A stretch of DNA of 64,000 bases from Paracoccus saliphilus (GTDB taxonomy: Bacteria > Pseudomonadota > Alphaproteobacteria > Rhodobacterales > Rhodobacteraceae): assembly GCF_028553805.1 (NCBI RefSeq), contig NZ_CP067140.1, positions 2,232,001-2,296,000 on the forward strand, in the 5' to 3' direction. Shown here one piece after another: positions 1 through 64,000 of this stretch. Made by a program: the position numbers and the translations under genes. The notes under the pieces were generated by a model. It was not told where the DNA came from, searched no databases, and saw only the letters and a program-made list of their open reading frames with translations. Position 1 is the stretch's first letter, and every line of letters begins with the position of its first letter.

Positions 1-582
1 ACCACGCAGGAGGCACTGCCTCTGATTGAAACCTTGATCACTGCCGAATTCGAGGCAATCGAGGTGCCGTTGAACTCACCCGAGCCATTTGCTTCGATCG
101 GTGCGGCGGTGCGCGAATTCGGTGATCATGTGCTGCTGGGCGCGGGCACGGTGTTGGACAGGTCGGATGTCGACAGGCTGGCCGATCTTGGTGCGCGCCT
201 CGTGGTGACGCCCAACACCGACACCAATGTGATCGATCGGTCGGTTAGTTGCGGTATGGTGACAATGCCGGGTGTCTCCACGGCCACCGAAGCACTTCTT
301 GCCTGGAGACATGGCGCCTCGGCACTGAAATTCTTTCCCGCCGGGATCCTTGGTCCCGATGGTATCGCGGCAATTCGGACGGTACTACCATCCGAAGCCC
401 CTGTCGCAGCCGTAGGCGGAGCGTCGGAGCAAAATTTTGATGCCTATCTTGCAAGAGGTATCAAGATCTTCGGACTGGGCTCCTCGCTTTACAAACCTGG
501 CATGGATCGTACCGAATTGGGCAACCGTGCCCGCGCAATAATTACAGCCTATGATGTCGCGACGGACCAGCTTCGCCGATGA
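1..582 (+). CDS. dgoA: 2-dehydro-3-deoxy-6-phosphogalactonate aldolase, 5'-truncated by window edge
   Basis: Class I aldolase that cleaves 2-keto-3-deoxy-6-phosphogalactonate to pyruvate and glyceraldehyde 3-phosphate in the cytoplasmic De Ley-Doudoroff galactonate pathway. The frame is open from base 1, so the real start lies outside the window. Visible family landmarks are a Glu in the EVPLNSP segment, the GAGTV loop, VTPN, the MPGV..TEA stretch, LKFFPA with the Schiff-base lysine, and a phosphate-binding VGG near the end. These match KDPG/KDPGal aldolases; the EVPLNSP segment favours the galactonate branch. The stop overlaps a possible small reading frame (ATGA). It converges on the aldehyde dehydrogenase gene. 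The substrate could still be KDPG, but the galactonate type is the better match. Confidence 0.88.
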   Translation, partial: TTQEALPLIETLITAEFEAIEVPLNSPEPFASIGAAVREFGDHVLLGAGTVLDRSDVDRLADLGARLVVTPNTDTNVIDRSVSCGMVTMPGVSTATEALLAWRHGASALKFFPAGILGPDGIAAIRTVLPSEAPVAAVGGASEQNFDAYLARGIKIFGLGSSLYKPGMDRTELGNRARAIITAYDVATDQLRR

Positions 583-695
583 AGCTGGGGATGTTTGCGC
601 TTGATGCGTATGCCCGCCTGATCTTGATCACGGCGATCACAAAGCTGGTTTCGTTTGTGATCCGGGTCGGCGCGCAGGCCGGCTCACGGTACTGA
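579..695 (+). CDS. possible small coupled ORF (38 aa), function unknown
   Basis: An ATG overlaps the stop codon of the aldolase gene in an ATGA arrangement and opens a 38-codon frame ending in TGA. The product has a hydrophobic middle (LILITAITKLVSFVI) that could be one short membrane segment or a hydrophobic helix. No family was recognised. It may be a true coupled micro-ORF, the stub of a deleted downstream dgo gene, or chance. The rest of the gap up to 810 shows nothing convincing. Confidence 0.2.
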   Translation: MKLGMFALDAYARLILITAITKLVSFVIRVGAQAGSRY

Positions 696-810
696 GGCGT
701 ATCCTGACAATGGCCGGAGTAGCTCGTGATTCTGTGTCATTGAAGGAGTATTTGATATTGCGGCTCAAGAAGAAAGCGTCCGTTTGCCGACCGGCCTTCG
801 TCTGGGGTGT

Positions 811-2346
811 CTAGCCAGTCGTTATGTCCACGGGTAACAGTGAAAGCGGCATATTCTGATAGCTCACAGGCCGCAGAAAACGCCGGATGGCCATCGTGCC
901 GACAGATGTAGCACCGAAATTTGTCGAGGCAGGATAAGGTCCGCCATGGACCATCGCATCGCAAACCTCGACCCCAGTCGGGAAACCGTTGACCAGCACG
1001 CGGCCCGCCTTGCGTTCGAGGACCGGCATCAGACGCTGCGCCAGCGCCGTGTCACTCTCGTCCAAATGAATAGTGGCGGTAAGTTGACCCTCGAAGCCTT
1101 GCGCCAGTCCCATCATCTCGTCCTGGCCGCTCACCCGCACCACGAGACCGAGCGGGCCGAAGACCTCTTCGCCGAGCGCTGGGTCACGCAGATAATTGGC
1201 GGCATCGGTTTCGAAGAGATTCGGCAGTGCGTTCCGTCCCTCGCTTTCGGTGCTCAGCACCGGCTTTACTGTATTGCGCTCATCGAAGCGGGCCTTGCCG
1301 CCCCTATATGCTTTCGCGATGCCGTCTGTGAGCATGCACTGAGCGGTCACGCCTTTCAGCGCCGCGGCGGCGGCGGCGATGAAGGCGTCTCCGTCAGAGC
1401 CCCTCTCCACCACGGCAATGCCGGGGTTGGTGCAAAATTGGCCGGCACCCATCGTAAGCGAGCCTGCCCAGTCGGTGCCGATCTCGGGGCCGCGCGCTTT
1501 GACCGCTGCGGGAAGCAGAAACATCGGATTGACCGAACCCAGCTCTCCGAAGAAGGGGATCGGCACATCGCGCTGCGCGCAGAGATCAAAAAGAGCGCGT
1601 CCACCGCCGAGCGAGCCGGTGAAACCCACTGCGTTGATCAACGGGTGTTGCACCAGAGCTTGGCCGACGTCGCGTTTGCCACCTTGTACTAAAGAGAAAA
1701 CACCCTTGGGCATGCCGGTGTTCTCGATAGCGGCGAGGATCGCCTCGGCGACGAGCTCACTGGTGCCGGGATGCGCGCCGTGGCCCTTTACGACCACCGG
1801 GCAGCCGGCGGCCAACGCCGCGGCGGTGTCGCCGCCGGCGGTGGAGAAGGCGAGCGGGAAGTTCGAGGCTCCGAAAACGGCGACCGGGCCGATCGGACGT
1901 TGCACAAGCCAGATATCCGGGCGCGGCAGCGGCCTACGGTCTGGCAGCGCCCTATCGTGGCGATGGTCAAGGTAGTCGCCCTTGAGGATGTGCTCCGCGA
2001 AGAGTCGCAGTTGGCCCGTGGTGCGTCCGCGTTCACCCTGCAGCCGCGCCTCGGCTAGACCGGTCTCCTGTGTTCCGATCTCGGTGATGGCATTGCCGCG
2101 CGCCTCTATCTCGTCGGCGATAGCGTTGAGGAATTCTGCGCGGGTCTCGCGCCTGGTGTAGCCATAGGTCCAGAATGCCTCTTCGGCGGCCCTGCAAGCG
2201 GCATCAACCAGCGCCGGGGTGCCAACCGGGAATTCGTGCCTTGGCGCATGCGCCGGTTCGGAGATGAAAGTGGTCTCGCCTGCCACCCATTCGCCTGCGA
2301 TAAGATGCTTGCCGCGAGGGATGAAGGTCGGAGTCTTGCTGTCCAT
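811..2346 (-). CDS. alpha-ketoglutaric semialdehyde (2,5-dioxovalerate) dehydrogenase
   Basis: NAD(P)-dependent aldehyde dehydrogenase of about 511 residues. By family it oxidises 2-oxoglutarate semialdehyde to 2-oxoglutarate, the last step of non-phosphorylative pentose, uronate and aldarate pathways. Seen in the sequence are the cofactor-binding stretch ending in KGHGAHPGT, the GFTGSLGGGRALF loop, the general-base Glu in FGELGSVNP, and the catalytic Cys in GQFCTNPG. The HGAHPGT and GELGSVNP variants are typical of the KGSADH subgroup rather than of betaine or succinate-semialdehyde enzymes. It is the last gene of an operon that starts at 3889, about 40 bp after the YciI-like gene. The neighbouring uronate and galactarate genes make this substrate likely. 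Confidence 0.88.
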   Translation of the reverse strand: MDSKTPTFIPRGKHLIAGEWVAGETTFISEPAHAPRHEFPVGTPALVDAACRAAEEAFWTYGYTRRETRAEFLNAIADEIEARGNAITEIGTQETGLAEARLQGERGRTTGQLRLFAEHILKGDYLDHRHDRALPDRRPLPRPDIWLVQRPIGPVAVFGASNFPLAFSTAGGDTAAALAAGCPVVVKGHGAHPGTSELVAEAILAAIENTGMPKGVFSLVQGGKRDVGQALVQHPLINAVGFTGSLGGGRALFDLCAQRDVPIPFFGELGSVNPMFLLPAAVKARGPEIGTDWAGSLTMGAGQFCTNPGIAVVERGSDGDAFIAAAAAALKGVTAQCMLTDGIAKAYRGGKARFDERNTVKPVLSTESEGRNALPNLFETDAANYLRDPALGEEVFGPLGLVVRVSGQDEMMGLAQGFEGQLTATIHLDESDTALAQRLMPVLERKAGRVLVNGFPTGVEVCDAMVHGGPYPASTNFGATSVGTMAIRRFLRPVSYQNMPLSLLPVDITTG

Positions 2347-2388
2347 GTCAGGTCCTTTAGGTAAATCTTGCGTTTCGTGGAACGGCTG

Positions 2389-2691
2389 TTAGCCGTTCAT
2401 CAGCTTTGGCCAATCGACAAAACGCATCTCGATCACCTCAATATCGCCCCAGATCCCCTCTCGGACATAGATCTCGCGCGCGAGATAGGCCTCCAGCGCC
2501 GCGCGATCATCGAAGCGGCAAAGCACGACTGATCCGGCCATATTGCCCGCAGCATCCAGGATCGCGCCACCGTCAATAATGTGACCCGCAGCCTTCTCGA
2601 CCTTGAGGCCGGCCATGTGCTCATTTCGGGCGGCGAGCCGCCGCTCTAGGACCCCGGGTGCATCGCGACAGATCAGAGCGTAATCAGGCAT
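2389..2691 (-). CDS. YciI-family small protein
   Basis: A 100-residue protein with the YCII (dimeric alpha-beta barrel) layout. Features are an N-terminal strand (YALICRDAPG), the RLAARNEHMAGL helix, a GGAILDAAGNMAGS hairpin, and a C-terminal EYIVREG-like stretch ending in VIEMRFVDW. YciI proteins have been linked to small-molecule lactone or dehalogenase-type chemistry, but no general activity is settled. The ATG overlaps the upstream stop by one base (TGATG), so translation is probably coupled. Placement between a SnoaL-like protein and the semialdehyde dehydrogenase suggests an auxiliary step in sugar-acid breakdown, for example on a lactone; this is inference only. Confidence 0.8.
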   Translation of the reverse strand: MPDYALICRDAPGVLERRLAARNEHMAGLKVEKAAGHIIDGGAILDAAGNMAGSVVLCRFDDRAALEAYLAREIYVREGIWGDIEVIEMRFVDWPKLMNG

Positions 2692-3155
2692 CAGTCGCGC
2701 CCCTTAACCACGGGCGGTGCCATGTGGTAGCCGCGCCCTTCGTAATCAAAGTCGTAAAGCTTGTTCACCGGTTGCGACTTGTCCACTGGGCTGGCGTAAT
2801 AGGCACGGATTTCGCGGATCCTGGTGATGTCGTCGTTGAAGACATACCACTCGTCGCCGCGCAGCGCTTCGCCGATGCCAGTTTTCCAATGCGTCCATTC
2901 AATCACTGCCTCGTGGCCGTCGGCGGCGCAGAGCACCTTCTCGATGGTCCACTTGGAACCCAGAGTTTCGACGCAACGCACCCAACCGTCAGCTACGGCC
3001 TCGGCTCCGCGCCAGGGCGCGCCAGGCAGGCCGGGCGGGAAGTAATGCGTACCATCAGGAGTAAAACAATCGATCAACCCCCGTCGGTCACCGGCGTTAC
3101 ACATGTCGAAATAATGGCGGATTAACGCTTCGGCCTTTTCTGCTGGAGTGCTCAT
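2691..3155 (-). CDS. SnoaL/NTF2-like protein
   Basis: A 154-residue protein of the NTF2-like cone fold. The N-terminal helix AEALIRHYFDMCNAGDRRGL followed by a F.PDGTHYFPP strand, a WRG..AV..GW segment and a conserved EWTHWKTG strand are typical of the SnoaL/ketosteroid isomerase-like superfamily. Members are isomerases, cyclases, dehydratases or plain binding proteins, so the function cannot be read from the fold. The start overlaps the end of the RraA-like gene (ATGA) and the stop overlaps the YciI start, so all three are probably translated together. A role in isomerising or dehydrating a sugar-acid intermediate is possible. Confidence 0.75.
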   Translation of the reverse strand: MSTPAEKAEALIRHYFDMCNAGDRRGLIDCFTPDGTHYFPPGLPGAPWRGAEAVADGWVRCVETLGSKWTIEKVLCAADGHEAVIEWTHWKTGIGEALRGDEWYVFNDDITRIREIRAYYASPVDKSQPVNKLYDFDYEGRGYHMAPPVVKGRD

Positions 3156-3889
3156 AGATCGTTCCCCTTTGCCAGCCAGGCCTCGTATTCCTCGAGCGTT
3201 TCGGGACCGGCGGGATAAGTGCCAAAGAGCGAAGCGCCGGCATCGATTTTGGTGAATAGAAACTTCTCGCGGAGCTCCTGTTCATAGCTGTCCTTCGCAA
3301 CCTCTTCGGCAAGATGGCGAGGTATGACCGTAACGCCATCTGCGTCTCCGACAACGATATCACCAGGATAAACCGCAACCTCGGCGCAACCGATCGGCTC
3401 CTGCATAGCAATGGCACGGTGATATGCGGGTCGTGTCGTTGCCGTATTACCACGACAATAGGCCGGGAAGGGCATGTGCGAAATCTCGGATCCGTCGCGA
3501 AAGGCGCCGTCCGTTATTGCGGCGGCACAGCCTTTGCGCATCATCCGTGTCATCAGCATGTTACCTGCGGATGCGGCCCGCGGATCGTTTCGACTGTCGA
3601 TCATCAACACTTGTCCGGCTTGGATCGCCTCGACGGCTTCCCATTGCACATTATCTTCGCCACGCTGTTTCAGATCGCCCAAATCCCAATCCTTGTCCTC
3701 GCGAGACGGGATAAAGCGCAGAGTGAAAGCCTCACCGGCAAAGGCCTCGCAATCCTTGTTGAGCGGAGCTACGCCCACAAGGAATTGCTGGCGATAGCCA
3801 CGTTTGAAGAGCTGTGTGGTGATTGTGCCCTGCCCACATTTCTTCAGCTTGTCCAAGGTCGCTTGTGATACGTCGACACTCTCAGTCAT
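3152..3889 (-). CDS. RraA-like / HMG-aldolase-family protein
   Basis: A 245-residue member of the RraA fold, which includes class II pyruvate aldolases (4-hydroxy-4-methyl-2-oxoglutarate aldolase, oxaloacetate decarboxylase activity) and the RNase E inhibitor RraA. The core motif is present: the GNMLMTRMMRKGCAAAITDG segment followed by AFRDG, with the Arg and Asp that bind substrate and metal, and a later PGDIVVGDADGV strand. It has N- and C-terminal extensions relative to the roughly 160-residue RraA. First gene of the operon, divergent from the IclR fusion regulator. In this context a 2-keto-3-deoxy sugar-acid aldolase or dehydratase role is more likely than RNase control. The exact substrate is unknown. 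Confidence 0.8.
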   Translation of the reverse strand: MTESVDVSQATLDKLKKCGQGTITTQLFKRGYRQQFLVGVAPLNKDCEAFAGEAFTLRFIPSREDKDWDLGDLKQRGEDNVQWEAVEAIQAGQVLMIDSRNDPRAASAGNMLMTRMMRKGCAAAITDGAFRDGSEISHMPFPAYCRGNTATTRPAYHRAIAMQEPIGCAEVAVYPGDIVVGDADGVTVIPRHLAEEVAKDSYEQELREKFLFTKIDAGASLFGTYPAGPETLEEYEAWLAKGNDL

Positions 3890-4100
3890 CTATGCGCTCC
3901 ATTCAGGAATTGCAGCCGTGCCAGAACCGGATATGGCTGCCAAACTTCAAGATGAACGCTAGCTTTCGGGAATCTGGTGCGCAAATCCGGCGCCGTCGGT
4001 AATCTCACAATGCGATAATCCGGATAAGAAAATCGCCATTATAGCCCGAAGCCAGCTACAGTATGACGAATATGAACTGCCACCACTGAAGAGTATCCCC
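3890..4100. promoter_or_regulatory. divergent promoter region between RraA-like operon and IclR fusion gene
   Basis: This 211-bp gap separates two divergently transcribed genes, so promoters for both and the operator of the IclR-type regulator are expected here. The centre is relatively AT-rich around 4010-4075, with a small inverted element (ATCCGGAT, about 4017-4024). No longer perfect palindrome was found. The assignment rests on layout. Confidence 0.5.
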
Positions 4101-5690
4101 TTGCCGAATGAAACGAGCTGGAAAGCCGAGAAGACCGCACCTCAGGGAACCGGAGTCCTCACCAAGGCCTTCGATATACTGGACGAGATCGCATTGCAGC
4201 AGGGTCAAGCAAACGCGCGCGACATCGCCGATGCGACGGGTATAGCGCGGCCAACACTTTACCGTATCCTGTCGGCAATGACCGCACGCGGGATCGTCCG
4301 ATGCGATCCCGTCAGCCATAGCTACCAGATCGGCTTTCGCACACTTGATATTGCACAGCAGGTCTGGTCTTCCTCGAACCTCTCGGCGATCAGCGCCGGA
4401 GAGTTGCGACGATTACGCGACATTACGGGGGAAACAACCTATCTGGCCGTTCCCGAGGGGGACGGCGTGCTTTCCATCGGACGTTTCCAAGGGCCGCACT
4501 CACGGCGCTCATCGGCCGAGTTGGGCTCGATCAAACCGATGCATTGCACAAGCCAGGGCAAGGCATTGCTTGCCTTTCTGCCGGAAAGACAGCGTGCCAA
4601 ATTCATGGCTCAACCACTGGATCGGCGAACCGAAAAAACCATTACTGAGCATTCGGCTCTCGAAGCCGAATTGAGCGCCATTCGCAATCGCGGCTATGCC
4701 GTGGATGATGAAGAGATCGTGTTGGGCACACGTTGTGTCGGGGCTCCTATTCTCGGTAGTGATGGAACGGCGATTGCGGCGATCTCGATTGCCGGCCCCA
4801 CTTTCCGAGTCACGATCGAACGAGTGAAATTCCTCGCCAAGGAGGTCGCCGAGGCCGCTCGAATCATTGGTGCCCAGGTAAATCCCGAAACACGCAAACG
4901 ACCACGCGGTGCAGATTTCCAACCTGTATCGAAACAGGCGGCCTTCATCGGCGGGGCTCCACAGTGGGATGCGAAACGAAACTCTCTATTCTGGATTGAT
5001 CATCTTGCCCCCGCCCTGTTCGAAAGCGACCAAAATGGCACGCAGCTCGTTCAGGAATTCGACAACCGCATTGACGCGCTGGCCCTGACGCGCGGGTTCG
5101 GACCGTTCGTCTTCACCGGCCATACCGCGCTGCGTCTGCGCGACTCGGCAAGATTCGACCTTCCCGAGCCGGTCATCGCCGCAGCAACTATGCGAAGCAA
5201 TGACGAGATTCTCGTGATGTTCCGGCATGGTGAAAATGGTGTACAGCTTCGCAGGATGCTCCCCACCGGCAAACTGTCGGAGAAAGCAATTGTAACAGGA
5301 CCTGCGTCCGGGTTTTGTATTTCTTCGGACGAAGGAACTGCATTCATCGCCTCGCGCACCAGCGGAACCGTAACCCGGCTGGATCTCGCGACGGAGAAAA
5401 GTCGGGTATTGTCGCGCATCCCTCAGGCGGCCGGAAGCCCGGTATCCTGCGCGGTGGATATGCAAGGTCGGGTGTGGGTGGCTCTGGCGCATGGCTGGAG
5501 TTTGGCACGCCTGGACGAGATCGGCGAGATCGCCGAGCGGGTGCCTGTGCCGACGCCCAATCCGACCGGATTATGTTTCGGAGGAGAAACTGGCACCGAT
5601 CTCTATGTCACGACCGAGCGCTATGGGCTGGATCGTAACGATCTAACCAATGCTCCACTTTCGGGTCACACTCTCCGCCTTGCGGACTGA
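4101..5690 (+). CDS. IclR-family regulator fused to SMP-30/gluconolactonase-like beta-propeller
   Basis: A 529-residue fusion. Residues about 18-80 form an IclR winged helix (LTKAFDILDEIA, ARDIADATGIARPTLYRIL). Residues about 95-265 form the IclR effector domain (ETTYLAVPEGDGVLSIGRF, CTSQGKALLAF, RGYAVDDEE). Residues about 275-529 resemble an SMP-30/LRE propeller (QWDAKRNSLFWID, VDMQGRVWVALAHG, PTGLCFGG, DLYVTTERYGLD). The usual metal ligands of SMP-30 lactonases seem to be lost: the EGP is GGAP, the NG before the DG loop is SG, and PDG is PVS. The propeller is therefore more likely a sugar-lactone sensor than an enzyme. The start is a TTG with GAAGAG 8-13 bases upstream. It probably controls the divergent operon and perhaps the TRAP/udh operon. 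Confidence 0.88.
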   Translation: MPNETSWKAEKTAPQGTGVLTKAFDILDEIALQQGQANARDIADATGIARPTLYRILSAMTARGIVRCDPVSHSYQIGFRTLDIAQQVWSSSNLSAISAGELRRLRDITGETTYLAVPEGDGVLSIGRFQGPHSRRSSAELGSIKPMHCTSQGKALLAFLPERQRAKFMAQPLDRRTEKTITEHSALEAELSAIRNRGYAVDDEEIVLGTRCVGAPILGSDGTAIAAISIAGPTFRVTIERVKFLAKEVAEAARIIGAQVNPETRKRPRGADFQPVSKQAAFIGGAPQWDAKRNSLFWIDHLAPALFESDQNGTQLVQEFDNRIDALALTRGFGPFVFTGHTALRLRDSARFDLPEPVIAAATMRSNDEILVMFRHGENGVQLRRMLPTGKLSEKAIVTGPASGFCISSDEGTAFIASRTSGTVTRLDLATEKSRVLSRIPQAAGSPVSCAVDMQGRVWVALAHGWSLARLDEIGEIAERVPVPTPNPTGLCFGGETGTDLYVTTERYGLDRNDLTNAPLSGHTLRLAD

Positions 5691-5702
5691 GGCCCGACCG
5701 AG

Positions 5703-6536
5703 TCACATGGTTTCAACAGCCAGAGTGATCCGGGCCGCGAGTGAAGCCCCGGGTGGAAGTTCGTGCATGCCACCGCCTGGACCGGCAGCCATCGCCGCCA
5801 CAGGGTGGCTGACCGGTTCGGCACAGGCAAAACCAGCGCCATCGGGGGCATAAATTACCAGGTGCTGCAGCGCTTTCGAAGCAGTTATCCGCAGATTGAG
5901 GCCAGACGGCACCGCAGCGAAGACTGTCGTCCATCCCGTCAGGTAAAGGGTCTCGCCTGAAACGGCATCGCGCGTGACACGTTTTCCCTGAGACAGACGG
6001 TCCGAGCCCACATGCCAGCCATGACTTGCGTCGTCGGACAACCTGGTTCCACCCTGGAAATAGGGATGCCAGCCCAGACCCGCGGGCATTGCCGCATCGT
6101 CGAGGTTGGTAATTTCGAGGTCAAGTTCCATCCGGTTGCGGAAAAAGCGATAACTTTGCAGTGCCCGAAAACGCCAAGGCCAATACGCAGCTACCGAATT
6201 CTCAAATGTCATGCGCAGTTCGGCTTTCGAGGCCTTCCCCTGCCAGACCATCCGTGAGCCGTGTCCGTGCAATGCGTTTGGAACGCTGGAGGGATGCACA
6301 GGCAATCGTACATCTCTTCCGCGCCAGGTGAACTGCGCACCGGGCACGCGGTTGTGAAACGGGATCAGTGGATAGGCCCCGGCTTTCGACCAATTCACGG
6401 GATCAAACTCCCCCTGCCCCATCGGCACGAGCAACGATTGCCCGTCATATACCAGCCGGGCCAACCTTCCGCCCTGCTCTGGCCGGGCTTCGGCTTGCCA
6501 GGGACCTTCATTCAGTGTCAAAATCGCGCCATTCAT
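5703..6536 (-). CDS. aldose 1-epimerase family protein
   Basis: A 277-residue galactose-mutarotase-like protein. Seen are the PLIPFHNRV strand, the HGHGS region, the GWHPYF motif with a catalytic-type His, and a C-terminal AEPVSH segment holding the general-base Glu position. Family members interconvert alpha and beta anomers of sugars or uronates in the cytoplasm. It is the last gene of the TRAP/uronate dehydrogenase operon, with its ATG overlapping the stop of the enolase-superfamily gene (ATGA). Uronate dehydrogenases prefer the beta-pyranose, so a mutarotase feeding that enzyme makes sense; this link is inferred from context. Confidence 0.85.
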   Translation of the reverse strand: MNGAILTLNEGPWQAEARPEQGGRLARLVYDGQSLLVPMGQGEFDPVNWSKAGAYPLIPFHNRVPGAQFTWRGRDVRLPVHPSSVPNALHGHGSRMVWQGKASKAELRMTFENSVAAYWPWRFRALQSYRFFRNRMELDLEITNLDDAAMPAGLGWHPYFQGGTRLSDDASHGWHVGSDRLSQGKRVTRDAVSGETLYLTGWTTVFAAVPSGLNLRITASKALQHLVIYAPDGAGFACAEPVSHPVAAMAAGPGGGMHELPPGASLAARITLAVETM

Positions 6537-7630
6537 GCCGCGCGATACCGTGCAATCACTTCCGGATCCGGATCGAACCCCAATCCCGGCCCATCAGGCA
6601 CGGCGATACGCCCGGCATCAGGCACTGGCATGCCGTCAAACAGCCATGCATCCGGTCTGACATAGAGATATTCAAACAAGCTACCTTCTCCGAGTACCGC
6701 GCATAGCTGCAAGGTCGCCAAATACCCGGGGCCGAAATAGGGCGAATGCGGCATTACCCCAAGCCCGGCATCCTCCGCAGCTTTCATCACCTTGAGAAAT
6801 TCCGATATGCCACCAAGCTTGGTCACGCTTGGCTGCGGATAACGAATAGCACCGGACTCGATGAGTAATTGGAATTGCCAGGCCGTGCACAGGTTCTCGC
6901 CTCCGGAAAGCGCCAGTCCTGGCACGGCGGATTTCAGTCGCGACAACTGCCCATTGTCTTCAGGCGGAAAAGTCGGTTCTTCCAGCCAGAACGTGCCCAG
7001 TGACTCCAGCCAATGTGCCATTTCGATTGCTTCTGCCTGATCCCAGGCGCAATTGACATCGACCATCAATTCGGCGTCACCGCGAGTGGCATTGCAAGCT
7101 GCGATGTCACGGCGGTTGATCTCGTGCAGCTTGATGTGCCTGTAGCCCTCGGCATAAGCCCGCGCGGTGAACTTTGCCGCCAGATCGGGATCACCATAAC
7201 GCACGAGGCTTGCATAAGCCTGCACACTTCCATCTTGCCCGGCACCGCCCAGCAGAATGTGAAGCGGCTTTCCTTCGGCCTTGCCTCGCAAATCCCACAG
7301 CGCGATATCGATCCCGGAAAGCGCGAAAATCGAAATGCCGTAGCGGCCAAACAGCGCCAGCCGCCGCTGCAGTTCCAAGGAGATCGCCGCCGGATCCGTC
7401 GCATCAGCCCCCTTCAGGAGCGGAATTACCGATCGGTGGAGAAAAGCTTCAACGGCATCGGCACAGAAATAACCAAAGCATTCTCCCCATCCGGTCAATC
7501 CGGCGTCCGTGTCAATACGAACAAGCAGCATTTCGAGATTGTTCCATCGTCCGGGCGTCAGGCCCTCGCCCTTACCACCATCGTCAAAGGGAATGTCGAG
7601 CCGGATAGTCTCAATATTGGCAATCTTCAT
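6533..7630 (-). CDS. mandelate racemase/muconate lactonizing enzyme family protein (sugar-lactone or sugar-acid enzyme)
   Basis: Enolase-superfamily protein of 365 residues. The start at 7630 is chosen because it overlaps the uronate dehydrogenase stop (ATGA) and begins MKIANIETIRLDIPF; a longer frame to 7660 has no support. Metal ligands are visible as Asp in MVDVN, Glu in LEEP and Glu in GGEN, with a His in VMPHSPYFGPG. The usual KxK at the second barrel strand is changed to IKLHEIN, so the second lysine is His. The GWGECFGYFCADAVEAF region recalls galactarolactone cycloisomerase-type enzymes, and position after uronate dehydrogenase fits conversion of the aldarolactone product. Dehydratase activity on an aldarate is the alternative. 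Confidence 0.85.
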   Translation of the reverse strand: MKIANIETIRLDIPFDDGGKGEGLTPGRWNNLEMLLVRIDTDAGLTGWGECFGYFCADAVEAFLHRSVIPLLKGADATDPAAISLELQRRLALFGRYGISIFALSGIDIALWDLRGKAEGKPLHILLGGAGQDGSVQAYASLVRYGDPDLAAKFTARAYAEGYRHIKLHEINRRDIAACNATRGDAELMVDVNCAWDQAEAIEMAHWLESLGTFWLEEPTFPPEDNGQLSRLKSAVPGLALSGGENLCTAWQFQLLIESGAIRYPQPSVTKLGGISEFLKVMKAAEDAGLGVMPHSPYFGPGYLATLQLCAVLGEGSLFEYLYVRPDAWLFDGMPVPDAGRIAVPDGPGLGFDPDPEVIARYRAA

Positions 7631-8445
7631 GATTTTTCCCAGGCCTTTCGGTCGGCGCAAAAATTCGCCTCTGCATAGGCACCTCCGATCGCCGCGCCGG
7701 CCATTCCGGGTGCCTGCTGCTCCGATGCCACCTGTGGGGTGTGCAGGTGGTCGTCTGGCCGATCCCTCGTCTCGAAACCAAGCTCACGAAGTCCAGCATT
7801 GTCGAAAAATGGTGCTTTGCAATCCGCCGTCGCGAAGACTGCGCGATGTCCGGGCGTCTCGCGCCGCAACGCCAGACGGATCACGTCGGCCATGTCCCGG
7901 AAACTCATCCACATGTGACGCCTGCGCTCATCCTCGACCGATGAACCACAATTGCCTATGCGCAGGCTCGTCGTCGCGATGCCCCGCGTGTCGGCATAAT
8001 ATGCCATTACGGATTCGCCGAATATTTTTGACACGCCATACCAACCATCGGGCCGCGGAGGAGCGGTATCGGCCAGAGGTGCGGCATCACGCGGCCACAT
8101 ACCCCACCCGTGATTGGAACTGGCAAAGATCACGTGGCACACACCTGCTGCCACCGCTTTTTCCATCAGCGCAACGACACCGCGATAGTTTACATCCAGA
8201 GTCTCCTCGAAGCCGATTTCTGTGCCATGCACAGCCGCCAGATGCAGCACTCCATGACACCCCTCGACAGCACGAGCGACAATCTCTGGATCAGCGATAT
8301 CACCGATCACGACCTCGGCCCCTTCAGGGGTGGATTCCGTGGCACGCCGCATCGAAAGGCGCAAATCGAAGTCCTCGGCGAGCAGAGGGCAGATCCCGGT
8401 TCCCACGATACCCGCCGCGCCGGTCACAAGAAGTTTCCGTTTCAC
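7627..8445 (-). CDS. udh: uronate dehydrogenase-like NAD-dependent SDR
   Basis: Extended-SDR protein of 272 residues. It has the Rossmann motif TGAAGIVG, an early acidic GDIAD after the second strand, HLAAV, the FASSNHGWG strand with the catalytic Ser, YGVSKIFGE with the Tyr-Lys pair, and LRIGNCG. FASSNH..G, RPDG.YGVSK.FGE and RIG.C are characteristic of uronate dehydrogenases, which oxidise D-galacturonate or D-glucuronate to the aldarolactone with NAD. The start is GTG at 8445, just after the TRAP permease stop. It lies between the TRAP genes and the enolase-superfamily enzyme, so the operon reads as uptake, oxidation, then lactone processing. The NAD-dependent epimerase label would be a less specific alternative. 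Confidence 0.82.
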   Translation of the reverse strand: MKRKLLVTGAAGIVGTGICPLLAEDFDLRLSMRRATESTPEGAEVVIGDIADPEIVARAVEGCHGVLHLAAVHGTEIGFEETLDVNYRGVVALMEKAVAAGVCHVIFASSNHGWGMWPRDAAPLADTAPPRPDGWYGVSKIFGESVMAYYADTRGIATTSLRIGNCGSSVEDERRRHMWMSFRDMADVIRLALRRETPGHRAVFATADCKAPFFDNAGLRELGFETRDRPDDHLHTPQVASEQQAPGMAGAAIGGAYAEANFCADRKAWEKS

Positions 8446-8446
8446 T

Positions 8447-9733
8447 TTATTTCCCCATCATTTGATTGGGCAGCCATGTCACGACATTCGGGACGAGCGC
8501 CATGAACAGAAACGCAGACAGCATGACCAGCAGGAACGGCGTGCTACCCTTGATGTAATCCTTGATCGAGACCTTCAGCATCCCGCAGACGGTAAACATT
8601 CCCACTCCAATTGGAGGAGTGTTGCCCCCCATGGTGATGATGGTCACCATCAGGACTCCGAAATGGATTGGATCATGCCCCTGCGCCTGAAGGATGGGCA
8701 AGAATAGCGGAGTCAGCAACAGCACGTTCACCGTGGCCTCCATGATCATTCCTGCAACCACCAGAAAACCAAGAATCAGCAGCAGCGTGACGGTCGGATC
8801 GTCGCTGAGCACTGCGAGAGCACTTGCCAGACGGGTGGGAGCTTGTTCCAGAACGATCACATGCCCGAGCACCGCGGCCATGATGATGATCAGCATGATC
8901 ATCCCGATATCGCTCAACGATTGCTGCAGGGCCGACCAGAGATTGCTCCACTTGAGATCGCGATAGACGAAAGCGCCAATAACCAACGCATAGACTATCA
9001 CGAAGGCTCCTGCTTCCGTCGCCGTGAAGAAGCCGAAACGGAACCCGACCAGCAGGATGATCGGAAACATCAGCGCCCAGAATGCCGCCTTGCCCGAGCG
9101 GTAGACATCGCCCCATGTCGGTAATTCGACATCTTCGGCACCGTACCCCATCTTTCGCGCCGCCAGATACGTATATCCCATCAGCGCAACGGTCAGAATC
9201 AGGCCCGGAATGATCCCCGCCAGCAACAACTTGCCCACCGAGACATTGGCAATGAAGCCGAAAACGATGAGACCGATTGAGGGCGGAATTGTCGCGGTAA
9301 TAATGGAGGAGTAAGCGATAACGCCCGCAGTGAAACCTTTGCTATACCCTTTGGCGATCATCGGGCCGCCCAAAAGTCGCGACTGCATTGCGGTATCGGC
9401 AACGGCCGACCCGGCGATTCCTCCCATCAGCAGGCTGAGAATGATCGAAACCTGCGCCAGACCGCCGACCATCCACCCGACCAGCACCCGCGAGAAATCG
9501 ACGAGCCGTCTGGCAATGCCCGACTCAGTCATGATGTTTCCGGCAAGCACAAAGAATGGAATCGCCATCAGCGGATAGGATTGAGTGACCTGCACCATCT
9601 TCTGGACCGCGATGGAGGTCGGTAGATAGTCCCCGGTCAAAAAGGTCGGTGCACTGGCCAGCAAGAGAGCAAAGCTGATCGGCAACCCGATGACCACCGC
9701 CAGAACGAACAGCAGAATGCCAAGTAACAGCAT
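8447..9733 (-). CDS. dctM: TRAP transporter large permease (DctM type)
   Basis: A 428-residue, strongly hydrophobic membrane protein with DctM hallmarks: PISFALLLASAP near the N terminus, IPFFVLAGNIM, MGGIAGSAVADTA, TATIPPSIGLIVFG, and GGNTPPIGVGMFTVC near the end. It forms the Na+-driven channel part of a tripartite ATP-independent periplasmic transporter in the inner membrane. The ATG overlaps the stop of the small permease gene (TGATG), and the uronate dehydrogenase follows two bases later. A hexuronate substrate is inferred from the operon. Confidence 0.93.
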   Translation of the reverse strand: MLLLGILLFVLAVVIGLPISFALLLASAPTFLTGDYLPTSIAVQKMVQVTQSYPLMAIPFFVLAGNIMTESGIARRLVDFSRVLVGWMVGGLAQVSIILSLLMGGIAGSAVADTAMQSRLLGGPMIAKGYSKGFTAGVIAYSSIITATIPPSIGLIVFGFIANVSVGKLLLAGIIPGLILTVALMGYTYLAARKMGYGAEDVELPTWGDVYRSGKAAFWALMFPIILLVGFRFGFFTATEAGAFVIVYALVIGAFVYRDLKWSNLWSALQQSLSDIGMIMLIIIMAAVLGHVIVLEQAPTRLASALAVLSDDPTVTLLLILGFLVVAGMIMEATVNVLLLTPLFLPILQAQGHDPIHFGVLMVTIITMGGNTPPIGVGMFTVCGMLKVSIKDYIKGSTPFLLVMLSAFLFMALVPNVVTWLPNQMMGK

Positions 9734-10221
9734 CAGGAAGTCTCCTCATCGGAACCGGTTTCGATTGGTGTGCGAAGTTCGCGGACGATATTCTCGATAC
9801 AGGTGATCCCCATCAGCATGCAGGCTACGGGTATCGTGACGGCGACCCAGGAGAACCGGATTCCGGTCAATGGCAAGGGACGACGATGCGCCACCTCGAC
9901 GAAATCGAGACCAACCCAGCCAAGGACCACGAGCAACACCAGCATCACGATCTGCTGGAGCAACCGAAGGAGCCCGCGCAGTTTCGGTGGCAGAAGTTCT
10001 TCCAGTAAAGAGACACTGAAATGGCTGGACCTCCGGAAGGCTATCGACGCCGCGAGCAAGCAGGTCCAGGCAAACAGCACCTGCGTCACCTCAAGCACCC
10101 AGATATTCGGATGCCCCAGATAGCGGGTGACGGTCGCCCAGGAAACAAGCGCGACAACTCCAGTCAACACAAGTGCGGCGACAACAGCTTCAGCCCAACG
10201 CAGCGAGGAATAGAGCGACAT
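9733..10221 (-). CDS. dctQ: TRAP transporter small permease (DctQ type)
   Basis: A 162-residue protein with four predicted membrane segments. It has the DctQ pattern: a first helix followed by WATVTRYLGHPNIWVLEVTQ, then LFAWTCLLAASIAFRRSSHFSV, where a charged stretch precedes the third helix. It pairs with the adjacent large permease. It lies 70 bp downstream of the binding-protein gene and overlaps the large permease start by one base. Confidence 0.9.
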   Translation of the reverse strand: MSLYSSLRWAEAVVAALVLTGVVALVSWATVTRYLGHPNIWVLEVTQVLFAWTCLLAASIAFRRSSHFSVSLLEELLPPKLRGLLRLLQQIVMLVLLVVLGWVGLDFVEVAHRRPLPLTGIRFSWVAVTIPVACMLMGITCIENIVRELRTPIETGSDEETS

Positions 10222-10291
10222 GGGCCCTCCATAAGTTGCGGGACCGGCTCAGCGCAGAAACTGCTGAACCGGCACTCGTTTCAAATACCGC

Positions 10292-11272
10292 TCAGTCGCC
10301 GTCGACGACCGCACGGACGTTCTCATATGCCTCTGTCAGATCAAGCGCCTCGATTTCTTTGGCCGCAACCTCCTTGAACTCGCTCAGATCGATGTCGGAA
10401 AGGGTCATGCCGTTCTCCTCCATGGTCGCGAAATCTTTCTTGCTCTGCTCAATGACGAGATCCGACATGTAGCGCCCGGCCTCCACGGCAGAGTTGCGGA
10501 TGACATCCTGATGCTCTGACGGAAGCTGGTCCCACCAGGTTTCGCCGACGACAATCCCGGTGATGAGCTGGATATGCTCGGTCCGTGTCAGATAGTCGGC
10601 AACCTCGTAGAAGCGAGAACCGACGATACCGGCAGGCTGAGCCTCGACCGCATCGATCGCACCAAGCTGCATCGCCGAATAAATCTCGGCCCAGTCAAGC
10701 GGTGTAGGCGTTCCGCCCAATGTGCGGCCCGCAGCCACCCAGACCGGCGCACCTGGTGTGCGAATCCGCAACCCCTCGACATCTGCCCGGCTTTCGATCC
10801 TCGTGTTGGTCAGAAGATTGCGAGGCCCTTGATACCAGTTGAAAGCCAGAGTCACGAAGCCACTATTTTCCTTCAACTCGTCGGCCCAGGACCAGAACTC
10901 GTCGGAAGACGTGAATTTATCCGCCTCATCGTAATCCGCGAACACATAGGGCGCACCGATGATCCCGAATTTCGGCAGAAACGATGCTAGTCGCATCGCA
11001 TCCGTAAATGCCGCGACATTCGCGCCCGCCTGAGCCTGGTCCATCAGGTCCTGGGTATTCCCCAACTGACCATTTGGATAGACCATGACTTCGACGGAGC
11101 CCTCTGTGCCGGTTTCGACAAGCTCCTTGAACTTGTTGAAGCCTTTGATGATCGGATCGCTTTCGGCCTGCACCGACCCGATCCGCATCGTATAGTCCTG
11201 CGCCATAGCAGGCGCGGCAATGGCGGCGGCAGATACGACAAGCGTCGCCGCAGCTAGAATTCTGGCAAACAT
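10292..11272 (-). CDS. dctP: TRAP transporter solute-binding protein (DctP type), likely hexuronate
   Basis: Periplasmic ligand receptor. The start at 11272 is preferred over a longer frame because a GGGAGG ribosome-binding site lies about 5 bases upstream and a clean signal peptide follows (MFARILAAATLVVSAAAIA...AMA). The mature part shows typical DctP features: GSVQAESDPIIKGFNKF, VYPNGQLGN, then GLRIRTPGAPVW with the conserved Arg that holds the substrate carboxylate, and a TPLDWAEIYSAMQLGAIDA helix. It heads the dctP-dctQ-dctM-udh-enolase-epimerase operon, which points to a galacturonate or glucuronate ligand. The 237-bp gap upstream holds no recognised gene and should carry the operon promoter. 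Confidence 0.92.
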   Translation of the reverse strand: MFARILAAATLVVSAAAIAAPAMAQDYTMRIGSVQAESDPIIKGFNKFKELVETGTEGSVEVMVYPNGQLGNTQDLMDQAQAGANVAAFTDAMRLASFLPKFGIIGAPYVFADYDEADKFTSSDEFWSWADELKENSGFVTLAFNWYQGPRNLLTNTRIESRADVEGLRIRTPGAPVWVAAGRTLGGTPTPLDWAEIYSAMQLGAIDAVEAQPAGIVGSRFYEVADYLTRTEHIQLITGIVVGETWWDQLPSEHQDVIRNSAVEAGRYMSDLVIEQSKKDFATMEENGMTLSDIDLSEFKEVAAKEIEALDLTEAYENVRAVVDGD

Positions 11273-11509
11273 GGTTTCCTCCCTGGGGCAGCCAAACTCA
11301 ACGCAATGGAGGAGAAATATCCGACAGGGCTCCATCTGGCTATTGGTAGCCCGCAGAGGTTATCACATCATGAGAATGGGGCAAAAAACACTGGGCAAAA
11401 ACAGAAGTCCCATTCATATCGAGGGAATTTTAGGATAATATCAAGATCATCATCCAGTGGCGTTTCTTGCTCAAATAATGGAGCTACGGGCCAGTTAATC
11501 CTGTTTGGT

Positions 11510-13009
11510 CTACTCGGCCAATGTGGGCTGCCTGCTTCGTCGGAAAGCACTTCGCAATCCGGCCAAAAGGAGAACGGCGGCCAGTGTGAGGAATAGCGCA
11601 GAGATCGGGCTGGTTACGAAGGTGGACCAATCACCTTCGGAATAACTGAGTGCGCGGCGGAAATTGGTCTCGAGGATCGGTGACAGTACGAAGCCCAGCA
11701 CCATCGGACCGAGTGGATAACCGCCCCGTTCGAAAAGGTATCCAACCACACCAAAGCCCAGCATCAACCACACGTCGAAGAGGCGATTGTCAGACACGAA
11801 GGTTCCCGTCACCATCAATACCGCGAGCATGGGTAACAGGTAGTCGCGAGGAACACCCAGCACCTTGGGAAAAATGCGGATCGTGACAAGCTGGATAGCC
11901 AGCAACAATATGGTGCTGATCAAGAAAGCCGCGTAGATCATTGCCACCAAGCTCGGCTCCTTGCTGAGAAGCAGTGGCCCAGGTTGCAAGCCATGGATGG
12001 TGAAGCCGCCGATGAGAATTGCTGTCACTCCGTCGCCGGGAATGCCCAGTGTCAGCAAGGGTAAAAGCGCGCCACCGACCGAGGCATTATTGGCGGTTTC
12101 AGAAGCGTAAATCCCCTCTAGTGAGCCTTTGCCGAATTTCTCGGGACTTTTCGATTGCTGACGCGCGGCGGCATAGGCGATCAAGTTCGAAGCGGTCCCC
12201 CCAATCCCGGGCAACACACCGATCGAAATGCCGATGACGGCCGAACGCACCATGTTCCAGCCGTTCGCCAGAAATTCGCCTATCGTCACCCCGATGCCCC
12301 TTCCTCCAAGCGTCATCCTGGAGGGTAATTTCAGGGATGGCTCCATCAGCGCGGAAATTACCGTGGACACTGCGAACAGTCCGACCATGAAAGGGATGAT
12401 TGAAACGCCGGCCATCAGGTCGACTGAACCGAATGCGAAGCGCGGCGTGGCCCCGATGGGCGCGAAGCCGATTGTGGCAAGTGCAATCCCGAAAGCCGTC
12501 GCCATCAGGCCCTTTGCCAGATTTGCCTGCGACAGAATCACCACAAGCATCATTGCCGCCAAGGTTAGTGTCGCATATTCTGGTGCCCCGATCCTGATGG
12601 CGAACCGGGCGATAATCGGCGCACACAGAACCAGGACGACAAGCGACAGAATGGCGCCGACAGCCGAAGCGATGATGCCCGTGGCCAAGGCCTTCACTGG
12701 TTGACCGGATCGCGCAAGCGGATAGGCATCGAAAGTAGTTGCAATCGACGATGGCGTGCCCGGAATGCGCAATAGCGTCGCAGAAACCAGCCCACCGGAT
12801 ATGCCGCCAAGATATGCTGCCACCAGCATTGCCATCCCCACATTCGGAGAGAGGGAGAAAGTCAGCGGCAGCAGAATGGCCACTGCCATGGCGGCTGACA
12901 GTCCCGGCAAGGCGCCAAAAAACAAGCCGAAAAGCAGGCCTCCGAGCATGAAGGCAAGGGTCGAGGGGGATGCAAGCGCAACGAGATTCTCGAAGAACAA
13001 GGCTATCAT
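11510..13009 (-). CDS. tctA: tripartite tricarboxylate transporter large permease (TctA)
   Basis: A 499-residue integral membrane protein of the TctA family. Seen are the opening LLFGLFFGALPGLSAAMA, the IPGTPSSIATTFDAYPLARSG loop that marks the family, the mirror motif TLGIPGDGVTAILIGGF, and IHGLQPGPLL. It is the 12-helix permease of a secondary, binding-protein-dependent carboxylate carrier. It lies 10 bp after tctB and is last in the tctC-dehydratase-tctB-tctA operon, so the cargo is probably galactarate or a related aldarate rather than citrate. Confidence 0.93.
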   Translation of the reverse strand: MIALFFENLVALASPSTLAFMLGGLLFGLFFGALPGLSAAMAVAILLPLTFSLSPNVGMAMLVAAYLGGISGGLVSATLLRIPGTPSSIATTFDAYPLARSGQPVKALATGIIASAVGAILSLVVLVLCAPIIARFAIRIGAPEYATLTLAAMMLVVILSQANLAKGLMATAFGIALATIGFAPIGATPRFAFGSVDLMAGVSIIPFMVGLFAVSTVISALMEPSLKLPSRMTLGGRGIGVTIGEFLANGWNMVRSAVIGISIGVLPGIGGTASNLIAYAAARQQSKSPEKFGKGSLEGIYASETANNASVGGALLPLLTLGIPGDGVTAILIGGFTIHGLQPGPLLLSKEPSLVAMIYAAFLISTILLLAIQLVTIRIFPKVLGVPRDYLLPMLAVLMVTGTFVSDNRLFDVWLMLGFGVVGYLFERGGYPLGPMVLGFVLSPILETNFRRALSYSEGDWSTFVTSPISALFLTLAAVLLLAGLRSAFRRSRQPTLAE

Positions 13010-13019
13010 GATCGGATCC

Positions 13020-13544
13020 TCACAAAAGAAGCATCACGCCGGGCAAGGATACGCCTATGACACCAGCCAACAGCCAGCCGAGACAAAGGCTGGCTACGAT
13101 CGCCACTACCGCGGCAACGGCCAACGCTCGGGCGCGCAGCCCGGTAAAGGCGGAAATGCCAATCACGAGGAATGCCGCCGTGCTCAACGTGAAACCGAGC
13201 GTCGTGAACAACGCCACATATCCCAGCAGCGCGCTAGAGAAGATGATCCGTGCACGCCAGTTTGGCGCGGGAAGCATGGTCATCCCGGCGTCGGACATAT
13301 CTGCCTGAGAACTCTTGATCGCATCCTGTGAGCGAGTGCTCAGAGCTTCCGATGACCGGCGTCTGATCAGGTCACGCAAAATCTGGATTACACCCAGTAA
13401 TATCATCAACACGGCGAGAAACGCCGGCAAAACCCATGGCCCCGGGTCTCCGGCCTGAAGCTGCCGACCTGCGGGCGCAATCGCGATTTGCAGCAAGATC
13501 AAGGAACCAACAGCGACGAAGAACAAATTCGGAATTATAGTCAT
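13020..13544 (-). CDS. tctB: tripartite tricarboxylate transporter small permease (TctB)
   Basis: A 174-residue protein with four hydrophobic segments and an internal polar linker (residues about 55-90). It matches the TctB layout: an N-terminal helix, a PGPWVLPAFLAVLMILLGVIQI helix, and a C-terminal pair with TTLGFTLSTAAFLV. The PGPWVLP entry is typical for TctB. It partners the adjacent tctA. It lies 92 bp downstream of the dehydratase gene. Confidence 0.86.
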   Translation of the reverse strand: MTIIPNLFFVAVGSLILLQIAIAPAGRQLQAGDPGPWVLPAFLAVLMILLGVIQILRDLIRRRSSEALSTRSQDAIKSSQADMSDAGMTMLPAPNWRARIIFSSALLGYVALFTTLGFTLSTAAFLVIGISAFTGLRARALAVAAVVAIVASLCLGWLLAGVIGVSLPGVMLLL

Positions 13545-13636
13545 TTACTCCCTCCCTTCCTGCAGTGCATCGACCGCTTGTGAGGCAGGATGAGCCCCTG
13601 CCCCGGTCTTAAGGTGCGAACTTCCGCTGCGGAAAC

Positions 13637-14836
13637 TCAGAAACGTCCGAAGACGACGTGTTCGCTCGTCCAGGCTCGCATCTGCTCGGACAGCGTCAGT
13701 CCAAGCCCGGGCCGGTTCGGCACGATCATCCTCCCCTCATTGACCTCCAGCCGATCCTCGAACATCGCCTCGGACCATTCGAAATGTTCGACCCAGGGTT
13801 CCGAACCATATGCCGCCGTCAGGTGCAGGTGAATCTCCATGCAGTAATGCGGGGCGAGTTTCAGTTTCTTGTGCTCCGCCAGGGCGCAGATCTTGAGAAA
13901 CGGGGTGATTCCCCCGACGCGCGGCGCATCCGGTTGAATGAAATCGACGGAGTCGTGCCGGATGAGTTCGTAATGCTCCGCCACCGAGGTCAGCATCTCG
14001 CCAGTCGCTATCGGGGTAGCAAGATCACGCGCAAGAGCAGCGTGGCCTTCGTAATCATAGGCATCCAGAGGTTCTTCAATCCACGTCAAGTTGAACTGTT
14101 CTGCGATCCGACCGAAGCGCAGCGCGGTCGTGCGGTCCCATTGCTGGTTTGCATCAATGGCAAGAGGGACATTCTCGCCGATATGCTCACGCACCGCTGC
14201 AATGCGCTTCAAATCGATCATCGGATCGGGCTGCCCCACCTTGAGCTTGATCGCGCCGATCCCCTGTTCGAGCGCCATAGTGATGCGCTCTTTTACCTCA
14301 TCGATAGACATCGAGAGATATCCGCCTGAGGTATTATAGCAGCGCACAGAGTCACGATGTGCGCCCAGCAGCTTGGCGAGCGGCAATTCGGCCCGACGCG
14401 CCTTGAGATCCCATAGCGCGATATCGAAAGCTGCGATCGCCTGCGTCGACAGACCAGACCGGCCGACTGACGCCCCTGCCCAGACGAGCTTCTCCCAGAG
14501 GCGCCCGATGTCATTGGGATCTTCGCCAATAGCGGAGTCCGCGATCTCGCAAGCATGTTTGTACTGGCCGGGCCCGCCTGCTCGCTTGGAATAGGAATAG
14601 CCTATGCCTTCATACCCTTGTTCAGTCTTTATCTCACAGAACAGGAATGCGATTTCGGTCAAAGGTTTCTGACGACCTGCGAGAACCTTTGCGTCCGAAA
14701 TCGCCGAATGCAGAGGCAGATAGACGAGAGATAATCGTATCCCCGAGATGCGATCAGTGGTCGCCTCACCCGAAGGAAGGCCGGCATTGAGAGGATTGAC
14801 TGGAAGCAGGCGCTTTCCGTCGGTCAGGTCTTTCAT
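13637..14836 (-). CDS. L-talarate/galactarate dehydratase
   Basis: Enolase-superfamily acid-sugar dehydratase, 399 residues, converting galactarate (and L-talarate) to 5-keto-4-deoxy-D-glucarate. The match to characterised TalrD/GalrD enzymes is close along most of the protein: SDAKVL.GRQKP, YSKRAGGPGQ, WAGASVGRSGLSTQAI, the catalytic IKLKVGQPD lysines, metal ligands in DANQQWDR, WIEEPLDAYDYEGHAAL and ATGEMLTS, PDAPRVGGITPFLKI, and LAPHYCMEIH with the catalytic His. Unlike the other two enolase relatives in this window, the full KxK/D-E-E/His set is intact. It sits between tctC and tctB. Its product could be passed to a KdgD-type dehydratase and then to the semialdehyde dehydrogenase at 811-2346. 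Confidence 0.92.
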   Translation of the reverse strand: MKDLTDGKRLLPVNPLNAGLPSGEATTDRISGIRLSLVYLPLHSAISDAKVLAGRQKPLTEIAFLFCEIKTEQGYEGIGYSYSKRAGGPGQYKHACEIADSAIGEDPNDIGRLWEKLVWAGASVGRSGLSTQAIAAFDIALWDLKARRAELPLAKLLGAHRDSVRCYNTSGGYLSMSIDEVKERITMALEQGIGAIKLKVGQPDPMIDLKRIAAVREHIGENVPLAIDANQQWDRTTALRFGRIAEQFNLTWIEEPLDAYDYEGHAALARDLATPIATGEMLTSVAEHYELIRHDSVDFIQPDAPRVGGITPFLKICALAEHKKLKLAPHYCMEIHLHLTAAYGSEPWVEHFEWSEAMFEDRLEVNEGRMIVPNRPGLGLTLSEQMRAWTSEHVVFGRF

Positions 14837-14990
14837 GGGATATACCTATTCGTAGGGGCTGGATTTTGCATGAAGCTGGATATGGCACATGGCGCAGGCC
14901 GCCTGCCCGCTTCTCGAAAGAAGCCCGGCAGGTCTCATGCCCATCGCCGGAGTGTTCGCCCAACATGCCGGTTGGGCAATCGACACTACA

Positions 14991-15947
14991 TCATTCGATG
15001 AAGGAACTTACGAAATCGTGCTCTTTCTCAAGGAAGGGGCCGATCTCCTTGCTATCGCGAAGGCTTAAAACCTGCTTTGCCCTCATGAAGTCCTTTTCGG
15101 CATCAGGATCTTCCTTCATACGAGCGATCACCTGGTCGATCGCGACGATAGCCGCTTGATCGAGATCAGGCGGGCCATATACGGCAAACACCAGAGGAAA
15201 TGACAAATCGACGCCTTGCGATGATGCTGTCGGCCATTCCGGTGCAAACGGGTTTGCCGTTTCGTTCAAAACAGCCAGCACCTTCAATTGTCCGGCTTCG
15301 ACATATTGCTGAGCATTGTTGACACCCATCGGGATTGCATCGACTTGTTCACCCAGAAGTGCGGTGGTCCGATCGGACTCCGATCCGGCATCCACGACAC
15401 GCAGGGTATCCTCAGACGCAACTGCTATGGCCATGCCTTTGATCTCAGTCGTACCACCAAGTTGCGATCCGAAAGTCACCTCTCCAGGATGGTCCTTGGC
15501 ATACTTGATCAAGCCGGACAGCGTATCATAAGGCGCGTCGACCCGCGCGACGATCACGTCGTCAAACTGGGCAATCGTTGCGAGCGCGGTGAAATCCTCG
15601 TGGCCAAAGGGCCAGGTTCCGGTCAGGTTCGCGACATGAACGGAGGTGTGATATAGAAGCAGTTCACTTCCATCGGGTTTGCCGCTGGCAACGGTCTGCG
15701 CAGCAACCACGCCACCCCCGGCGAACTGGTTCACGACGGCTACCTTCGCACCGGTGTATTTGCCGAGATATTCGGCAAAGAGGCGCGCATCCGTATCCGT
15801 TCCTCCTCCGGGATTGGCGGGAACGACAATACGCACAGTATCGACCGGATAATCGATCTGCTGCGCTTCCACTGTCGTTACACCAGCAGTGATACTTATC
15901 GCCGCGAGCACAAGGCCTCCGGCCCGTAGGCAACCCATGACACTCAT
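14991..15947 (-). CDS. tctC: tripartite tricarboxylate transporter substrate-binding protein (TctC/Bug), likely aldarate
   Basis: Periplasmic Bug-family receptor, 318 residues from the chosen start. The start at 15947 is preferred because GGAGGAGAG lies just upstream and a signal peptide follows (GLVLAAISITAGVTTVEAQ). Family signs are YPVDTVRIVVPANPGGGTDTDAR, VVNQFAGGGVVAAQTVASGKPDG, and LIKYAKDHPGEVTFGSQLGGT. First gene of the tctC-dehydratase-tctB-tctA operon, divergent from a LysR gene with a large palindrome between them. The galactarate dehydratase in the same operon makes galactarate or L-talarate the probable ligand. Confidence 0.9.
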   Translation of the reverse strand: MSVMGCLRAGGLVLAAISITAGVTTVEAQQIDYPVDTVRIVVPANPGGGTDTDARLFAEYLGKYTGAKVAVVNQFAGGGVVAAQTVASGKPDGSELLLYHTSVHVANLTGTWPFGHEDFTALATIAQFDDVIVARVDAPYDTLSGLIKYAKDHPGEVTFGSQLGGTTEIKGMAIAVASEDTLRVVDAGSESDRTTALLGEQVDAIPMGVNNAQQYVEAGQLKVLAVLNETANPFAPEWPTASSQGVDLSFPLVFAVYGPPDLDQAAIVAIDQVIARMKEDPDAEKDFMRAKQVLSLRDSKEIGPFLEKEHDFVSSFIE

Positions 15948-16030
15948 TGTCTCTCCTCCATATTTCACCGGACCCTCCTCCGGCGTTCGATTTAGGTGTG
16001 ACTTTGATTGTTGAGCTGTAGACAAGAGAT

Positions 16031-16060
16031 TAATATAAATCCAATATTGATTTTATATTA
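16031..16060. promoter_or_regulatory. 30-bp AT-rich palindrome, probable LysR operator
   Basis: An inverted repeat with arms TAATATAAA and TTTATATTA around an inner CAATATTG. Thirteen of 15 base pairs match; only the two pairs either side of the inner octamer differ. It ends 12 bases before the LysR start and is about 84 bases from the tctC start, in the only gap between the divergent genes. This is the expected place for autorepression and co-inducer-dependent activation by a LysR protein. Confidence 0.7.
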
Positions 16061-16072
16061 TTTCAATACAAA

Positions 16073-17005
16073 ATGGGAATTAAAATGCTGGACCTGGTTC
16101 ATGTTAGATCATTCGTCGCATTGGCGGCCGAACTGAATTTCAGCCGCGCCGCCCGACGTCTAAACATGACGCAACCGCCATTGAGCCGGCAAATTCGCCT
16201 GCTGGAAGAACATCTTGGATCTAAGCTGTTTGACCGGACCAGCCAGTCGGTGGCTCTGACGGCGGCTGGAAGAAAATTCCTGCCGGAAGCTCAGGCACTT
16301 CTACGACAAGTAGAAGATATGGAAGCGCTGGTCCGCGAGAATGCACAGGAACCTGAAGGCAAAGTCCGTCTGGGCTTCTATGGGGCAGCATGTTTCAGGC
16401 TGTTGCCCAGCCTGATGGTCGAGATTTCACGTGTCTATCCCCGTATCGAAATGGAACTGCGGGAACTCAACGCGACTCAGCAAATCGATGCATTCTCTTT
16501 CGGCGAGCTGGATATCGGGCTGGCCCGACCGACTGTCCTGGCCAGTGGGCTTCGCGCACAGATCGCCTTGCGCGAGGCCCTTCTTGTCGCCTTGCCCAAG
16601 GATCATCCGCTCACGACCCGAACCACCTTGCGTCCCGAAGACCTACACCAGCAGCCTTTCATCGCCTATGGACCTGGGGGTCCTTACCTGAACTCGCTAC
16701 AGCGCTCGATCTTCGCACAACACGGCATCACACCACGCATTACGCAATCGCTGGCGCATGCCGAGGCCATCCTTTCTCTGGTCGGTGTCGGCCTCGGCAT
16801 TGCAATCGTTTCCAGCCATGCGCGGCATGCGCCAAGGGACAACCTTGTTTTCCGGCCCATGACCGGCTTCAAGATCGATGAGGCCATCACCCACAAAATC
16901 ACCAGGGCCGATATGCGCAAGCCGGCGGTCAAGCTGATATCTCAATTGATCTGTGACGTTGGTAGGCGCCTGGAATTGGATGAAAGGTTACCCAAAGTTC
17001 GGTGA
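16073..17005 (+). CDS. LysR-family transcriptional regulator
   Basis: A 310-residue LTTR. The N-terminal winged helix is clear (VRSFVALAAELNFSRAARRL, MTQPPLSRQIRLLEEHLG, LFDRTSQSVALTAAG). It is followed by the coiled linker and a periplasmic-binding-like effector domain with the G.L.IGL..P segment (GELDIGLARPT) and a VGVGLGIAIV loop. Start at 16073, or possibly the ATG at 16085 (MLDLVHVRSF); no strong ribosome-binding site separates them. Divergent from the tctC/galactarate dehydratase operon and next to a 30-bp palindrome, so it is probably the galactarate-responsive activator of that operon. The 234-bp gap after it (17006-17239) holds no recognised gene. Confidence 0.92.
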   Translation: MGIKMLDLVHVRSFVALAAELNFSRAARRLNMTQPPLSRQIRLLEEHLGSKLFDRTSQSVALTAAGRKFLPEAQALLRQVEDMEALVRENAQEPEGKVRLGFYGAACFRLLPSLMVEISRVYPRIEMELRELNATQQIDAFSFGELDIGLARPTVLASGLRAQIALREALLVALPKDHPLTTRTTLRPEDLHQQPFIAYGPGGPYLNSLQRSIFAQHGITPRITQSLAHAEAILSLVGVGLGIAIVSSHARHAPRDNLVFRPMTGFKIDEAITHKITRADMRKPAVKLISQLICDVGRRLELDERLPKVR

Positions 17006-17239
17006 TGCATCGGCAGACGTGGCACGACGGCTCTTTGGACAAGCGACTGGAGTGTAATTCTGTCCCGGTGGAAACAAACACCTGAGCCGGGCCCTGAAAT
17101 CGCTCCGCCCACTGCCAGGTGCGATGATACCCGTGGTGCTGTCGACGACCGCTTTCTCTTGTTGCAACCGTCATTCATCGCTGCGGCATGGCCCATCGCA
17201 CGCGGCGATCATCTGAGCGGATAGCCAATACTGCGACAT

Positions 17240-18070
17240 TCATTCCGGCGCGGTGTGGTCCGTGCTGACCGTCCTTGCTTCCCAGCCTGCCATCTCCCGG
17301 ACAAGATCGTCCAACTTCTCTCGCGCGCGCCGCAAGGCGTCTGATCCCAGCAACAGATGAAGTGGCGGATCTTCGGATCGGATTGCATCGAGAATAACCT
17401 GCGCTGCGCGGTCCGGGTCACCCAACTGGTTGTGGTTTACCTGTCGAAGCCCTGCTAAGGCAGCACCGACGGTCTCGGCATATGCGTCCTGCCCGCTGTT
17501 ACCCAGACGTGCGGAAGTTTCGTCCAGGAAATCGGTGCGAAACTGGCCAGGGGCGACAGCTGTTACCTTGATGCCAAGCGGCGCAACTTCTTGGGCAAGG
17601 GAGACCGAGAACCCTTCAAGTGCGTGCTTGGCGGCAGCGTAAAGTGCGATCGCCGGACCCGGAGCGCGGCCTGCGATCGAGGTGATATTGACGACATGGC
17701 CGGATCCCTGCCTGCGCATATAGGCCAGGGCTGTGCGGGTGATCCGGATGGGTGCGAAAACATCCACCTCAAATAGGTGCTGCATCTCGGCATCGGTCGA
17801 TGTCTCGGCCGCACCAAGCAGCCCGTATCCGGCATTGTTGACGATGACATCAAGCCGGCCAAAGGCCGCGAACGCGTCGTGCACCACGCGAACAGCGTTC
17901 TCTGGATCGGACATGTCCGCCCTGAGGATGCACAGGCGATCCGCTTCGGCGGAGAGATTGGGTGGGTTGCTTCGCACGGTGCCGACGACTTTGTCGCCGC
18001 TACCGAGCGCAGCCTTGGCCAGAGAAAGACCCAGACCTCGCGACATTCCTGTGATGAACCAGACTTTCAT
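17240..18070 (-). CDS. short-chain dehydrogenase/reductase, substrate unknown
   Basis: Classical SDR, 276 residues. Seen are the TGMSRGLG nucleotide loop, an ADMSD acidic turn after the third strand, the NNAGYG motif, ITSIAG with the catalytic Ser, and YAAAKHA with the Tyr-Lys pair. An Arg after the second strand (TVRSN) hints at NADP preference. An AGGAGGT box lies 5 bases before the ATG. This subfamily (RGLG start, long C-terminal helix) is usually annotated as oxidoreductase without a defined substrate. Its upstream neighbour is a broken XRE/cupin gene on the same strand, which may once have regulated it. Confidence 0.85.
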   Translation of the reverse strand: MKVWFITGMSRGLGLSLAKAALGSGDKVVGTVRSNPPNLSAEADRLCILRADMSDPENAVRVVHDAFAAFGRLDVIVNNAGYGLLGAAETSTDAEMQHLFEVDVFAPIRITRTALAYMRRQGSGHVVNITSIAGRAPGPAIALYAAAKHALEGFSVSLAQEVAPLGIKVTAVAPGQFRTDFLDETSARLGNSGQDAYAETVGAALAGLRQVNHNQLGDPDRAAQVILDAIRSEDPPLHLLLGSDALRRAREKLDDLVREMAGWEARTVSTDHTAPE

Positions 18071-18109
18071 TCATACCTCCTAAAAGATTTCCGATAGCAC
18101 TCAGAAGTG

Positions 18110-18731
18110 CTACTCGACATGTGCAGATAACCTGTGATGAGTTTGCGTGCATGACCCCGCTTCTCTCCTGCATCGCCATCGTGAAACGGACCGGTTCTCC
18201 CCTTCGACTTGACCTGCATAAAAATGGGGCCAATCCGTGCGCAGGCGCGTCGCTTCGCCGCTTTGCAGAGTCAGGGATCCAGTCCCAATGGTGATGCGCA
18301 GTTTACCCAGCTGGAAGGAAATCAGTTCACGGGTGCCTGGACCATGTGCCTCGGCTTGGTACACCTTACTGAGAATAAGTGTCCATGACCAAAGCTCGAA
18401 CATTTTTTGCCCCGAGGTCGAGACGTCAAGCCACGTCATGCCGCCCTTGGATCCCACCCAGAGCGTCTTGGGACGCATCCGCGCGACCGGGCGCGACTGG
18501 TCCGGGGCGACTAGTAGATCGCCAATCGACACCGAAAGCGCCGCCGCGACCCGGCACAGGACACCGATGCTGGGATTGGCTTTGCCCTGCTCAATGGCCA
18601 CAAACGTATCTTTTGATAGGCTAGTGCGCCAACGCATCGAGGCTTAGCAGGTGGTGTTGTCGGAGGTGCCGAAGGCGCGTGGCCAGTGCTGTTCCCAGTT
18701 CTCGTCCAGTGTCTGTTGCCGCATCGGTCAT
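18110..18731 (-). pseudogene. frameshifted XRE/cupin transcriptional regulator
   Basis: A regulator with an XRE helix-turn-helix and a cupin tail is split over three frames. Codons from ATG at 18731 give MTDAATDTGRELGTALATRL and continue to DALAH, then hit a stop near 18621. The frame one base away continues WRTSLSKDTFVAIEQG, SIGVLCRVAAALSV and the cupin (ISFQLGKLRITIGTGSLTL). Near 18200 a second frameshift is needed to reach the natural ending GEPVRFTMAMQE. Each fragment alone lacks a coherent domain. Unless there are sequence errors, this gene is dead. The intact relative at 19109-19723 has a similar domain order. Confidence 0.75.
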
Positions 18732-19108
18732 TATATTGACTTTCGCTTCTTGGGCCACTGAGATCGTTATAGTGACCAGTGCGAACCATGCAACCTCGCC
18801 CGCACAATCACAACTGAGGAGCAAGTAGATGCGAATCGAAACCAAGGCGGTCCACATGCCTGTGGCGTCCATCCGTTGACCGGCGAAGTGTGATACCCTT
18901 CTGCACGCCAGCACGACCTTGGAACGCGCTCCGGACGGCACCTTTCCTTTGAATTTCAAATATACCCGGGTCGCCAACCCGAGACGAAGCGCTTTTGAAT
19001 TGGCAACTGGCCGCGCTTGAGGGAGGGCAGTCTGAGCCTGCTTCGACCGAATCGAATATTTTTGAGTGAGAGTATTGACCAAAATAAGTCCGCTACTGAG
19101 CCTTGGCC
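18732..19108. other. intergenic, no recognised gene
   Basis: This stretch of about 375 bp lies between the broken XRE/cupin gene and the intact one. A long minus-strand frame crosses it but shows no family features. It should hold the former promoter of the broken gene and the terminator of the intact one. Only a short hairpin (CGGGT/ACCCG, about 18967-18981) was noted. Confidence 0.4.
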
Positions 19109-19723
19109 CTACTGGGTCGCCCCCAATACCACCAGCAAAACCTTGGCCGCTCCACAGGTACTTTTCAGCACATGCGGTATCGTTCCTGGGAACTCCATAT
19201 AATCTCCTTCTGAAACCGTATATTCGCTTTTGCCAACCTTGATTATTACCCTTCCACTCAGAACATACAGAAGCTCCCGCCCACCATGAAACGCTTCTGA
19301 ATTATGTTCGTATTTTTCCTGAAGCTCTAATAAGAAGGTCGTGTGGTTGGTGCCAATCGACGGGCCGCCTATGGAGCAAAAAGAGTAACTTCCGCCATCG
19401 TCAGGCCTTACCGGCCCTATTTCTTGATTCGCACGCACCAAATGTACCTCTCCGGTACCTATTTCTTCGCCAATGAGGGTCCCGACACTGATCTCCAAGG
19501 CAGAAGCAAGCCTAAGCAGCGAAGCAACTGAAAGCGCCTTCTCGCCTCGCTCAAATCTGGATAGGTGCGCCTTGCTAAGATTTGCAACTTCTGCAACTTG
19601 GCTGATAGTCTTGCCTCGCTGTCGTCGCAACACTCTAGCCCGCAAACCTGGATGCGACAGATCTGTAGCCTGTTTCACTGGTCCCCCTAACACAAGTCTA
19701 GCAGCACGTTTCCTGTAGTGCAT
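19109..19723 (-). CDS. XRE-family regulator with C-terminal cupin domain
   Basis: About 204 residues from the ATG at 19723, where the compact regulator begins. The open frame runs to 19906, but the extra N terminus is not regulator-like. Residues about 27-85 form an XRE helix-turn-helix (LRARVLRRQRGKTISQVAEV, LSKAHLSRFERGEKALSV, LLRLASALEISVGTLIGE). Residues about 130-200 form a cupin (HNSEAFHGGRELLYVLSG, YTVSEGDYMEFPGTIPHVLK). Such proteins repress or activate small-molecule catabolism genes. A 16-bp palindrome lies about 30 bases upstream of the start and suggests autoregulation. The target operon is not obvious; the SDR at 17240 or the Lrp/MGL cluster are candidates. Confidence 0.85.
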   Translation of the reverse strand: MHYRKRAARLVLGGPVKQATDLSHPGLRARVLRRQRGKTISQVAEVANLSKAHLSRFERGEKALSVASLLRLASALEISVGTLIGEEIGTGEVHLVRANQEIGPVRPDDGGSYSFCSIGGPSIGTNHTTFLLELQEKYEHNSEAFHGGRELLYVLSGRVIIKVGKSEYTVSEGDYMEFPGTIPHVLKSTCGAAKVLLVVLGATQ

Positions 19724-19753
19724 CAAGCTAGTGTTGACAAATAACTTGCTATA

Positions 19754-19769
19754 GGACAACCTGTTGTCC
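19754..19769. promoter_or_regulatory. 16-bp palindrome, candidate XRE operator
   Basis: Perfect arms GGACAAC and GTTGTCC around a two-base centre. It lies 31-46 bases upstream of the XRE/cupin start, where a promoter would be. The rest of the gap from 19724 to 20096 holds no recognised gene. Confidence 0.55.
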
Positions 19770-20096
19770 AAAGGGCGACTTGATGACTGAGGCTGCCATG
19801 TGAATTCCAGAATAGGTTTGAATATACTGTCGGAGTATGCCGATGGGCACAGATGGAGCGTTATGGATGTGCGCGTCTGAAGTGGCGTGCCTGGCTGGCT
19901 TGCCATTCATATCGGATCCATCCGTTCGAAGGCCGAATGAACATCGAGGGGATGCACGCCGCTCCGCTGGAATTTCTTACATGATCCGCAGGCCAACAGC
20001 TTGGTCATGCTGAAGCTTGATTGTTACTGGTCGCCGTTATGCCCTGAGTCCATCGATAAGATATCGCTTAGAAGCTCGTTTCATGCTGGGGAGACT

Positions 20097-20561
20097 ATGG
20101 AGATCGAAATCGACGATACAGACCGTAAAATTTTACGTGAACTGCAGAAAGATGCCCGCCTCACGCATCAGGAATTGAGTGAGCGAATCAGCCTCTCCCC
20201 TTCCCCTTGCGCTCGGCGCGTCAAAAAGGTGGAACAGTTAGGTTATATCACTGGTTATTCGGCGCATATCGATGAAGCAAAAATAGGTTTCGGCTTCAGC
20301 GTGTTTATTTCTGTCCGATTGGATCGACAGATCGATGATCGATTGGTGAAATTCGAGCGCGAAGTTAACTGCTGTGCGGAAATCGTGGATTGCTGGCTCA
20401 TGACCGGAGGTTTCGATTATCTGTTGCGAGTTGCCGTGCGCGATCTGAATGAATACGAACGCTTTCTGACAGGCCGCCTGACCAAGATTTCTGGCGTTGC
20501 CTCGATTGAATCCTCCGTTCCAATCCGGCGTGTAAAAAACCAAACCGCACGCCTTTGGTAA
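20097..20561 (+). CDS. Lrp/AsnC-family transcriptional regulator
   Basis: A 154-residue Lrp-type protein. The start at 20097 is chosen because a GGGGAG box precedes it and the family's usual opening follows (MEIEIDDTDRKILRELQKDA). A helix-turn-helix lies at about 20-50 (LTHQELSERISLSPSPCARRVK). The C-terminal RAM domain follows, with GFSVFISVRLD, the AEIVDCWLMTGGFDYLLRV ligand strand and SSVPIRRVK. These proteins sense amino acids and control their transport and breakdown. It precedes the PLP lyase by 170 bp, in which two 13-bp direct repeats sit, so it likely activates the lyase-GST-GST genes and perhaps the convergent Aap operon in response to a sulfur amino acid. Confidence 0.92.
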   Translation: MEIEIDDTDRKILRELQKDARLTHQELSERISLSPSPCARRVKKVEQLGYITGYSAHIDEAKIGFGFSVFISVRLDRQIDDRLVKFEREVNCCAEIVDCWLMTGGFDYLLRVAVRDLNEYERFLTGRLTKISGVASIESSVPIRRVKNQTARLW

Positions 20562-20596
20562 GAAGTCAGGAAACGCTTCATGATCAATCAATTTAA

Positions 20597-20628
20597 CAAA
20601 GTGTCTTTTTGGACGCAAAGTGTCTTTT
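20597..20628 (+). promoter_or_regulatory. two 13-bp direct repeats, candidate Lrp operator
   Basis: CAAAGTGTCTTTT occurs at 20597-20609 and again at 20616-20628, identical and 19 bp apart start to start. They lie about 104-135 bases before the PLP-lyase ATG and 36 bases after the Lrp gene. Tandem, nearly helically phased sites are typical of cooperative Lrp-family binding. Confidence 0.55.
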
Positions 20629-20731
20629 AAAGATTTATCATAGTGGACCTGACCTAATTTACAATTCAACGCGACGATAGCCCTGTGCGAAACGCCAAGC
20701 CTATCGCTCGGATCAGTTAAGGAAGATACAA

Positions 20732-21931
20732 ATGGGAAAGAGTAACAACCACACCTTTGGGACCCGCGCTATCCATTTCGGCTACAACCCTCAGGACTTT
20801 CATTGCGCAATTTCTCCGCCGGTGTTTTTTAATGCAACCTACGGGTTTTCGACAGTTGCCGACAACGAAAGCGCCGCGGCTCAGGGAGGTATGCTCTATG
20901 CGCGAGAATTCAATCCCACGGTGGATCTTCTTGAGAAACGACTGGCCAATCTTGAAGGAGCCGAGGACTGTATTGCGCTTGCTTCAGGAATGGCAGCGAT
21001 CGGGACGATGTTTCTGTCGCTCATGTCCGCTGGTGACGAACTTATCGTGCACGAAACGCTTTATTCCAATACCGTGGCATTAATAGACGAGGCGCTTCCG
21101 CGTTTTGGTATCAAGGTGACTCCGGTAGATCTGACCAATCAGGTCAATCTGGAGGCAGCGATCAGCGACAAGACCAAGCTGGTGTTCTTCGAATCTCCCG
21201 TGAACCCATTGGGCGAGGTTATCGACATCAAGGCTGTGAGTGAGACGGCAAAGCACCGCGGCGTTCTGGTCTGCGTGGATAGCACATTTGCCTCGCCGTG
21301 GCTTCAGCGCCCTATCGAATTAGGGGCGGATCTTGTGATGCACTCGCTGACCAAATACATCAGCGGCCACGGCGATGTCTTGGGCGGAGCTGTTCTTGGC
21401 CGCAAGGAGCACATCCACATTTTGCGTGATCGGGGGCTGCGCTACATTACCGGCGCTGTGCTGTCGCCGATGACGGCAATGCTGATCATGCGGGGCCTGA
21501 AAACTCTTCCTCTACGGATGAAACAGCACGCCGATTCGGCAATCTACATCGCAGAGAAACTGCAAGCGCACCCCAAGGTGGCTTGGGTCAGTTATGCGTT
21601 CCTGCCCTCCCATAAGCATTATGATCTCGCCCGGTGTCAGATGTCGGCGGGTTCGGGTATGATGTCTTTCGGCCTTCACGCCGGCTTCGACGGGGCCCGC
21701 GAATTGATGGATGGTTTGAACATGATTGCCATAGCGGTCAGCCTTGGCGAACCGGAGACTCTGATCATGCATCCCGCCAGTCTAAAGCGCGCGCGGCAGG
21801 CGATCCGCTCCGATGCAGCACGGTTGGTCGAGGGAGTCAACGAAGATCTAATCCGCCTTTCCATCGGGCTTGAAGATCAGGAAGACATCTGGGCAGACCT
21901 CGAAACGGGTCTGACGAAGGTTTCCGACTGA
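20732..21931 (+). CDS. methionine gamma-lyase-like PLP enzyme (Cys/Met metabolism family)
   Basis: A 399-residue PLP-dependent enzyme that by family cleaves or exchanges the gamma-substituent of sulfur amino acids. Cofactor residues are visible: Y and R in [15 protein letters not shown], the ring-stacking Tyr in ETLYSNT, Asp in [10 protein letters not shown], and the Schiff-base Lys in [16 protein letters not shown]. The specificity positions of true methionine gamma-lyase differ. The Cys that follows the Tyr (YGC in MGL) is Asn here (YSN), and the Asp in LSPHDA is Thr (LSPMTA). So it may be a cystathionine gamma-lyase, an O-acylhomoserine sulfhydrylase or a lyase for another thioether. GGAAG precedes the ATG. 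Neighbouring GSTs and amino-acid ABC genes support catabolic use. Confidence 0.85.
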
Positions 21932-22016
21932 GTCAGAGGTCGCTCCTTGTTACGACAGGAAGCGAGCCGTTGGTCAAATGCTCATATCAACGCTACACGC
22001 TGCGACAGGAGACGGC

Positions 22017-22661
22017 ATGGTTGACCTAGTTCTTTATGACGCAATCGGATCTGGAAACTGCTTCAAGATCCGTTTTTTTGCTTCCATCCCGAACCTGCGC
22101 CTGACAATGAGGCCGATCATGCCCATCGAAGGCGAAACGCGGACAAAGACCTTCGCGCGGGTCAATCCACTCCAACAAGTTCCGGTGTTGATAGACGGCG
22201 ACGTCAAGGTTCAGGACAGCCAAGCCATATTGGTCTATCTGGCTCTGAAATATGGACGGGAATGGATTGATCCCACGTCCGAAGGGATGGCCGCCATCCA
22301 CGAATGGCTCTCTTATGCTGCAAAAAAAGTCTCAAACGGGCCTCAGATGGCGCGGCTTCATTTCTACGATCCACAAGAAGAAATCGACATCGAGCGCGCA
22401 CAAGCGATCGGGCGCAATGTATTGAGGTTTCTCAACCGCATTCTCGCAGATCGTGACTGGCGTTGCCTTGCCCGCCCAACCATCGCCGCTATAGCGGTCT
22501 TTCCCTATGTCGCGATCTCCAAGGAAGGCAGACTGCCACTGGATCAGCACCACAACGTCGTCGCTTGGATCGACCACATTCCGACGATCCCTGGTTACGA
22601 ACCGATGCCGGGAATGTCGTCCCCGCTACTGCCTCAGAATAAGAGATCCCAAGATGCCTGA
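22017..22661 (+). CDS. glutathione S-transferase family protein (first of tandem pair)
   Basis: A 214-residue GST-fold protein. The start at 22017 is preferred since AGGAGA precedes it and the product begins MVDLVLYDAIGSGNCFKIR, like its neighbour. The N-terminal thioredoxin-like domain has the G.GNC.KIR turn, VNPLQQVPVLIDGD with the cis-Pro, and VQDSQAILVYLA, which contacts the glutathione gamma-glutamyl group. The C-terminal helical domain carries EWLSYAAKKVSNGP. The C-terminal N-capping region is changed: RPTIAAIAVFPY has Ala where GSTs have the structural Asp (TIADLAVFPY in the second copy). So this copy may be drifting. It overlaps the next gene by 8 bp. Confidence 0.85.
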   Translation: MVDLVLYDAIGSGNCFKIRFFASIPNLRLTMRPIMPIEGETRTKTFARVNPLQQVPVLIDGDVKVQDSQAILVYLALKYGREWIDPTSEGMAAIHEWLSYAAKKVSNGPQMARLHFYDPQEEIDIERAQAIGRNVLRFLNRILADRDWRCLARPTIAAIAVFPYVAISKEGRLPLDQHHNVVAWIDHIPTIPGYEPMPGMSSPLLPQNKRSQDA

Positions 22662-23268
22662 CCTTTTGCTCTACGATTTTCACCTCTCGGGAAACTGCCA
22701 TAAGATCAGAGTCTTCGCCGCAATACTTGGTTTGCCTCTTGAGCTGAAAAATGTGCAAGTACTCGACGGTGAAACTCGGACGGAAGACTTCTATCAGATC
22801 AGCCCGATGCAGCAAATTCCGGTGCTGAAAGATGGCGATATTATCGTACAGGACAGCCAGGCCATTCTACTGTATATGGCTATGAAATATGGCCACGACT
22901 GGATAGACCGGACACCCGAAGGCATGGCAGCGATCCATGAATGGCTGTCCTATGGCGCAAAAGAAGCCTCGAACGGGCCGCAGATGTCGCGCCTGAGTTT
23001 CCTGGACCCCCACGAGAACATCGACCTTGAACGCGCACAGGCTGTCGGGCACAAGGTACTGGCGCAGCTTGACCGCATCCTGAGCACGCGTGATTGGCTG
23101 TGTCTGGGCAAACCAACGATCGCGGACCTGGCGGTTTTTCCATATGTCGCTTTGTCCCGCGAAGGCAACCTACCGCTGGATGATCATCCCAATGTGCTAG
23201 CATGGATTGATCGTATCCGCGCAATTCCCGGCTACTACCCCATGGAAGGGATGTTACCGGCCCTGTAA
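22654..23268 (+). CDS. glutathione S-transferase family protein (second of tandem pair)
   Basis: A 204-residue GST-fold protein, clearly a tandem duplicate of the preceding gene. It shares SGNCHKIRVFAA, GETRTEDFYQISPMQQIPVL, VQDSQAILLYMAMKYG, EGMAAIHEWLSYGAKEASNG and DIERAQA-like blocks. The structural N-capping motif TIADLAVFPY is intact. The start overlaps the first gene in ATGCCTGA, so the two are translationally coupled. The long frame further upstream is not needed. In this cluster it may conjugate or deconjugate thioethers, or detoxify methanethiol-derived products released by the upstream lyase; that is inference. Confidence 0.88.
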   Translation: MPDLLLYDFHLSGNCHKIRVFAAILGLPLELKNVQVLDGETRTEDFYQISPMQQIPVLKDGDIIVQDSQAILLYMAMKYGHDWIDRTPEGMAAIHEWLSYGAKEASNGPQMSRLSFLDPHENIDLERAQAVGHKVLAQLDRILSTRDWLCLGKPTIADLAVFPYVALSREGNLPLDDHPNVLAWIDRIRAIPGYYPMEGMLPAL

Positions 23269-23331
23269 TCGAAGGCTGTGATGTGTTGACCCAAAAACTC
23301 ATGCTGCACGGGAAAACGGCATGATCGAGTG

Positions 23332-23472
23332 CGTGATCCGGTCCGTGCGTTTCGCCCGGAACACAGAGTCTGCACCGTTGAACGGATCGAGGCCGAGAGA
23401 TTCCTGAACGGTAAGCAAGAGGCCGTCTACGCTTCTACTGAAGGCGATTGGGCGCATGGCCAAGTGTAGACA
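23332..23472 (-). pseudogene. IS66-family TnpB (Orf2) fragment
   Basis: A minus-strand segment encodes PIAFSRSVDGLLLTVQESLG followed by LDPFNGA, SVFRAKRTDRIT. This matches the core of IS66 accessory protein TnpB (DFRKSVDGL..LV...LGLDPF.G..FVF..RR.D..K). Upstream and downstream sequence is unrelated, so only about 47 codons survive. The remaining gap (23269-23748) holds one plus-strand frame starting at 23496 after a GGAGGA box (MKNQPDCKYRPDELDLFDIG), unrecognised and running into the ABC gene. It is probably debris. Confidence 0.55.
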
Positions 23473-23748
23473 CGTAACGCCATTCTGGAGGATCAATGAA
23501 AAACCAGCCGGATTGCAAGTATCGTCCGGATGAGCTGGACCTCTTCGATATCGGAAAGCACCAGCGGGATAATCCCAACCGGTTCCAAGTCTACACCGCA
23601 AGACTTCGGCCCGATATGCACCGTAAGATCTTTTCAAACGCTGCTAAACGATACTGCCAGCGCACCGTGCTGTACGCTGGCGCATATTGGTCGCGATCCG
23701 ACTTGCCTGGCCTGGCAAAGGGCAAAGTCAGCACAGACCGAGATTCGA

Positions 23749-24540
23749 TCAATGCCCGAGAATCTGGCTCAGGAACAATTTGGTTCGCTCGTTCTGAGGG
23801 GTGTCGAAGAACGCCTGCGGTTCATTCTGTTCAACAATCTGGCCCCTATCCATAAAAATCACCCGGTCCGCAACCTGACGCGCGAAACCCATTTCATGGG
23901 TCACGCAGATCATAGTCATGCCTTCCTCAGCCAACTCGATCATTGTATCCAGAACTTCTTTGATCATCTCCGGATCAAGAGCCGACGTCGGCTCGTCGAA
24001 CAGCATGATACGCGGCATCATACAGAGCGAACGCGCGATGGCGACCCGTTGCTGCTGTCCGCCTGAAAGCTGGCCCGGATATTTCTGGGCCTGATCCGGG
24101 ATCTTCACTTTCTCCAGAAAGTGCATCGCCCTGTCTCGGGCTTCCTTAAGCGGAGTTTTACGCACCCAGATTTGCGCCAGCGTACAGTTTTCCAGAATAG
24201 TCAGATGCGGAAACAAGTTGAAATGTTGAAAGACCATCCCAACCTCTGATCTAATTTTATCAATGTTCTTTAAATCATTTGACAGTTCCGTGCCGTCAAC
24301 AATGATCGAGCCTTCCTGATGCTCCTCCAACGCATTGATGCAGCGGATCATCGTGGATTTTCCAGAGCCGGAGGGCCCGGAAATCACAATTCGGTCACCC
24401 TGTTTCACGGAAAGATTGATATCCCGCAACGCATGATAGGAACCATACCACTTGTTCAATCCGACTATCCGGATGGCAACGTCATTATCAGCAGACGCCA
24501 AGCCACGATTTTTCTGCGTTTTGACAGTAGTTTCAGACAT
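23749..24540 (-). CDS. aapP: polar amino-acid ABC transporter ATP-binding protein
   Basis: A 263-residue ABC ATPase of the GlnQ/AapP group. Walker A is GPSGSGKST, the Q-loop is [15 protein letters not shown], the signature is [15 protein letters not shown], Walker B is [12 protein letters not shown], and the switch His lies in CVTHEMGFA. The [11 protein letters not shown] and [11 protein letters not shown] stretches are typical of general amino-acid importers. It energises the two permeases encoded just upstream (9-bp gap). It ends the aapJ-aapQ-aapM-aapP operon and converges on the GST genes. Confidence 0.94.
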
Positions 24541-24549
24541 TGCGTTTCC

Positions 24550-25857
24550 TTACTTGAGGCCAGTCTGAAGGCGGCGCTCCAGATACATCGAATACCGGGA
24601 CATGCTGAAACATGCGATGAAGAACAGCAGGGCGATAAAGCCATAAAGCTCCCATACGATACCGTTCCAGTCTGCGTCGGCCCGGATTGCCGTACTCAGT
24701 CCGAGCGGATCAAGCAGACCAATCACGGATACCAGAGTTGTGTCTTTGAAAAGGTTGATAAACGTGCTGACGATACCAGGGATCGAAATTTTCAGAGCCT
24801 GCGGCATGATGATCAGGCGTCGCGATTGCCAATAGGTGAGACCCAGCGAGTCTGCCCCTTCGTACTGGCCCCTCGGTAGGGCGGCGAGACCACCTCGGAT
24901 CGTCTCAGCCATATAGGCTGACGCAAACAGCGTGACCATAATAATCACCCGCATGATGATGTCGAACTCAGTCCCCGGAGGCATGAAGATGTTCAGCAGC
25001 GTGGAAGCCACGAATAGCAAGGTGATCAGCGGAACACCCCGGATGAATTCGATGAAGCCTGTGCACAGTGCCTTGACGATCAATAGGTTTGACTGACGCC
25101 CAAGCGCAAGTACGATTCCGATTGGCAGCGAGAACCCGATGGCAACGACACCGATCGTGACTGAAAGCATCATCCCGCCGAACTTTCGGCTCGCAACTGG
25201 TTCAAGCTCGATCAGAACCAGGGACGACAAAGCATCCGCAAACTGGCCACCCGCCCATATCACCCAGAACAAAGCCACCGCAATTGTGGCCAGTAAGGCC
25301 GCAAAGCTGCTCGAGTTCCGGGAGACCAGGACATAGGTGTAGAACCCAGCAGTCAGACCGGTGGCAACGGACACCGGCACCCAAATCGAGCCACCCCAAA
25401 GTAGCCAGGGCATCAAGAACGGGTAGACTGCGGTTAACCAAATCAATTGATGCGGCACCTTATCGGCAAACAGGATGCGCGACAGGGCAACAAACAGCAG
25501 CATAAGGGTCAGGATTGGTCGCCAGTACAGCTCGGACGGGTAGAAACCGAACAGGATCTGAATCCATCGCTCCCGGATCACCCCCCAGCAGGCACCTGTA
25601 AAATGCCCGTTTCGACCAATATCGTGCAGAATTTCCCGGCAATTCGCGAGCGACGTCGCATTCCAGGTGGGCGAAATGGCCCAAGACAAAAGGAAGTTCA
25701 GCGAATAGATGATTAGCCCCGCCGATAAGATGGTCAAGACCGAGTTCAGCCAACTGGAAAACAGGTTTTCCTGAAGCCAGCGCATTACGCCGGTCTTGTT
25801 GGCTGGCGGCTCCCGTCCGGGGAGCATTTCCAGGCGGACAAAGGAAGTATCGCTCAT
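24550..25857 (-). CDS. aapM: amino-acid ABC transporter permease AapM type
   Basis: A 435-residue permease. The start at 25857 is chosen because it lies one base after the aapQ stop with a GGAGCGG box in front; the frame extends to 25881 inside aapQ. An extended N-terminal half with several membrane segments is typical of AapM. The C-terminal half carries the polar amino-acid permease domain with GVLIGL-like IGFSLPIGIVLALGR, GFIEFIRGVPLITLLF, and the EAA loop EGADSLGLTYWQSRRLIIMP that docks onto the ATPase. It partners aapQ. Confidence 0.92.
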   Translation of the reverse strand: MSDTSFVRLEMLPGREPPANKTGVMRWLQENLFSSWLNSVLTILSAGLIIYSLNFLLSWAISPTWNATSLANCREILHDIGRNGHFTGACWGVIRERWIQILFGFYPSELYWRPILTLMLLFVALSRILFADKVPHQLIWLTAVYPFLMPWLLWGGSIWVPVSVATGLTAGFYTYVLVSRNSSSFAALLATIAVALFWVIWAGGQFADALSSLVLIELEPVASRKFGGMMLSVTIGVVAIGFSLPIGIVLALGRQSNLLIVKALCTGFIEFIRGVPLITLLFVASTLLNIFMPPGTEFDIIMRVIIMVTLFASAYMAETIRGGLAALPRGQYEGADSLGLTYWQSRRLIIMPQALKISIPGIVSTFINLFKDTTLVSVIGLLDPLGLSTAIRADADWNGIVWELYGFIALLFFIACFSMSRYSMYLERRLQTGLK

Positions 25858-25858
25858 T

Positions 25859-27127
25859 TTACCGCTCCACCAGTTTGACATGCTTGTTGTACCAGTTCAT
25901 GGCAAATGAGATGCCAAGCGAGATCGTCAAATAGACCATCATACCCAGTAGAAGGGTTTCCAGTTCCCGTCCGGTCTGGTTCAAAGTGATGCCTATGAGC
26001 GTGCCGGTAAGATCCAGATAACCAACGGCAATCGCGAGAGACGAGTTTTTGATGATATTCAGATAGTTCGAGATTAGGGGCGGGATGATCACTCGCAGGG
26101 CCTGTGGCATGATCACAAGACTCATGATCCGTTTGGGTCGCAGGCCGAGTGCCGCGGCGGCTTCGGTCTGTCCATGATCAATCGCCATGATGCCAGCACG
26201 CACTATCTCGGCGATAAAAGCTCCCGTATAGAGCGAAAGGGCAAGCCACAGAGCTAGCAGCGAGTTTCGAATATGGGTGCCGCCGCTGAAGTTGAAGCCT
26301 TTCAGTTCCGGCAGGCCCAGGTGAAACCCAAGGGTGAAAAGCAGCGAAAGGATCGGAGCAGCGATCAGCGGAATCTGGATGTACCAGGTGGTCGGTCGCT
26401 TGCCAGTCGTTTCCTGAATACGATCAGCACGCGTGCCAAGCCATTTCGCGGCCCAGATACTGAGTCCGAGAACTGCCAGAATGGCCACCAGATCAAGGCT
26501 CACCTCAAACTGGAGACTCGTCCCCTCGAAGAGCGAAATGTCCCCCAGACTCCGGCTGAAAAGCGCCTCGGGAACATAGATGCCTCGATTTGAGATGGCG
26601 ACGCTGTCACCCAGGATCATCGAGGCCGCAGGACTGTCTCCACGGAATGCCGAGGGGGCCGGCAACGTTTCCACCAGAATGGCCATGATAAAAACGATCC
26701 ACAATAACAGCGGAACATTGCGGAAACCTTCAATATAAATCGTCATCAACCGAGCGATTAGCCAGTTCTTAGACAAGCGCAACACTCCGACGACCACTCC
26801 GATGACCGTCGCGGTGAAACAGCCCAGAACGGCAACAAGAAGAGTGTTCAACAAGCCGACAAAGGCGGCCCGCAGATGAGTATCCTGCGCGGTATACTCG
26901 ATTAGCTTTTGGTTGATTTTATATCCCGCTTCTTCAGTCAAAAAGCGAAAGCTCGGCTCCTTGCCGAGGACGGAAAGATTGGTTACCGTATTGTCAATCA
27001 GCCAGCCGAGTCCACAGAAGAACCCGATTAATGCAGCGATCTGAATGGTCTTCGATCTGTAGCGGGTATCGTAGATGAGCATGGATAATCTGAACGGCTT
27101 CTGCGGCGCGCTCATAGATGTCGTCAT
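25859..27127 (-). CDS. aapQ: amino-acid ABC transporter permease AapQ type
   Basis: A 422-residue permease with the long AapQ N terminus (a membrane helix, the VTNLSVLGKEPSFRFLTEEAG periplasmic loop, and another helix). It is followed by the permease core (TLLVAVLGCFTATVIGVVVG, YIEGFRNVPLLLWI), an internal periplasmic insertion, and the EAA docking loop EAAAALGLRPKRIMSLVIMP. It pairs with aapM. It lies 116 bp downstream of the binding-protein gene, so transcription probably continues through from aapJ. Confidence 0.92.
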   Translation of the reverse strand: MTTSMSAPQKPFRLSMLIYDTRYRSKTIQIAALIGFFCGLGWLIDNTVTNLSVLGKEPSFRFLTEEAGYKINQKLIEYTAQDTHLRAAFVGLLNTLLVAVLGCFTATVIGVVVGVLRLSKNWLIARLMTIYIEGFRNVPLLLWIVFIMAILVETLPAPSAFRGDSPAASMILGDSVAISNRGIYVPEALFSRSLGDISLFEGTSLQFEVSLDLVAILAVLGLSIWAAKWLGTRADRIQETTGKRPTTWYIQIPLIAAPILSLLFTLGFHLGLPELKGFNFSGGTHIRNSLLALWLALSLYTGAFIAEIVRAGIMAIDHGQTEAAAALGLRPKRIMSLVIMPQALRVIIPPLISNYLNIIKNSSLAIAVGYLDLTGTLIGITLNQTGRELETLLLGMMVYLTISLGISFAMNWYNKHVKLVER

Positions 27128-27243
27128 GGGATTGTCCTATAAACAGCGCGGCATTGCCAGAAGCTAGTGGCATCTGCGCCGGATATGCCTGCAAACGGTA
27201 TGGGGCCGCCCAGATGCCTCCGGGAGCCCCAATATTGCGTTTC

Positions 27244-28272
27244 TTAACGGAACGGCGGGGAGTAAATAAGTCCGCCGCGAGTCCACAGGTCGTTCAGACC
27301 ACGCGCCAGTTCAATTGGTGTATCTTCCCCGATGTTCGCGGCAAAAATCTCACCATAGTTCCCTGCGACAGCGATGGCGCGCTTGGCCCAATCGGATTCG
27401 AGCCCAAGCTGCTCTCCGAGATTGCCATCAGTACCGAGAAGGCGCTTGATCTCCGGATTCTCAGAGCTTGCGGTCACAGTGTCTAGGTTCTCGGAGGTCA
27501 CACCCAGTTCTTCCGCAGCGACAAGAGCATTCAGCGTCCAGCGAACGACATCCGCCCACTCGCTGTCGCCATGACGCACAAGCGGCCCGAGCGGCTCCTT
27601 GGAGATGATCTCTGGTAGGATCATATGTTCCTTCGGGTTGGCAAAGGATGAACGTTGCGCAACAAGAGCGGATACGTCCGCCGAATACACGTCGCACGCG
27701 CCTGCCAGATATTGCTGCTGGGTTTCAGCGTTGTTGTCCATCGGTACCGGCTCAAAATCAATGTCGTTGACGCGGAAATACTCTGCAAGATTCAGCTCGT
27801 GGGTAGTCCCGGCCAGCGAACAAATCGTGACGCCGTCGAGTTCCGTGGCAGACTTCACGCCCAACTCTTTGCGCACCATGAAACCCTGGCCGTCGTAATA
27901 GTTCACACCGACGAAATCGAACTTGAGGTCGACGTCACGGCTGAACGTCCAGGTAGTGTTGCGTGCCAGCAGATCAATCTCGCCCGAGGCCAAGGCGGTA
28001 AAGCGCGTTTTCGGCGTCGTCGGCACGAATTCGATAGCTTGTGGGTCATTCAAGACCGCCGCGGCAACCGCTCGACAGATCGCGACATCAATCCCACGCC
28101 ATTCGCCATTGGCATCAGGGGCGGCAAATCCGACCACACCGGTGGTCACACCGCACATCAGCTTACCCCGCTCCTTGACAAGATCGAGCGTACCCTCAGC
28201 CGATGCTGCTTGTGCAATACCGACCGCCGCCAGAAGCGAAAGCGCAGCGATTTTTTCTATGTTTCTTCTCAT
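27244..28272 (-). CDS. aapJ: amino-acid ABC transporter substrate-binding protein AapJ type
   Basis: A 342-residue periplasmic receptor of SBP family 3. A signal peptide ends near AASAEG. The mature protein shows TLDLVKERGKLMCGVTTGVV, WRGIDVAICRAVAAAVL, FVPTTPKTRFTALASGEIDL, and LARNTTWTFSRD, the characteristic AapJ series. An AGGAGG box lies 10 bases before the ATG at 28272. AapJ proteins bind a broad range of L-amino acids. Convergence with an Lrp/PLP-lyase/GST cluster suggests sulfur amino acids or their thioether derivatives as the relevant cargo; this is inferred. Confidence 0.93.
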   Translation of the reverse strand: MRRNIEKIAALSLLAAVGIAQAASAEGTLDLVKERGKLMCGVTTGVVGFAAPDANGEWRGIDVAICRAVAAAVLNDPQAIEFVPTTPKTRFTALASGEIDLLARNTTWTFSRDVDLKFDFVGVNYYDGQGFMVRKELGVKSATELDGVTICSLAGTTHELNLAEYFRVNDIDFEPVPMDNNAETQQQYLAGACDVYSADVSALVAQRSSFANPKEHMILPEIISKEPLGPLVRHGDSEWADVVRWTLNALVAAEELGVTSENLDTVTASSENPEIKRLLGTDGNLGEQLGLESDWAKRAIAVAGNYGEIFAANIGEDTPIELARGLNDLWTRGGLIYSPPFR

Positions 28273-28689
28273 TATTCATATTCCTCCTGTTGCTCACTCA
28301 TCTATGTGAAAGCAAGCTTCGACTTATGGTGCGACTTGCGGTCTTGAGGCACTCTTAGATGCTCCAAGCACTCCTCCCGTCGATATCCGCCACATGTCAG
28401 TCCCGAAGGGAGATCTGCGGCGGCTCTCTGCGCATTCGCGTATTGAATGGTTGCGTTTGCCGGCCTGACCGGGCGACATTCCGTCAAATGCAGGATATAC
28501 AAACCCTGACGACAGTTTTCGTCTTTGTGCGTTTTATTTTACAGTAAGTTTGGCTACTTCAGGCGCAAATCTTGACATATTCGATAGAAGTTACTGCTCA
28601 TTCGGAACATGTTACCGTTTAGGGCTTCGCAATCGACTGGACATTGTAGTGAGGTTCTTTGAGCGAATCTCGATGGTTAGTTCACTTTC
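28273..28689. other. upstream region of aap operon, no recognised gene
   Basis: About 420 bp between aapJ and the IS-disturbed zone. It must contain the aap promoter. Short frames on both strands show no family features. No convincing palindrome was found, and there is no copy of the CAAAGTGTCTTTT repeat seen before the lyase gene. Confidence 0.4.
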
Positions 28690-28706
28690 ATGCGAGAGCC
28701 TTGTCC

Positions 28707-28715
28707 GACCAGCGA
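28707..28715. repeat. left copy of 9-bp target-site duplication (GACCAGCGA)
   Basis: GACCAGCGA immediately precedes the left inverted repeat of the IS5-family element. The identical sequence follows the right inverted repeat at 29765-29773. A 9-bp duplication is the size expected for the IS903 group. Confidence 0.95.
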
Positions 28716-29764
28716 GGCTTTGTTGCGCAAAAGGTTGACGGGATTCATCTTGTGAATCCAGCGTGATACCTTTGGGCATGAGCAACTGGACCTCGACGAA
28801 ATACAAGACGACGAACTGGTCGTCCTACAACGACGCCCTGAAGCGACGTGGCTCGCTGACCGTCTGGTTTGATCCATCGATGATCTGGTCTCCGCCTCCG
28901 AGCGGCAAACGAGGCCGCCAGAAAGCTTACAGCGATGCCGCCATCCAGGTTTGCCTGACGCTGAAGGTACAGTTTGGCATGCCGTTGCGGCAGGTAACGG
29001 GCTTTGTCGAAAGCCTACTCGGTTTGGCGGGGTTGAACTGGGCGGTTCCAGATTACAGCACGCTGTGCCGCCGTCAGAAGACCCTGATGGTGGATATTCC
29101 CTATCGAGGTGGCAATGGCCCGTTACATTTGTTGATCGACAGCACCGGCATCAAGGCGGAGGGTGAAGGCGAGTGGAATGCGCGCAAACATGGAGGCCCC
29201 AAGCGGCGCATCTGGCGCAAGGTTCACATTGGGATCGATGAGGAAACGCTGGAGGTGCGGGCCGTCGAGGCGACCGGGAGCCATATTGGCGATGCGCCGA
29301 TGTTACCGGAGTTGCTCAGCCAGATCCCGCCCGACCAGGAGATCGGCTCCGTGACCGGCGATGGGGCTTACGACACGCGCAAGTGTCATGATGCGATTGC
29401 GGATCGAGGAGCAGAAGCGATCATCCCACCGCGCAAGAATGCCAAACCATGGAAGCCAACAACTGCCGGCGCGCACGCCCGCAACGAAATCCTCCGGGCC
29501 GTCAAATATCTCGGCCCTGCGATCTGGCGACGATGGAGCCAATATCACCGCCGAAGCCGCGTCGAGGCAAAGATGCATTGTGTAAAACGTCTTGGTCAGA
29601 GCCTCATGGCGCGGGACTTCGACCGGCAGGTCGCAGAGCTGCAAATCCGCTGCGCCGTCATGAACCATTACACCGCTCTCGGCACGCCCGTGACAATGGC
29701 CGTAGGATAAGTCTGTCCCGGGAAAGGGAAACTATACTCAAAGCACCTTTTGCGCAACAAAGCC
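28716..29764 (+). mobile_element. complete IS5-family (IS903-group) insertion sequence, 1049 bp
   Basis: Terminal inverted repeats are GGCTTTGTTGCGCAAAAGGT at 28716-28735 and its exact complement at 29745-29764. One transposase gene fills the interior. The element is flanked by perfect 9-bp direct repeats (GACCAGCGA), so insertion looks recent and the copy is probably able to move. It sits inside an older, decayed IS5-type transposase gene. Confidence 0.95.
28778..29710 (+). CDS. IS5-family transposase (IS903 group)
   Basis: A 310-residue DDE transposase. The start at 28778 gives MSNWTSTKYKTTNWSSYNDA, the usual opening of this group; an ATG five codons earlier is possible. An N-terminal DNA-binding segment (KRGSLTVWFDP-like, GKRGRQKAYSDAAIQ) is followed by the catalytic core. 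The first Asp lies in LLIDSTGIK, the second Asp in VTGDGAYDTRKCHD, and the Glu in RSRVEAKMHC. All three are present and the frame is uninterrupted, so the enzyme is probably active. Confidence 0.95.
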   Translation: MSNWTSTKYKTTNWSSYNDALKRRGSLTVWFDPSMIWSPPPSGKRGRQKAYSDAAIQVCLTLKVQFGMPLRQVTGFVESLLGLAGLNWAVPDYSTLCRRQKTLMVDIPYRGGNGPLHLLIDSTGIKAEGEGEWNARKHGGPKRRIWRKVHIGIDEETLEVRAVEATGSHIGDAPMLPELLSQIPPDQEIGSVTGDGAYDTRKCHDAIADRGAEAIIPPRKNAKPWKPTTAGAHARNEILRAVKYLGPAIWRRWSQYHRRSRVEAKMHCVKRLGQSLMARDFDRQVAELQIRCAVMNHYTALGTPVTMAVG

Positions 29765-29773
29765 GACCAGCGA
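29765..29773. repeat. right copy of 9-bp target-site duplication (GACCAGCGA)
   Basis: Identical to 28707-28715 and directly adjacent to the right inverted repeat. It marks the right boundary of the insertion. Confidence 0.95.
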
Positions 29774-30184
29774 TCACACGACGATCTGGTCCAAGCTCAA
29801 AGCAGCACTGTGCAAACGGAGCCCACTTTCATTCTGGTTCGATCCCGAGATAGTTTGGCACGCTCGGAAAACCGGTAAACGCAGACGGCCTGGAACCTTC
29901 TCGAATGCCGCTATCCAAGCCTGCCGGACGTCGAAAGTGCTCCTCGGTCCTCCTCTTCGCCAAACACTCGAACTGTTCGAAGGCCTGCCTCAGGTGCGGG
30001 GCCAGAATCGCCGGTTCCTTACAATGCAATGCCGTGTCGCCGGCAGACACGCGTCTCGGTGCAAATCGCGTATCGCGCCTCGGGACAGCCTCTGAACCTA
30101 CTGATGGATAGTACAGGCATCAAGACCCGTGGTGATGGGGAATGGTTGGTACGGAATGATGATCCGTCAGGCCGACAACAATAG
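29765..30184 (+). pseudogene. older IS5-type transposase remnant, interrupted by the newer IS
   Basis: Removing the IS and one duplication joins an ATG at 28690-28692 (MREPCPTSD) to HTTIWSKLKAALCKR, LSFWFDPEIVWHARKTGKRR, and TFSNAAIQACRTSKVLLG. This is the N-terminal half of a divergent IS5-type transposase. It reaches a stop in its first frame near 30083. A second frame then supplies the DDE segment LNLLMDSTGIKTRGDGEW before stopping at 30184. The gene was thus already decayed. The rest, 30185-30405, has nothing recognisable. Confidence 0.75.
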
Positions 30185-30405
30185 AGTAAGCCCCCAATCC
30201 CCATGGACGTAGGCACAGGCGATGTGCCCGCAGTCGAGTTCACTTCGAGCCGCCAAAGGACGCACTCTCCGCTTATAGTCCGCCTTGTGAAACATCGCCA
30301 TATGGGGGGCCGGAAAAACCAACCATCCAGGCCCTGTCTCGGCGGTATCAATCGCTTTGCACGATCTCCCTAAACCGGTGCAAACCCATGATCAGGGCGC
30401 CGACT

Positions 30406-32091
30406 CTAAAGATCGGTAAGTGTGCCCAGAAACGCCTCCGCTGCGAATCCAACTGTTTCAGATAGCGTCGGGTGAGGGTGAATGGTCATGCCGATGTCAT
30501 GGGCGTCTGCGCCCATCTCGATCGCAAGCGCAACCTCGGCGATCAACTCCCCGGCACCTGGTCCGACGATTGCCCCACCAACCACCTTGCCGGTCGCGTC
30601 ATCAAACAGCAGCTTGGTGGCCCCTTCATCCCGCACAAGCGACAAGGCTCGGCCAGAGGCCATCCATGGGAAACCGCCCCTCTTCAACTTGATACCCCTA
30701 ATCTTGGCTTCGGTCTCGGTCAGCCCTACCCAGGCAACTTCCGGGTCGGTATAGGCGACCGACGGAATGCAGGCCGGTTCGAACGTAACTTTGAAGTCCG
30801 CCGCGGCTTCCGCTGCCACTTTGGCCTGATGGGTGGCTTTATGAGCAAGCATCGGCTGGCCGACAACATCGCCAATGGCAAAGATATGGGGCTGACTGGT
30901 TTGCATTTGCGCATTCACCGGCAAGAACCCTGGTCCTTCGACGACAATCCCCGCTACCCCCGGGGCCACCTTGGCGCCATTTGGAGTCCGGCCAACTGCA
31001 ACGAGGATGCGATCATATTCAGCAGTTTCGACACCTTCGGCGCATTCAAAGGACACGACAAGCTTGTCGCCCGCCAAAACCGAGGTAACCTTACTTCCCG
31101 TCCGCACTGCGCCATAGCTTTTGGAAATCCGCTCGGCCAACGGCGCAATGACATCCTTGTCCGCACCCGGAATAATCTGATTTGCCAATTCGACGATTTC
31201 CACGTGAGCACCAAACGAGTCGTAGATCTGCGCCATTTCCAAGCCGATTATACCGCCACCGATGACCAGCAGACGCTCGGGAATACTCTCCAGCTCAAGC
31301 GCGCCGGTGCTGTCTATGATTCTCGGATCATCCGGCAGGAACGGCAGCCATACTGGCTCCGATCCGACAGCAACGATCGCTTGATCGAATGTCAGGTTCT
31401 GTATGGAACCGTCGGCATCGGTGATCTCGACCGAATGTGCGCCGCTGAATGTCGCTATGCCGCGAATGACGCGCACTTTGCGTTTCTTGGCCAGGGCGGT
31501 CAAACCGCCAGTCAGCTTTGCTATCACGCCGTTCTTGAAATCGCGAACGCCGTCCAGATTCACATCAGGTGCCGCGAATTTCAGTCCGTGCGCAGCAGCC
31601 TCATCGGCCTCATCCCAAACCTTCGCCAGATGCAAAAGTGCCTTGGACGGTATGCAGCCAACGTTCAGACAGACACCACCAAGCGTGGCCCGCGGATCGA
31701 CCAAAGTCACCTCGCGCCCCAGATCCGCCGTGCGGAAGGCCGCAGTATATCCTCCTGGCCCCGCACCGATCACCAGCATCTGCGTGTGATTTTCACCACA
31801 GTTGGCATTCGGCGCAGCCTGCGGCGCCGCTTCGAACGTAGCTTCTGCCGCATCCAATTCGGTCTCCATCCGCAGGACAAGACTGCCTTCGCTCAGCAAA
31901 TCCCCCTCAGAAACAAAAATTTCGACCACAGTTCCGCCAAAGGGCGCGGGAATATCCAGCGTTGCCTTCTCACTTTCCAGCACCAGAATCGTGCTCTCGG
32001 CTGCCAGTCGATCTCCCACGGCCACCGGGATCTCCACCACCGGCACCTCCTTGAAGTCCCCAATATCGGGAAGCATAACGTCACGAGTCAT
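30406..32091 (-). CDS. lpdA: dihydrolipoyl dehydrogenase (E3) with N-terminal lipoyl domain
   Basis: A 561-residue E3 of the pyruvate dehydrogenase complex. It re-oxidises dihydrolipoyl groups with NAD. Residues about 1-78 are a lipoyl domain with the modified Lys in LESEKATLDIP. A short linker follows. The flavoenzyme has FAD-binding VIGAGPGGYTAAFR, the redox disulfide in GGVCLNVGCIPSK, NAD-binding VIGGGIIGLEMAQ, and the C-terminal HPHPTLSE with the catalytic His. An E3 carrying its own lipoyl domain is common in betaproteobacteria and Neisseria but not the core alphaproteobacterial form. A GGAGATC box precedes the ATG. Last gene of the aceE-aceF-lpdA operon, 11 bp after aceF. Confidence 0.95.
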   Translation of the reverse strand: MTRDVMLPDIGDFKEVPVVEIPVAVGDRLAAESTILVLESEKATLDIPAPFGGTVVEIFVSEGDLLSEGSLVLRMETELDAAEATFEAAPQAAPNANCGENHTQMLVIGAGPGGYTAAFRTADLGREVTLVDPRATLGGVCLNVGCIPSKALLHLAKVWDEADEAAAHGLKFAAPDVNLDGVRDFKNGVIAKLTGGLTALAKKRKVRVIRGIATFSGAHSVEITDADGSIQNLTFDQAIVAVGSEPVWLPFLPDDPRIIDSTGALELESIPERLLVIGGGIIGLEMAQIYDSFGAHVEIVELANQIIPGADKDVIAPLAERISKSYGAVRTGSKVTSVLAGDKLVVSFECAEGVETAEYDRILVAVGRTPNGAKVAPGVAGIVVEGPGFLPVNAQMQTSQPHIFAIGDVVGQPMLAHKATHQAKVAAEAAADFKVTFEPACIPSVAYTDPEVAWVGLTETEAKIRGIKLKRGGFPWMASGRALSLVRDEGATKLLFDDATGKVVGGAIVGPGAGELIAEVALAIEMGADAHDIGMTIHPHPTLSETVGFAAEAFLGTLTDL

Positions 32092-32102
32092 CTTGATCTC
32101 CT

Positions 32103-33404
32103 TCAGACGGAAATGCGGCGGAAGTCACTCAAGGAGCGGCTCACATGCTGAAGGAAGTGTGCGGCGGCGACCCCATCAACCACGCGGTGATCCCAGCTCA
32201 GGCTGATCGGCTGCACAAGGCGCGGCGCGAAGCCCGCTCCATCCCAAACCGGCTGCATCTCGGCACGGGTCATACCAAGGATTGCCACCTCCGGTGCATT
32301 GATGATCGGCGTGAAATTGGTGCCGCCGATACCGCCCAAGGATGAGATTGTGAAAGTGGCGCCCTGTATATCTGTCGCTTTCAGCTTGCCCTCGCGGGCG
32401 GCCAGCGCGAGCGCAGCCATTTCGGCAGCGATTCCGCGGATACCTTTCTTGTCGGCCTCCTTGATCACCGGCACGACCAGTCCTTCGGGCGTGTCCGCGG
32501 CGACACCGATATTCCAGTACTTCTTGAGTACCAGTTCACCGTCATCCAGCGACGAGTTGAACTTCGGGTAGGCCTTTAGCGCCGCCACCACCGCTTTGAC
32601 GGTGAATACAAGCATGGTGATCTTGCCGTCGCCCTGCTCCGCCTCGCCGTTCAGCATCTTGCGGAAACTTTCCAGCTCAGTGATGTCTGCCTTGTCGAAG
32701 TTGGTGACATGCGGGATGACCATCGAATTACGCGCCAGCGCCGGACCGGAAATCTTGGCGATCCGACTGAGTTGCACGCGCTCGACCTCTCCGAACTTAG
32801 CAAAATCTACCTTTGGCCATTCAGGAAGTCCGATCATCATCTGACCACCCGCGGCCGACGTATGCGCCGGGGCGCTCATCGCGGCTTTGACAAAGGCTTC
32901 AATATCTTCCCGCAGAATACGGCCCTTCGGCCCGGTACCCTTCACCCGACCGACGCGCACCCCGAGCGTGCGTGCATAGCGGCGGATCGAAGGCGACGCA
33001 TAAATCAGATGGCCTGGAGCCGTTGCAACCTGAAGTGCATCACTCGCAACAGCCAATGGCGCAGGCTGTCGTTTTGGTGCCTCGGCAGCGGGCACCGTCG
33101 GGGCGGCTTGCGCTGGCGCTTCGGCCTGTGCATGGGGCACCTCCGAGGTTGCCGCTGTCTCAGCCTCCACGTCCAGGATCAGAACCAAGCTGTTCTTGCT
33201 GACGCTGTCCCCTACGGCGACCTTGATTTCAGCCACCCGCCCGGCATGCGTGGTTGGCACATCCAATGTCGCCTTGTCGCTTTCCACAACGATAACCGTG
33301 TCATCCACTGCAAGCTGCTCGCCGACGGAAACCGGGATTTCCACCACTGGGACATCGGAAAAATCGCCAATATCCGGTACTCGGATTTCAATCAGATTGT
33401 TCAT
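32103..33404 (-). CDS. aceF: pyruvate dehydrogenase E2, dihydrolipoamide acetyltransferase
   Basis: A 433-residue E2 core protein that transfers acetyl groups to CoA. Domains in order are one lipoyl domain (residues about 1-80, Lys in VESDKATLDVP), an Ala/Pro-rich linker (about 85-125), a peripheral-subunit-binding domain (ASPSIRRYARTLGVRVGRVK, residues about 133-170), and the catalytic domain with NFDKADITELE, FNSSLDD, TFTISSLGGIGGT and the active-site DHRVVDGVAAAHFL. Only one lipoyl domain is present, compared with two or three in many AceF proteins; the lipoyl domain on E3 may compensate. It lies 11 bp after aceE. Confidence 0.95.
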   Translation of the reverse strand: MNNLIEIRVPDIGDFSDVPVVEIPVSVGEQLAVDDTVIVVESDKATLDVPTTHAGRVAEIKVAVGDSVSKNSLVLILDVEAETAATSEVPHAQAEAPAQAAPTVPAAEAPKRQPAPLAVASDALQVATAPGHLIYASPSIRRYARTLGVRVGRVKGTGPKGRILREDIEAFVKAAMSAPAHTSAAGGQMMIGLPEWPKVDFAKFGEVERVQLSRIAKISGPALARNSMVIPHVTNFDKADITELESFRKMLNGEAEQGDGKITMLVFTVKAVVAALKAYPKFNSSLDDGELVLKKYWNIGVAADTPEGLVVPVIKEADKKGIRGIAAEMAALALAAREGKLKATDIQGATFTISSLGGIGGTNFTPIINAPEVAILGMTRAEMQPVWDGAGFAPRLVQPISLSWDHRVVDGVAAAHFLQHVSRSLSDFRRISV

Positions 33405-33415
33405 GTGCGTCTCCG

Positions 33416-36082
33416 TTATACGGTCCAGGAGGCTGCGGCCTCTACGTCAACCTCAAGCTCGGAAATCGCCTTGCCGATAAACGAATGGTCCAGCTTCCCC
33501 TGACGCACCAACGACTCGATGGCGGCCAGTGCGATATGCTGGCGATCCACCTCGAAGAAGCGGCGTAACGACTTGCGGTTGGCCGACCGGCCAAACCCGT
33601 CGGTGCCGAGCACTGTCATGGTCGCATCGATATAGGGCGCGATCTGCTGCGGAAAGGCGCGGACATAATCGCTCGCGGCAATCACCGCATCGGTTCCTGA
33701 AAGCAAGGTCTCCACATGACTCTTCGCCGGGTTCTTCACAGCCCCCAGACGGTTCTGCCGCTGCACTAAGGCTGCCTCGCGTGCAAGTTCGGTGAACGAT
33801 GTCGCCGAATAGATGTCGCTTGCGATCCCATAGTCTTTTTCAAGGATCTCGGCCGCTGCCAGCACCTCCATCATGATAGTGCCCGAGCCGACAAGGCGCA
33901 CATGCGGAGCCTTAGTCTTACCCCGGCTGACGAACTTGTACATGCCTCGGATGATCCCGTCTTTGACGCCTTCCGGCAAAGACGGCTGGGCATAGTTCTC
34001 GTTCATTACGGTGATGTAGAAGAACTCATCCCGTTTCTCATCGAGCATCCGGCCCATGCCGTACTCCATGATCACGGCAAGCTCATAGGCGAATGCCGGG
34101 TCATAGGCACGACAGTTCGGAATGGACGCCGCCATCATGTGGCTTGACCCATCCTGATGCTGAAGCCCCTCGCCCGACAACGTTGTGCGTCCTGCCGTCG
34201 CGCCAAGCAGGAAACCCCGTGCCCGTTGGTCGGCGGCCGCCCAGATCAGATCGCCAACCCGCTGGAAGCCAAACATCGAATAATAGATATAGACCGGGAG
34301 CATCTCAGTGTTGTGCAGCGAATATGACGTCGCCGCCGCAGTCCAGCTGGAAAGCGCCCCGGCCTCGGTGATACCCTCTTCAAGCAGCTGACCATCAGTC
34401 GATTCCTTGTAGTACATCATCGAGCCGGAGTCCTCGGGCTCATAGAGCTGTCCCTCGGGCGCGTAGATGCCAACCTGACGGAATAGGTTATCCATACCGA
34501 ATGTACGCGCCTCATCCGCCACGATCGGGACCAGACGCGGACCGAATTCCTTGTCTTTCAGGAGGCCGCCGAGCATCCGCACGGCAGCCATTGTGGTTGA
34601 CATCTCCTTGCCATCCGCTGCCAGAGCGAACTTGGCGTATTTCGCAAGTTCAGGGCGCTTCGGCGCGCTTGTGGCCGCGTTTGGAAAACGCCTCGGCAGA
34701 TAGCCGCCGAGATCGGCACGGCGGGCTTGCAAGTAGCGCAGCTCCGGGCTGTCCTCAGGAGGCTTGTAGAATTCCAGCGCCTCAACCTGCTTGTCGGTCA
34801 GCGGCAAGTTGAACCGGTCCCGAAACGCCAGCAGCGCATCAACGTCCAGCTTCTTGGCCTGATGTGCCATCATTCGGCTTTCGCCGCTGCCGCCCATACC
34901 ATAACCCTTCTTGGTCTTGGTCAGGATGACAGTCGGACGGCCCTTATGGGCCTTCGCCGTCGCGAAAGCTGCGTAAAGCTTTTTGAAATCATGCCCTCCA
35001 CGCTTGAGCTTGTGGATTTCATCGTCAGACAGATGGCTGACTAGGGCCGCACTTTCCGGGTCGACGTCGAAGAATTTGGAGCGGTTATAATCGCCCTCCT
35101 TGGAACCGAGGTTCTGGTATTCCCCGTCCACGGTTTCTGCGAAGCGGCGCAGCAGCACGTTGTTGGTATCGCGCGCGAAGATGCTGTCCCACTCCGATCC
35201 CCAAAGCACCTTGATCACGTTCCAACCCGCACCGACAAACAGGGCCTCAAGTTCCTGAATGATCTGGCCGTTGCCGCGGACCGGCCCGTCCAGACGCTGG
35301 AGATTGCAGTTCACAATGAAGGTCAGGTTTTCCAGTCCTTCCCGCGCCGCTAGCGTCAGACCCGCAATCGACTCAGGCTCATCCATTTCGCCATCACCGA
35401 ACACCCCCCAGACATGGCGCTCCTGTGTGTCCGCCAATCCACGCGCCTGCAAATACCGCATGTAGCGTGCCTGATAGACCGCCGACAAAGGCCCGATCCC
35501 CATGGACCCTGTTGGCAGCTGCCAGAATTCATTCATCAGCCACGGGTGCGGATAGGAACAAAGCCCCTTGCCAGGAAATTCCTGACGATAGCTGGAAATA
35601 TCTACCTCGCTCAGTCGGCCTTCAAGAAAGGCACGCGCATAAACACCCGGAGCTGAATGCGGTTGAAAATACACCAAGTCACCGTCGAAGGTTTCGGTAC
35701 GTCCTCGAAAGAAATGGTTGAACCCCATCTCAAAGATTTCCGCCGCCGAAGCGTAGGACGCAATATGGCCACCTAACTCCCCATATGCTTTGTTTGCCCG
35801 AACGACCATGGCCAATGCGTTCCAGCGGATGATGGATGTTATTCGCTCCTCCATCTCAAGGTTGCCAGGAAATTTTGGTTGTTGCGGCAAGGGAATCGTA
35901 TTGCGATAGGCGGAATATGGAAGATTGTTCGTTGCGACGCCAATAAGGCGGGCTTTCTCCTGAATGAGATCCAGCACAAACCTCGCACGCTCACCTCCCC
36001 CTTCCTGGGCCAACGCTTCGAATGCTTCAAGCCACTCACCTGTTTCGATTGCATCTTGGTCTATGAATGTCTTTTTCAGCAT
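33416..36082 (-). CDS. aceE: pyruvate dehydrogenase E1, homodimeric type
   Basis: An 888-residue thiamine-diphosphate enzyme that decarboxylates pyruvate and acetylates the E2 lipoyl group. The start at 36082 (MLKKTFIDQDAIETGEW) follows a GCGGAG box; the frame continues further upstream without support. Seen are GGHIASYASAAEIFEMGFNH, the TPP motif GDGEMDEPES...NCNLQRLDGPV, HDFKKLYAA, GYGMGGSGESRMMAHQ, and in the C-terminal half GATAGRTTLSGEGLQHQDG. This AceE type differs from the PdhA/PdhB heterotetramer usual in alphaproteobacteria, so the operon may be an acquired or condition-specific second complex. First gene of the operon. Confidence 0.96.
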   Translation of the reverse strand: MLKKTFIDQDAIETGEWLEAFEALAQEGGGERARFVLDLIQEKARLIGVATNNLPYSAYRNTIPLPQQPKFPGNLEMEERITSIIRWNALAMVVRANKAYGELGGHIASYASAAEIFEMGFNHFFRGRTETFDGDLVYFQPHSAPGVYARAFLEGRLSEVDISSYRQEFPGKGLCSYPHPWLMNEFWQLPTGSMGIGPLSAVYQARYMRYLQARGLADTQERHVWGVFGDGEMDEPESIAGLTLAAREGLENLTFIVNCNLQRLDGPVRGNGQIIQELEALFVGAGWNVIKVLWGSEWDSIFARDTNNVLLRRFAETVDGEYQNLGSKEGDYNRSKFFDVDPESAALVSHLSDDEIHKLKRGGHDFKKLYAAFATAKAHKGRPTVILTKTKKGYGMGGSGESRMMAHQAKKLDVDALLAFRDRFNLPLTDKQVEALEFYKPPEDSPELRYLQARRADLGGYLPRRFPNAATSAPKRPELAKYAKFALAADGKEMSTTMAAVRMLGGLLKDKEFGPRLVPIVADEARTFGMDNLFRQVGIYAPEGQLYEPEDSGSMMYYKESTDGQLLEEGITEAGALSSWTAAATSYSLHNTEMLPVYIYYSMFGFQRVGDLIWAAADQRARGFLLGATAGRTTLSGEGLQHQDGSSHMMAASIPNCRAYDPAFAYELAVIMEYGMGRMLDEKRDEFFYITVMNENYAQPSLPEGVKDGIIRGMYKFVSRGKTKAPHVRLVGSGTIMMEVLAAAEILEKDYGIASDIYSATSFTELAREAALVQRQNRLGAVKNPAKSHVETLLSGTDAVIAASDYVRAFPQQIAPYIDATMTVLGTDGFGRSANRKSLRRFFEVDRQHIALAAIESLVRQGKLDHSFIGKAISELEVDVEAAASWTV

Positions 36083-36432
36083 TTTTCTCCGCCCTCGGTT
36101 TTCGATCAGCCGGAACAAAATAGTCCGGAGGGCCACTTTTTTTCTGGCTTTTAGAGCCCCCCTGCGGAATATTTTTGCTGGAAGTCGGCGTGAAACTGAC
36201 CACCGCCGCTCGAAACAATCAAGAATACCTATGGTTGCTGTTGGGAGATGCGGGGATTGCCGGGCTTATTTTCTTCAAAGTCAGCGTACTGTCCCATACT
36301 TGTTTTTCGATTCTGACGCCAGCTGTGGCACGTGACTTTCAAGCCAGCTCTAGTGCCCATTCATTGCAAGCCGGTCTGGAATTTTCTGATGGAACCTGGC
36401 AAGTGAAGGGCCTCCCTTAGCAACTGTATCTG
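36083..36432. other. upstream region of aceE operon, no recognised gene
   Basis: About 350 bp that must contain the aceE promoter. A plus-strand frame at 36175-36420 has no family features and no clear ribosome-binding site. No regulator of the PdhR type lies nearby. Confidence 0.4.
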
Positions 36433-36650
36433 TCAGGTGATTTGTGCTGCCCAGGATTGGCGTGATTTGCACAGAGCATTCGCGATGGTCACGAGTTTAC
36501 GGGCCACGGCGGTAATGATGACCTTGTGCGGTTTGCCCGCCTTGCGTAGGCGATCAGCAAAAGGTTTCAGGACCGGGTTGTGATGGGTGGCGACCAGCGC
36601 AGCCTGGAACATCACGTGCCGCAGCAAACGTCTCCCGTTCGGGCATGCTG
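36433..36650 (-). pseudogene. IS110-family transposase C-terminal fragment
   Basis: The minus-strand frame reads PNGRRLLRHVMFQAALVATH, NPVLKPFADRLRKAGKPHKV, IITAVARKLVTIANAL and ends at a stop. This is the C-terminal part of the Transposase_20 domain of IS110-type recombinases (RR.LY.AA..A...N..LK.F..RL...GK..K...TA.ARKLL...NAI). The N-terminal catalytic domain is missing. The gap from 36651 to 36844 contains no gene. Confidence 0.7.
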
Positions 36651-36844
36651 GAGGCGGGTGAGCTCAGTCCAGGCCATTGTGATCTCCGTTCAGCTTTGCA
36701 ACCGAACAGAATCATAAGCCGCTGAATTCACCCGAATCATTTTAGATCAGGCTCTTAGAGAGAGGTCACACCATCGTCGGTGAGGCTATGCGAGACGCAG
36801 CATCTGCAAAGAGCACGACTTGAGGCACTGACATCTCTCCGGCA

Positions 36845-37384
36845 TTAGTTGTCTTCTTCACTCGAAGAAACGACGACCAGAACTTCTGTCGGAACATCAC
36901 TCACAGGCGATAGTTTGTGGGGGCTTTCCGGATCGAGGCTGGCGCAGTCACCCGGTCTCAGCACTTCGGTCTGACCATTTATCTTGACCTCAACCTGTCC
37001 CCTCAGAACAAAGAGTATCTCTTCCCCACTGTGATGGCTAACAAGCCGATTGCGGCTCGAGGCAATCGTCGGTCGAACGATGAAAACCCTAGTTCTGGAA
37101 GCAGGGTGCAACCCTCCGACAAGCGAAAGATAACTCTCGGGATCGCCAGAGACACCATTGACAGCGCGCTGGATGCCGAACTTTCCGTCTTGGTGATCAT
37201 GAGAGAAAAGCGCCTCGACCGACACGTTCAATGCCTTGGCAATCTTGAGGGCGACCTCGATCGACGGTTTAGAGAGACCGCGCTCGACCTTCGAAAGATA
37301 GCTCTTCGTGAGGCCGGTTTTGGTGGCGAGCATCTCTAACGTCATACCGTGCTGAAGACGAACTTTTTTTAGAAGTAGGGACAT
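36845..37384 (-). CDS. XRE-family regulator with cupin domain
   Basis: A 179-residue regulator. An XRE helix-turn-helix fills residues about 3-58 (LLLKKVRLQHGMTLEMLATK, LTKSYLSKVERGLSKPSIEV, LKIAKALNVSVEALF). A cupin follows at about 105-175 (LVSHHSGEEILFVLRGQVEV, VLRPGDCASLDPESPHKL). This PuuR-like architecture usually controls catabolic genes for amines or carboxylates. It lies downstream of the reductase/MOSC/TPP operon on the same strand (127 bp gap), so it may regulate that operon and the divergent acuI/tctC promoters. Those promoters carry TGACAC/GTGTCA palindromes, but no copy of that motif precedes this gene. Confidence 0.88.
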   Translation of the reverse strand: MSLLLKKVRLQHGMTLEMLATKTGLTKSYLSKVERGLSKPSIEVALKIAKALNVSVEALFSHDHQDGKFGIQRAVNGVSGDPESYLSLVGGLHPASRTRVFIVRPTIASSRNRLVSHHSGEEILFVLRGQVEVKINGQTEVLRPGDCASLDPESPHKLSPVSDVPTEVLVVVSSSEEDN

Positions 37385-37511
37385 TAGAGATCAGACCATT
37401 CGCTTGGAGTGCGCGATATATTCGCATATTGGTGAGAAAGTCCAACCACTTCCACTCCGACCAGTGAACCCTTCGAGTTATGTGAGCCAGATTTTCGACC
37501 CACATCCACAA

Positions 37512-38465
37512 TCATGCATCTATCACCAGACGCGGCCCTTTGCAGCCGGCGACGCATATCATCACGTCCTGCGCACGCTCCTCCGCTGTTAGAATGCGAT
37601 CATTATGAACAGGAGGCCCTTCGATCCAGCGCGTCCGACACAGGCCGCAGATGCCGCCTTCGCAAGAGAAGGAAATGTCGGCGTCCATATCGATGAGAGC
37701 TTCGACGATGCTGTCCCCAGGCTCCACGACCTGCTGTCGTCCGCTCCGCGCCAACACCAAGGTGAACGGCTTTGCGTTCGGGTCTGACGCAATTCTGACC
37801 GGCGTAAACCTCTCCACATGAAATCGTTCTTCGGGCCAGTCAGAGACAGCCTTGTCGAAAGCGTCGAGCATCGGAGCGGGCCCACAGCAGAAGGCGCGAA
37901 TGCCGTTCTCATGCCGCGCGAGTTGCTCGCTGATATCCGGAATCGGTGCGGTGAGCGTGTTCACAATGTCGACCCGACCCGCATCAACGGCAGGTTGTAT
38001 CATTTCCGGTAGGCAGGCCGGACCATTGCTCGACCAGTAGAGCCGGTAGTTGGCGAGACCGCGATATTCCATATCCCTTATGACCGAGCAAAACGGAGTG
38101 ATGCCGATACCGCCCGCGATGAAAATATTCATCTCTTGCGGATCAACCTCCATGCCACCGCGGGGAAGCGAGACTTGCAAATGCTGTCCGACGGCAAGCC
38201 TGTCGTGAACGAAAATGGAACCGCCACGCCCCATTTCTTCTCGTTTGACAGCGATAACGTAGCGATCGTTCTCATGTGGCGCATTGCAGAGAGAGTAGGT
38301 CCGCACCAACCTTTTCTCCAGATGAATATCGATGTGCGCTCCGGGGCGAAATGGAGGGAGTTCCCAACCATCCTCATCCTGTAACACCATAACCCTGATG
38401 CCGGGGATAGGCTCGCTGGTATGCCGGATTACGGTCGAGACGGTACGAATTGGCTTTGGCGTCAT
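37512..38465 (-). CDS. phthalate dioxygenase reductase-type oxidoreductase (FMN / [2Fe-2S])
   Basis: A 317-residue class IA oxygenase reductase that passes electrons from NADH through FMN to a plant-type [2Fe-2S] cluster. The start at 38465 overlaps the MOSC stop (ATGA). The FMN domain has RTYSLCNAP. The NAD domain has FIAGGIGITPF and FCCGPAPMLDA. The C-terminal ferredoxin has CEGGICGLCRTRW with a later CVAGC, giving the four cluster cysteines. VanB-like reductases normally serve a Rieske oxygenase, but none is encoded here. The partner may be elsewhere, or may be the co-translated MOSC protein. Confidence 0.9.
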   Translation of the reverse strand: MTPKPIRTVSTVIRHTSEPIPGIRVMVLQDEDGWELPPFRPGAHIDIHLEKRLVRTYSLCNAPHENDRYVIAVKREEMGRGGSIFVHDRLAVGQHLQVSLPRGGMEVDPQEMNIFIAGGIGITPFCSVIRDMEYRGLANYRLYWSSNGPACLPEMIQPAVDAGRVDIVNTLTAPIPDISEQLARHENGIRAFCCGPAPMLDAFDKAVSDWPEERFHVERFTPVRIASDPNAKPFTLVLARSGRQQVVEPGDSIVEALIDMDADISFSCEGGICGLCRTRWIEGPPVHNDRILTAEERAQDVMICVAGCKGPRLVIDA

Positions 38466-38971
38466 ACGGGCCTCACCGTGTCGCCGACCTTGACTGTGCC
38501 GCCCTGAAGGATGCGGCAGTTCAGGCCGGATCTGTGCACCATCGGATCGAAGACCGGCTTGCCCAGAATTTCCTCGATATGCTTGCACGGCGTGGAAAGG
38601 CGGGTCGCCTCCAGCAGGCACTCACCCAGCCAGAATTTCTTGAAGACGAGGTGATTCAGGGGAACACCCCGGACCGTCACATTCCGGCGATGCTCAATTG
38701 GAGCAATCTCGATGCCGTAATCACGCCTGATCGCTTCCAGCGCCTCGATCTCAAATAGCGTGACCTGACGTCCGTCTTCAGGCTTGTGCGAATAGAAACC
38801 CGCTTCATTGCCGATCATGTAACGATCGCCTTCGATGCCCCTGCCTGCGACAAGTTGGAGTGTCTCGAAATTTTTCATTGGCAGGAACGCCCGGGGCGTC
38901 TTGTGCAGATGGCACACCACACCTGACCATGTCGCATCGGTCAGGGTCTCGAGGGTTTCGCGGATTGTCAT
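38462..38971 (-). CDS. MOSC domain protein
   Basis: A 169-residue single-domain MOSC protein. Conserved features are GRGIEGDRY, QVTLFEIEAL, HRRNVTVRGVPLN and the invariant Cys in LSTPCKHIE. Free-standing MOSC proteins (YiiM, and the mARC family with its molybdenum cofactor) can reduce N-hydroxylated compounds or handle sulfur. It overlaps the downstream FMN/[2Fe-2S] reductase gene by four bases, so the two products may form one electron-transfer pair. That pairing is inferred from gene coupling only. It lies 33 bp after the TPP-enzyme gene. Confidence 0.88.
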   Translation of the reverse strand: MTIRETLETLTDATWSGVVCHLHKTPRAFLPMKNFETLQLVAGRGIEGDRYMIGNEAGFYSHKPEDGRQVTLFEIEALEAIRRDYGIEIAPIEHRRNVTVRGVPLNHLVFKKFWLGECLLEATRLSTPCKHIEEILGKPVFDPMVHRSGLNCRILQGGTVKVGDTVRPV

Positions 38972-39004
38972 GTTGAACTCCTTTCAGAGGAATGGCTCAT
39001 GGCC

Positions 39005-40582
39005 TCAGGCCAGAATCTCGATGATGGCGATCTCGGGCCGCGCGATAATCTCTTGCAGATTGGCGACCTCCTGCAGGCGCGAGATCCGGTGCCCTGCAAA
39101 GCCGAAAGCCTGCGCGAGAGCCATGAAGTTGATAGCCGCTAGCTTCGTCCCATATTCCCTACCGGGAAACTGCCGCTCCTGGTGCTGAGCTATCGTTCCG
39201 AAGCTCGCGTTGTTACAGACGATCACCTTCAGATTGACGGCACGATCGACGGCTGTGGCCATTTCCAGTCCCGTCATCGCGAACCCTCCGTCACCGCAAA
39301 ACGCCAGAACCTGCCGCCCTGGTGTCCGCAGCGCCGCGGCCAGGCCCGAGGGCACTCCTGTTCCCATCGCGCCGCAGGCCGACCCGAGTAGCATCATCTC
39401 GGGATTGAATCGGAAGTTCGCATGAACAGCAGCAGCGAAATTGCCACTATCTGTCGTGATCACCGCATCCATCTCTGCGCATTGGGCTATCATGGCGACA
39501 CTTGTGGACCAGATGTCGCTCTTTGACGGGGTGGTCGGTGTCGACTGTAACCGGGCAATCTCCTTCAACCAGGTCCGGCGATCAGGAAGCTCGATTGGTG
39601 CTTTGTTCGCCAACGGTATCAGGAAGGCCCTGCTTCCCGACAAGACCGGCAGAGTCGCACCGCGAAGATGTGCCAGAGGCCCCTGATCGGGAAAAACGTG
39701 AATGACAGGTGTAGCCGCCGAAGGCGCGCTATACCCCAGTGTATCCAGATCGCCCATCTGGGTCCCAACTGCGATAAGGAGATCCGTCGCTTCCATCTTT
39801 GCCTTATTCGCTTCAGTCGGAAAAAAACCAAGCTGCCCGGCCCAGAGCGGATGCGTGTTGGGAAACTGGTCTTGGCATTTGTTGGTCGCCATGACGGGGA
39901 TATTAAATGCCTCCGCGACGGCCAGGATCGAGCTGCGAAATTCGGACGAGCGATCCTCTGAACCAACCAAAATCAAAGGCTTGCGAGCATGCGTTATCAT
40001 GTGCACAACTTCTTCGACCTCGGCAAGGGTCGGGCCAGGCCGCGGCAAGCGGAAAGCGGTGGCCTGGTCATTCACCTCATCCAGCAAGGCGTCCTCGGGC
40101 AATTCGATGACAACGGGCCCCGGAGTGCCGGTCTGGCTGACGGCAAATGCGCGAGCGAGCCGTTCTGCAGCACGGTCTCCCCGATCCAGCCTCGTGTGCC
40201 ATTTCGCGGTGCTCAGAAAGGCCCGACCGCCGTCCACTTCCTGCACTGCGCCGCGGGTAAGGTCGCCACGGTCCACCTGTCCGACGAAGACCAGCATGGG
40301 TATGGCCTCTTGTTGAGCCACGTGAAGGCTAAGCCCGGCATTGAACAGGCCAGGTCCTCGGCTGACCATCAGGACACCAGGCCTGCCTGTGAGTTTTGCA
40401 TCCGCCACAGCGGCAAGCCCTGCAGAACCTTCGTGACGGCAGGTCACCACGTCGATGTCATCCATGTCGCGCAACGCATCCAACAATCCAAGGAAGCTTT
40501 CCCCGGGCACGCTGAAGGCACGGTCGCCTCCATTGAGTCGGATCGTTTCGGCGATGAGATCTGCAATCCTGTATCTGGTCAT
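39005..40582 (-). CDS. acetolactate synthase-like thiamine-diphosphate enzyme
   Basis: A 525-residue TPP-dependent decarboxylase/carboligase relative. The start at 40582 (MTRYRIADLIAETIRLNG) is preferred over an earlier in-frame ATG, though the ribosome-binding site is weak. The PYR domain has FSVPGESFLGLLDAL and the catalytic Glu in CRHEGSAG. The central domain has KPLILVGSEDRSS. The PP domain has the GDGGFAMTGLE...VCNNASFG cofactor motif. Close relatives include acetolactate synthase, glyoxylate carboligase and benzoylformate decarboxylase, and specificity cannot be read here. It follows tctA by 149 bp and may act on an imported 2-oxo acid. Confidence 0.85.
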   Translation of the reverse strand: MTRYRIADLIAETIRLNGGDRAFSVPGESFLGLLDALRDMDDIDVVTCRHEGSAGLAAVADAKLTGRPGVLMVSRGPGLFNAGLSLHVAQQEAIPMLVFVGQVDRGDLTRGAVQEVDGGRAFLSTAKWHTRLDRGDRAAERLARAFAVSQTGTPGPVVIELPEDALLDEVNDQATAFRLPRPGPTLAEVEEVVHMITHARKPLILVGSEDRSSEFRSSILAVAEAFNIPVMATNKCQDQFPNTHPLWAGQLGFFPTEANKAKMEATDLLIAVGTQMGDLDTLGYSAPSAATPVIHVFPDQGPLAHLRGATLPVLSGSRAFLIPLANKAPIELPDRRTWLKEIARLQSTPTTPSKSDIWSTSVAMIAQCAEMDAVITTDSGNFAAAVHANFRFNPEMMLLGSACGAMGTGVPSGLAAALRTPGRQVLAFCGDGGFAMTGLEMATAVDRAVNLKVIVCNNASFGTIAQHQERQFPGREYGTKLAAINFMALAQAFGFAGHRISRLQEVANLQEIIARPEIAIIEILA

Positions 40583-40731
40583 CTTTATATTCCGCGATAT
40601 TGAGAACATGGAGACATCTAGTCACCGGTTCGACATTGTGGTCCTTGGTCGGCAAGGTTTTTCGGCGTTCCTCGAGGTTGGGTGAAAGGTGTTCAGGGCG
40701 ACCCGTATCGCCCCGAACAGTAAGTTCGGGG

Positions 40732-42237
40732 TTACTCCTCCTCGACGAACGCCTCTTCGCGGGTCTTCTTGAACCAAGGCATCAAAAGCATCGCGAGAAT
40801 CGCCAGTGCACATGCCAACAGGCCAGCACTGATCGGGCGATCAACGAAAACGGCGAAGTCTCCACGCGACAGTGTGAGCGAGCGCCTCAAGTATTCCTCG
40901 AGCATCGGTCCGAGCAGAAACCCCAGCAAAAGCGGGGTCAACTCGCATCCGATCTTGACGAAAAGGTATCCAGCGACCCCGAAAACGGCCATCGTGAAAA
41001 CGTCGAATGGCGACCCATTCATCGAGAAAACGCCAATCGAGCAGAACACCGCGATTCCGGGGAACAGGAAGTGATACGGTATGGTGAGCAGCTTGGCCCA
41101 AACGCCCACGAGCGGCAGGTTCATGATGACCAGCATCAAGTTCCCTATCCACATGGAGGCAATGATTCCCCAGAAGAGCGTCGGCTGGTTCTGCATGACA
41201 GACGGCCCAGGCTGAATGCCCTGAATGATCATCGCCCCGATCATCAGCGCCATGACGGAGTTCGACGGAATGCCGAGTGTCAGCATCGGAACGAAGGATG
41301 TCTGGGATCCAGCATTGTTTGCCGCTTCAGGCGCAGCGACCCCCTCGATGGCTCCCTTTCCGAATTCCGACGAATGCGGAGAAACCTTCTTCTCAAGCGA
41401 ATAGGCGGCAAATGACGACAGCAGTGCACCACCGCCGGGCAAAACACCAAGCGCAGATCCGATTAACGTTCCGCGAAAAATCGGCGCGACCATGCGCTTC
41501 CAGTCTTCCCGGGTCGGCATCAGGCTTCCGACACGCTTGTGATATGCGACCCGCGAACCCTCGTGTTCGAGATTCCTGATAATCTCGCCCAGCCCGAACA
41601 TCCCCATCGCGACCGCGACGAAATCGAGACCGTCGTAGAATTCGGTGATGCCGAAGGTCATCCGGGTCGCGCCGGAATTGCCATCAACCCCGATCAATCC
41701 AAGCGACAACCCCAGAAGAATCATTCCGAAAGCGCGAAGCAGCGAGCCATGAGCCAAAACGATCGAAGCGATCAACCCGAGAACGATCAGTGAGAAATAT
41801 TCAGGCGGCCCGAAACTCAGCGCAACCTTTGCCAGAGGAGGCGCCGCAAGTGCAAGGAGCACGGTTGCGACGGTTCCTGCAATGAACGAGCCTATTGCAG
41901 CTGCCGCCAGTGCAGTACCCGCACGCCCTTGTCGGGCCATGGCGTGACCGTCCATGGCTGTCACTACGGATGACGCCTCACCTGGCAAATTGATAAGGAT
42001 CGCGGTCGTTGAGCCGCCGTATTGTGCCCCATAATAGATGCCAGAGAGCATAATGAGGGCGGAGACCGGCTCAAGAGCGAAGGTTGTGGGCAGCAGCATT
42101 GCGATGGTCGCTGTCGGACCCAGTCCCGGCAACACCCCAATCAGGGTGCCGAAGAACACGCCGATGAAGCAGTAGAGAAGGTTCTGCATGGACAGCGCCG
42201 TCTCGAATCCGAGCTGAAGATGAGAGAAGAGTTCCAT
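40732..42237 (-). CDS. tctA: tripartite tricarboxylate transporter large permease (TctA), second system
   Basis: A 501-residue TctA permease. The start at 42237 ([19 protein letters not shown]) follows a GAGGGG box; the frame runs on into tctB. Family motifs are [60 protein letters not shown] and [11 protein letters not shown] charged C-terminal tail ([12 protein letters not shown]) ends the protein. It works with the adjacent tctB and probably the tctC encoded on the other strand at 44540. It belongs to the acuI-ridA-tctB-tctA-TPP-MOSC-reductase series. Confidence 0.93.
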
Positions 42238-42247
42238 CGTCTGCCCC

Positions 42248-42718
42248 TCAGTTGCCCAACCACTCGCCGAAAAGCGGCAGCGGAAGTTTGAGACCATAGA
42301 TAAAGACAGCCGACGTAAAGACGACCAAAACGGTTGCTGCGATCAGCGCTGTGCCAAGTCGAAACCTCGAGCTTGCGGTAAAAGATAGGATAGTGACACC
42401 AGCTACGGCTGGCACGAAACCCAGCCCACGCACGACAAGCCCAAAGAACACCACGCTCAGCGGGATGAGCAGAATTGCCTTCCTCGCGATCGGAGTCAGG
42501 CCTACATCTTCGACTTTCAGCGACCGTAGCAGGCAAGCAACCCCGATCACTACCAGTAGGCAGCCGAGAATAATGGGAAAAAAACTGGGTCCCATTCGCA
42601 CAGCAGTGCCAAATGCACTCCAGTCGGAGAGTATCGTGAAAGTGAGTCCCAATACGGTAAAGACAAGACCGGTCGTCAAGTCTGAGGTATTCTTGATGGT
42701 GTTCAATGTAATCTCCAC
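42248..42718 (-). CDS. tctB: tripartite tricarboxylate transporter small permease (TctB), second system
   Basis: A 156-residue protein with four hydrophobic segments. The start is a GTG at 42718, chosen because it precedes the first helix (LTTGLVFTVLGLTFTI) by the usual distance. Next come GPSFFPIILGCLLVVIGVAC and two C-terminal helices (GLVVRGLGFVPAVAGVTI). The G.SFFP.ILG signature is typical for TctB. It lies 41 bp after ridA and 10 bp before tctA. Confidence 0.86.
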   Translation of the reverse strand: MEITLNTIKNTSDLTTGLVFTVLGLTFTILSDWSAFGTAVRMGPSFFPIILGCLLVVIGVACLLRSLKVEDVGLTPIARKAILLIPLSVVFFGLVVRGLGFVPAVAGVTILSFTASSRFRLGTALIAATVLVVFTSAVFIYGLKLPLPLFGEWLGN

Positions 42719-42759
42719 TGTCGGTCGCGCGCAGCGTTTAAGATGCCGTTCTTTCGCGA

Positions 42760-43110
42760 TCAGTTCGCGAGTGCTGTGATCATAATCTCAACCTTGATTT
42801 CAGGACGTGCGAGTTTCGCTTCGGACGTGACGCGGGACGGCGTCTCGCCAGCCGTGACCCAGCTGTCCCAGACCTCGTTCATGCGGGGAAAATCAACGAT
42901 ATTGGCCAGGTAGATTTCGGCCCGAAGAATGTTACTGCGGACCAGCCCCGCCTCGGCGAGCAGCACGTCGATGCGATCCAATACGCTCGTCGTCTGCTCA
43001 GCGACATCACCAGAGGTATCTGTCGGGACAATCCCGGAAAAATATGCAATTCCCCCGGCAATCACGACGTCAGACATGCGCGATCCGGCATTGATACGTT
43101 TGATGGTCAT
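42760..43110 (-). CDS. RidA family protein
   Basis: A 116-residue trimeric RidA/YjgF-type protein. Features are GIAYFSGIVPTDTSGDVAEQ, the TTSVLDRIDVLLAEAGL helix, FPRMNEVWDSWV, and a C-terminal ARPEIKVEIMITALAN. The Arg that binds the 2-imino acid carboxylate in canonical RidA (PAR) aligns with LARPEIKVE, so it is present. RidA proteins hydrolyse reactive enamines and imines. It sits 10 bp after acuI, so an amino- or imino-type intermediate may arise in this pathway, though RidA genes are also frequent companions without a known role. Confidence 0.88.
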   Translation of the reverse strand: MTIKRINAGSRMSDVVIAGGIAYFSGIVPTDTSGDVAEQTTSVLDRIDVLLAEAGLVRSNILRAEIYLANIVDFPRMNEVWDSWVTAGETPSRVTSEAKLARPEIKVEIMITALAN

Positions 43111-43120
43111 GGCGAACTCC

Positions 43121-44098
43121 TCATTTATTTACATCCACGACCACCCGGCCGCGGAGATTTCCTTTGATGATTTCGGCTGCGGTCGGGATCACATCTCCAA
43201 GTCCAATGGTCTTGGTGATGTCTCCCGGGATCTGCCCATCCAACAGGTGCGCGATCTCGGCCCAGGCACCTTCACGCTCATGAATGGGACGTGTAACACT
43301 GTTGATCCCGAAAAGCGCAATTCCCCGAAGAATGAAGGGGGCGACTGAACCGGGAAGGTCGAGCCCCTGCGCCATACCGCAAGCCGCAACCGCTCCATCC
43401 GCCTTGATACTGGCACAGACATTGGCAAGAGTGTGACTTCCGACGCTGTCGACAGCGGCGGCCCATCTTTCCCTCTGAAGCGGCTTGCCAGCGCTTGACA
43501 GGGTGGCCCGATCCACGATCTCCGTCGCGCCAAGCTGCCTTAGGTATTCAGTCTCGTTGGAACGACCTGTCGAGGCGTGAACTTCAAAGCCTTTCTTCGA
43601 CAAAAAATAGGTCGCGAAGCTTCCAACTCCACCGGCTGCACCAGTAACCAGGACCGGACCGTCTGCCGGTTTCACGCCAAAACGCTCAAGGGCCTGAATG
43701 CAGAGCATTGCCGTATAGCCAGCAGTCCCGATCTCCATGGTTTGTTTTGATGAAAGACTTTCCGGCATCTGTATCAGCCAGTCGCCGTGGACGCAGGCGC
43801 TCTGAGCCAGCCCACCCCAATGATTCTCACCTACCCCCCAACCATTGAGAAGAACCCGGTCGCCGACGGCGAACCGATCACTGTCCGAGCGGCGAACAGT
43901 GCCAACGAAATCAATCCCCGGGACCATCGGATAGCTTCTGACGACAGGCCCTGAATTGGTGATCGCCAGCGCGTCCTTGTAGTTCAGCGTGCTATATTCA
44001 ACATCCACCAGCACATCCGCCTTTGGCAGGTCACCTTGGTCGAGTTGGCTGACTTTTGCTTCGAATTCAGGATCTTTGGTCAGGATTATGGCTTTCAT
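43121..44098 (-). CDS. acuI: acrylyl-CoA reductase (NADPH) / YhdH-type MDR oxidoreductase
   Basis: A 325-residue zinc-free medium-chain dehydrogenase. The opening MKAIILTKDPEFEAKVSQLD, then DVEYSTLNYKDALAI, MVPGIDFVGTV, RVLLNGWGVGENHWGGLAQ, ETMEIGTAGYTAML-like and VTGAAGGVGSFA, is diagnostic for the AcuI/YhdH family. These reduce acrylyl-CoA to propionyl-CoA with NADPH and protect against toxic acrylyl-CoA, for example in DMSP or 3-hydroxypropionate metabolism. A GGAGGAAG box precedes the ATG. It heads the minus-strand operon and is divergent from tctC, the acyl-CoA dehydrogenase and the CoA transferase, which fits an acyl-CoA pathway. No DMSP lyase is present here. Confidence 0.92.
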   Translation of the reverse strand: MKAIILTKDPEFEAKVSQLDQGDLPKADVLVDVEYSTLNYKDALAITNSGPVVRSYPMVPGIDFVGTVRRSDSDRFAVGDRVLLNGWGVGENHWGGLAQSACVHGDWLIQMPESLSSKQTMEIGTAGYTAMLCIQALERFGVKPADGPVLVTGAAGGVGSFATYFLSKKGFEVHASTGRSNETEYLRQLGATEIVDRATLSSAGKPLQRERWAAAVDSVGSHTLANVCASIKADGAVAACGMAQGLDLPGSVAPFILRGIALFGINSVTRPIHEREGAWAEIAHLLDGQIPGDITKTIGLGDVIPTAAEIIKGNLRGRVVVDVNK

Positions 44099-44198
44099 GT
44101 ACTTCCTCCAATTTCACTGTCGGCGCGCGCATTTTTGATCCCGGCAAGCGCGCGTTTAAAGTTGTTACGAGCCGACGGTCATGATGCGCACAACCAAA

Positions 44199-44212
44199 TG
44201 ACACTAGTGTCA
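44199..44212. promoter_or_regulatory. palindrome TGACACTAGTGTCA, candidate operator (acuI side)
   Basis: A perfect 14-bp inverted repeat 101 bases upstream of the acuI start, in the 441-bp divergent gap 44099-44539. A closely similar element lies at 44455-44466 nearer tctC. The pair suggests one regulator acting on both promoters. The rest of this gap shows no gene. Confidence 0.6.
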
Positions 44213-44454
44213 CTAATGACATATTATCTGATGATAATGCCTACATCGGTCGACAATATAGAAGCAAGGAAAAAGTGCCCGAGAGGAAAAATCGACCTTC
44301 CGCTCCCGATGTGAGCACTACCCCTTCGATTGCTTTAACACAATCAATACATTGATAATAAATGATATATATAATTCCGAGATTGAAGGCCCTAGCAACC
44401 GTGCACACCCTCATCCTCGTCAAGCCTTTGGGGCATACCTGCATTGTCCTTATT

Positions 44455-44466
44455 GACACATGTGTC
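44455..44466. promoter_or_regulatory. palindrome GACACATGTGTC, candidate operator (tctC side)
   Basis: A perfect 12-bp inverted repeat, preceded by T and followed by C. It differs from the 44199 element only at the two central bases and the outer right base. It overlaps a TTGACA hexamer (44453-44458) about 82 bases before the tctC start, so a bound protein would cover a possible -35 box. Confidence 0.6.
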
Positions 44467-44539
44467 CTAATGTTGTGTCCTGACGCAACGGCTGCCGCGT
44501 AACAGGCAGGCGACCAACACAACAGAGAGGTTCACCATC

Positions 44540-45511
44540 ATGAAAAACACAATGCTTGCAGCAATATTGACGGCGACGGCAGCACTGACGGCCCCAATGG
44601 CAACTGCCGCCGACTATCCGTCAAAGCCCGTCGATCTCGTTATAGGATTTCCGCCCGGCGGACCGACAGACATTCTCGGACGGGTCATCGCAGAGAACTT
44701 GTCCAAGGAGCTAGGGCAAAGCGTTGTCGTAGTGAACCAAGGCGGCGCAGGCGGTGTGGTCGGCTCCAACGCCGTCGCAAAGGCCAAGCCGGACGGATAT
44801 ACGCTGCTCGTGGCGGTGCAATCTGCACTGACGCGGGCAAAGGCTTTGGGAATTGATGTTCCCTACGAACCTGTTACTGATTTCGAATACATCCGCAAGG
44901 TCGCAGAACAGCGCAACCTTCTGGTGGTAAATCCCGAAACTCCGGCCAAGACCGTCGAAGAACTTATTGCCTATGCCAAGGAGCACCCGGGCGAATTGAA
45001 CACCGGCGGCACCTTTGGGGCGTCATCGCACATTGCGTCCTCCCTGTTCGACATGAGCAACGGTACCGAGATGACTTTCATCAACTACTCCGGTGGCGGC
45101 CCTGCGTTGATCGACTTGCTATCCGGCGTGATCCAAGTGGCCTTCTTCACGGAATCACAAGTTGCTGAACACGTCCGGTCGGGCTCACTACGCGCCCTCG
45201 CCGTTGCCTCCGAGAAGCACTCCGCCACCTTCCCGGATCTGCCCACCGTCAGTGAAGCTGGTGGAGCAGAATTGGAAATCTCACCTTGGTTTGGCATTGC
45301 GGCCCCGGCAGGCACGCCGGAAGACACGCTCGAGGTCATCGGAGATGCGCTGGACCGGATGAACAGCAATGAGGGCTATCTTGATCAGCTTGTGACGATC
45401 GGTGCCGTACCGGTCGAAGGCAGCACGCCGGAGACACTCTCTGCCGAAGTTGCTGAAGAGATCCCCTTCTGGGCCGATTGGGCCGCGAAGGTCGATTTCA
45501 AAAAACAGTAA
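44540..45511 (+). CDS. tctC: tripartite tricarboxylate transporter substrate-binding protein (TctC), second system
   Basis: A 323-residue Bug-family receptor. A signal peptide (MKNTMLAAILTATAALTAPM, cleavage after TAAAD-like AATAA) is followed by YPSKPVDLVIGFPPGGPTDI, VVVVNQGGAGGVVGSNAVAK, KPDGYTLL, and LIAYAKEHPGELNTGGTFGA. The carboxylate-binding loop GGPTDILG replaces the commoner GG..D. An AGAGAGG box precedes the ATG. Its tctA and tctB partners are on the opposite strand across the divergent promoter, an unusual split. The ligand is unknown; the downstream acyl-CoA dehydrogenase and CoA transferase suggest a carboxylic acid degraded as its CoA ester. Confidence 0.92.
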   Translation: MKNTMLAAILTATAALTAPMATAADYPSKPVDLVIGFPPGGPTDILGRVIAENLSKELGQSVVVVNQGGAGGVVGSNAVAKAKPDGYTLLVAVQSALTRAKALGIDVPYEPVTDFEYIRKVAEQRNLLVVNPETPAKTVEELIAYAKEHPGELNTGGTFGASSHIASSLFDMSNGTEMTFINYSGGGPALIDLLSGVIQVAFFTESQVAEHVRSGSLRALAVASEKHSATFPDLPTVSEAGGAELEISPWFGIAAPAGTPEDTLEVIGDALDRMNSNEGYLDQLVTIGAVPVEGSTPETLSAEVAEEIPFWADWAAKVDFKKQ

Positions 45512-45530
45512 CCGCCAAAGGCTGACCGCA

Positions 45531-46724
45531 ATGACCTTCTTTGCTTCTTTCGATGCCGTGCTTAGTCAGGACGAGCAAGCGATCGTTGATCGCGCCAGGG
45601 CCTTCTGTGCAGGCCAGTTCGCTCGGGAAGTGCACACTGCCTACCTGGAACATCGAGCGTTTGATCCGGCGATGATCGACGACTGGGCCAAGCTTGGAAT
45701 GCTCGGCTTGATGGTGGACAAATCTCAAGGAGGATTTGGGGCAAGCTTTGCTTGCAAAGTTCGTGTCGCCCAGGAAATGGCGACAAAATCATTTGCGGCA
45801 GCCTTCGCGATAAACAATCTCCAGGGAACCGTCGCGCGCATCGCTCGCGACGGTTCGGACCTCCAACAAAGAAATCTTTTGCCCGATATGATGACTGGCT
45901 CCCTTTTGTCGGCGCCAGCCATGTCGGAGCCCCAGGCCGGATCGGACCTTCCTGCGATAGAAACTGTGGCTACGCGGGTTTCCGGCGGATGGAAGCTCAA
46001 CGGGCGCAAACGTTGGATCACTAATGGCACCATTTCCGGGATGTTTTCGGTCATGGCCAAGGTCGATGACGGTAACGGCCCGAACGGGATCGGCACATTC
46101 GCTGTTCTCGACCCCGAACTGAACCAGGTTTCCAGAACGGCGCTGCCTCTCCCCGGTGCGATGAATTTTCGCCTGGCCGACCTCCTTCTCGATGATTTCG
46201 TGCTTCCTGAATGGGCTATGCTCCAACCGCCTGGCGAGGGCTTCAAGACGTCCCTTCAGGCGATCAACGCCGCGAGGGTTCATGTCGCAGGCATGGCCGT
46301 GGCGACCCTCTACGCCGGATTGACGGAAGCCGTTGAATACACATCGGGCCGCCTCGCCTTCGGCAAGCCGGTGATCGAGCAGCAAGGTCTATCCTGGCAA
46401 CTGGCAGAAGTTGCGACCCGTCTCGAAGCCGCACAGGCACTCGTGATCCACGCGGCGCGTTCGATCGACAACATGAGGAATGTCGTAACGCTTGCAGCCC
46501 AGGCAAAGGTCTTTGCGGTAGAAACTGCCATTTGGGGCCTGGAGCGATGTCTAAGCGCAATGGGTGCGATCGGTGCGACCCAAGCACATCGCATCACAAT
46601 GCATCTCTCCGAAGTTCGCCTCGGCGGTTTCGGCGACGGAACAAGCCAGATCCTGACAGATCGGATCGGGCGTGAGCTTCAAAAGACCTATTCTTCCAAC
46701 TCCAGGCAAGGAGCCAAAACATGA
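45531..46724 (+). CDS. acyl-CoA dehydrogenase family protein
   Basis: A 397-residue flavoprotein that by family introduces an alpha-beta double bond into an acyl-CoA. The start at 45531 (MTFFASFDAVLSQDEQAIVD) lies just after tctC; the longer frame overlaps tctC without support. Seen are LGMLGLMVDKSQGGFG, MSEPQAGSDL, the WKLNGRKRWITNG flavin strand, and GRLAFGKPVIEQQGLSWQLA. The catalytic-base region reads GDGTSQIL where most members have YEGT, so the usual Glu appears as Asp. It may have altered activity or use another base. Its stop overlaps the CoA-transferase start (ATGA), indicating a shared pathway. Confidence 0.9.
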   Translation: MTFFASFDAVLSQDEQAIVDRARAFCAGQFAREVHTAYLEHRAFDPAMIDDWAKLGMLGLMVDKSQGGFGASFACKVRVAQEMATKSFAAAFAINNLQGTVARIARDGSDLQQRNLLPDMMTGSLLSAPAMSEPQAGSDLPAIETVATRVSGGWKLNGRKRWITNGTISGMFSVMAKVDDGNGPNGIGTFAVLDPELNQVSRTALPLPGAMNFRLADLLLDDFVLPEWAMLQPPGEGFKTSLQAINAARVHVAGMAVATLYAGLTEAVEYTSGRLAFGKPVIEQQGLSWQLAEVATRLEAAQALVIHAARSIDNMRNVVTLAAQAKVFAVETAIWGLERCLSAMGAIGATQAHRITMHLSEVRLGGFGDGTSQILTDRIGRELQKTYSSNSRQGAKT

Positions 46725-47374
46725 GGAACGTCGTAGTTCCCGATGCGGCAGCGGCTGTCGCAGGCATATCCGATGGCATGACCGTCATGGTTGGCGGGTT
46801 CGGCGGGGCCGGTTTGCCTCGCGTGTTGCTCAAAGCCGTGCTGGAAACCGGTGTGCGCGGCCTGACCGTCATTTCGAACAATGCCGGCACGTCGGGTGAC
46901 GATTTGTCGAGCTGGTTCGAAGCGCATGTCGTCGACAAGATCATTTGCTCCTACCCTCGCAGTGCGGAGGCGTTCACTGAGCAGTATCGACGTGGTGATG
47001 TTGAACTGGAACTGGTACCGCAAGGCACGCTCGTAGAACGTATCCGGGCCGGTGGCGCGGGCCTTGGCGGTTTCTTATGCCCGGTCGGCGTTGGGACGGA
47101 TTTCGCCAAAGGCAAGGAAGTCATCGAGGTTGAGGGGCGCAAGCATTTGCTTGAACTCCCGCTCAAGGCAGATTTCGCGCTCGTCCGCGCGAGGGATGCG
47201 GACACGCTCGGGAACCTGAACTTCAACAAGACGGCACGCAATCATTGCGCTGTTATGACGACCGCTGCACGCGTCACTGTAGCAGAGGCCGCGCGCATCG
47301 TTAAGCCGGGAGCGATGGATCCCGAAGCCATCGTCACCCCATGCATCTTCGTCAACCGTATCCTAAAGGCCTGA
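46721..47374 (+). CDS. 3-oxoacid CoA-transferase subunit A
   Basis: The 217-residue alpha subunit of a class I CoA transferase. Motifs are DGMTVMVGGFGGAGLPRVLL, VISNNAGTSGDDLSSWFEAH, and the CoA-binding GGAGLGGFLCPVGVGTDFAK. In DADTLGNLNFNKTARN the family's GN..Y/F positions are seen. Such enzymes move CoA from succinyl-CoA or acetyl-CoA to a 3-oxo acid or other carboxylate. Overlap with the acyl-CoA dehydrogenase suggests that it activates the acid imported by the TTT system, or acts at the last step. AtoD, ScoA and PcaI are alternatives that sequence alone does not separate. Confidence 0.92.
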   Translation: MRNVVVPDAAAAVAGISDGMTVMVGGFGGAGLPRVLLKAVLETGVRGLTVISNNAGTSGDDLSSWFEAHVVDKIICSYPRSAEAFTEQYRRGDVELELVPQGTLVERIRAGGAGLGGFLCPVGVGTDFAKGKEVIEVEGRKHLLELPLKADFALVRARDADTLGNLNFNKTARNHCAVMTTAARVTVAEAARIVKPGAMDPEAIVTPCIFVNRILKA

Positions 47375-47375
47375 C

Positions 47376-48056
47376 ATGACTCCTTTGTCTCGAAACGCAC
47401 TCGCCCGCATGGTGGCAAATCATCTGCCATCCGAAAGCTTCGTGAACCTTGGGATCGGGGCACCGACAATGGTAGCCAACGCCCTGGATGCCTCCCAAGG
47501 TGTCATTCTGCATAGCGAGAATGGTCTACTGAACGTTGGCCCCGCTCCGGCCGAGGGTGAGGAAAACCACGACCTTATCAATGCCGGAAAGCAACCTGTC
47601 ACCACCCTGCCAGGGGCAAGCTTCTTTGACAGTTCCCTGTCCTTCTCCATGATGCGGGGCGGACATATCGATGTCGCAGTCCTTGGGGCCTTCCAGGTCT
47701 CGGAAGATGGTGACCTGGCCAATTGGAACACGGGACGCGACGACGGCGCACCGCCCGCCGTAGGAGGGGCTGTCGATCTTGCAGTCGGAGCCAGTCAAAT
47801 TTGGGTAATGATGGAGCACACCACTCGTGATGGCGCCCCCCGGATCGTTTCCAGATGCACAATGCCGTTGACCGCTGTCGGAGTCGTGCGCCGAATTTTC
47901 ACCAACCTGTGTCTCATCACGGTCACCGACGCCGGGCTTGTGGTCGATGCGATGATAGATGACCTCGAGTTGAAAGATCTTCAGGCATTGACTGAAGCGA
48001 CATTGACGGCCGCCCCCGCGCTGCGAACGATCAACTCAGACGGCATTGTGACCTGA
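47376..48056 (+). CDS. 3-oxoacid CoA-transferase subunit B
   Basis: The 226-residue beta subunit of the class I CoA transferase. It contains NLGIGAPTMVANAL, the catalytic Glu in ILHSENGLLNVGP, FFDSSLSFSMMRGGHIDVAV, LGAFQVSEDGDLANW, and CTMPLTAVGVVRRIFTNLCL. The SENG motif carries the residue that forms the glutamyl-CoA thioester. It starts one base after subunit A, as expected for a coupled pair. The 122-bp gap downstream separates it from an unrelated membrane protein. Confidence 0.93.
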   Translation: MTPLSRNALARMVANHLPSESFVNLGIGAPTMVANALDASQGVILHSENGLLNVGPAPAEGEENHDLINAGKQPVTTLPGASFFDSSLSFSMMRGGHIDVAVLGAFQVSEDGDLANWNTGRDDGAPPAVGGAVDLAVGASQIWVMMEHTTRDGAPRIVSRCTMPLTAVGVVRRIFTNLCLITVTDAGLVVDAMIDDLELKDLQALTEATLTAAPALRTINSDGIVT

Positions 48057-48178
48057 ATTGTATCCCGGCCTGTTCAGGGCCGCATATCACCCCGTGACCG
48101 GGCCCCTCTGGCGGAAGACGCGGCGCTTTCGTGATGTCGGCACTTGAAACGCGATGACGCCGCGAAGAGAGCGCCTCT

Positions 48179-49252
48179 ATGACCTCGCTAACTCCTAAGC
48201 ACCACTTTGAAAAGTCGTCCACACTTCTCTACTTCCGCTGGCCTTTCTTCGTAACCGCAGCCGGCCTTGCGCTCGGCGCCTTTCTCGGGTGGAGAAGCAC
48301 AGGAACCCTGGAGGGGCTCTTGTTCAGCCTTTTCATCTGCGGAATCCTGGCAGTCCTCGAAATCTCCCTTTCTTTCGACAACGCAATCGTCAATGCGAAC
48401 AAGTTGAGGACGATGTCGCCGGAATGGCAAAAGCGGTTCCTGACCTGGGGCATCCTGATCGCGGTTTTCGGGATGCGGATCGTCTTCCCCATTTTGATCG
48501 TGGTCATCAGTGCCGGTATCGGACCCTGGGAAGCAATATCTCTTTCGATCTACGAACCCGCCCGATACGCCGACATCATGCACGACGCACATTTACCCAT
48601 TGCCGCTTTCGGAGGGACGTTTTTGATGCTTGTCGGGTTGAGCTTCTTCTTTGACACCGAAAAAGAGATTCACTGGATACACTGGCTGGAAACACGCGTG
48701 TGCGGCGCGGCTACGATCCGTGGCATCGAGATTGCAGTCGTCCTTGCGATCGTTCTGGGTCTCTCCCGGTTCATGACGGAAACCCAGACTACAGTATTCC
48801 TTGGCGCAGCAATTTGGGGGATCTTCACCTTCCTTGCAGTCGAAATCCTCGGAAGCCTGCTGGACAGCGACAATGGCTTGACGGTCGAGGCGGCAAAGGG
48901 CGGACTGGGGGCGTTCCTGTATCTTGAGGTGCTTGATGCATCCTTTTCATTCGACGGCGTCATAGGCGCATTTGCCCTGACACAGAATCTGTTCATTATC
49001 GCGATCGGCCTCGGGATTGGCGCTATGTATGTCCGGTCAATGACGATTATGCTGGTCGAAAGACAGACACTTGGAGAGTATCGATATCTCGAGCATGGCG
49101 CGTTTTACGCCGTCGTCTCCCTCTCGATCGTCATGTTCCTGCAAGCAATCATACATATCCCAGAGATCATCACAGGCCTGTTCGGAGCTTCCCTGATTGG
49201 CCTTGCCATGCTGTCATCCATTCGGTGGAACCGGCAGAAGATGGGTAAGTGA
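48179..49252 (+). CDS. DUF475 family integral membrane protein (TerC-like)
   Basis: A 357-residue polytopic membrane protein. The two repeated acidic-helix motifs of the DUF475/TerC superfamily are clear: LEISLSFDNAIVNANKL in the first half and LEVLDASFSFDGVIGAFALT in the second. In this superfamily the membrane-buried Asp residues in F(S)FDN/FDG are thought to bind a metal such as Mn2+ or Ca2+. Relatives include Alx and TerC, linked to metal export and tellurite or acid stress. The first 20 residues are cytosolic and charged. It follows the CoA-transferase genes on the same strand but has no evident metabolic link to them. Nothing else is seen up to 49416. Confidence 0.85.
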   Translation: MTSLTPKHHFEKSSTLLYFRWPFFVTAAGLALGAFLGWRSTGTLEGLLFSLFICGILAVLEISLSFDNAIVNANKLRTMSPEWQKRFLTWGILIAVFGMRIVFPILIVVISAGIGPWEAISLSIYEPARYADIMHDAHLPIAAFGGTFLMLVGLSFFFDTEKEIHWIHWLETRVCGAATIRGIEIAVVLAIVLGLSRFMTETQTTVFLGAAIWGIFTFLAVEILGSLLDSDNGLTVEAAKGGLGAFLYLEVLDASFSFDGVIGAFALTQNLFIIAIGLGIGAMYVRSMTIMLVERQTLGEYRYLEHGAFYAVVSLSIVMFLQAIIHIPEIITGLFGASLIGLAMLSSIRWNRQKMGK

Positions 49253-49416
49253 AGTTCATCGCCATCGCATACATAGCCAATGAGGTTGTCTCTGGCAGGA
49301 TTTCGATCAACCGCATTAGTCATGAGGTTCCGGATCTGCGTTTCGGCGGTCGACGCCTAGAAGGGCCCATCCGTCAGCTGACCGTTCAGGGTCATTCCTC
49401 TCTCCTGCCTTTGGTG

Positions 49417-50013
49417 TCAATCAAGTGCCGTTGCGAGAAAGGCCGAACGCGTCATGATCCTCTCGACGAAATGTGAGAGCTCCGGAAAATCGGCCCTCCA
49501 GTCCAAATCCGGATAACGGAAATCGAGATATCCCAGCGCGCATCCAGTGGCGATATCGCCGATGTCATATGTCTTCCCTTGCCGGGCATCATCGCACATG
49601 ACGGCAAGGGCGTGACGGACCTTGTCCATCTGACCGTGCACCCATTCCGGCCAACGCATCGGCTCAGGCCGCAGCGTCGTCTCGTAGCGCGCGAGCAGCG
49701 CGGCTTCCATCAGACCATCGGCCAGCGCCTCGCGACGCAGAGCCCTCCACAGCGCCATTCCCTTAGGATAAAGTGGAGTCGTCTCACCCAGATAGCGGCA
49801 GATGACAGAACTGTCGTAAAGCACCTCGCCGCCAGGCAGTCGTAATGCCGGAATCCTGCCCAATGGATTGGCGTTGGTCAGGCCCTCATGCAAAGTAATG
49901 GGGCTGGCGAAGACCTCGACCAGTTCCAACTCGTGCCCGACCTCCTGCGCGACGATGCGGACCTTGCGAACGAAGGGCGAGGGTGCAGCAAAATACAGGC
50001 AGGGCACCCTCAT
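49417..50013 (-). CDS. glutathione S-transferase family protein
   Basis: A 198-residue GST-fold protein. The N-terminal domain begins VPCLYFAAPSPFVRKVRIVA with a Ser near the usual catalytic position (APSPF.RKV), then ANPLGRIPALRLPGGEVLYD with the cis-Pro, and DSSVICRYL, which holds the gamma-glutamyl binding Ser. The C-terminal helical domain has the N-capping segment YDIGDIATGCALGYLDFRY. Its ATG overlaps the TRAP large-permease stop (ATGA), so it is the fourth gene of the dctP-dctQ-dctM-GST unit. This suggests a glutathione-linked step or isomerisation in the catabolism of the TRAP substrate. Confidence 0.9.
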   Translation of the reverse strand: MRVPCLYFAAPSPFVRKVRIVAQEVGHELELVEVFASPITLHEGLTNANPLGRIPALRLPGGEVLYDSSVICRYLGETTPLYPKGMALWRALRREALADGLMEAALLARYETTLRPEPMRWPEWVHGQMDKVRHALAVMCDDARQGKTYDIGDIATGCALGYLDFRYPDLDWRADFPELSHFVERIMTRSAFLATALD

Positions 50014-51302
50014 AGAAACACTCTCGGAAGCAGCATTGATATCGTCGGAATCATCGTCAGCAGCAGCAACGCCGCCACTAGCGCGATGAAAAAGGGCCAG
50101 GCATGGCGGACGTAGTCCTCGAGCCGAACCTTGGCGATCGAGATAGTGATGAACATCATCGTCCCAACAGGCGGGGTGAAGCCCGCGATGGTCAGGTTGA
50201 CCGCCATGACGATACCGAAATGAACCGGATCGATACCTATCTGTGTCGCGACCGGTAGTAGCAGCGGCGTCATCAGGATAATCGCCGACCCTCCCTCGAA
50301 GAAGAACCCGATGAACAGCAGCAGGACATTAACAACCAGTAGGAAGATGATGGGATCATGTATCGAGACGAGAAGGAAATCCGAGAAAGCCTGCGGTATA
50401 CCTTCCCAGGTCAAGTAGGTCGAAAAGGCGTTGGCGGCGCAGATGATGAACATGACGCCTGCGGTTGCCACCACGGATTCCTCGATGATCGCGCCGACAT
50501 GCCTCCATTTCAGTTCGCGATAAATTACTGCGCCGACAAAAATGGCATAAACGACCGCGACTGCCCCAGCTTCGGTGGGCGTGAAGACCCCGAAGCGTAG
50601 CCCCATGATGATGCCGAAAGGCAGGAAAAGAGCCCAAATACTCTTGCCCAGCTGCGTGGCAATCTCGCGCAGGCTTGCCCGGCGCTCGTGTGAAGGGGCA
50701 TAGCCTCTGCGCCGCGAAATGATCGCCACGGTCACCATCAAGACAACGCAGAGCAACAAACCGGGAAGAAAACCTGCCATGAACATGCTCGCAACCGATA
50801 CGTCCGCCACGAGTGCGTAGAGGATGAGAATGATGCCAGGCGGAATGATCGGGGTTATGCAGGAGGATGCGGCCGTGACGACCGTCGAGAAGGCCTTATC
50901 GTAACCCAGCCGTACCATCTCGGGCACGATCATCTTGGTCTGCATCGCCGCATCGGCATTGGCCGATCCGGATAGTCCTCCCATCATGGCTGACAGTGCT
51001 ACATTGACCTGCGCCATACCTCCACGCAAATGCCCAAAGAGTAGGCTGGCCAGGTTCATGAGCCGTTGGGTGATGCCAGCGTAGTTGAACACAACCCCGG
51101 CGCACGTGAAGAAGGGAATCGCCAGATAGGGAAAACTCTCCATCGAGGCGACCATCGTCTGGATCATGGTTTCTTTTGGCATGAAAGTATTGACCATACC
51201 GAAGTAGAAAGCAGTTGCCATCAAAAGCGAGACTGCGATGGGCACCCTCAGAGCAAAGAGCGAAAATAGCAAGATAACGGGCGAAAACGAAAGGAGCGTC
51301 AT
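50010..51302 (-). CDS. dctM: TRAP transporter large permease (DctM), second system
   Basis: A 430-residue polytopic permease with DctM motifs: FPYLAIPFFTCAGVVFNYAG, MMGGLSGSANADAAMQTKMI, CITPIIPPGIILILYALVAD, LRFGVFTPTEAGAVAVVYAI, and a C-terminal GFTPPVGTMMFITISIAKV. It starts 37 bp after the small permease stop and overlaps the following GST gene. It forms the Na+-coupled channel for the substrate delivered by the DctP protein at 51948. Confidence 0.93.
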   Translation of the reverse strand: MTLLSFSPVILLFSLFALRVPIAVSLLMATAFYFGMVNTFMPKETMIQTMVASMESFPYLAIPFFTCAGVVFNYAGITQRLMNLASLLFGHLRGGMAQVNVALSAMMGGLSGSANADAAMQTKMIVPEMVRLGYDKAFSTVVTAASSCITPIIPPGIILILYALVADVSVASMFMAGFLPGLLLCVVLMVTVAIISRRRGYAPSHERRASLREIATQLGKSIWALFLPFGIIMGLRFGVFTPTEAGAVAVVYAIFVGAVIYRELKWRHVGAIIEESVVATAGVMFIICAANAFSTYLTWEGIPQAFSDFLLVSIHDPIIFLLVVNVLLLFIGFFFEGGSAIILMTPLLLPVATQIGIDPVHFGIVMAVNLTIAGFTPPVGTMMFITISIAKVRLEDYVRHAWPFFIALVAALLLLTMIPTISMLLPRVFL

Positions 51303-51339
51303 TGGAGTTCCTTCGGATTATGCTTGGACCACATGCGTT

Positions 51340-51873
51340 TCACAGGGACGATCCTTCGCTCAACTCGGCCGGTTCCTGAGCATTGGCGCCGTAGCGTCCG
51401 CCCTTCAGATCCCGAATGAGATGGGCCATCGAATAGATAGCCATCAGGCCGAAGGAGACCATTGGTGCGAGATTGATCCAGAAATAAGGCACCTCCAATA
51501 CCGGCGTTTTGCGCACGAAGCCACCGGCAGCCAAGGTCCAGGATAGCCAGCAGAACCAGAGGTTGGCTCCGAAAAGGGTGAGGTTCACCAAGATCGAAAG
51601 ACCACGCTGCAGGCGTGGCGGGAGCAACCCGAAGAAGATGTCGACGGAGATCAGCATCCTGGTTCGGTAAAGCCAGGCGACCGCAGCGAAGACCGACCAG
51701 GTAAAACCGATATACGCCAGCTCCTCGGTGAAGAGGAGCCCACCCCTGAAGAAGTATCGGAGGAAGACATTGGCTATGACAACGGCGAGCATGATCAGGA
51801 AGAACAGCCCGGCCACATAAAGCTCAGCTTTGTGCGCGATGGTCCGTACGCTCAAGGGACGCGAATAGGTCAT
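51340..51873 (-). CDS. dctQ: TRAP transporter small permease (DctQ), second system
   Basis: A 177-residue four-helix membrane protein. The start at 51873 (MTYSRPLSVRTIAHKAELYV) follows a GGACGG box. An upstream extension to 51993 would overlap the binding-protein gene and looks non-coding. Typical DctQ features are VIANVFLRYFFRGGLLFTEE, ELAYIGFTWSVFAAVAWLYR, and RTRMLISVDIFFGLLPPRLQ. It lies 74 bp after dctP. Confidence 0.9.
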   Translation of the reverse strand: MTYSRPLSVRTIAHKAELYVAGLFFLIMLAVVIANVFLRYFFRGGLLFTEELAYIGFTWSVFAAVAWLYRTRMLISVDIFFGLLPPRLQRGLSILVNLTLFGANLWFCWLSWTLAAGGFVRKTPVLEVPYFWINLAPMVSFGLMAIYSMAHLIRDLKGGRYGANAQEPAELSEGSSL

Positions 51874-51947
51874 CAAATACCGTCCTGGGCTTGTGCCGTT
51901 CGTAGGATGCGGGGCGCCTCTTGTTCGGCCACCCCGAATGCTGCTGC

Positions 51948-52946
51948 TCAACCGATAATCTCGTTGATCTTGTCGTAAAGCCCTGGAGTCCATTCCGGGA
52001 AGTGGTCGGGGGTTTCGGCAGCTGCCGCAAAGAAGCTTTCACGGTCGACGTCATTGAAGGTCAGACCCGCCTCTTCCAGCTTGCCGCGATATTCATCCTC
52101 GAGGGCGATAATCTGCGGCTGTCGGACAGCGGTGTAACCTCGGCCGACAGTATCGAGTGCCTTCTGCGCTGCCTCGGGAAGGTCGTCATAGACCTTTTGA
52201 GACATCAGGATCGATGTTGTCGCAACCAAATGGCCGGTAAGCGAGATATAAGGTTTGGTCTCGAACCATTTGGTCGAATAGATCACTGAAAGCGGGCTTT
52301 CGGCACCGTCCGCGACGCCCTGGCTGAGCGCGGTATAGGCTTCCGAAAAGGCGGTATTGGTGATGATTCCGCCCAGAACACGCCCAACCTCGTTCCACAT
52401 CTTGGTCGGCGCATTGCGGATTTTCAGCCCCTGGGTGTCGGTACGCTTTTCGACTTGACGATTCGACAGAAGGTGACGCGTTCCGAAATAGGTCATGGTC
52501 AGGACGCGAATACCTTGAGCCTGAACCTCCTCCTCCCAACCGCGGACAAGGTCCGAATTCCAGAGCGTGCCGATATCTTCAGGTTTCTTCACCAGATAGG
52601 GCGCCATCATGGCGGCAAAATCGGGCTTGTAGTTGTAGAGATGGGTCGGGTCGCTGTCTTGCAGGATCGGCGCCCCGCGCGAGACGGCTTCTATCATGTC
52701 ATTGGTCTTGCCCAGAGTTTCGGTCGGGTAGACCTCGACTTTCAGCGTCCCTTCGGCAGCCTCCTCGATCCGTTTTCCGAAATCCTGCCACATGGGGAAA
52801 CTCGGGTCCTGATTGCTGACCACGAGATTCATTCGCAGAAGCACCGGCGACTGCGCACGAAGGACAGTCGGCGCGGCAAGACCCGACATCGCCGCGGCCC
52901 CACCAAGAGCAAAAGTTTTCAGGAACTGCTTTCTTGTAATGGACAT
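51948..52946 (-). CDS. dctP: TRAP transporter solute-binding protein (DctP), second system, Tat-like signal
   Basis: A 332-residue periplasmic receptor. The start at 52946 follows GGGAGGAGG. The leader MSITRKQFLKTFALGGAAAM has the spacing of a Tat signal (TRKQFLK, Arg-Lys instead of Arg-Arg) and ends in LRAQ. The mature part has SFPMWQDFGKRIEEAAEGTL, VEVYPTETLGKTNDMIEAVS, and GLKIRNAPTKMWNEVGRVLG with the carboxylate-binding Arg. It heads the dctP-dctQ-dctM-GST unit. An ATGATGCATGAT element, the motif shared with two other operons here, lies about 123 bases upstream, so the nearby GntR protein probably controls it. The ligand is unknown, probably an acid sugar or polyol acid. Confidence 0.92.
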   Translation of the reverse strand: MSITRKQFLKTFALGGAAAMSGLAAPTVLRAQSPVLLRMNLVVSNQDPSFPMWQDFGKRIEEAAEGTLKVEVYPTETLGKTNDMIEAVSRGAPILQDSDPTHLYNYKPDFAAMMAPYLVKKPEDIGTLWNSDLVRGWEEEVQAQGIRVLTMTYFGTRHLLSNRQVEKRTDTQGLKIRNAPTKMWNEVGRVLGGIITNTAFSEAYTALSQGVADGAESPLSVIYSTKWFETKPYISLTGHLVATTSILMSQKVYDDLPEAAQKALDTVGRGYTAVRQPQIIALEDEYRGKLEEAGLTFNDVDRESFFAAAAETPDHFPEWTPGLYDKINEIIG

Positions 52947-53068
52947 GGATCCTCCTCCCAACGCGCATTTTTGGCGCGGTTTCCCGGCATCAGGGCGAGC
53001 CACACCCATCCGGCACTTCGTTTTCCGGCTGCCAATATTTTGACCGCCCGGATCCTCCTTTTAAATAT

Positions 53069-53080
53069 ATGATGCATGAT
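53069..53080. promoter_or_regulatory. GntR-type operator candidate 1 (ATGATGCATGAT), upstream of dctP
   Basis: A one-base variant of the perfect palindrome ATCATGCATGAT found upstream of the AroE-like operon and of the transketolase operon. It lies in the 293-bp gap between dctP and gntR, in an AT-rich patch. Both flanking genes run leftward, so it serves dctP. No gene was seen in the rest of the gap. Confidence 0.65.
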
Positions 53081-53239
53081 GCGTGGCGCGCGTCAAGAGG
53101 TTTATATGGCTGGTTTTCAAACCGATTGATGACTCTCAATTGTACAACATGGCTACGGGCACATCTTCTCATGCCACCAGCTCCCGCCGGCGACGAAAAG
53201 ATCAGTTCAGATGAATGAATTTTGCTTACACGCGTCGTA

Positions 53240-53920
53240 TCATCGGAGAACTGATCCATCCGAGAGCTCGGCCCCGATCTCACGGATGAGGTCTTCGGCC
53301 CAGGCGATGTCCTCCTGTATGGCCTTTCGACTGCGCTCCTGATTGCCGGAAGCAAGGGCGTCGAGAAGTTCGTGATGCTTGTGTTCATCGCTGGCGATTT
53401 CACGCACAGGCATCCTTATGTGGAACAGTCGCAGGAGCGGGCCAATCAATGTCCACATATTCTCGCAAAGCCCAACCAATAGCGGCATGCCGGACATGCG
53501 CAACAGCGCGAAATGAAAATTGCGGTTCAGAATGCTGGCCTTGGCCGGGTCGCGCGCCGCCGCGGCAATGAATCGGGCGTGAATCTCGCGTAGCTCGTCC
53601 AACTCCTCGGGCGTGATCCGCGCAGCCGCCTCATAGGCCGCACGCCCCTCGAGCTCTTGGCGAATTGCCTGGATTTCCAGAAGTTGCACGGTGTCAAACC
53701 GCGGGACCTGAAAAGAGGTTGCGGCACGCATCTGCAACGCGCGCTCGCTAACAAGCCGGAAAATCGCCTCGCGAACCGGCGTAATAGAGGTGCCATATTC
53801 CTCGGCAAGACCGGCAATCGTCAGTCGGTGCCCAGGTTCATACTGACCGTTCATCAGTGCCAGTCGGAGGCTTTCGTAAAGTTGTGCCGACAGGTTCAGA
53901 CGAACGATTTTCTTATCCAT
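53240..53920 (-). CDS. GntR-family regulator, FCD (FadR) subfamily
   Basis: A 226-residue regulator. The N-terminal winged helix reads YESLRLALMNGQYEPGHRLT, LAEEYGTSITPVREAIFRLV. The C-terminal FCD domain has EIQAIRQELEGRAAYEAAAR, the metal-ligand type Asp/His positions around NRNFHFALLRMSG, and DEHKHHELLDALASGNQERS. FCD proteins bind small carboxylates, usually as repressors relieved by the substrate or an intermediate. It is last in the AroE-like to VOC operon, 12 bp after the VOC gene. Three ATCATGCATGAT-type sites before the operons of this region are its likely targets, including its own promoter. Confidence 0.92.
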   Translation of the reverse strand: MDKKIVRLNLSAQLYESLRLALMNGQYEPGHRLTIAGLAEEYGTSITPVREAIFRLVSERALQMRAATSFQVPRFDTVQLLEIQAIRQELEGRAAYEAAARITPEELDELREIHARFIAAAARDPAKASILNRNFHFALLRMSGMPLLVGLCENMWTLIGPLLRLFHIRMPVREIASDEHKHHELLDALASGNQERSRKAIQEDIAWAEDLIREIGAELSDGSVLR

Positions 53921-53932
53921 GTCATTCCATCC

Positions 53933-54421
53933 TTATCCGCGCGGTTTCTCGACAATCTCGATCAATACACCGTGCGGATCCATCATATACAATCCTCGGC
54001 GGCCTTTGGCGATGCCTTCAGTGATCGCAACCATCCGGCCCTGTTCGCGCCCACCTCCGGCAAGAATGCGCGCCCGCAGCGCGTCTACGTCGGAGGTCAT
54101 CAGGCAGACATGTGCCACATTCCCCTGCGATGCGCGAGTGCCGGATGGGCTATCCTTTGGCGCCTTGAGCTCGATGAACTCGAGATGTGTGCCATGGCCG
54201 AACAGATGCACCAACCGGGCCTGCGCGCCCTCGACTCCCATGAAACCGCCAAGCCATTCCTGATGGCGCACACCAATAGGCTGAGCCTCGAAACCCAACA
54301 CATCCTGCCAGAACCGCACCGACGTTTCCATATCCGGAGTGATGAAACCGGTATGGTCGAAACTGATGTCGGGCAGCGCTGGCAGCTCCGCTGCGCAATC
54401 CGTTTTCGCTGCATCTGTCAT
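53933..54421 (-). CDS. VOC (glyoxalase/dioxygenase superfamily) protein
   Basis: A 162-residue protein with two beta-alpha-beta-beta-beta modules. Possible metal ligands are the His in SFDHTGFIT, the Glu in HLEFIELKAP, the His in VAHVCLMTSD and the Glu in GVLIEIVEKP. This is a complete 2-His-2-Glu set as in glyoxalase I or methylmalonyl-CoA epimerase. It overlaps the enolase-superfamily gene (ATGA), so the two are co-translated. It could be an epimerase, a lyase or a glutathione-dependent enzyme. The GST in the linked TRAP operon makes the last option worth considering. No substrate can be assigned. Confidence 0.85.
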   Translation of the reverse strand: MTDAAKTDCAAELPALPDISFDHTGFITPDMETSVRFWQDVLGFEAQPIGVRHQEWLGGFMGVEGAQARLVHLFGHGTHLEFIELKAPKDSPSGTRASQGNVAHVCLMTSDVDALRARILAGGGREQGRMVAITEGIAKGRRGLYMMDPHGVLIEIVEKPRG

Positions 54422-55527
54422 AGAATTAGAACCTCCCTTCGAGAAATGAACGATTGCATGGCCTCCCAGTCGAGCGCCAAGCCCGTGCCCGGTGTCTCGG
54501 GCGCGACCAGCATGCCCGCCTCGATGCGGATCGGCTGTGTCAGGAAACTTTCGATGGGATCGGCCCCCAGTTCAGGCAAGATTGCCTCGATACGCGAAAC
54601 CGCCTGATCGGCAAAGCCAAGATGCTGATGAAGCGAGGCAAAGACATGGGGAATGACCGCCTTGCCATACACACGCGCCAAGGCCAGCCCATCCAGCACA
54701 TAGCCGATTCCGCCCGAAGCCGCAGCGTCCAGACGCAGGATATCCGCCCCCTCGGCCATGTCGCGCAGCGCCGCAAGATCGATAGCGTCCTCGCCCAGGC
54801 AAACCGGCACCTCGGTGTGCCGGCGCAGTTCTGCCGCGATGCGCCAATCCGTTGGTGCCACGGGATCCTCAAGAAACAGTGCGCCGGTTTCTTCGGCCAA
54901 TCGGCACCAGGGCAATGCGTCCTGCGCCCGCCGCCAAGACCAGTGTGCATCGAGACCAAAGCGCACCCCTTCGGGCAAGGCCGACTTCAGGGCGCGGACC
55001 ACGTCGCGGTCAAAGGCGAAATCGCTGCCGTCGATCATCAGCTTAATGGTACGAAAGCCGCGCTGCGCCAGGGCCGCGCCCTGTTCCGCCGCGACCTGCG
55101 GACTCATGCCGTATCCGATGACGGGCATCAGCTCTATGCGGTCGCGCAGGGTCCCCAGCATGGCGTGCAGCGGCAGCCCCCGGACCTGCGCCTCGGCGTC
55201 CCACAGGGCAATATCGCAAAGCGACACACCCCGAACCATGGTCGCGCGTGGCGCGGGCGTGGGTCCAAGGGACTCGTGCCGCAGGCGCGCCTTGTGGGCC
55301 AGCGGATGCCCAAGATACCGCCGAGCGGCCTCGACCGCGATCTCGAACAGCGGCATGCCGCGGTCATAACCATAAGCATAGCCCACCGCCCCGCCGTCCA
55401 GTTCCAGCCGCAATGCCACATAGGCCCGCTCGCGGATCGGCATCGGGCCCAGCCGGACGGGATGCTCCAGCGGGATGACCAGCCGCAGCACCTCTATCCG
55501 GGTGATCGTTTCCGGTGTTTTGGTCAA
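54418..55527 (-). CDS. mandelate racemase/muconate lactonizing enzyme family protein, atypical active site
   Basis: A 369-residue enolase-superfamily protein. Metal ligands are Asp in GLDAHW, Glu in FLEDPV and Glu in LGEDAI. The barrel-strand-2 motif is TIKLMIDG, so the first Lys is present and the second is Met. A His lies in VIPHVFASLHQHLG near the seventh strand. The N-terminal capping domain includes MPIRERAYVALRLELDGG and GYAYGYDRGMPLFE. This set differs from galactarate dehydratase at 13637 and from the KxH enzyme at 6533. Dehydration, racemisation or cycloisomerisation of a sugar acid or lactone is possible. It overlaps both the SDR and VOC genes by four bases in a tightly coupled operon. 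Confidence 0.88.
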   Translation of the reverse strand: MTKTPETITRIEVLRLVIPLEHPVRLGPMPIRERAYVALRLELDGGAVGYAYGYDRGMPLFEIAVEAARRYLGHPLAHKARLRHESLGPTPAPRATMVRGVSLCDIALWDAEAQVRGLPLHAMLGTLRDRIELMPVIGYGMSPQVAAEQGAALAQRGFRTIKLMIDGSDFAFDRDVVRALKSALPEGVRFGLDAHWSWRRAQDALPWCRLAEETGALFLEDPVAPTDWRIAAELRRHTEVPVCLGEDAIDLAALRDMAEGADILRLDAAASGGIGYVLDGLALARVYGKAVIPHVFASLHQHLGFADQAVSRIEAILPELGADPIESFLTQPIRIEAGMLVAPETPGTGLALDWEAMQSFISRREVLIL

Positions 55528-56330
55528 CTCGACGCCCCAAGGTTCTGACTTTCCACCAACAGCGAATTGCTGGTCATGCCGCCGTCGACCATCAGCAACT
55601 GACCCGTCACGAAGCTGGCCGCATCCGAGGCGAGAAAGATCGCAGTCCCCGTCAGCTCTTCCGGTTTGGCCCAGCGCGACATGGGGGTGCGGTCGATCAC
55701 CACCTGCTCGAAGGGCGTGCCAAGCACATGGCGGTTCATCTCGCTCAGGATATAGCCGGGGCCGATCGAGTTGACAGTGATATTATGCGACCCAAGTTCT
55801 GCGGCCAGTCCCCGGGTCAGGCCCAGAACCCCATGCTTGGCCGCCACATACGAGATGACGCCCGGCCGCGAGGAAATCGACATAACCGAGCCGGTATTGA
55901 TGATCCGTCCCCTGCCCTGCGCCTTCATCGGCCGTGCACAGGTCCGCGCCATCGCATAAACGGCATTCAAGTTGATATCGATGACACGGGAAAATTCCTC
56001 CATCCCGTGATCTTCGATCGGCGCACGGATCAGGATACCGGCATTGTTCATCAAGATGTCGAGCCGGCCCGAGGCGGCGACAAGACGATCTACTTGCGCG
56101 TCAAGCCCGTCGAAATCGGTGACATCGAAGACAGCAGGAACTGCCCGGCCACCCGCCGTCTGAATGGCGTGGCAGGCCTCTTCGGCCGTTTCGCTGCGCA
56201 GGTCGTTTATGATGACTTGCGCACCGGCGCGCGCTAGCGCCTGCGCGAAGGCAAAGCCGATGCCGCGACCCGCGCCGGTGATCAGGGCGACGCGGCCCTC
56301 GAGCGAGAACTGGTTCAGATCAGGGGTCAT
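55524..56330 (-). CDS. SDR family oxidoreductase, gluconate 5-dehydrogenase-like
   Basis: A 268-residue classical SDR. The nucleotide loop is TGAGRGIGFAFA, with NDLRS after strand 2, FDVTD, NNAGI, GSVMS carrying the catalytic Ser and YVAAKHG with the Tyr-Lys pair. A C-terminal SNSLL tail is present. The GR.ALITGAGRGIG start, ISSRPG and SEMNRHVL-like region resemble gluconate/idonate 5-dehydrogenases, which interconvert a secondary alcohol and a keto group on sugar acids. It lies one base after the GldA-like gene and overlaps the enolase-family gene. The substrate is inferred only as a sugar acid or polyol. Confidence 0.86.
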   Translation of the reverse strand: MTPDLNQFSLEGRVALITGAGRGIGFAFAQALARAGAQVIINDLRSETAEEACHAIQTAGGRAVPAVFDVTDFDGLDAQVDRLVAASGRLDILMNNAGILIRAPIEDHGMEEFSRVIDINLNAVYAMARTCARPMKAQGRGRIINTGSVMSISSRPGVISYVAAKHGVLGLTRGLAAELGSHNITVNSIGPGYILSEMNRHVLGTPFEQVVIDRTPMSRWAKPEELTGTAIFLASDAASFVTGQLLMVDGGMTSNSLLVESQNLGASS

Positions 56331-56331
56331 G

Positions 56332-57402
56332 TCACGCAGCCTCGATCCGGCCGATAGCTTCGGCGATGTCGTTCGCCGTGATCTCGCGCGCGAATTTCTT
56401 CATATGCGCGGCCGCCGCAGAGAGTTCCGCGATGGTCTGCACTGTCGAGTTCGAAGCCTGATCCGCACCAAGTTCGGAAAGTTTCAGTGGTAATTTCGCC
56501 GCGCGATAGAATTCGCGCATATCGGCCATAAATTGCGGATCGCGGTTTTCCAGTTCCAGCTGGACAAGCAGCCCATAGGCCACTTGGTGGCCATGCAGTG
56601 CGGTCGCCACTCCGGGTACAGCGGACAATCCGCGCGTCATGCCATGGCTGACCGACAGGCCACCGCTTTCGAATGCCAGGCCACTCATCAGGACCGCAGC
56701 CTCGACCAACGCTTCGAAGGCGGCATTGGGTTTACCTTTGGCATGAGCCGCATAGGCGCCGACCAGGTTTTCACGCACAGTCGTGTAGCAGGCGCGCGCC
56801 AGCGCCAGCGCGGTCAGCGGCGAGCCAGCGCCAAAGACGTTCTTGCCGCCCGCGCCGATGCATTGCTCGACTTCGAAGACCTTGACCAATGCATCGCCCA
56901 CACCGGCAGAAAGCAGTTCGATGGGGGCCTTGATGATAATGTCGGTGTCGACCAGCACCAGTTCAGGATTGCCCCGGTTTTCCTCGACCCCGACCAGCTT
57001 GTGCTGATCGTCATAGATCACCGCGATATGGCTGGTCGGCGAGTCGTTGGAGGCCACGGTCGGGACCGACACGAAATGTGCGCCGATGTCGCGCGCCACG
57101 ATTTTGCCGGTATCGATGGTCTTGCCGCCGCCAGCGCTGATGACGATGTCAGTCGGTGCATCGCCGATCCGGGCAACGATGCGGGCGATTTCGTCATAGG
57201 TGACTTCACCACCAAAGGGCATCAGGGTCAGAGCGACCCCCTCGGCCTCGGCGCTTTGGCGAACCGTTTCGCCACACATTTTCATCACCCGTTCGTCAGC
57301 GATGAAAACCGCCGATTTGCCGATGGCTCCGAGTTCTTTTCCAATGTCGCCCAGCACACCAGGCCCTTGCACATAACGGCGGGGCGCTCCGAATACAATC
57401 AT
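56332..57402 (-). CDS. glycerol dehydrogenase-like (GldA, iron/zinc-type) dehydrogenase
   Basis: A 356-residue member of the GldA branch of the iron-alcohol dehydrogenase superfamily. Seen are PRRYVQGPGVLGDIGKELGA, AGGGKTIDTGK for the nucleotide, PTVASNDSPTS, and the metal ligands Asp in LLSAGVGDALVK, His in VSHGMTRGL and His in ALHGHQVAYG. GldA oxidises glycerol to dihydroxyacetone with NAD. In this operon, with an SDR and a linked transketolase, it may act on another vicinal diol or polyol. It follows the AroE-like gene by 12 bp. Confidence 0.88.
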   Translation of the reverse strand: MIVFGAPRRYVQGPGVLGDIGKELGAIGKSAVFIADERVMKMCGETVRQSAEAEGVALTLMPFGGEVTYDEIARIVARIGDAPTDIVISAGGGKTIDTGKIVARDIGAHFVSVPTVASNDSPTSHIAVIYDDQHKLVGVEENRGNPELVLVDTDIIIKAPIELLSAGVGDALVKVFEVEQCIGAGGKNVFGAGSPLTALALARACYTTVRENLVGAYAAHAKGKPNAAFEALVEAAVLMSGLAFESGGLSVSHGMTRGLSAVPGVATALHGHQVAYGLLVQLELENRDPQFMADMREFYRAAKLPLKLSELGADQASNSTVQTIAELSAAAAHMKKFAREITANDIAEAIGRIEAA

Positions 57403-57414
57403 CTTGTCCTCCTG

Positions 57415-58248
57415 TTAAGCTGTGTCGCCGGCCGCTCCGTTAGCAGCAGGACCGAGCACGAAATCAATGAATGGGTCGATCTGTCCGGCGATCATTGCAT
57501 CGCCCGAAACAGTCTCGGCCCCGCGGATTTCTGCCTCGCGCAGCAGCGCTGTGATCTTCGGCATCATGATTACTTCCGCGACCGTCATGCCGGGCGCGAT
57601 GGATTCCGCCAGCATGGGGAGCGCGTCGCCCTCATGCATGCCAAGCGAGGTCGCATTGATGGCAATATCGAAGCCTGCGGGATCGGCCGCTCCGATCTCC
57701 AACACGATTGAAGTGCTCCGGTTGTCGGCCAGCCTCCGCAGGCGTGCAAGCATAGACTCGGCTCGTGGCTGTGTGCGGTTGGCAACGCGTAATCGCGCGA
57801 TGCCGGCCTCGATCAGCGCTGCGGCAATGGCCAGCGCCACGCCTCCGGCACCGACAATCAATGCCGAGCGTCCACCGATCGCGACATTATGTGCACGCAA
57901 CCCACCGACAAAACCGTCCCCGTCCAGGATGCGACCAGTCAGCGTACCGTCGGGTTCACGCCGTATCACGTTGGCGACTTCCAGGGTTTCTGCGACTCCA
58001 TCCAGCCGATCGCAGAGTCGTGCTGCGTTTTCCTTGTGCGGAATGGTCACTATAGCGCCGGCCAGGCTCTCCGCCTTGCGTAATGCTTCCATGGTGGCAG
58101 ATAGATCTTCGGACCGCACCTGCCAGGGCACAAGCACCGCATTCACACCGCGTTCGACACAGCGGGGATTGAAGCGCTGCGGGGTCTGAAGATGCGCCGC
58201 TGGATAGGCCAAATGCACCAGCACGGCCGTGACTCCATCGATTTGCAT
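57415..58248 (-). CDS. shikimate dehydrogenase-like protein with altered substrate pocket
   Basis: A 277-residue AroE-fold protein. It keeps the catalytic Lys in VTIPHKENAA, the Asp in ILDGDGFVGG, the NADP-type loop VGAGGVALAIAAAL, NRTQPRAE and INATSLGMHEGD. The carboxylate-binding residues of shikimate dehydrogenase are changed. The HSxSP motif reads HLQTP (Ser to Leu and Ser to Thr), and the Asn of NVT reads Ile (IVT). So shikimate itself is an unlikely substrate. A cyclic or acyclic polyol or hydroxy acid is more plausible. First gene of the operon that ends with gntR, with an ATCATGCATGAT site about 30 bases upstream of its ATG. Confidence 0.85.
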   Translation of the reverse strand: MQIDGVTAVLVHLAYPAAHLQTPQRFNPRCVERGVNAVLVPWQVRSEDLSATMEALRKAESLAGAIVTIPHKENAARLCDRLDGVAETLEVANVIRREPDGTLTGRILDGDGFVGGLRAHNVAIGGRSALIVGAGGVALAIAAALIEAGIARLRVANRTQPRAESMLARLRRLADNRSTSIVLEIGAADPAGFDIAINATSLGMHEGDALPMLAESIAPGMTVAEVIMMPKITALLREAEIRGAETVSGDAMIAGQIDPFIDFVLGPAANGAAGDTA

Positions 58249-58277
58249 ACTTCTCTCCCATTACCTTGTCATAAAAC

Positions 58278-58289
58278 ATCATGCATGAT
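58278..58289. promoter_or_regulatory. GntR-type operator candidate 2 (ATCATGCATGAT), upstream of AroE-like operon
   Basis: A perfect 12-bp palindrome, 30-41 bases upstream of the AroE-like start. The 3' context TATTTGAT resembles that of the transketolase site (TATATGAT follows the same core). The position would block RNA polymerase, consistent with repression. Confidence 0.75.
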
Positions 58290-58355
58290 ATTTGATTGTC
58301 GTCAAGCGGCGTGATTTCGCAATCATGCGCCCAAAGAGGAAAAAGCACACTGACA

Positions 58356-58920
58356 ATGGTGCTAGCTTTGGATCAGCCACGCAGTTTGCGTATCGAAAAT
58401 CGCGCCTTGCCTGATCCGGGCCCCGGCGAGCTTCGTGAGCGCATCGGCCAGACACGCTGGCGTGGCAGAGATCATCGTCACCGATGTTGCCCGGGCACCA
58501 CTGGAACTGGCTGAAAGTTTGGGCGCAAATGGCGCCTATGACAGCAGCCAGTCGGCCGCGTTGGGCGAGCTGACCAATGGGGGCGGCGAGATGGACTTGA
58601 CGCTGGAATGTTCTGCCCAACCCGCAGCCATTGCCGACGCCATCGCCGCCACCGGCCCATGTGGCACCATCGTTCAGGTCGGCATGCTCGGCACCGAGAC
58701 CACCGCACCTTTGACCCATGTGGTGACGAAGGAATTGAACTTTCGCGGCACTTTCCGCTTCGACGTGGAGTTCCCACAGGCTGTTCGGCTGATCGCCGAG
58801 CGGCACATCGATGTCCGCCCGTTGATCTCCAGACGCTTTCCGCTGGCCGAGGCCGAAGCGGCCTTTGCCATGGCGCAAGATCACGGACGAGCGATGAAGG
58901 TGCTATTTGACCTGAACTGA
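58356..58920 (+). pseudogene. L-idonate 5-dehydrogenase-like MDR gene with internal deletion
   Basis: The 5' end encodes MVLALDQPRSLRIENRALPD followed by PGPGEL, the N-terminal strand pair of an IdnD or sorbitol-dehydrogenase-like MDR enzyme. About 78 bases from the ATG the frame changes and the text jumps into the Rossmann half: RHAGVAEIIVTDVARAPLEL, AESLGANGAYD, LECSAQP, IVQVGMLGTETTAPL, ending AMKVLFDLN. Roughly 170 residues, including the zinc-binding catalytic part, are missing at the junction near 58433. The 3' portion is open and well preserved, so the deletion is probably recent. IdnD belongs with the polyol and gluconate-type dehydrogenases next door. Confidence 0.8.
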
Positions 58921-58972
58921 GGACCGCCAATCGCAGGTGTGCTGAACCCCACAGCCATTTCATGAAGAGCGA

Positions 58973-58999
58973 CGACGGTCCCGTGGCTCGGGACCGTCG
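58973..58999. terminator. strong hairpin between convergent genes
   Basis: A perfect 11-bp stem (CGACGGTCCCG / CGGGACCGTCG) with a TGGCT loop. It lies 52 bases after the idnD-like pseudogene stop and 61 bases before the transketolase stop on the other strand. There is no clear T-run on either side, so it is a probable bidirectional terminator of uncertain strength. Confidence 0.65.
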
Positions 59000-59060
59000 C
59001 CTTCGGCCGATCGGCGATTAAATTGGATCCGGACCGACCGATGCCATCCGAGGCACTGGA

Positions 59061-60041
59061 TCAGAGCAGCGCCTGTGCCACATCACGGATGCCGGGCCCG
59101 TCCAGCTTGTAATGCTGGTACAGCCTCATCGGTGGCGAGATGAGTGCATATTCATCCATGATCCCATGCCGCTTGAGCCGGGCCCTTCCAGGGCTCTCCG
59201 CCATGATCTCGGCGACGGCCGAGCCTAGCCCACCAAGGATATTATGCTCCTCGACCGTCAGCACGATCCGAGATGTTTGCGCAGCCTCCAGCACGGCCGC
59301 CTCGTCCAGTGGCTTGATCGTGTGCATATCGACCAACCCCACCGAATGACCGGCCTCGTTCAGCGCCTCAACCGCCTGTTTCGCTCCATGCACTGCCATG
59401 CCACAGGCGATGATGGTGATATCCTTGCCGATGCCATGAACTTTGGCCTTGCCGATTTGGAAAGAGTCGTTGCGATCATAAACGACGGGATCGTGCCCGC
59501 GCCCGATGCGAAAATAGATAGGCAACGGATAAGTTGCCGAATGTCGCAACAATTGACGGAATTGGGCGCCATCTGCGGGTGAGATCACAGCAAGATCGGC
59601 AATAGCACGCATGGTCGAGATATCCTCGGTCGCGTGATGAGAAGTGCCGTAAAAACCCATCGAGATGCCGGTGTGATGGCCAATCATCCGCACCGGCTGA
59701 GCACAATAAGCTACATCCATGCGGATCTGTTCACAGGTTAAGAGCCCAAGAAAGGAAGCAAAGGTCGCGACATAGGGGATCATCCCCGTCGTGGCCATGC
59801 CCGCTGCGGCCGAAACCATATTTTGTTCCGAGATCCCGAACTGCACGAAACGATCGGGATGGGCTTCGGCGAATTTGACCAAGCCGTTGGAGTGCTGCAG
59901 ATCGGCTGTTCCAGCAGCGACGGGATGACCCTCGGCAGCCAGTTCAATAAGCGTGTCTGCGAGAACAGAAAGGCTGGGAGCGCGGGAGTTCAGGTCGCGA
60001 TACTGCCAGCTTTCAGGGGTCAGATCGGGTTTGGCGTTCAT
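59061..60041 (-). CDS. transketolase, C-terminal subunit
   Basis: A 326-residue protein matching the pyrimidine-binding and C-terminal domains of transketolase, as a separate subunit. It has ELAAEGHPVAAGTADLQHSN, the catalytic Glu in FVQFGISEQNMVSAAAGMAT, MIGHHTGISMGFYGTSHHAT, DLAVISPADGAQFRQLLR, and VDMHTIKPLDEAAVLEAA. It overlaps the N-terminal subunit gene by four bases. The enzyme transfers two-carbon ketol units. Split transketolases often serve special pathways rather than the pentose phosphate cycle. The shared operator suggests this one acts on the product of the GldA/SDR/enolase operon. Confidence 0.92.
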   Translation of the reverse strand: MNAKPDLTPESWQYRDLNSRAPSLSVLADTLIELAAEGHPVAAGTADLQHSNGLVKFAEAHPDRFVQFGISEQNMVSAAAGMATTGMIPYVATFASFLGLLTCEQIRMDVAYCAQPVRMIGHHTGISMGFYGTSHHATEDISTMRAIADLAVISPADGAQFRQLLRHSATYPLPIYFRIGRGHDPVVYDRNDSFQIGKAKVHGIGKDITIIACGMAVHGAKQAVEALNEAGHSVGLVDMHTIKPLDEAAVLEAAQTSRIVLTVEEHNILGGLGSAVAEIMAESPGRARLKRHGIMDEYALISPPMRLYQHYKLDGPGIRDVAQALL

Positions 60042-60904
60042 TGCGTGCCTCCGCTGATGCGGGTGTTCAAGATGGTTTGGCGAGCTTTCTCGCTGTCTTC
60101 GGGCGAGAGATAGCCAAGATGCCAGCCCGGCTCAGTCTCCATGTAGTCGACGCCACGGCCTTTCACGGTTTTTGCTATCACGCAGCATGGTTTGTCACGG
60201 TTCTTATCGGCCTTGACCCTGCGCAGCATCGAGGTCAGGGCGACAACGTCATGACCGTCGACCTCGTGCACCTCCCAACCGAAAGCGCGCCATTTCTCGG
60301 CCAATGGTTCGATGGCCATGACATCATCCACTTTGCCGTCCAGTTGGTAGCCGTTCCGGTCGATGATGGCGACTACATTGGACAGCTTGTGGCTTGCGGC
60401 CGAGATCGCGGCTTCCCAGACCTGCCCCTCCTGCATTTCACCGTCTCCGAGCATGACGAAGACGGTGAAATCAAGATCGCGCATCCGCCCGCCAAGCGCC
60501 ATGCCAACGCCGTTCGACAGCGCGTGTCCAATGGAACCCGAGCTGAAATCAACGCCGGGGACTTTGCGCATGTCAGGATGATCCCCCAAAGGGCTGCCAA
60601 GACGGGTGTAGCTGTCCAGCCATTCCTCGGGAAAATAACCCTTGTCGGCGAGAATCGGGAAAAGCCCTACAGCTGCGTGCCCCTTACCCATAAGGAAACG
60701 ATCCCGTAGCGGCCAATTCGGATCATCGCTGATCTTCATGACATCATAATAAAGAGAGGCGAAAATCTCGGCACAGGAAAAGACCGACGAATAATGCCCG
60801 ACCTTGGCGATCTCGATCAGTCTGATCGTCTCCAGCCGGACGAAGCGAGCTCGATCTTCAAGCCTATCAATCTGCTCCGCTGAAATATCGGTGTTCACCG
60901 TCAC
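60038..60904 (-). CDS. transketolase, N-terminal subunit
   Basis: A 288-residue protein matching the TPP-binding N-terminal domain of transketolase. The start is GTG at 60904 after a GGGAGGAT box. Seen are RLIEIAKVGHYSSVFSCAEI, FLMGKGHAAVGLFPIL, GSPLGDHPD, SSGSIGHALSNGVGMA, the TPP motif GDGEMQEGQVWEAAISAASH with IDRN, and KTVKGRGVDYME. The operon contains only the two transketolase subunits. A perfect ATCATGCATGAT site lies about 89 bases upstream, linking it to the GntR regulon. No sugar kinase or transaldolase is present nearby. Confidence 0.93.
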   Translation of the reverse strand: MTVNTDISAEQIDRLEDRARFVRLETIRLIEIAKVGHYSSVFSCAEIFASLYYDVMKISDDPNWPLRDRFLMGKGHAAVGLFPILADKGYFPEEWLDSYTRLGSPLGDHPDMRKVPGVDFSSGSIGHALSNGVGMALGGRMRDLDFTVFVMLGDGEMQEGQVWEAAISAASHKLSNVVAIIDRNGYQLDGKVDDVMAIEPLAEKWRAFGWEVHEVDGHDVVALTSMLRRVKADKNRDKPCCVIAKTVKGRGVDYMETEPGWHLGYLSPEDSEKARQTILNTRISGGTQ

Positions 60905-60992
60905 GCTTATCCTCCCATGATCAGGGTTAGGGCTGCGGGCCGTCGCAGCTATTCCAAGCGATCTTTAGCCTTCCAATATCCTTTCGTCAAGC

Positions 60993-61004
60993 ATCATGCA
61001 TGAT
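60993..61004. promoter_or_regulatory. GntR-type operator candidate 3 (ATCATGCATGAT), upstream of transketolase operon
   Basis: A perfect 12-bp palindrome followed by ATATGATAATT. It lies 89-100 bases before the transketolase N-subunit start. The same 12-mer occurs at 58278-58289, and a one-base variant at 53069-53080. Confidence 0.75.
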
Positions 61005-61586
61005 ATATGATAATTGCATAGCTGGTAGCCAAACAGTTTTCCCAGAACCCACTTCTGAGGATCCGTAGCGTGACGACCTTGACCACTCTCCTCCAGAACC
61101 TGCGTTTGCTATGATGCGCGGCGACTTCGCTCCGCTTGGCGGGGCCCTTCACGACAGAATTCGGACGCTGGTAGCGTCCCCGCCATGACATCGTATCTGG
61201 CCGATCGTGTGACGCGTCTGAAAGCACAATCGGGGGTAAAGGACAGTTCTGTGTGCCAGCGGATGAAGAACTGGCCGCCTGACTGCAGCTAAAAATGAAC
61301 CAACACATGCGACCAATGGGCATCGTTGCATCGGGTGTTGGCAGTTGGCCATAGATTCCGCCTGTCCAGTTGCCGGCGCGGTGCTTGCCGGAAGCGTCTG
61401 ACTTAGCCTCCGTCTCAAGCATTGGGGAATGGCAAGATTCCGATCAGAAACCCTGCCACGCCAAGGTAAACTGACAAGGATAACGCCGAACTTCCTGCAA
61501 ATCCCCAACACGGCAAATGCCCGGGCCCGAGGCTCTCTCCGCATGGATACCGAGATCAAGCTTGTGGGCATGTAATCCGCGCGCCC
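61005..61586. other. intergenic region, no recognised gene
   Basis: About 580 bp between the transketolase operator and the iolB stop. Overlapping minus-strand frames exist but none shows a family signature or ribosome-binding site. A 7-bp hairpin (GGACGCT / AGCGTCC) lies at 61163-61179. The region marks a junction between the GntR regulon and the more G+C-rich iol block, so it may be scar sequence. Confidence 0.45.
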
Positions 61587-62381
61587 TCACATGAGTTGTT
61601 CCACTTCCGGCGCCGGCACGAAACGCCAATTCCTGCGCGGTCCTGCCATGACATTGAGGTAATAGAGTTCGAAGCCATAGGGAGCCCCACAGGGATGATG
61701 GCCACGCGGCACCAGCACCACGTCATGGTTCCGCACCGCCATCACCTCGTCAAGACTGCCGTCATCGGTATAGACCCGCTGCACGGCCCAGCCATCCACC
61801 GGATTCAGGCGATGGTAATAGGTCTCTTCCAGATAGGTGATGCGCGGAAAATCGTCCTCGTCATGGCGATGGCTGGGATAGCTGGACCAATGCCCGGCTG
61901 GCGTGAACACTTCGGTCACCAGCAGGCTGTCGCAGTAATCCTCGGCCTCCATCGCGATATTGTTGATATAGCGGGTATTACCGCCCTTTCCCCGCTCGGT
62001 CAGGGAAATGCCATCCGGTCCGATCCGGCGCGCTTCATGCCCCCCCCGTCCGGGGGCCGTGCAGACCGCGATGGTGCAATCACTCTCGGCCACGGCGCGC
62101 CACTCCGCACCATTGGGCACATAAAGGCAATGCGGCGGGGTCTTCTCGAACACATCCATCCGCTCGCCCAGCACACCCCAATCCCGGCCCGCGGCATGAA
62201 ACGCGGCCTTGCCCTCGACCATGACCAGGATGACCTCGTTGCTGCCGGTCGCCTCCTCGGCGCTCTCTCCGGGCCGCAACCGGTAAAGGGAAAATCCCAC
62301 GTATCGCCAGCCCGCATCCGCTGGCGTGATCTGGTGGGTCTTGCCGTGGCTGCCGAACGGTCTGCGCAGTAGCTGGCTCAT
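61587..62381 (-). CDS. iolB: 5-deoxy-glucuronate isomerase
   Basis: A 264-residue bicupin isomerase converting 5-deoxy-D-glucuronate to 2-deoxy-5-keto-gluconate in myo-inositol catabolism. The start at 62381 (MSQLLRRPFGSHGKTHQITP) follows GGGACGAGG; the longer frame includes intergenic hairpin sequence. The second cupin carries the metal-binding SSYPSHRHDEDDFPRITYLE with the His and Glu ligands, followed by EETYYHRLNP and LVPRGHHPCGAPYGFELYYL with the last His. These motifs are diagnostic for IolB. It lies downstream of iolE, separated by an 87-bp gap with two hairpins. Confidence 0.95.
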   Translation of the reverse strand: MSQLLRRPFGSHGKTHQITPADAGWRYVGFSLYRLRPGESAEEATGSNEVILVMVEGKAAFHAAGRDWGVLGERMDVFEKTPPHCLYVPNGAEWRAVAESDCTIAVCTAPGRGGHEARRIGPDGISLTERGKGGNTRYINNIAMEAEDYCDSLLVTEVFTPAGHWSSYPSHRHDEDDFPRITYLEETYYHRLNPVDGWAVQRVYTDDGSLDEVMAVRNHDVVLVPRGHHPCGAPYGFELYYLNVMAGPRRNWRFVPAPEVEQLM

Positions 62382-62423
62382 CCTCGTCCCTTTCTTCTTC
62401 ATCCAAATATCCTCGGGGGTGAA

Positions 62424-62460
62424 TTGGCCGCAGGCCAAGAGGGGGCGCGAGCGCCCCCTC
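62424..62460. terminator. double hairpin between iolE and iolB
   Basis: Two adjacent inverted repeats lie eight bases past the iolE stop and onward. One is a 9-bp stem GAGGGGGCG / CGCCCCCTC (62439-62460). The other is TTGGCC-GCA-GGCCAA (62424-62438). On the iolB strand a CACCCCCGAGGATATTTGGA stretch follows. I associate this hairpin plus GAGGATATTT layout with Rhodobacteraceae intergenic repeats. It may partially terminate, or protect the iolDE message. Confidence 0.6.
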
Positions 62461-62468
62461 GCCCACGG

Positions 62469-63383
62469 TCACGCAGCGGCATTCCGGTCGAGTCCCGCAG
62501 TGACGGCCATCCGGCGCAGTGCATCATACCCCATGCGCTGGTAATGCAGGGGCTCGCGGATGGCGCTGTCCTGCTCGGCCTCGATCACCAGCCAGCCCTG
62601 ATAACCATGCTCGGCGGCAATCTTCAGCGCCGGCTCGAAGGCGACACAACCCTCGGGATCGCCCGGCACAGTGAAGGCGCCCCGCTTCACTCCCTCGATA
62701 AAGCTCAGCCCCTCGGCGCGCACCTGCTCCATGACGGGTCGGCGGATATTCTTGCAATGGATATGCCCCACCCGGTCCATATGCTTCCGCGCCACCTCCG
62801 CCGGATCCGCGCCGCCGAACAGGCAATGCCCGGTATCCAGCAACAGCTTCACCTCGGGCCCTGCCGCCGCCATGAAACGGTCGATATCAGCAGAGCTTTC
62901 CACACAGGTCCCCATGTGGTGATGATAGCAGAAACGCATCCCCTGCGCGCTCGCGTGATCGGCCAGCGCATTGATCCCGGCCATGAAGCGTTCCCATTCA
63001 CCATCCGACAGGACGGGGCGGTCATTCACTGGCACATCCGGGCGGCCATGCACGGTGTTCGAGCATTCGCAGACGATCAGAACATCCGTGCCCGCCGCTT
63101 TCGACATGGCGATATGCGCATCCATCGCGGCCTTCTCGGATTCCAGCGTCGAACCATCGGCAAGAATATTGGTCGAATGCCAGCCGCCGATAAAGCGCAG
63201 TCCGTAAGCGCCCAGGGCCAATTTCAACGCCGCACCCTCCGAGGGCATCTTGTGGCCCTTCTCGATTCCGTCGAAACCGATCTCGCGGCAATCGGACAGG
63301 CAGTCATCCAGGCTCAGATGATCGCCGATCGAGTGGTCGTCGTCATTCGACCAGGCAATCGGATTGGTGCCATAGAAAATCAT
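62469..63383 (-). CDS. iolE: myo-inosose-2 dehydratase
   Basis: A 304-residue TIM-barrel protein of the xylose-isomerase-like family. It dehydrates 2-keto-myo-inositol to 3D-3,5/4-trihydroxycyclohexane-1,2-dione. The start at 63383 ([20 protein letters not shown]) gives the typical IolE opening. Metal- and substrate-binding segments are [59 protein letters not shown] and WLVIEAEQD. It lies 10 bp after iolD. Confidence 0.95.
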
Positions 63384-63393
63384 CGCGTTTCCC

Positions 63394-64000
63394 TCAATTC
63401 GCAAGGCTCTGCCGTGCGGCATGGCCCAGATATTCGGCATAGGCCCGTTTCAGCTTCTCGCTGCCGGCCACCTCCGGCACGGCGACATCCCACCAATGGC
63501 CCGCCGCTTCCAGACCGTCGCCCGGCCCCGGCGCAGCGGTGGTGTCGATCACGATCACGGTCGGGATGTCGCGGGTTCGCGCCGCCGCGATCTGCGCCTC
63601 CAGATCGGGGATGCCCGTTGCCTTCACCGCATGAGCGCCCATGCTGGCGGCATGTGCAACAAAGTCGATCTGCGGCTGCGCCTCGACATTGCAGTGCTTG
63701 TAGAGATTGTTGAACTCTTCCCCGCCGCAGCCCTGTTGCAGCCGGTTGATACAGCCATAACCGCGATTGTCGGTCAGGATCACGGTAAAGGGGATGCGCC
63801 GCATCACCGCCGTCGCCAGTTCGGAATTCGCCATCATGTAACTGCCATCGCCCACGAAGCACAGAACCTCGCGGTCCGGCTGCGCCAGCTTCAGCCCCAT
63901 CGCGCCCGCGATCTCGTAGCCCATGCAGCTATAGCCATATTCCATGTGATAGCCGCCCTGTGCGGCCTGCCAGAGCAGCTTCAAGGCGCCCGGCATCGTT
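63394..64000 (-). CDS. iolD: 3D-(3,5/4)-trihydroxycyclohexane-1,2-dione acylhydrolase, 5' part outside window
   Basis: The C-terminal third of a TPP-dependent ring-opening hydrolase of myo-inositol catabolism. The frame is open to the right edge, so the start is outside the window. Visible are [20 protein letters not shown], the TPP motif [19 protein letters not shown] with [13 protein letters not shown], and [20 protein letters not shown] at the end. [11 protein letters not shown] and GYGCINRLQ are characteristic of IolD rather than acetolactate synthase. First visible gene of the iolD-iolE-iolB series. Confidence 0.95.

Follow-up and report, generated by a model that had tools for sequence, protein, structure and literature searches.

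The window analysed here, a stretch of 64,000 nucleotides from Paracoccus saliphilus, contains an island of catabolic genes accompanied by three copies of a short palindromic word, which are listed below by position.

49417..50013, minus strand: glutathione S-transferase (GST), from profiles; homologue in 11 of 16 relatives' loci
50010..51302, minus strand: DctM, TRAP large permease; homologue in 12 of 16 relatives' loci, partial in L047
51340..51993, minus strand: DctQ, TRAP small permease; homologue in 11 of 16 relatives' loci
51948..53009, minus strand: DctP, TRAP solute receptor; NCBIfam and structure matches
53069..53080, minus strand: candidate operator copy 1, preceding dctP and reading ATCATGCATCAT on its coding strand
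53240..53920, minus strand: FCD-type GntR regulator, whose gene ends the AroE-like operon; Pfam PF00392 and PF07729
53933..54421, minus strand: VOC-fold protein, from profiles
54418..55527, minus strand: enolase-superfamily protein of the acid-sugar dehydratase type, from profiles and alignment
55524..56330, minus strand: SDR, gluconate-5-dehydrogenase-like; domain and NCBIfam profiles
56332..57402, minus strand: GldA-like iron-type alcohol dehydrogenase; domain and NCBIfam profiles
57415..58248, minus strand: AroE-like dehydrogenase without the SxS motif; PF08501 and PF01488
58278..58289, minus strand: candidate operator copy 2, ATCATGCATGAT, intergenic, flanked by the AroE-like operon and the IdnD-like relic
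58350..58920, plus strand: relic of an L-idonate 5-dehydrogenase-like (IdnD-like) zinc alcohol dehydrogenase; the start and the C-terminal half remain, in different frames, and the middle is absent
59061..60041, minus strand: split transketolase, C-terminal subunit with GFYGTSHHATED; Pfam
60038..60904, minus strand: split transketolase, N-terminal subunit; Pfam, best match 6yak
60993..61004, minus strand: candidate operator copy 3, ATCATATATCATGCATGAT, which has a third half-site and precedes the split transketolase genes

The gene families that an earlier note had named from the letters alone are correct by Pfam and NCBIfam profiles. Its count of two or three dehydrogenases falls short of the four found in relatives, the fourth being the IdnD-like zinc alcohol dehydrogenase that is a broken relic here and was absent from its list. 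Also missing from that note is the succinate-semialdehyde-dehydrogenase-like (SSADH-like) aldehyde dehydrogenase gene, often adjacent in relatives (10 of 16 loci); the window holds neither an intact IdnD-like gene nor an adjacent SSADH-like gene. Of ten proteins scored against NCBIfam, only three passed a cut-off, each at subfamily level: the GldA-like protein as a glycerol dehydrogenase, the SDR as a glucose 1-dehydrogenase and DctP as a TRAP receptor. Next to the island, the window has inositol-type genes, as judged by eye.

A rare word at three promoters

Scanning the window recovered the repeated motif at all three places claimed for it, with perfect copies of the 12-mer ATCATGCATGAT at 58278-58289 and 60993-61004 (two found, 0.02 expected; two or more in none of 100 shuffles) and a copy at 53069-53080 that differs by one change, its coding-strand form ATCATGCATCAT being present 5' of dctP in relatives too. 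Each copy lies upstream of a different operon, as had been proposed, at 29 bp from the AroE-like gene, 88 bp from the transketolase N gene and 59 bp from the listed dctP start. Mismatch-tolerant counts show no enrichment in the window, either for the 12-mer with up to two mismatches (6 found, 4.38 expected) or for the operator word ATSATGCATSAT with up to one (3 found, 1.37 expected; at least three in 14 of 100 shuffles), so the case for the motif is built on exact copies and conservation. Short mechanical frames overlap the window sites (e.g., 58279-58884 and 60994-61422, both on the minus strand); the sites are taken as non-coding because they lie between real genes.

A genome search of the kind suggested in the earlier note found the word to be rare and local, with few copies at unrelated genes. 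The 4.62 Mb genome holds four exact copies of the 12-mer and five of ATSATGCATSAT; three of the latter are in the window, and the other two lie within long reading frames, named by eye as a heme-type ABC ATPase and an FAD-linked oxidase, where they are read as the peptide IMHD. Up to one mismatch is found at 21 places, and 17 of the 19 examined (all except 58278 and 60993) fall within ORFs of at least 120 aa; the 53069 copy overlaps just a 141-codon stop-to-stop frame, and a site at C1:2306144 overlaps no ORF. The latter, ATCATTCATGAT, lies upstream of an inositol-type ABC receptor. It was set aside as a fourth regulon member, about one such non-coding site being expected by chance on a rough hand estimate.

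Conservation of the sites in related islands

Related islands, with proteins 35–90% identical to those of the window, occur in Rhizobium/Agrobacterium, Chelativorans, Jiella, Roseovarius, Bosea, Devosia and Vreelandella. In these orthologous clusters the motif is retained at the corresponding three promoters, exact ATSATGCATSAT being present in 39 of 43 upstream regions from 16 loci (the window's three regions included), against a mean of 0.025 and a maximum of 1 in 200 shuffles of the 43 regions; the choice of S positions in the word followed inspection of these loci, and the regions are not independent because they include near-duplicate loci (L042, L082 and L083) and, at L046 and L085, one divergent site counted for two promoters. 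L047 and L050–L055 stand outside the 43 regions, and L050–L055 are without the island. Site columns average 1.82–1.85 bits each and flanks more than 20 bp away 0.18–0.37 bits, in an alignment that omits five loci judged close to retained ones (L042, L082, L083, L084 and L085) and that is centred on the best match, which raises the site-column score. Across the genomes of eight relatives (8 of 12 island-bearing genome loci; L045, L047, L048 and L049 left out), there are 31 exact sites, of which 22 fall within or next to the island and eight of the remaining nine inside ORFs.

There are exceptions: L047 has the enolase, VOC and GntR (56%) genes, yet no site within one mismatch; L038 has an AroE site with two mismatches and a transketolase site with one; and the ABC operon of Bosea L085 has no site. 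The FCD-GntR gene is present in all island loci that span its place, missing only from L048, a cut contig, and in several relatives the island, its sites and GntR sit on plasmids described as conjugative. A second island sought in other genomes (E ≤1e-70) returned one of 394 family genomes and one of 385 class genomes, in both cases the own genome only, and a search for near-identical plasmids yielded two partial hits, with query coverage of 18% and 13%.

An origin of the motif by chance repetition or as a coding artefact draws some credit from the fact that ATCATGCATGAT encodes IMHD and occurs within ORFs of this and other genomes, and from the short mechanical frames over the window sites. 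We reject this reading as having next to no chance of being right, since it is contradicted by the word's presence in 39 of 43 regions against the shuffle mean of 0.025; the three window sites moreover sit in promoter gaps at a near-fixed distance from the −35 box and are kept at the same promoters. Since distant relatives carry the palindromic word at the same promoters, it is, on this comparative evidence, very probably the site that the gene set's own repressor binds. The comparison of islands thereby supports the regulon, and what began as a guess from a single sequence is now a defined, testable regulon in several bacterial families, whose predicted operator can be used to find more members, such as an extra transporter in Rhizobium sp. 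RM.

The GntR regulator and its paralogues

FCD-type GntR proteins, of the FadR subfamily, include local repressors of acid-sugar operons. The presence of such a gene inside the set, also claimed earlier, is confirmed by Pfam, with the GntR helix-turn-helix (PF00392, 49.4 bits) and FCD (PF07729, 81.6 bits) domains both over cut-off, and its recognition region GTSITPVRE is unchanged across all 12 sequences aligned. Like those local repressors, the island protein is encoded within the set it is predicted to control, and its proposed operators are short palindromes at promoters of neighbouring catabolic operons, whereas its word ATSATGCATSAT differs in having a third half-site at 7-bp spacing.

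Alternatively, the sites may be operators of another GntR-family protein, or be shared with one (cross-talk). A search of 198 genomes returned, besides the query itself, only paralogues 36–44% identical, and of 14 paralogue loci examined two carry ATGATGCAT-type words just upstream: the own-genome paralogue at C1:3316652 (40% identical), with ATGATGCATCAA about 40 bp upstream, and that of G137 (36%), with exact ATGATGCATGAT close by; at a third, L028, a one-mismatch word lies downstream. The word is thus not exclusive to the island regulator, similar words being found close to GntR paralogues elsewhere. Against this alternative, which we consider improbable, the sites are accompanied by the island's own GntR, on plasmids too, and the recognition region of the own-genome and G137 paralogues reads GTSSTPVRD rather than GTSITPVRE.

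Promoter geometry and proposed control

In the window, TTGAC lies at −16 from the operator start at the AroE-like and dctP promoters and at +14, 2 bp past the site, at the transketolase promoter. The eight relatives L038–L045 largely repeat these positions, with −16/−17 in seven AroE promoters, −15/−16 in seven dctP promoters and +14/+15 in six transketolase promoters (L038, outside these six, shows +14 in the site alignment). A promoter scan of the window by itself gave no enrichment (7 found, 5.2 expected). The near-fixed TTGAC distance suggests promoter-covering repression, a mode of control whose direction, like GntR binding and the inducer, we infer from sequence. The three sites would be operators of the island-encoded FCD-GntR protein, which, when free of inducer, would occupy ATSATGCATSAT, filling the spacer and the −10 position at the AroE-like and dctP promoters and abutting the −35 box at the transketolase promoter. 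It would so shut all three transcription units, its own included, until a pathway compound released it from the operators. Joined to the breakdown of an acid sugar by the genes so controlled, this explanation has in our estimate a probability of roughly 0.7.

Enzyme families and the likely substrate

The earlier note had considered a branched or deoxy sugar acid, or a polyol. A sugar acid is the probable substrate of the gene set; it is favoured over a polyol because the TRAP receptor and the enolase-type dehydratase, IdnD-like and gluconate-5-dehydrogenase-like families point to acid sugars. The SSADH-like gene of relatives also speaks for this reading. Acid-sugar dehydratases of the mandelate racemase subgroup have three metal-ligand acids and a His-Asp dyad. 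The enolase-family protein has these residues, D193, E220, E246, D267 and H294 being invariant in 48 sequences; the KxK motif was not found, K162 being invariant and M164 present in at least 90% of them. Its best solved matches are 2og9 for the single sequence and 5xd7 and 2pp0 (3,6-anhydro-L-galactonate cycloisomerase and L-talarate/galactarate dehydratase) for the alignment profile; the metal-ligand and His-Asp columns of the latter two are kept, whereas the island protein has KxM for KxK and DAH for DAN.

A shikimate- or cyclitol-like carbocycle might instead be degraded, with the AroE-like, SDR and GldA-like enzymes oxidising ring hydroxyls and the ThDP enzyme cleaving an alpha-hydroxyketone. 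The AroE-like protein does belong to that family, having the AroE domain architecture with PF08501 and PF01488 over cut-off, and it reaches only 133.5 bits against the aroE equivalog cut-off of 252. The SxS motif of shikimate dehydrogenase has a role in carboxylate binding; it takes the form HSxSP in 2egg, 1nvt, 3tnl and 1npd and is replaced by HLxTP or HVxTP in 14 of 14 AroE-like proteins. A transporter gene of Rhizobium L042, with an exact site 35 bp upstream of its listed start, has the shikimate transporter as its best equivalog model, but scores 300 against that model's cut-off of 538. Neighbouring genes also speak for a carbocycle, inositol-type ones beside the window island and iol-like or LacI/ABC ones at L038 and L040, whereas the zinc alcohol dehydrogenase (MDR) and the SDR resemble idonate/gluconate enzymes, and we regard this substrate as unlikely.

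The transketolase domains (N, PF00456; pyrimidine-binding, PF02779; C, PF02780) are spread over two genes, as in the split-chain enzyme of Carboxydothermus (6yaj, 6yak), the best PDB match for both halves; unlike 6yaj and human transketolase, which have GEDG, 14 of 14 islands have GFYG. A split transketolase acting on an unphosphorylated keto-sugar has a precedent in the sulfo-transketolase route, and the isethionate receptor 8t9t is among the solved DctP relatives (E 2.3e-18). A sulfo-sugar route of this type is nevertheless very unlikely here: inspection of the genes conserved in at least three loci brought up neither a sulfonate lyase nor a sulfo-sugar isomerase, and enolase and IdnD-like enzymes are not known to belong to the established route.

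For the acid-sugar reading, we infer an order of reactions in which TRAP would import the substrate, several dehydrogenases would shift its carbonyl, the dedicated split transketolase would cut the carbon chain and pass the ketol to the pentose-phosphate pool, and the enolase-family enzyme would dehydrate the acid product; VOC and GST may handle reactive carbonyls. The E. coli-type L-idonate/gluconate (idn) pathway includes IdnD, gluconate 5-dehydrogenase and gluconate kinase. The islands share with it an IdnD-like MDR and a gluconate-5-dehydrogenase-like SDR, and differ in their scores below cut-offs (331–358 bits against 469 for the IdnD-like proteins of three relatives, with IdnD clearly the best model), in that inspection of the conserved island genes revealed no kinase, and in having a TRAP or ABC importer and a split transketolase.

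In the open-access literature, we found no description of the gene set, nor of the 12-mer in a related context. As a tentative conjecture, the transketolase may cleave a 5-keto-aldonate to a tartaric-semialdehyde-type acid, which would lead through a tartrate-type acid to oxaloacetate. The AroE-like, GldA-like, VOC and GST proteins are not accounted for by this route. More speculative still is a natural kinase-free route in full, with a remodelled split transketolase acting on an unphosphorylated 5-keto-aldonate (e.g., 5-keto-D-gluconate from idonate or ascorbate breakdown), the resulting C4 semialdehyde acid oxidised to a tartrate-type acid that is then dehydrated to oxaloacetate, and the whole island under one GntR operator, on conjugative plasmids in several relatives. 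On this chemistry, PMC12016104 discusses transketolase and succinate-semialdehyde dehydrogenase acting on 5-keto-gluconate, to tartrate, and calls the cleavage of 5-keto-gluconate to tartaric semialdehyde enigmatic. Similar to the route discussed there, the islands place transketolase and SSADH-like genes alongside 5-keto-forming dehydrogenase families; unlike the mutant transketolase considered there, theirs is a dedicated split enzyme. If the conjecture holds, the island would encode a natural enzyme for the step from 5-keto-gluconate to tartaric semialdehyde.

Proposed operator sites in the window and the genome

The earlier note had proposed that the three operons of a catabolic gene island are controlled by an island-encoded GntR protein through a repeated 12-mer, and a motif search of the window located every copy where it had been claimed:

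53069-53080, operator copy before dctP (TRAP/GST operon)
58278-58289, operator copy before the AroE-like gene (AroE-like/GldA-like/SDR/enolase/VOC/GntR operon)
60993-61004, operator copy before the split transketolase genes

Exact copies in the window number two, against 0.02 expected from shuffles, and with mismatches permitted there was no enrichment in the window. The whole P. saliphilus genome holds four exact copies. Two are outside the window, each encoding IMHD within a long ORF; by eye, one ORF specifies a heme-type ABC ATPase, the other an FAD-linked oxidase. The degenerate word ATSATGCATSAT occurs at five places, three of these within the window. At most one mismatch to the 12-mer gives 21 places; ORF overlap was checked for 19 of them (all but 58278 and 60993), and 17 of the 19 sit within ORFs of at least 120 aa. 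Among the same 19, the copy at 53069 overlaps a stop-to-stop frame of 141 codons, and one place overlaps no ORF, a word that is possibly a weak fourth site or a chance occurrence:

L031:10144-10155 (contig position C1:2306144 of the same genome, G000), ATCATTCATGAT, preceding a gene for an inositol-type ABC receptor

Short mechanical frames overlap all three window sites, which we read as non-coding because they are placed in gaps preceding operons. Within ORFs, ATCATGCATGAT often codes for IMHD (loci L003, L004, L061, L062, L088, L089 and L091) and is thus a source of false operator calls.

Gene content and distribution of the island

At least 97 enolase-type homologues (E ≤1e-40, among 7997 candidates) and 384 GntR homologues (E ≤1e-30, 120 of them among the matches listed) were found. 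Scanning genome contigs with a 48-protein enolase-type alignment yielded 18 loci, 12 of which (L038-L049; a single Devosia assembly contributes two contigs, L048 and L049) carry the island whole or in part, L047 having only enolase, VOC, GntR and TRAP pieces; the other six (L050-L055) have a distant enolase only, with unrelated SDRs in some. Four more islands came from a plasmid collection (Agrobacterium pusense, A. tumefaciens, A. fabrum and Bosea vaviloviae). Seven plasmid records, all typed conjugative, matched the enolase query; the island is present in all five inspected, one being the Jiella locus L040 again, and the remaining two are Sinorhizobium records at 37% identity. The lowest identity to the window proteins is 35% (DctQ of Rhizobium sp. 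RM, L042) and the highest 90% (C half of the transketolase, L040), not counting the L047 DctP match at 27%. In its own family the island occurs in 1 of 394 genomes, being absent from the single congener searched, and in P. saliphilus it sits on a 4.38-Mb contig. Taken as a whole, this distribution looks like horizontal spread.

The conserved core comprises both halves of the transketolase, an IdnD-like zinc ADH (MDR), and the AroE-like, GldA-like, SDR, enolase, VOC and GntR genes, followed by GST and TRAP genes in variable order. The MDR gene and the AroE-like operon are divergently oriented, both Bosea loci (L085 and L046) excepted; in these an ABC sugar importer replaces TRAP and the MDR gene lies within that ABC operon. 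It is intact (coverage ≥90%) in 12 of 16 relatives' loci, the reference copy in L039 being uncounted, and is a relic in the window:

58350-58920, start piece and C-terminal piece (~156 residues) of an IdnD-like gene in different frames, middle missing

The C-terminal piece matches residues 187-342 of the Vreelandella (L038) protein at 68% identity. Ten of the 16 relatives' loci (L039-L044, L048 and L082-L084) encode an SSADH-like aldehyde dehydrogenase at least 59% identical to that of L042. Elsewhere, the P. saliphilus genome has IdnD-like genes at 45-47% and SSADH-like genes at 65% identity.

Inositol-type catabolic genes directly adjoin the island (window 61587-64000 and L031 1-12000), by eye iolB, iolE, iolD, an iolC-like kinase, an ABC transporter and LacI regulators. 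The flanks hold LacI/ABC genes in L040 and iol-like genes in L038.

Conservation of the proposed operator

Strong comparative evidence supports the proposed regulon. The exact word, whose S positions were picked after inspection of the same loci, is present in 39 of 43 upstream regions taken from 16 loci, one of them the window (the set contains the near-duplicates L042, L082 and L083, and a single divergent site counted for two promoters each in L046 and L085); in 200 dinucleotide shuffles of these regions the mean was 0.025 and the highest count 1. The misses are L038 transketolase (one mismatch), L038 AroE (two mismatches), the L085 ABC operon, whose upstream region has no site, and L082 AroE, where a site at 7258 overlaps the annotated start, so that it fell outside the region cut and was scored as a miss. 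In alignments anchored on the site (10, 9 and 9 loci), mean information per column is 1.82-1.85 bits in the site versus 0.18-0.37 in flanks >20 bp away. By eye, many sites are followed, at a spacing of 7 bp, by a third ATSAT-like half-site, clear at the transketolase promoter of the window and weak at the other two.

The genomes of eight relatives hold 31 exact sites, 22 of them within or beside the island; eight of the nine others are within ORFs of at least 100 codons, the exception being L060 (Chelativorans). One of the 22 precedes a further transporter gene:

L042:372-383, exact copy placed 35 bp ahead of the listed start of a gene for an MHS-family transporter, which adjoins the transketolase genes

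Promoter geometry and the GntR regulator

In L038-L045, TTGAC begins 16 or 17 bp ahead of the operator at AroE promoters (7/8), 15 or 16 bp ahead at dctP promoters (7/8), and 14 or 15 bp past the operator's first base at transketolase promoters (6/8; L038, at +14 in the site alignment, is not one of the six). Exceptions are L039 AroE and L040 transketolase, with none, and L045 dctP, at -10. The window positions are -16, -16 and +14. A promoter scan, which as a whole gave no excess over chance, returned TTGACG-16-CATGAT and TTGACG-16-CATCAT at the first two sites, the second hexamer in both being the operator's second half. Judged from this arrangement, control would be by repression, a repressor on the operator covering the promoter and so turning transcription off.

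All 12 of the island GntR proteins aligned share GTSITPVRE in the recognition region; L047 has a GntR gene and no operator site. Among 14 GntR paralogue loci checked, one in another genome (G137) carries an exact site and the P. saliphilus paralogue locus L030 carries ATGATGCATCAA just upstream; L028 has a word with one mismatch on its downstream side. Related words were listed at two loci:

L030:1449-1460 and L024:1433-1444, ATGATGCAT-type words just upstream of paralogous FCD-GntR genes

The operator word is thus common to a wider GntR group, which counts against its being exclusive to the island regulator. By eye, the P. saliphilus paralogue adjoins peptide-ABC and aminotransferase genes (L092).

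Enzymes and candidate pathway

The AroE-like protein retains TIPHK and the aspartate ahead of GxGF, and has HLxTP or HVxTP versus HSxSP in four solved relatives; a 5-ketofructose reductase is also one of its solved relatives. The enolase-type protein retains the predicted metal ligands and His-Asp dyad, yet has KxM and DAH; its nearest solved profiles are anhydro-galactonate cycloisomerase and talarate/galactarate dehydratase. The best model for the MDR is L-idonate 5-dehydrogenase, and for the SDR, among sugar-acid models, gluconate 5-dehydrogenase, both scoring under the cut-off.

According to PMC12016104, it has been proposed that transketolase and succinate-semialdehyde dehydrogenase convert 5-keto-gluconate to tartrate. 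As described there, the route fits the MDR, SDR, transketolase and aldehyde dehydrogenase of the island and leaves its other genes unexplained; because the fit is limited to these four, we put the probability of a route of this type at about 25%. The transketolase C half carries GFYGTSHHATED in 14 of 14 islands, at the position of GEDG in human transketolase and in 6yaj, a solved split-chain transketolase, and this replacement speaks for an unusual substrate.
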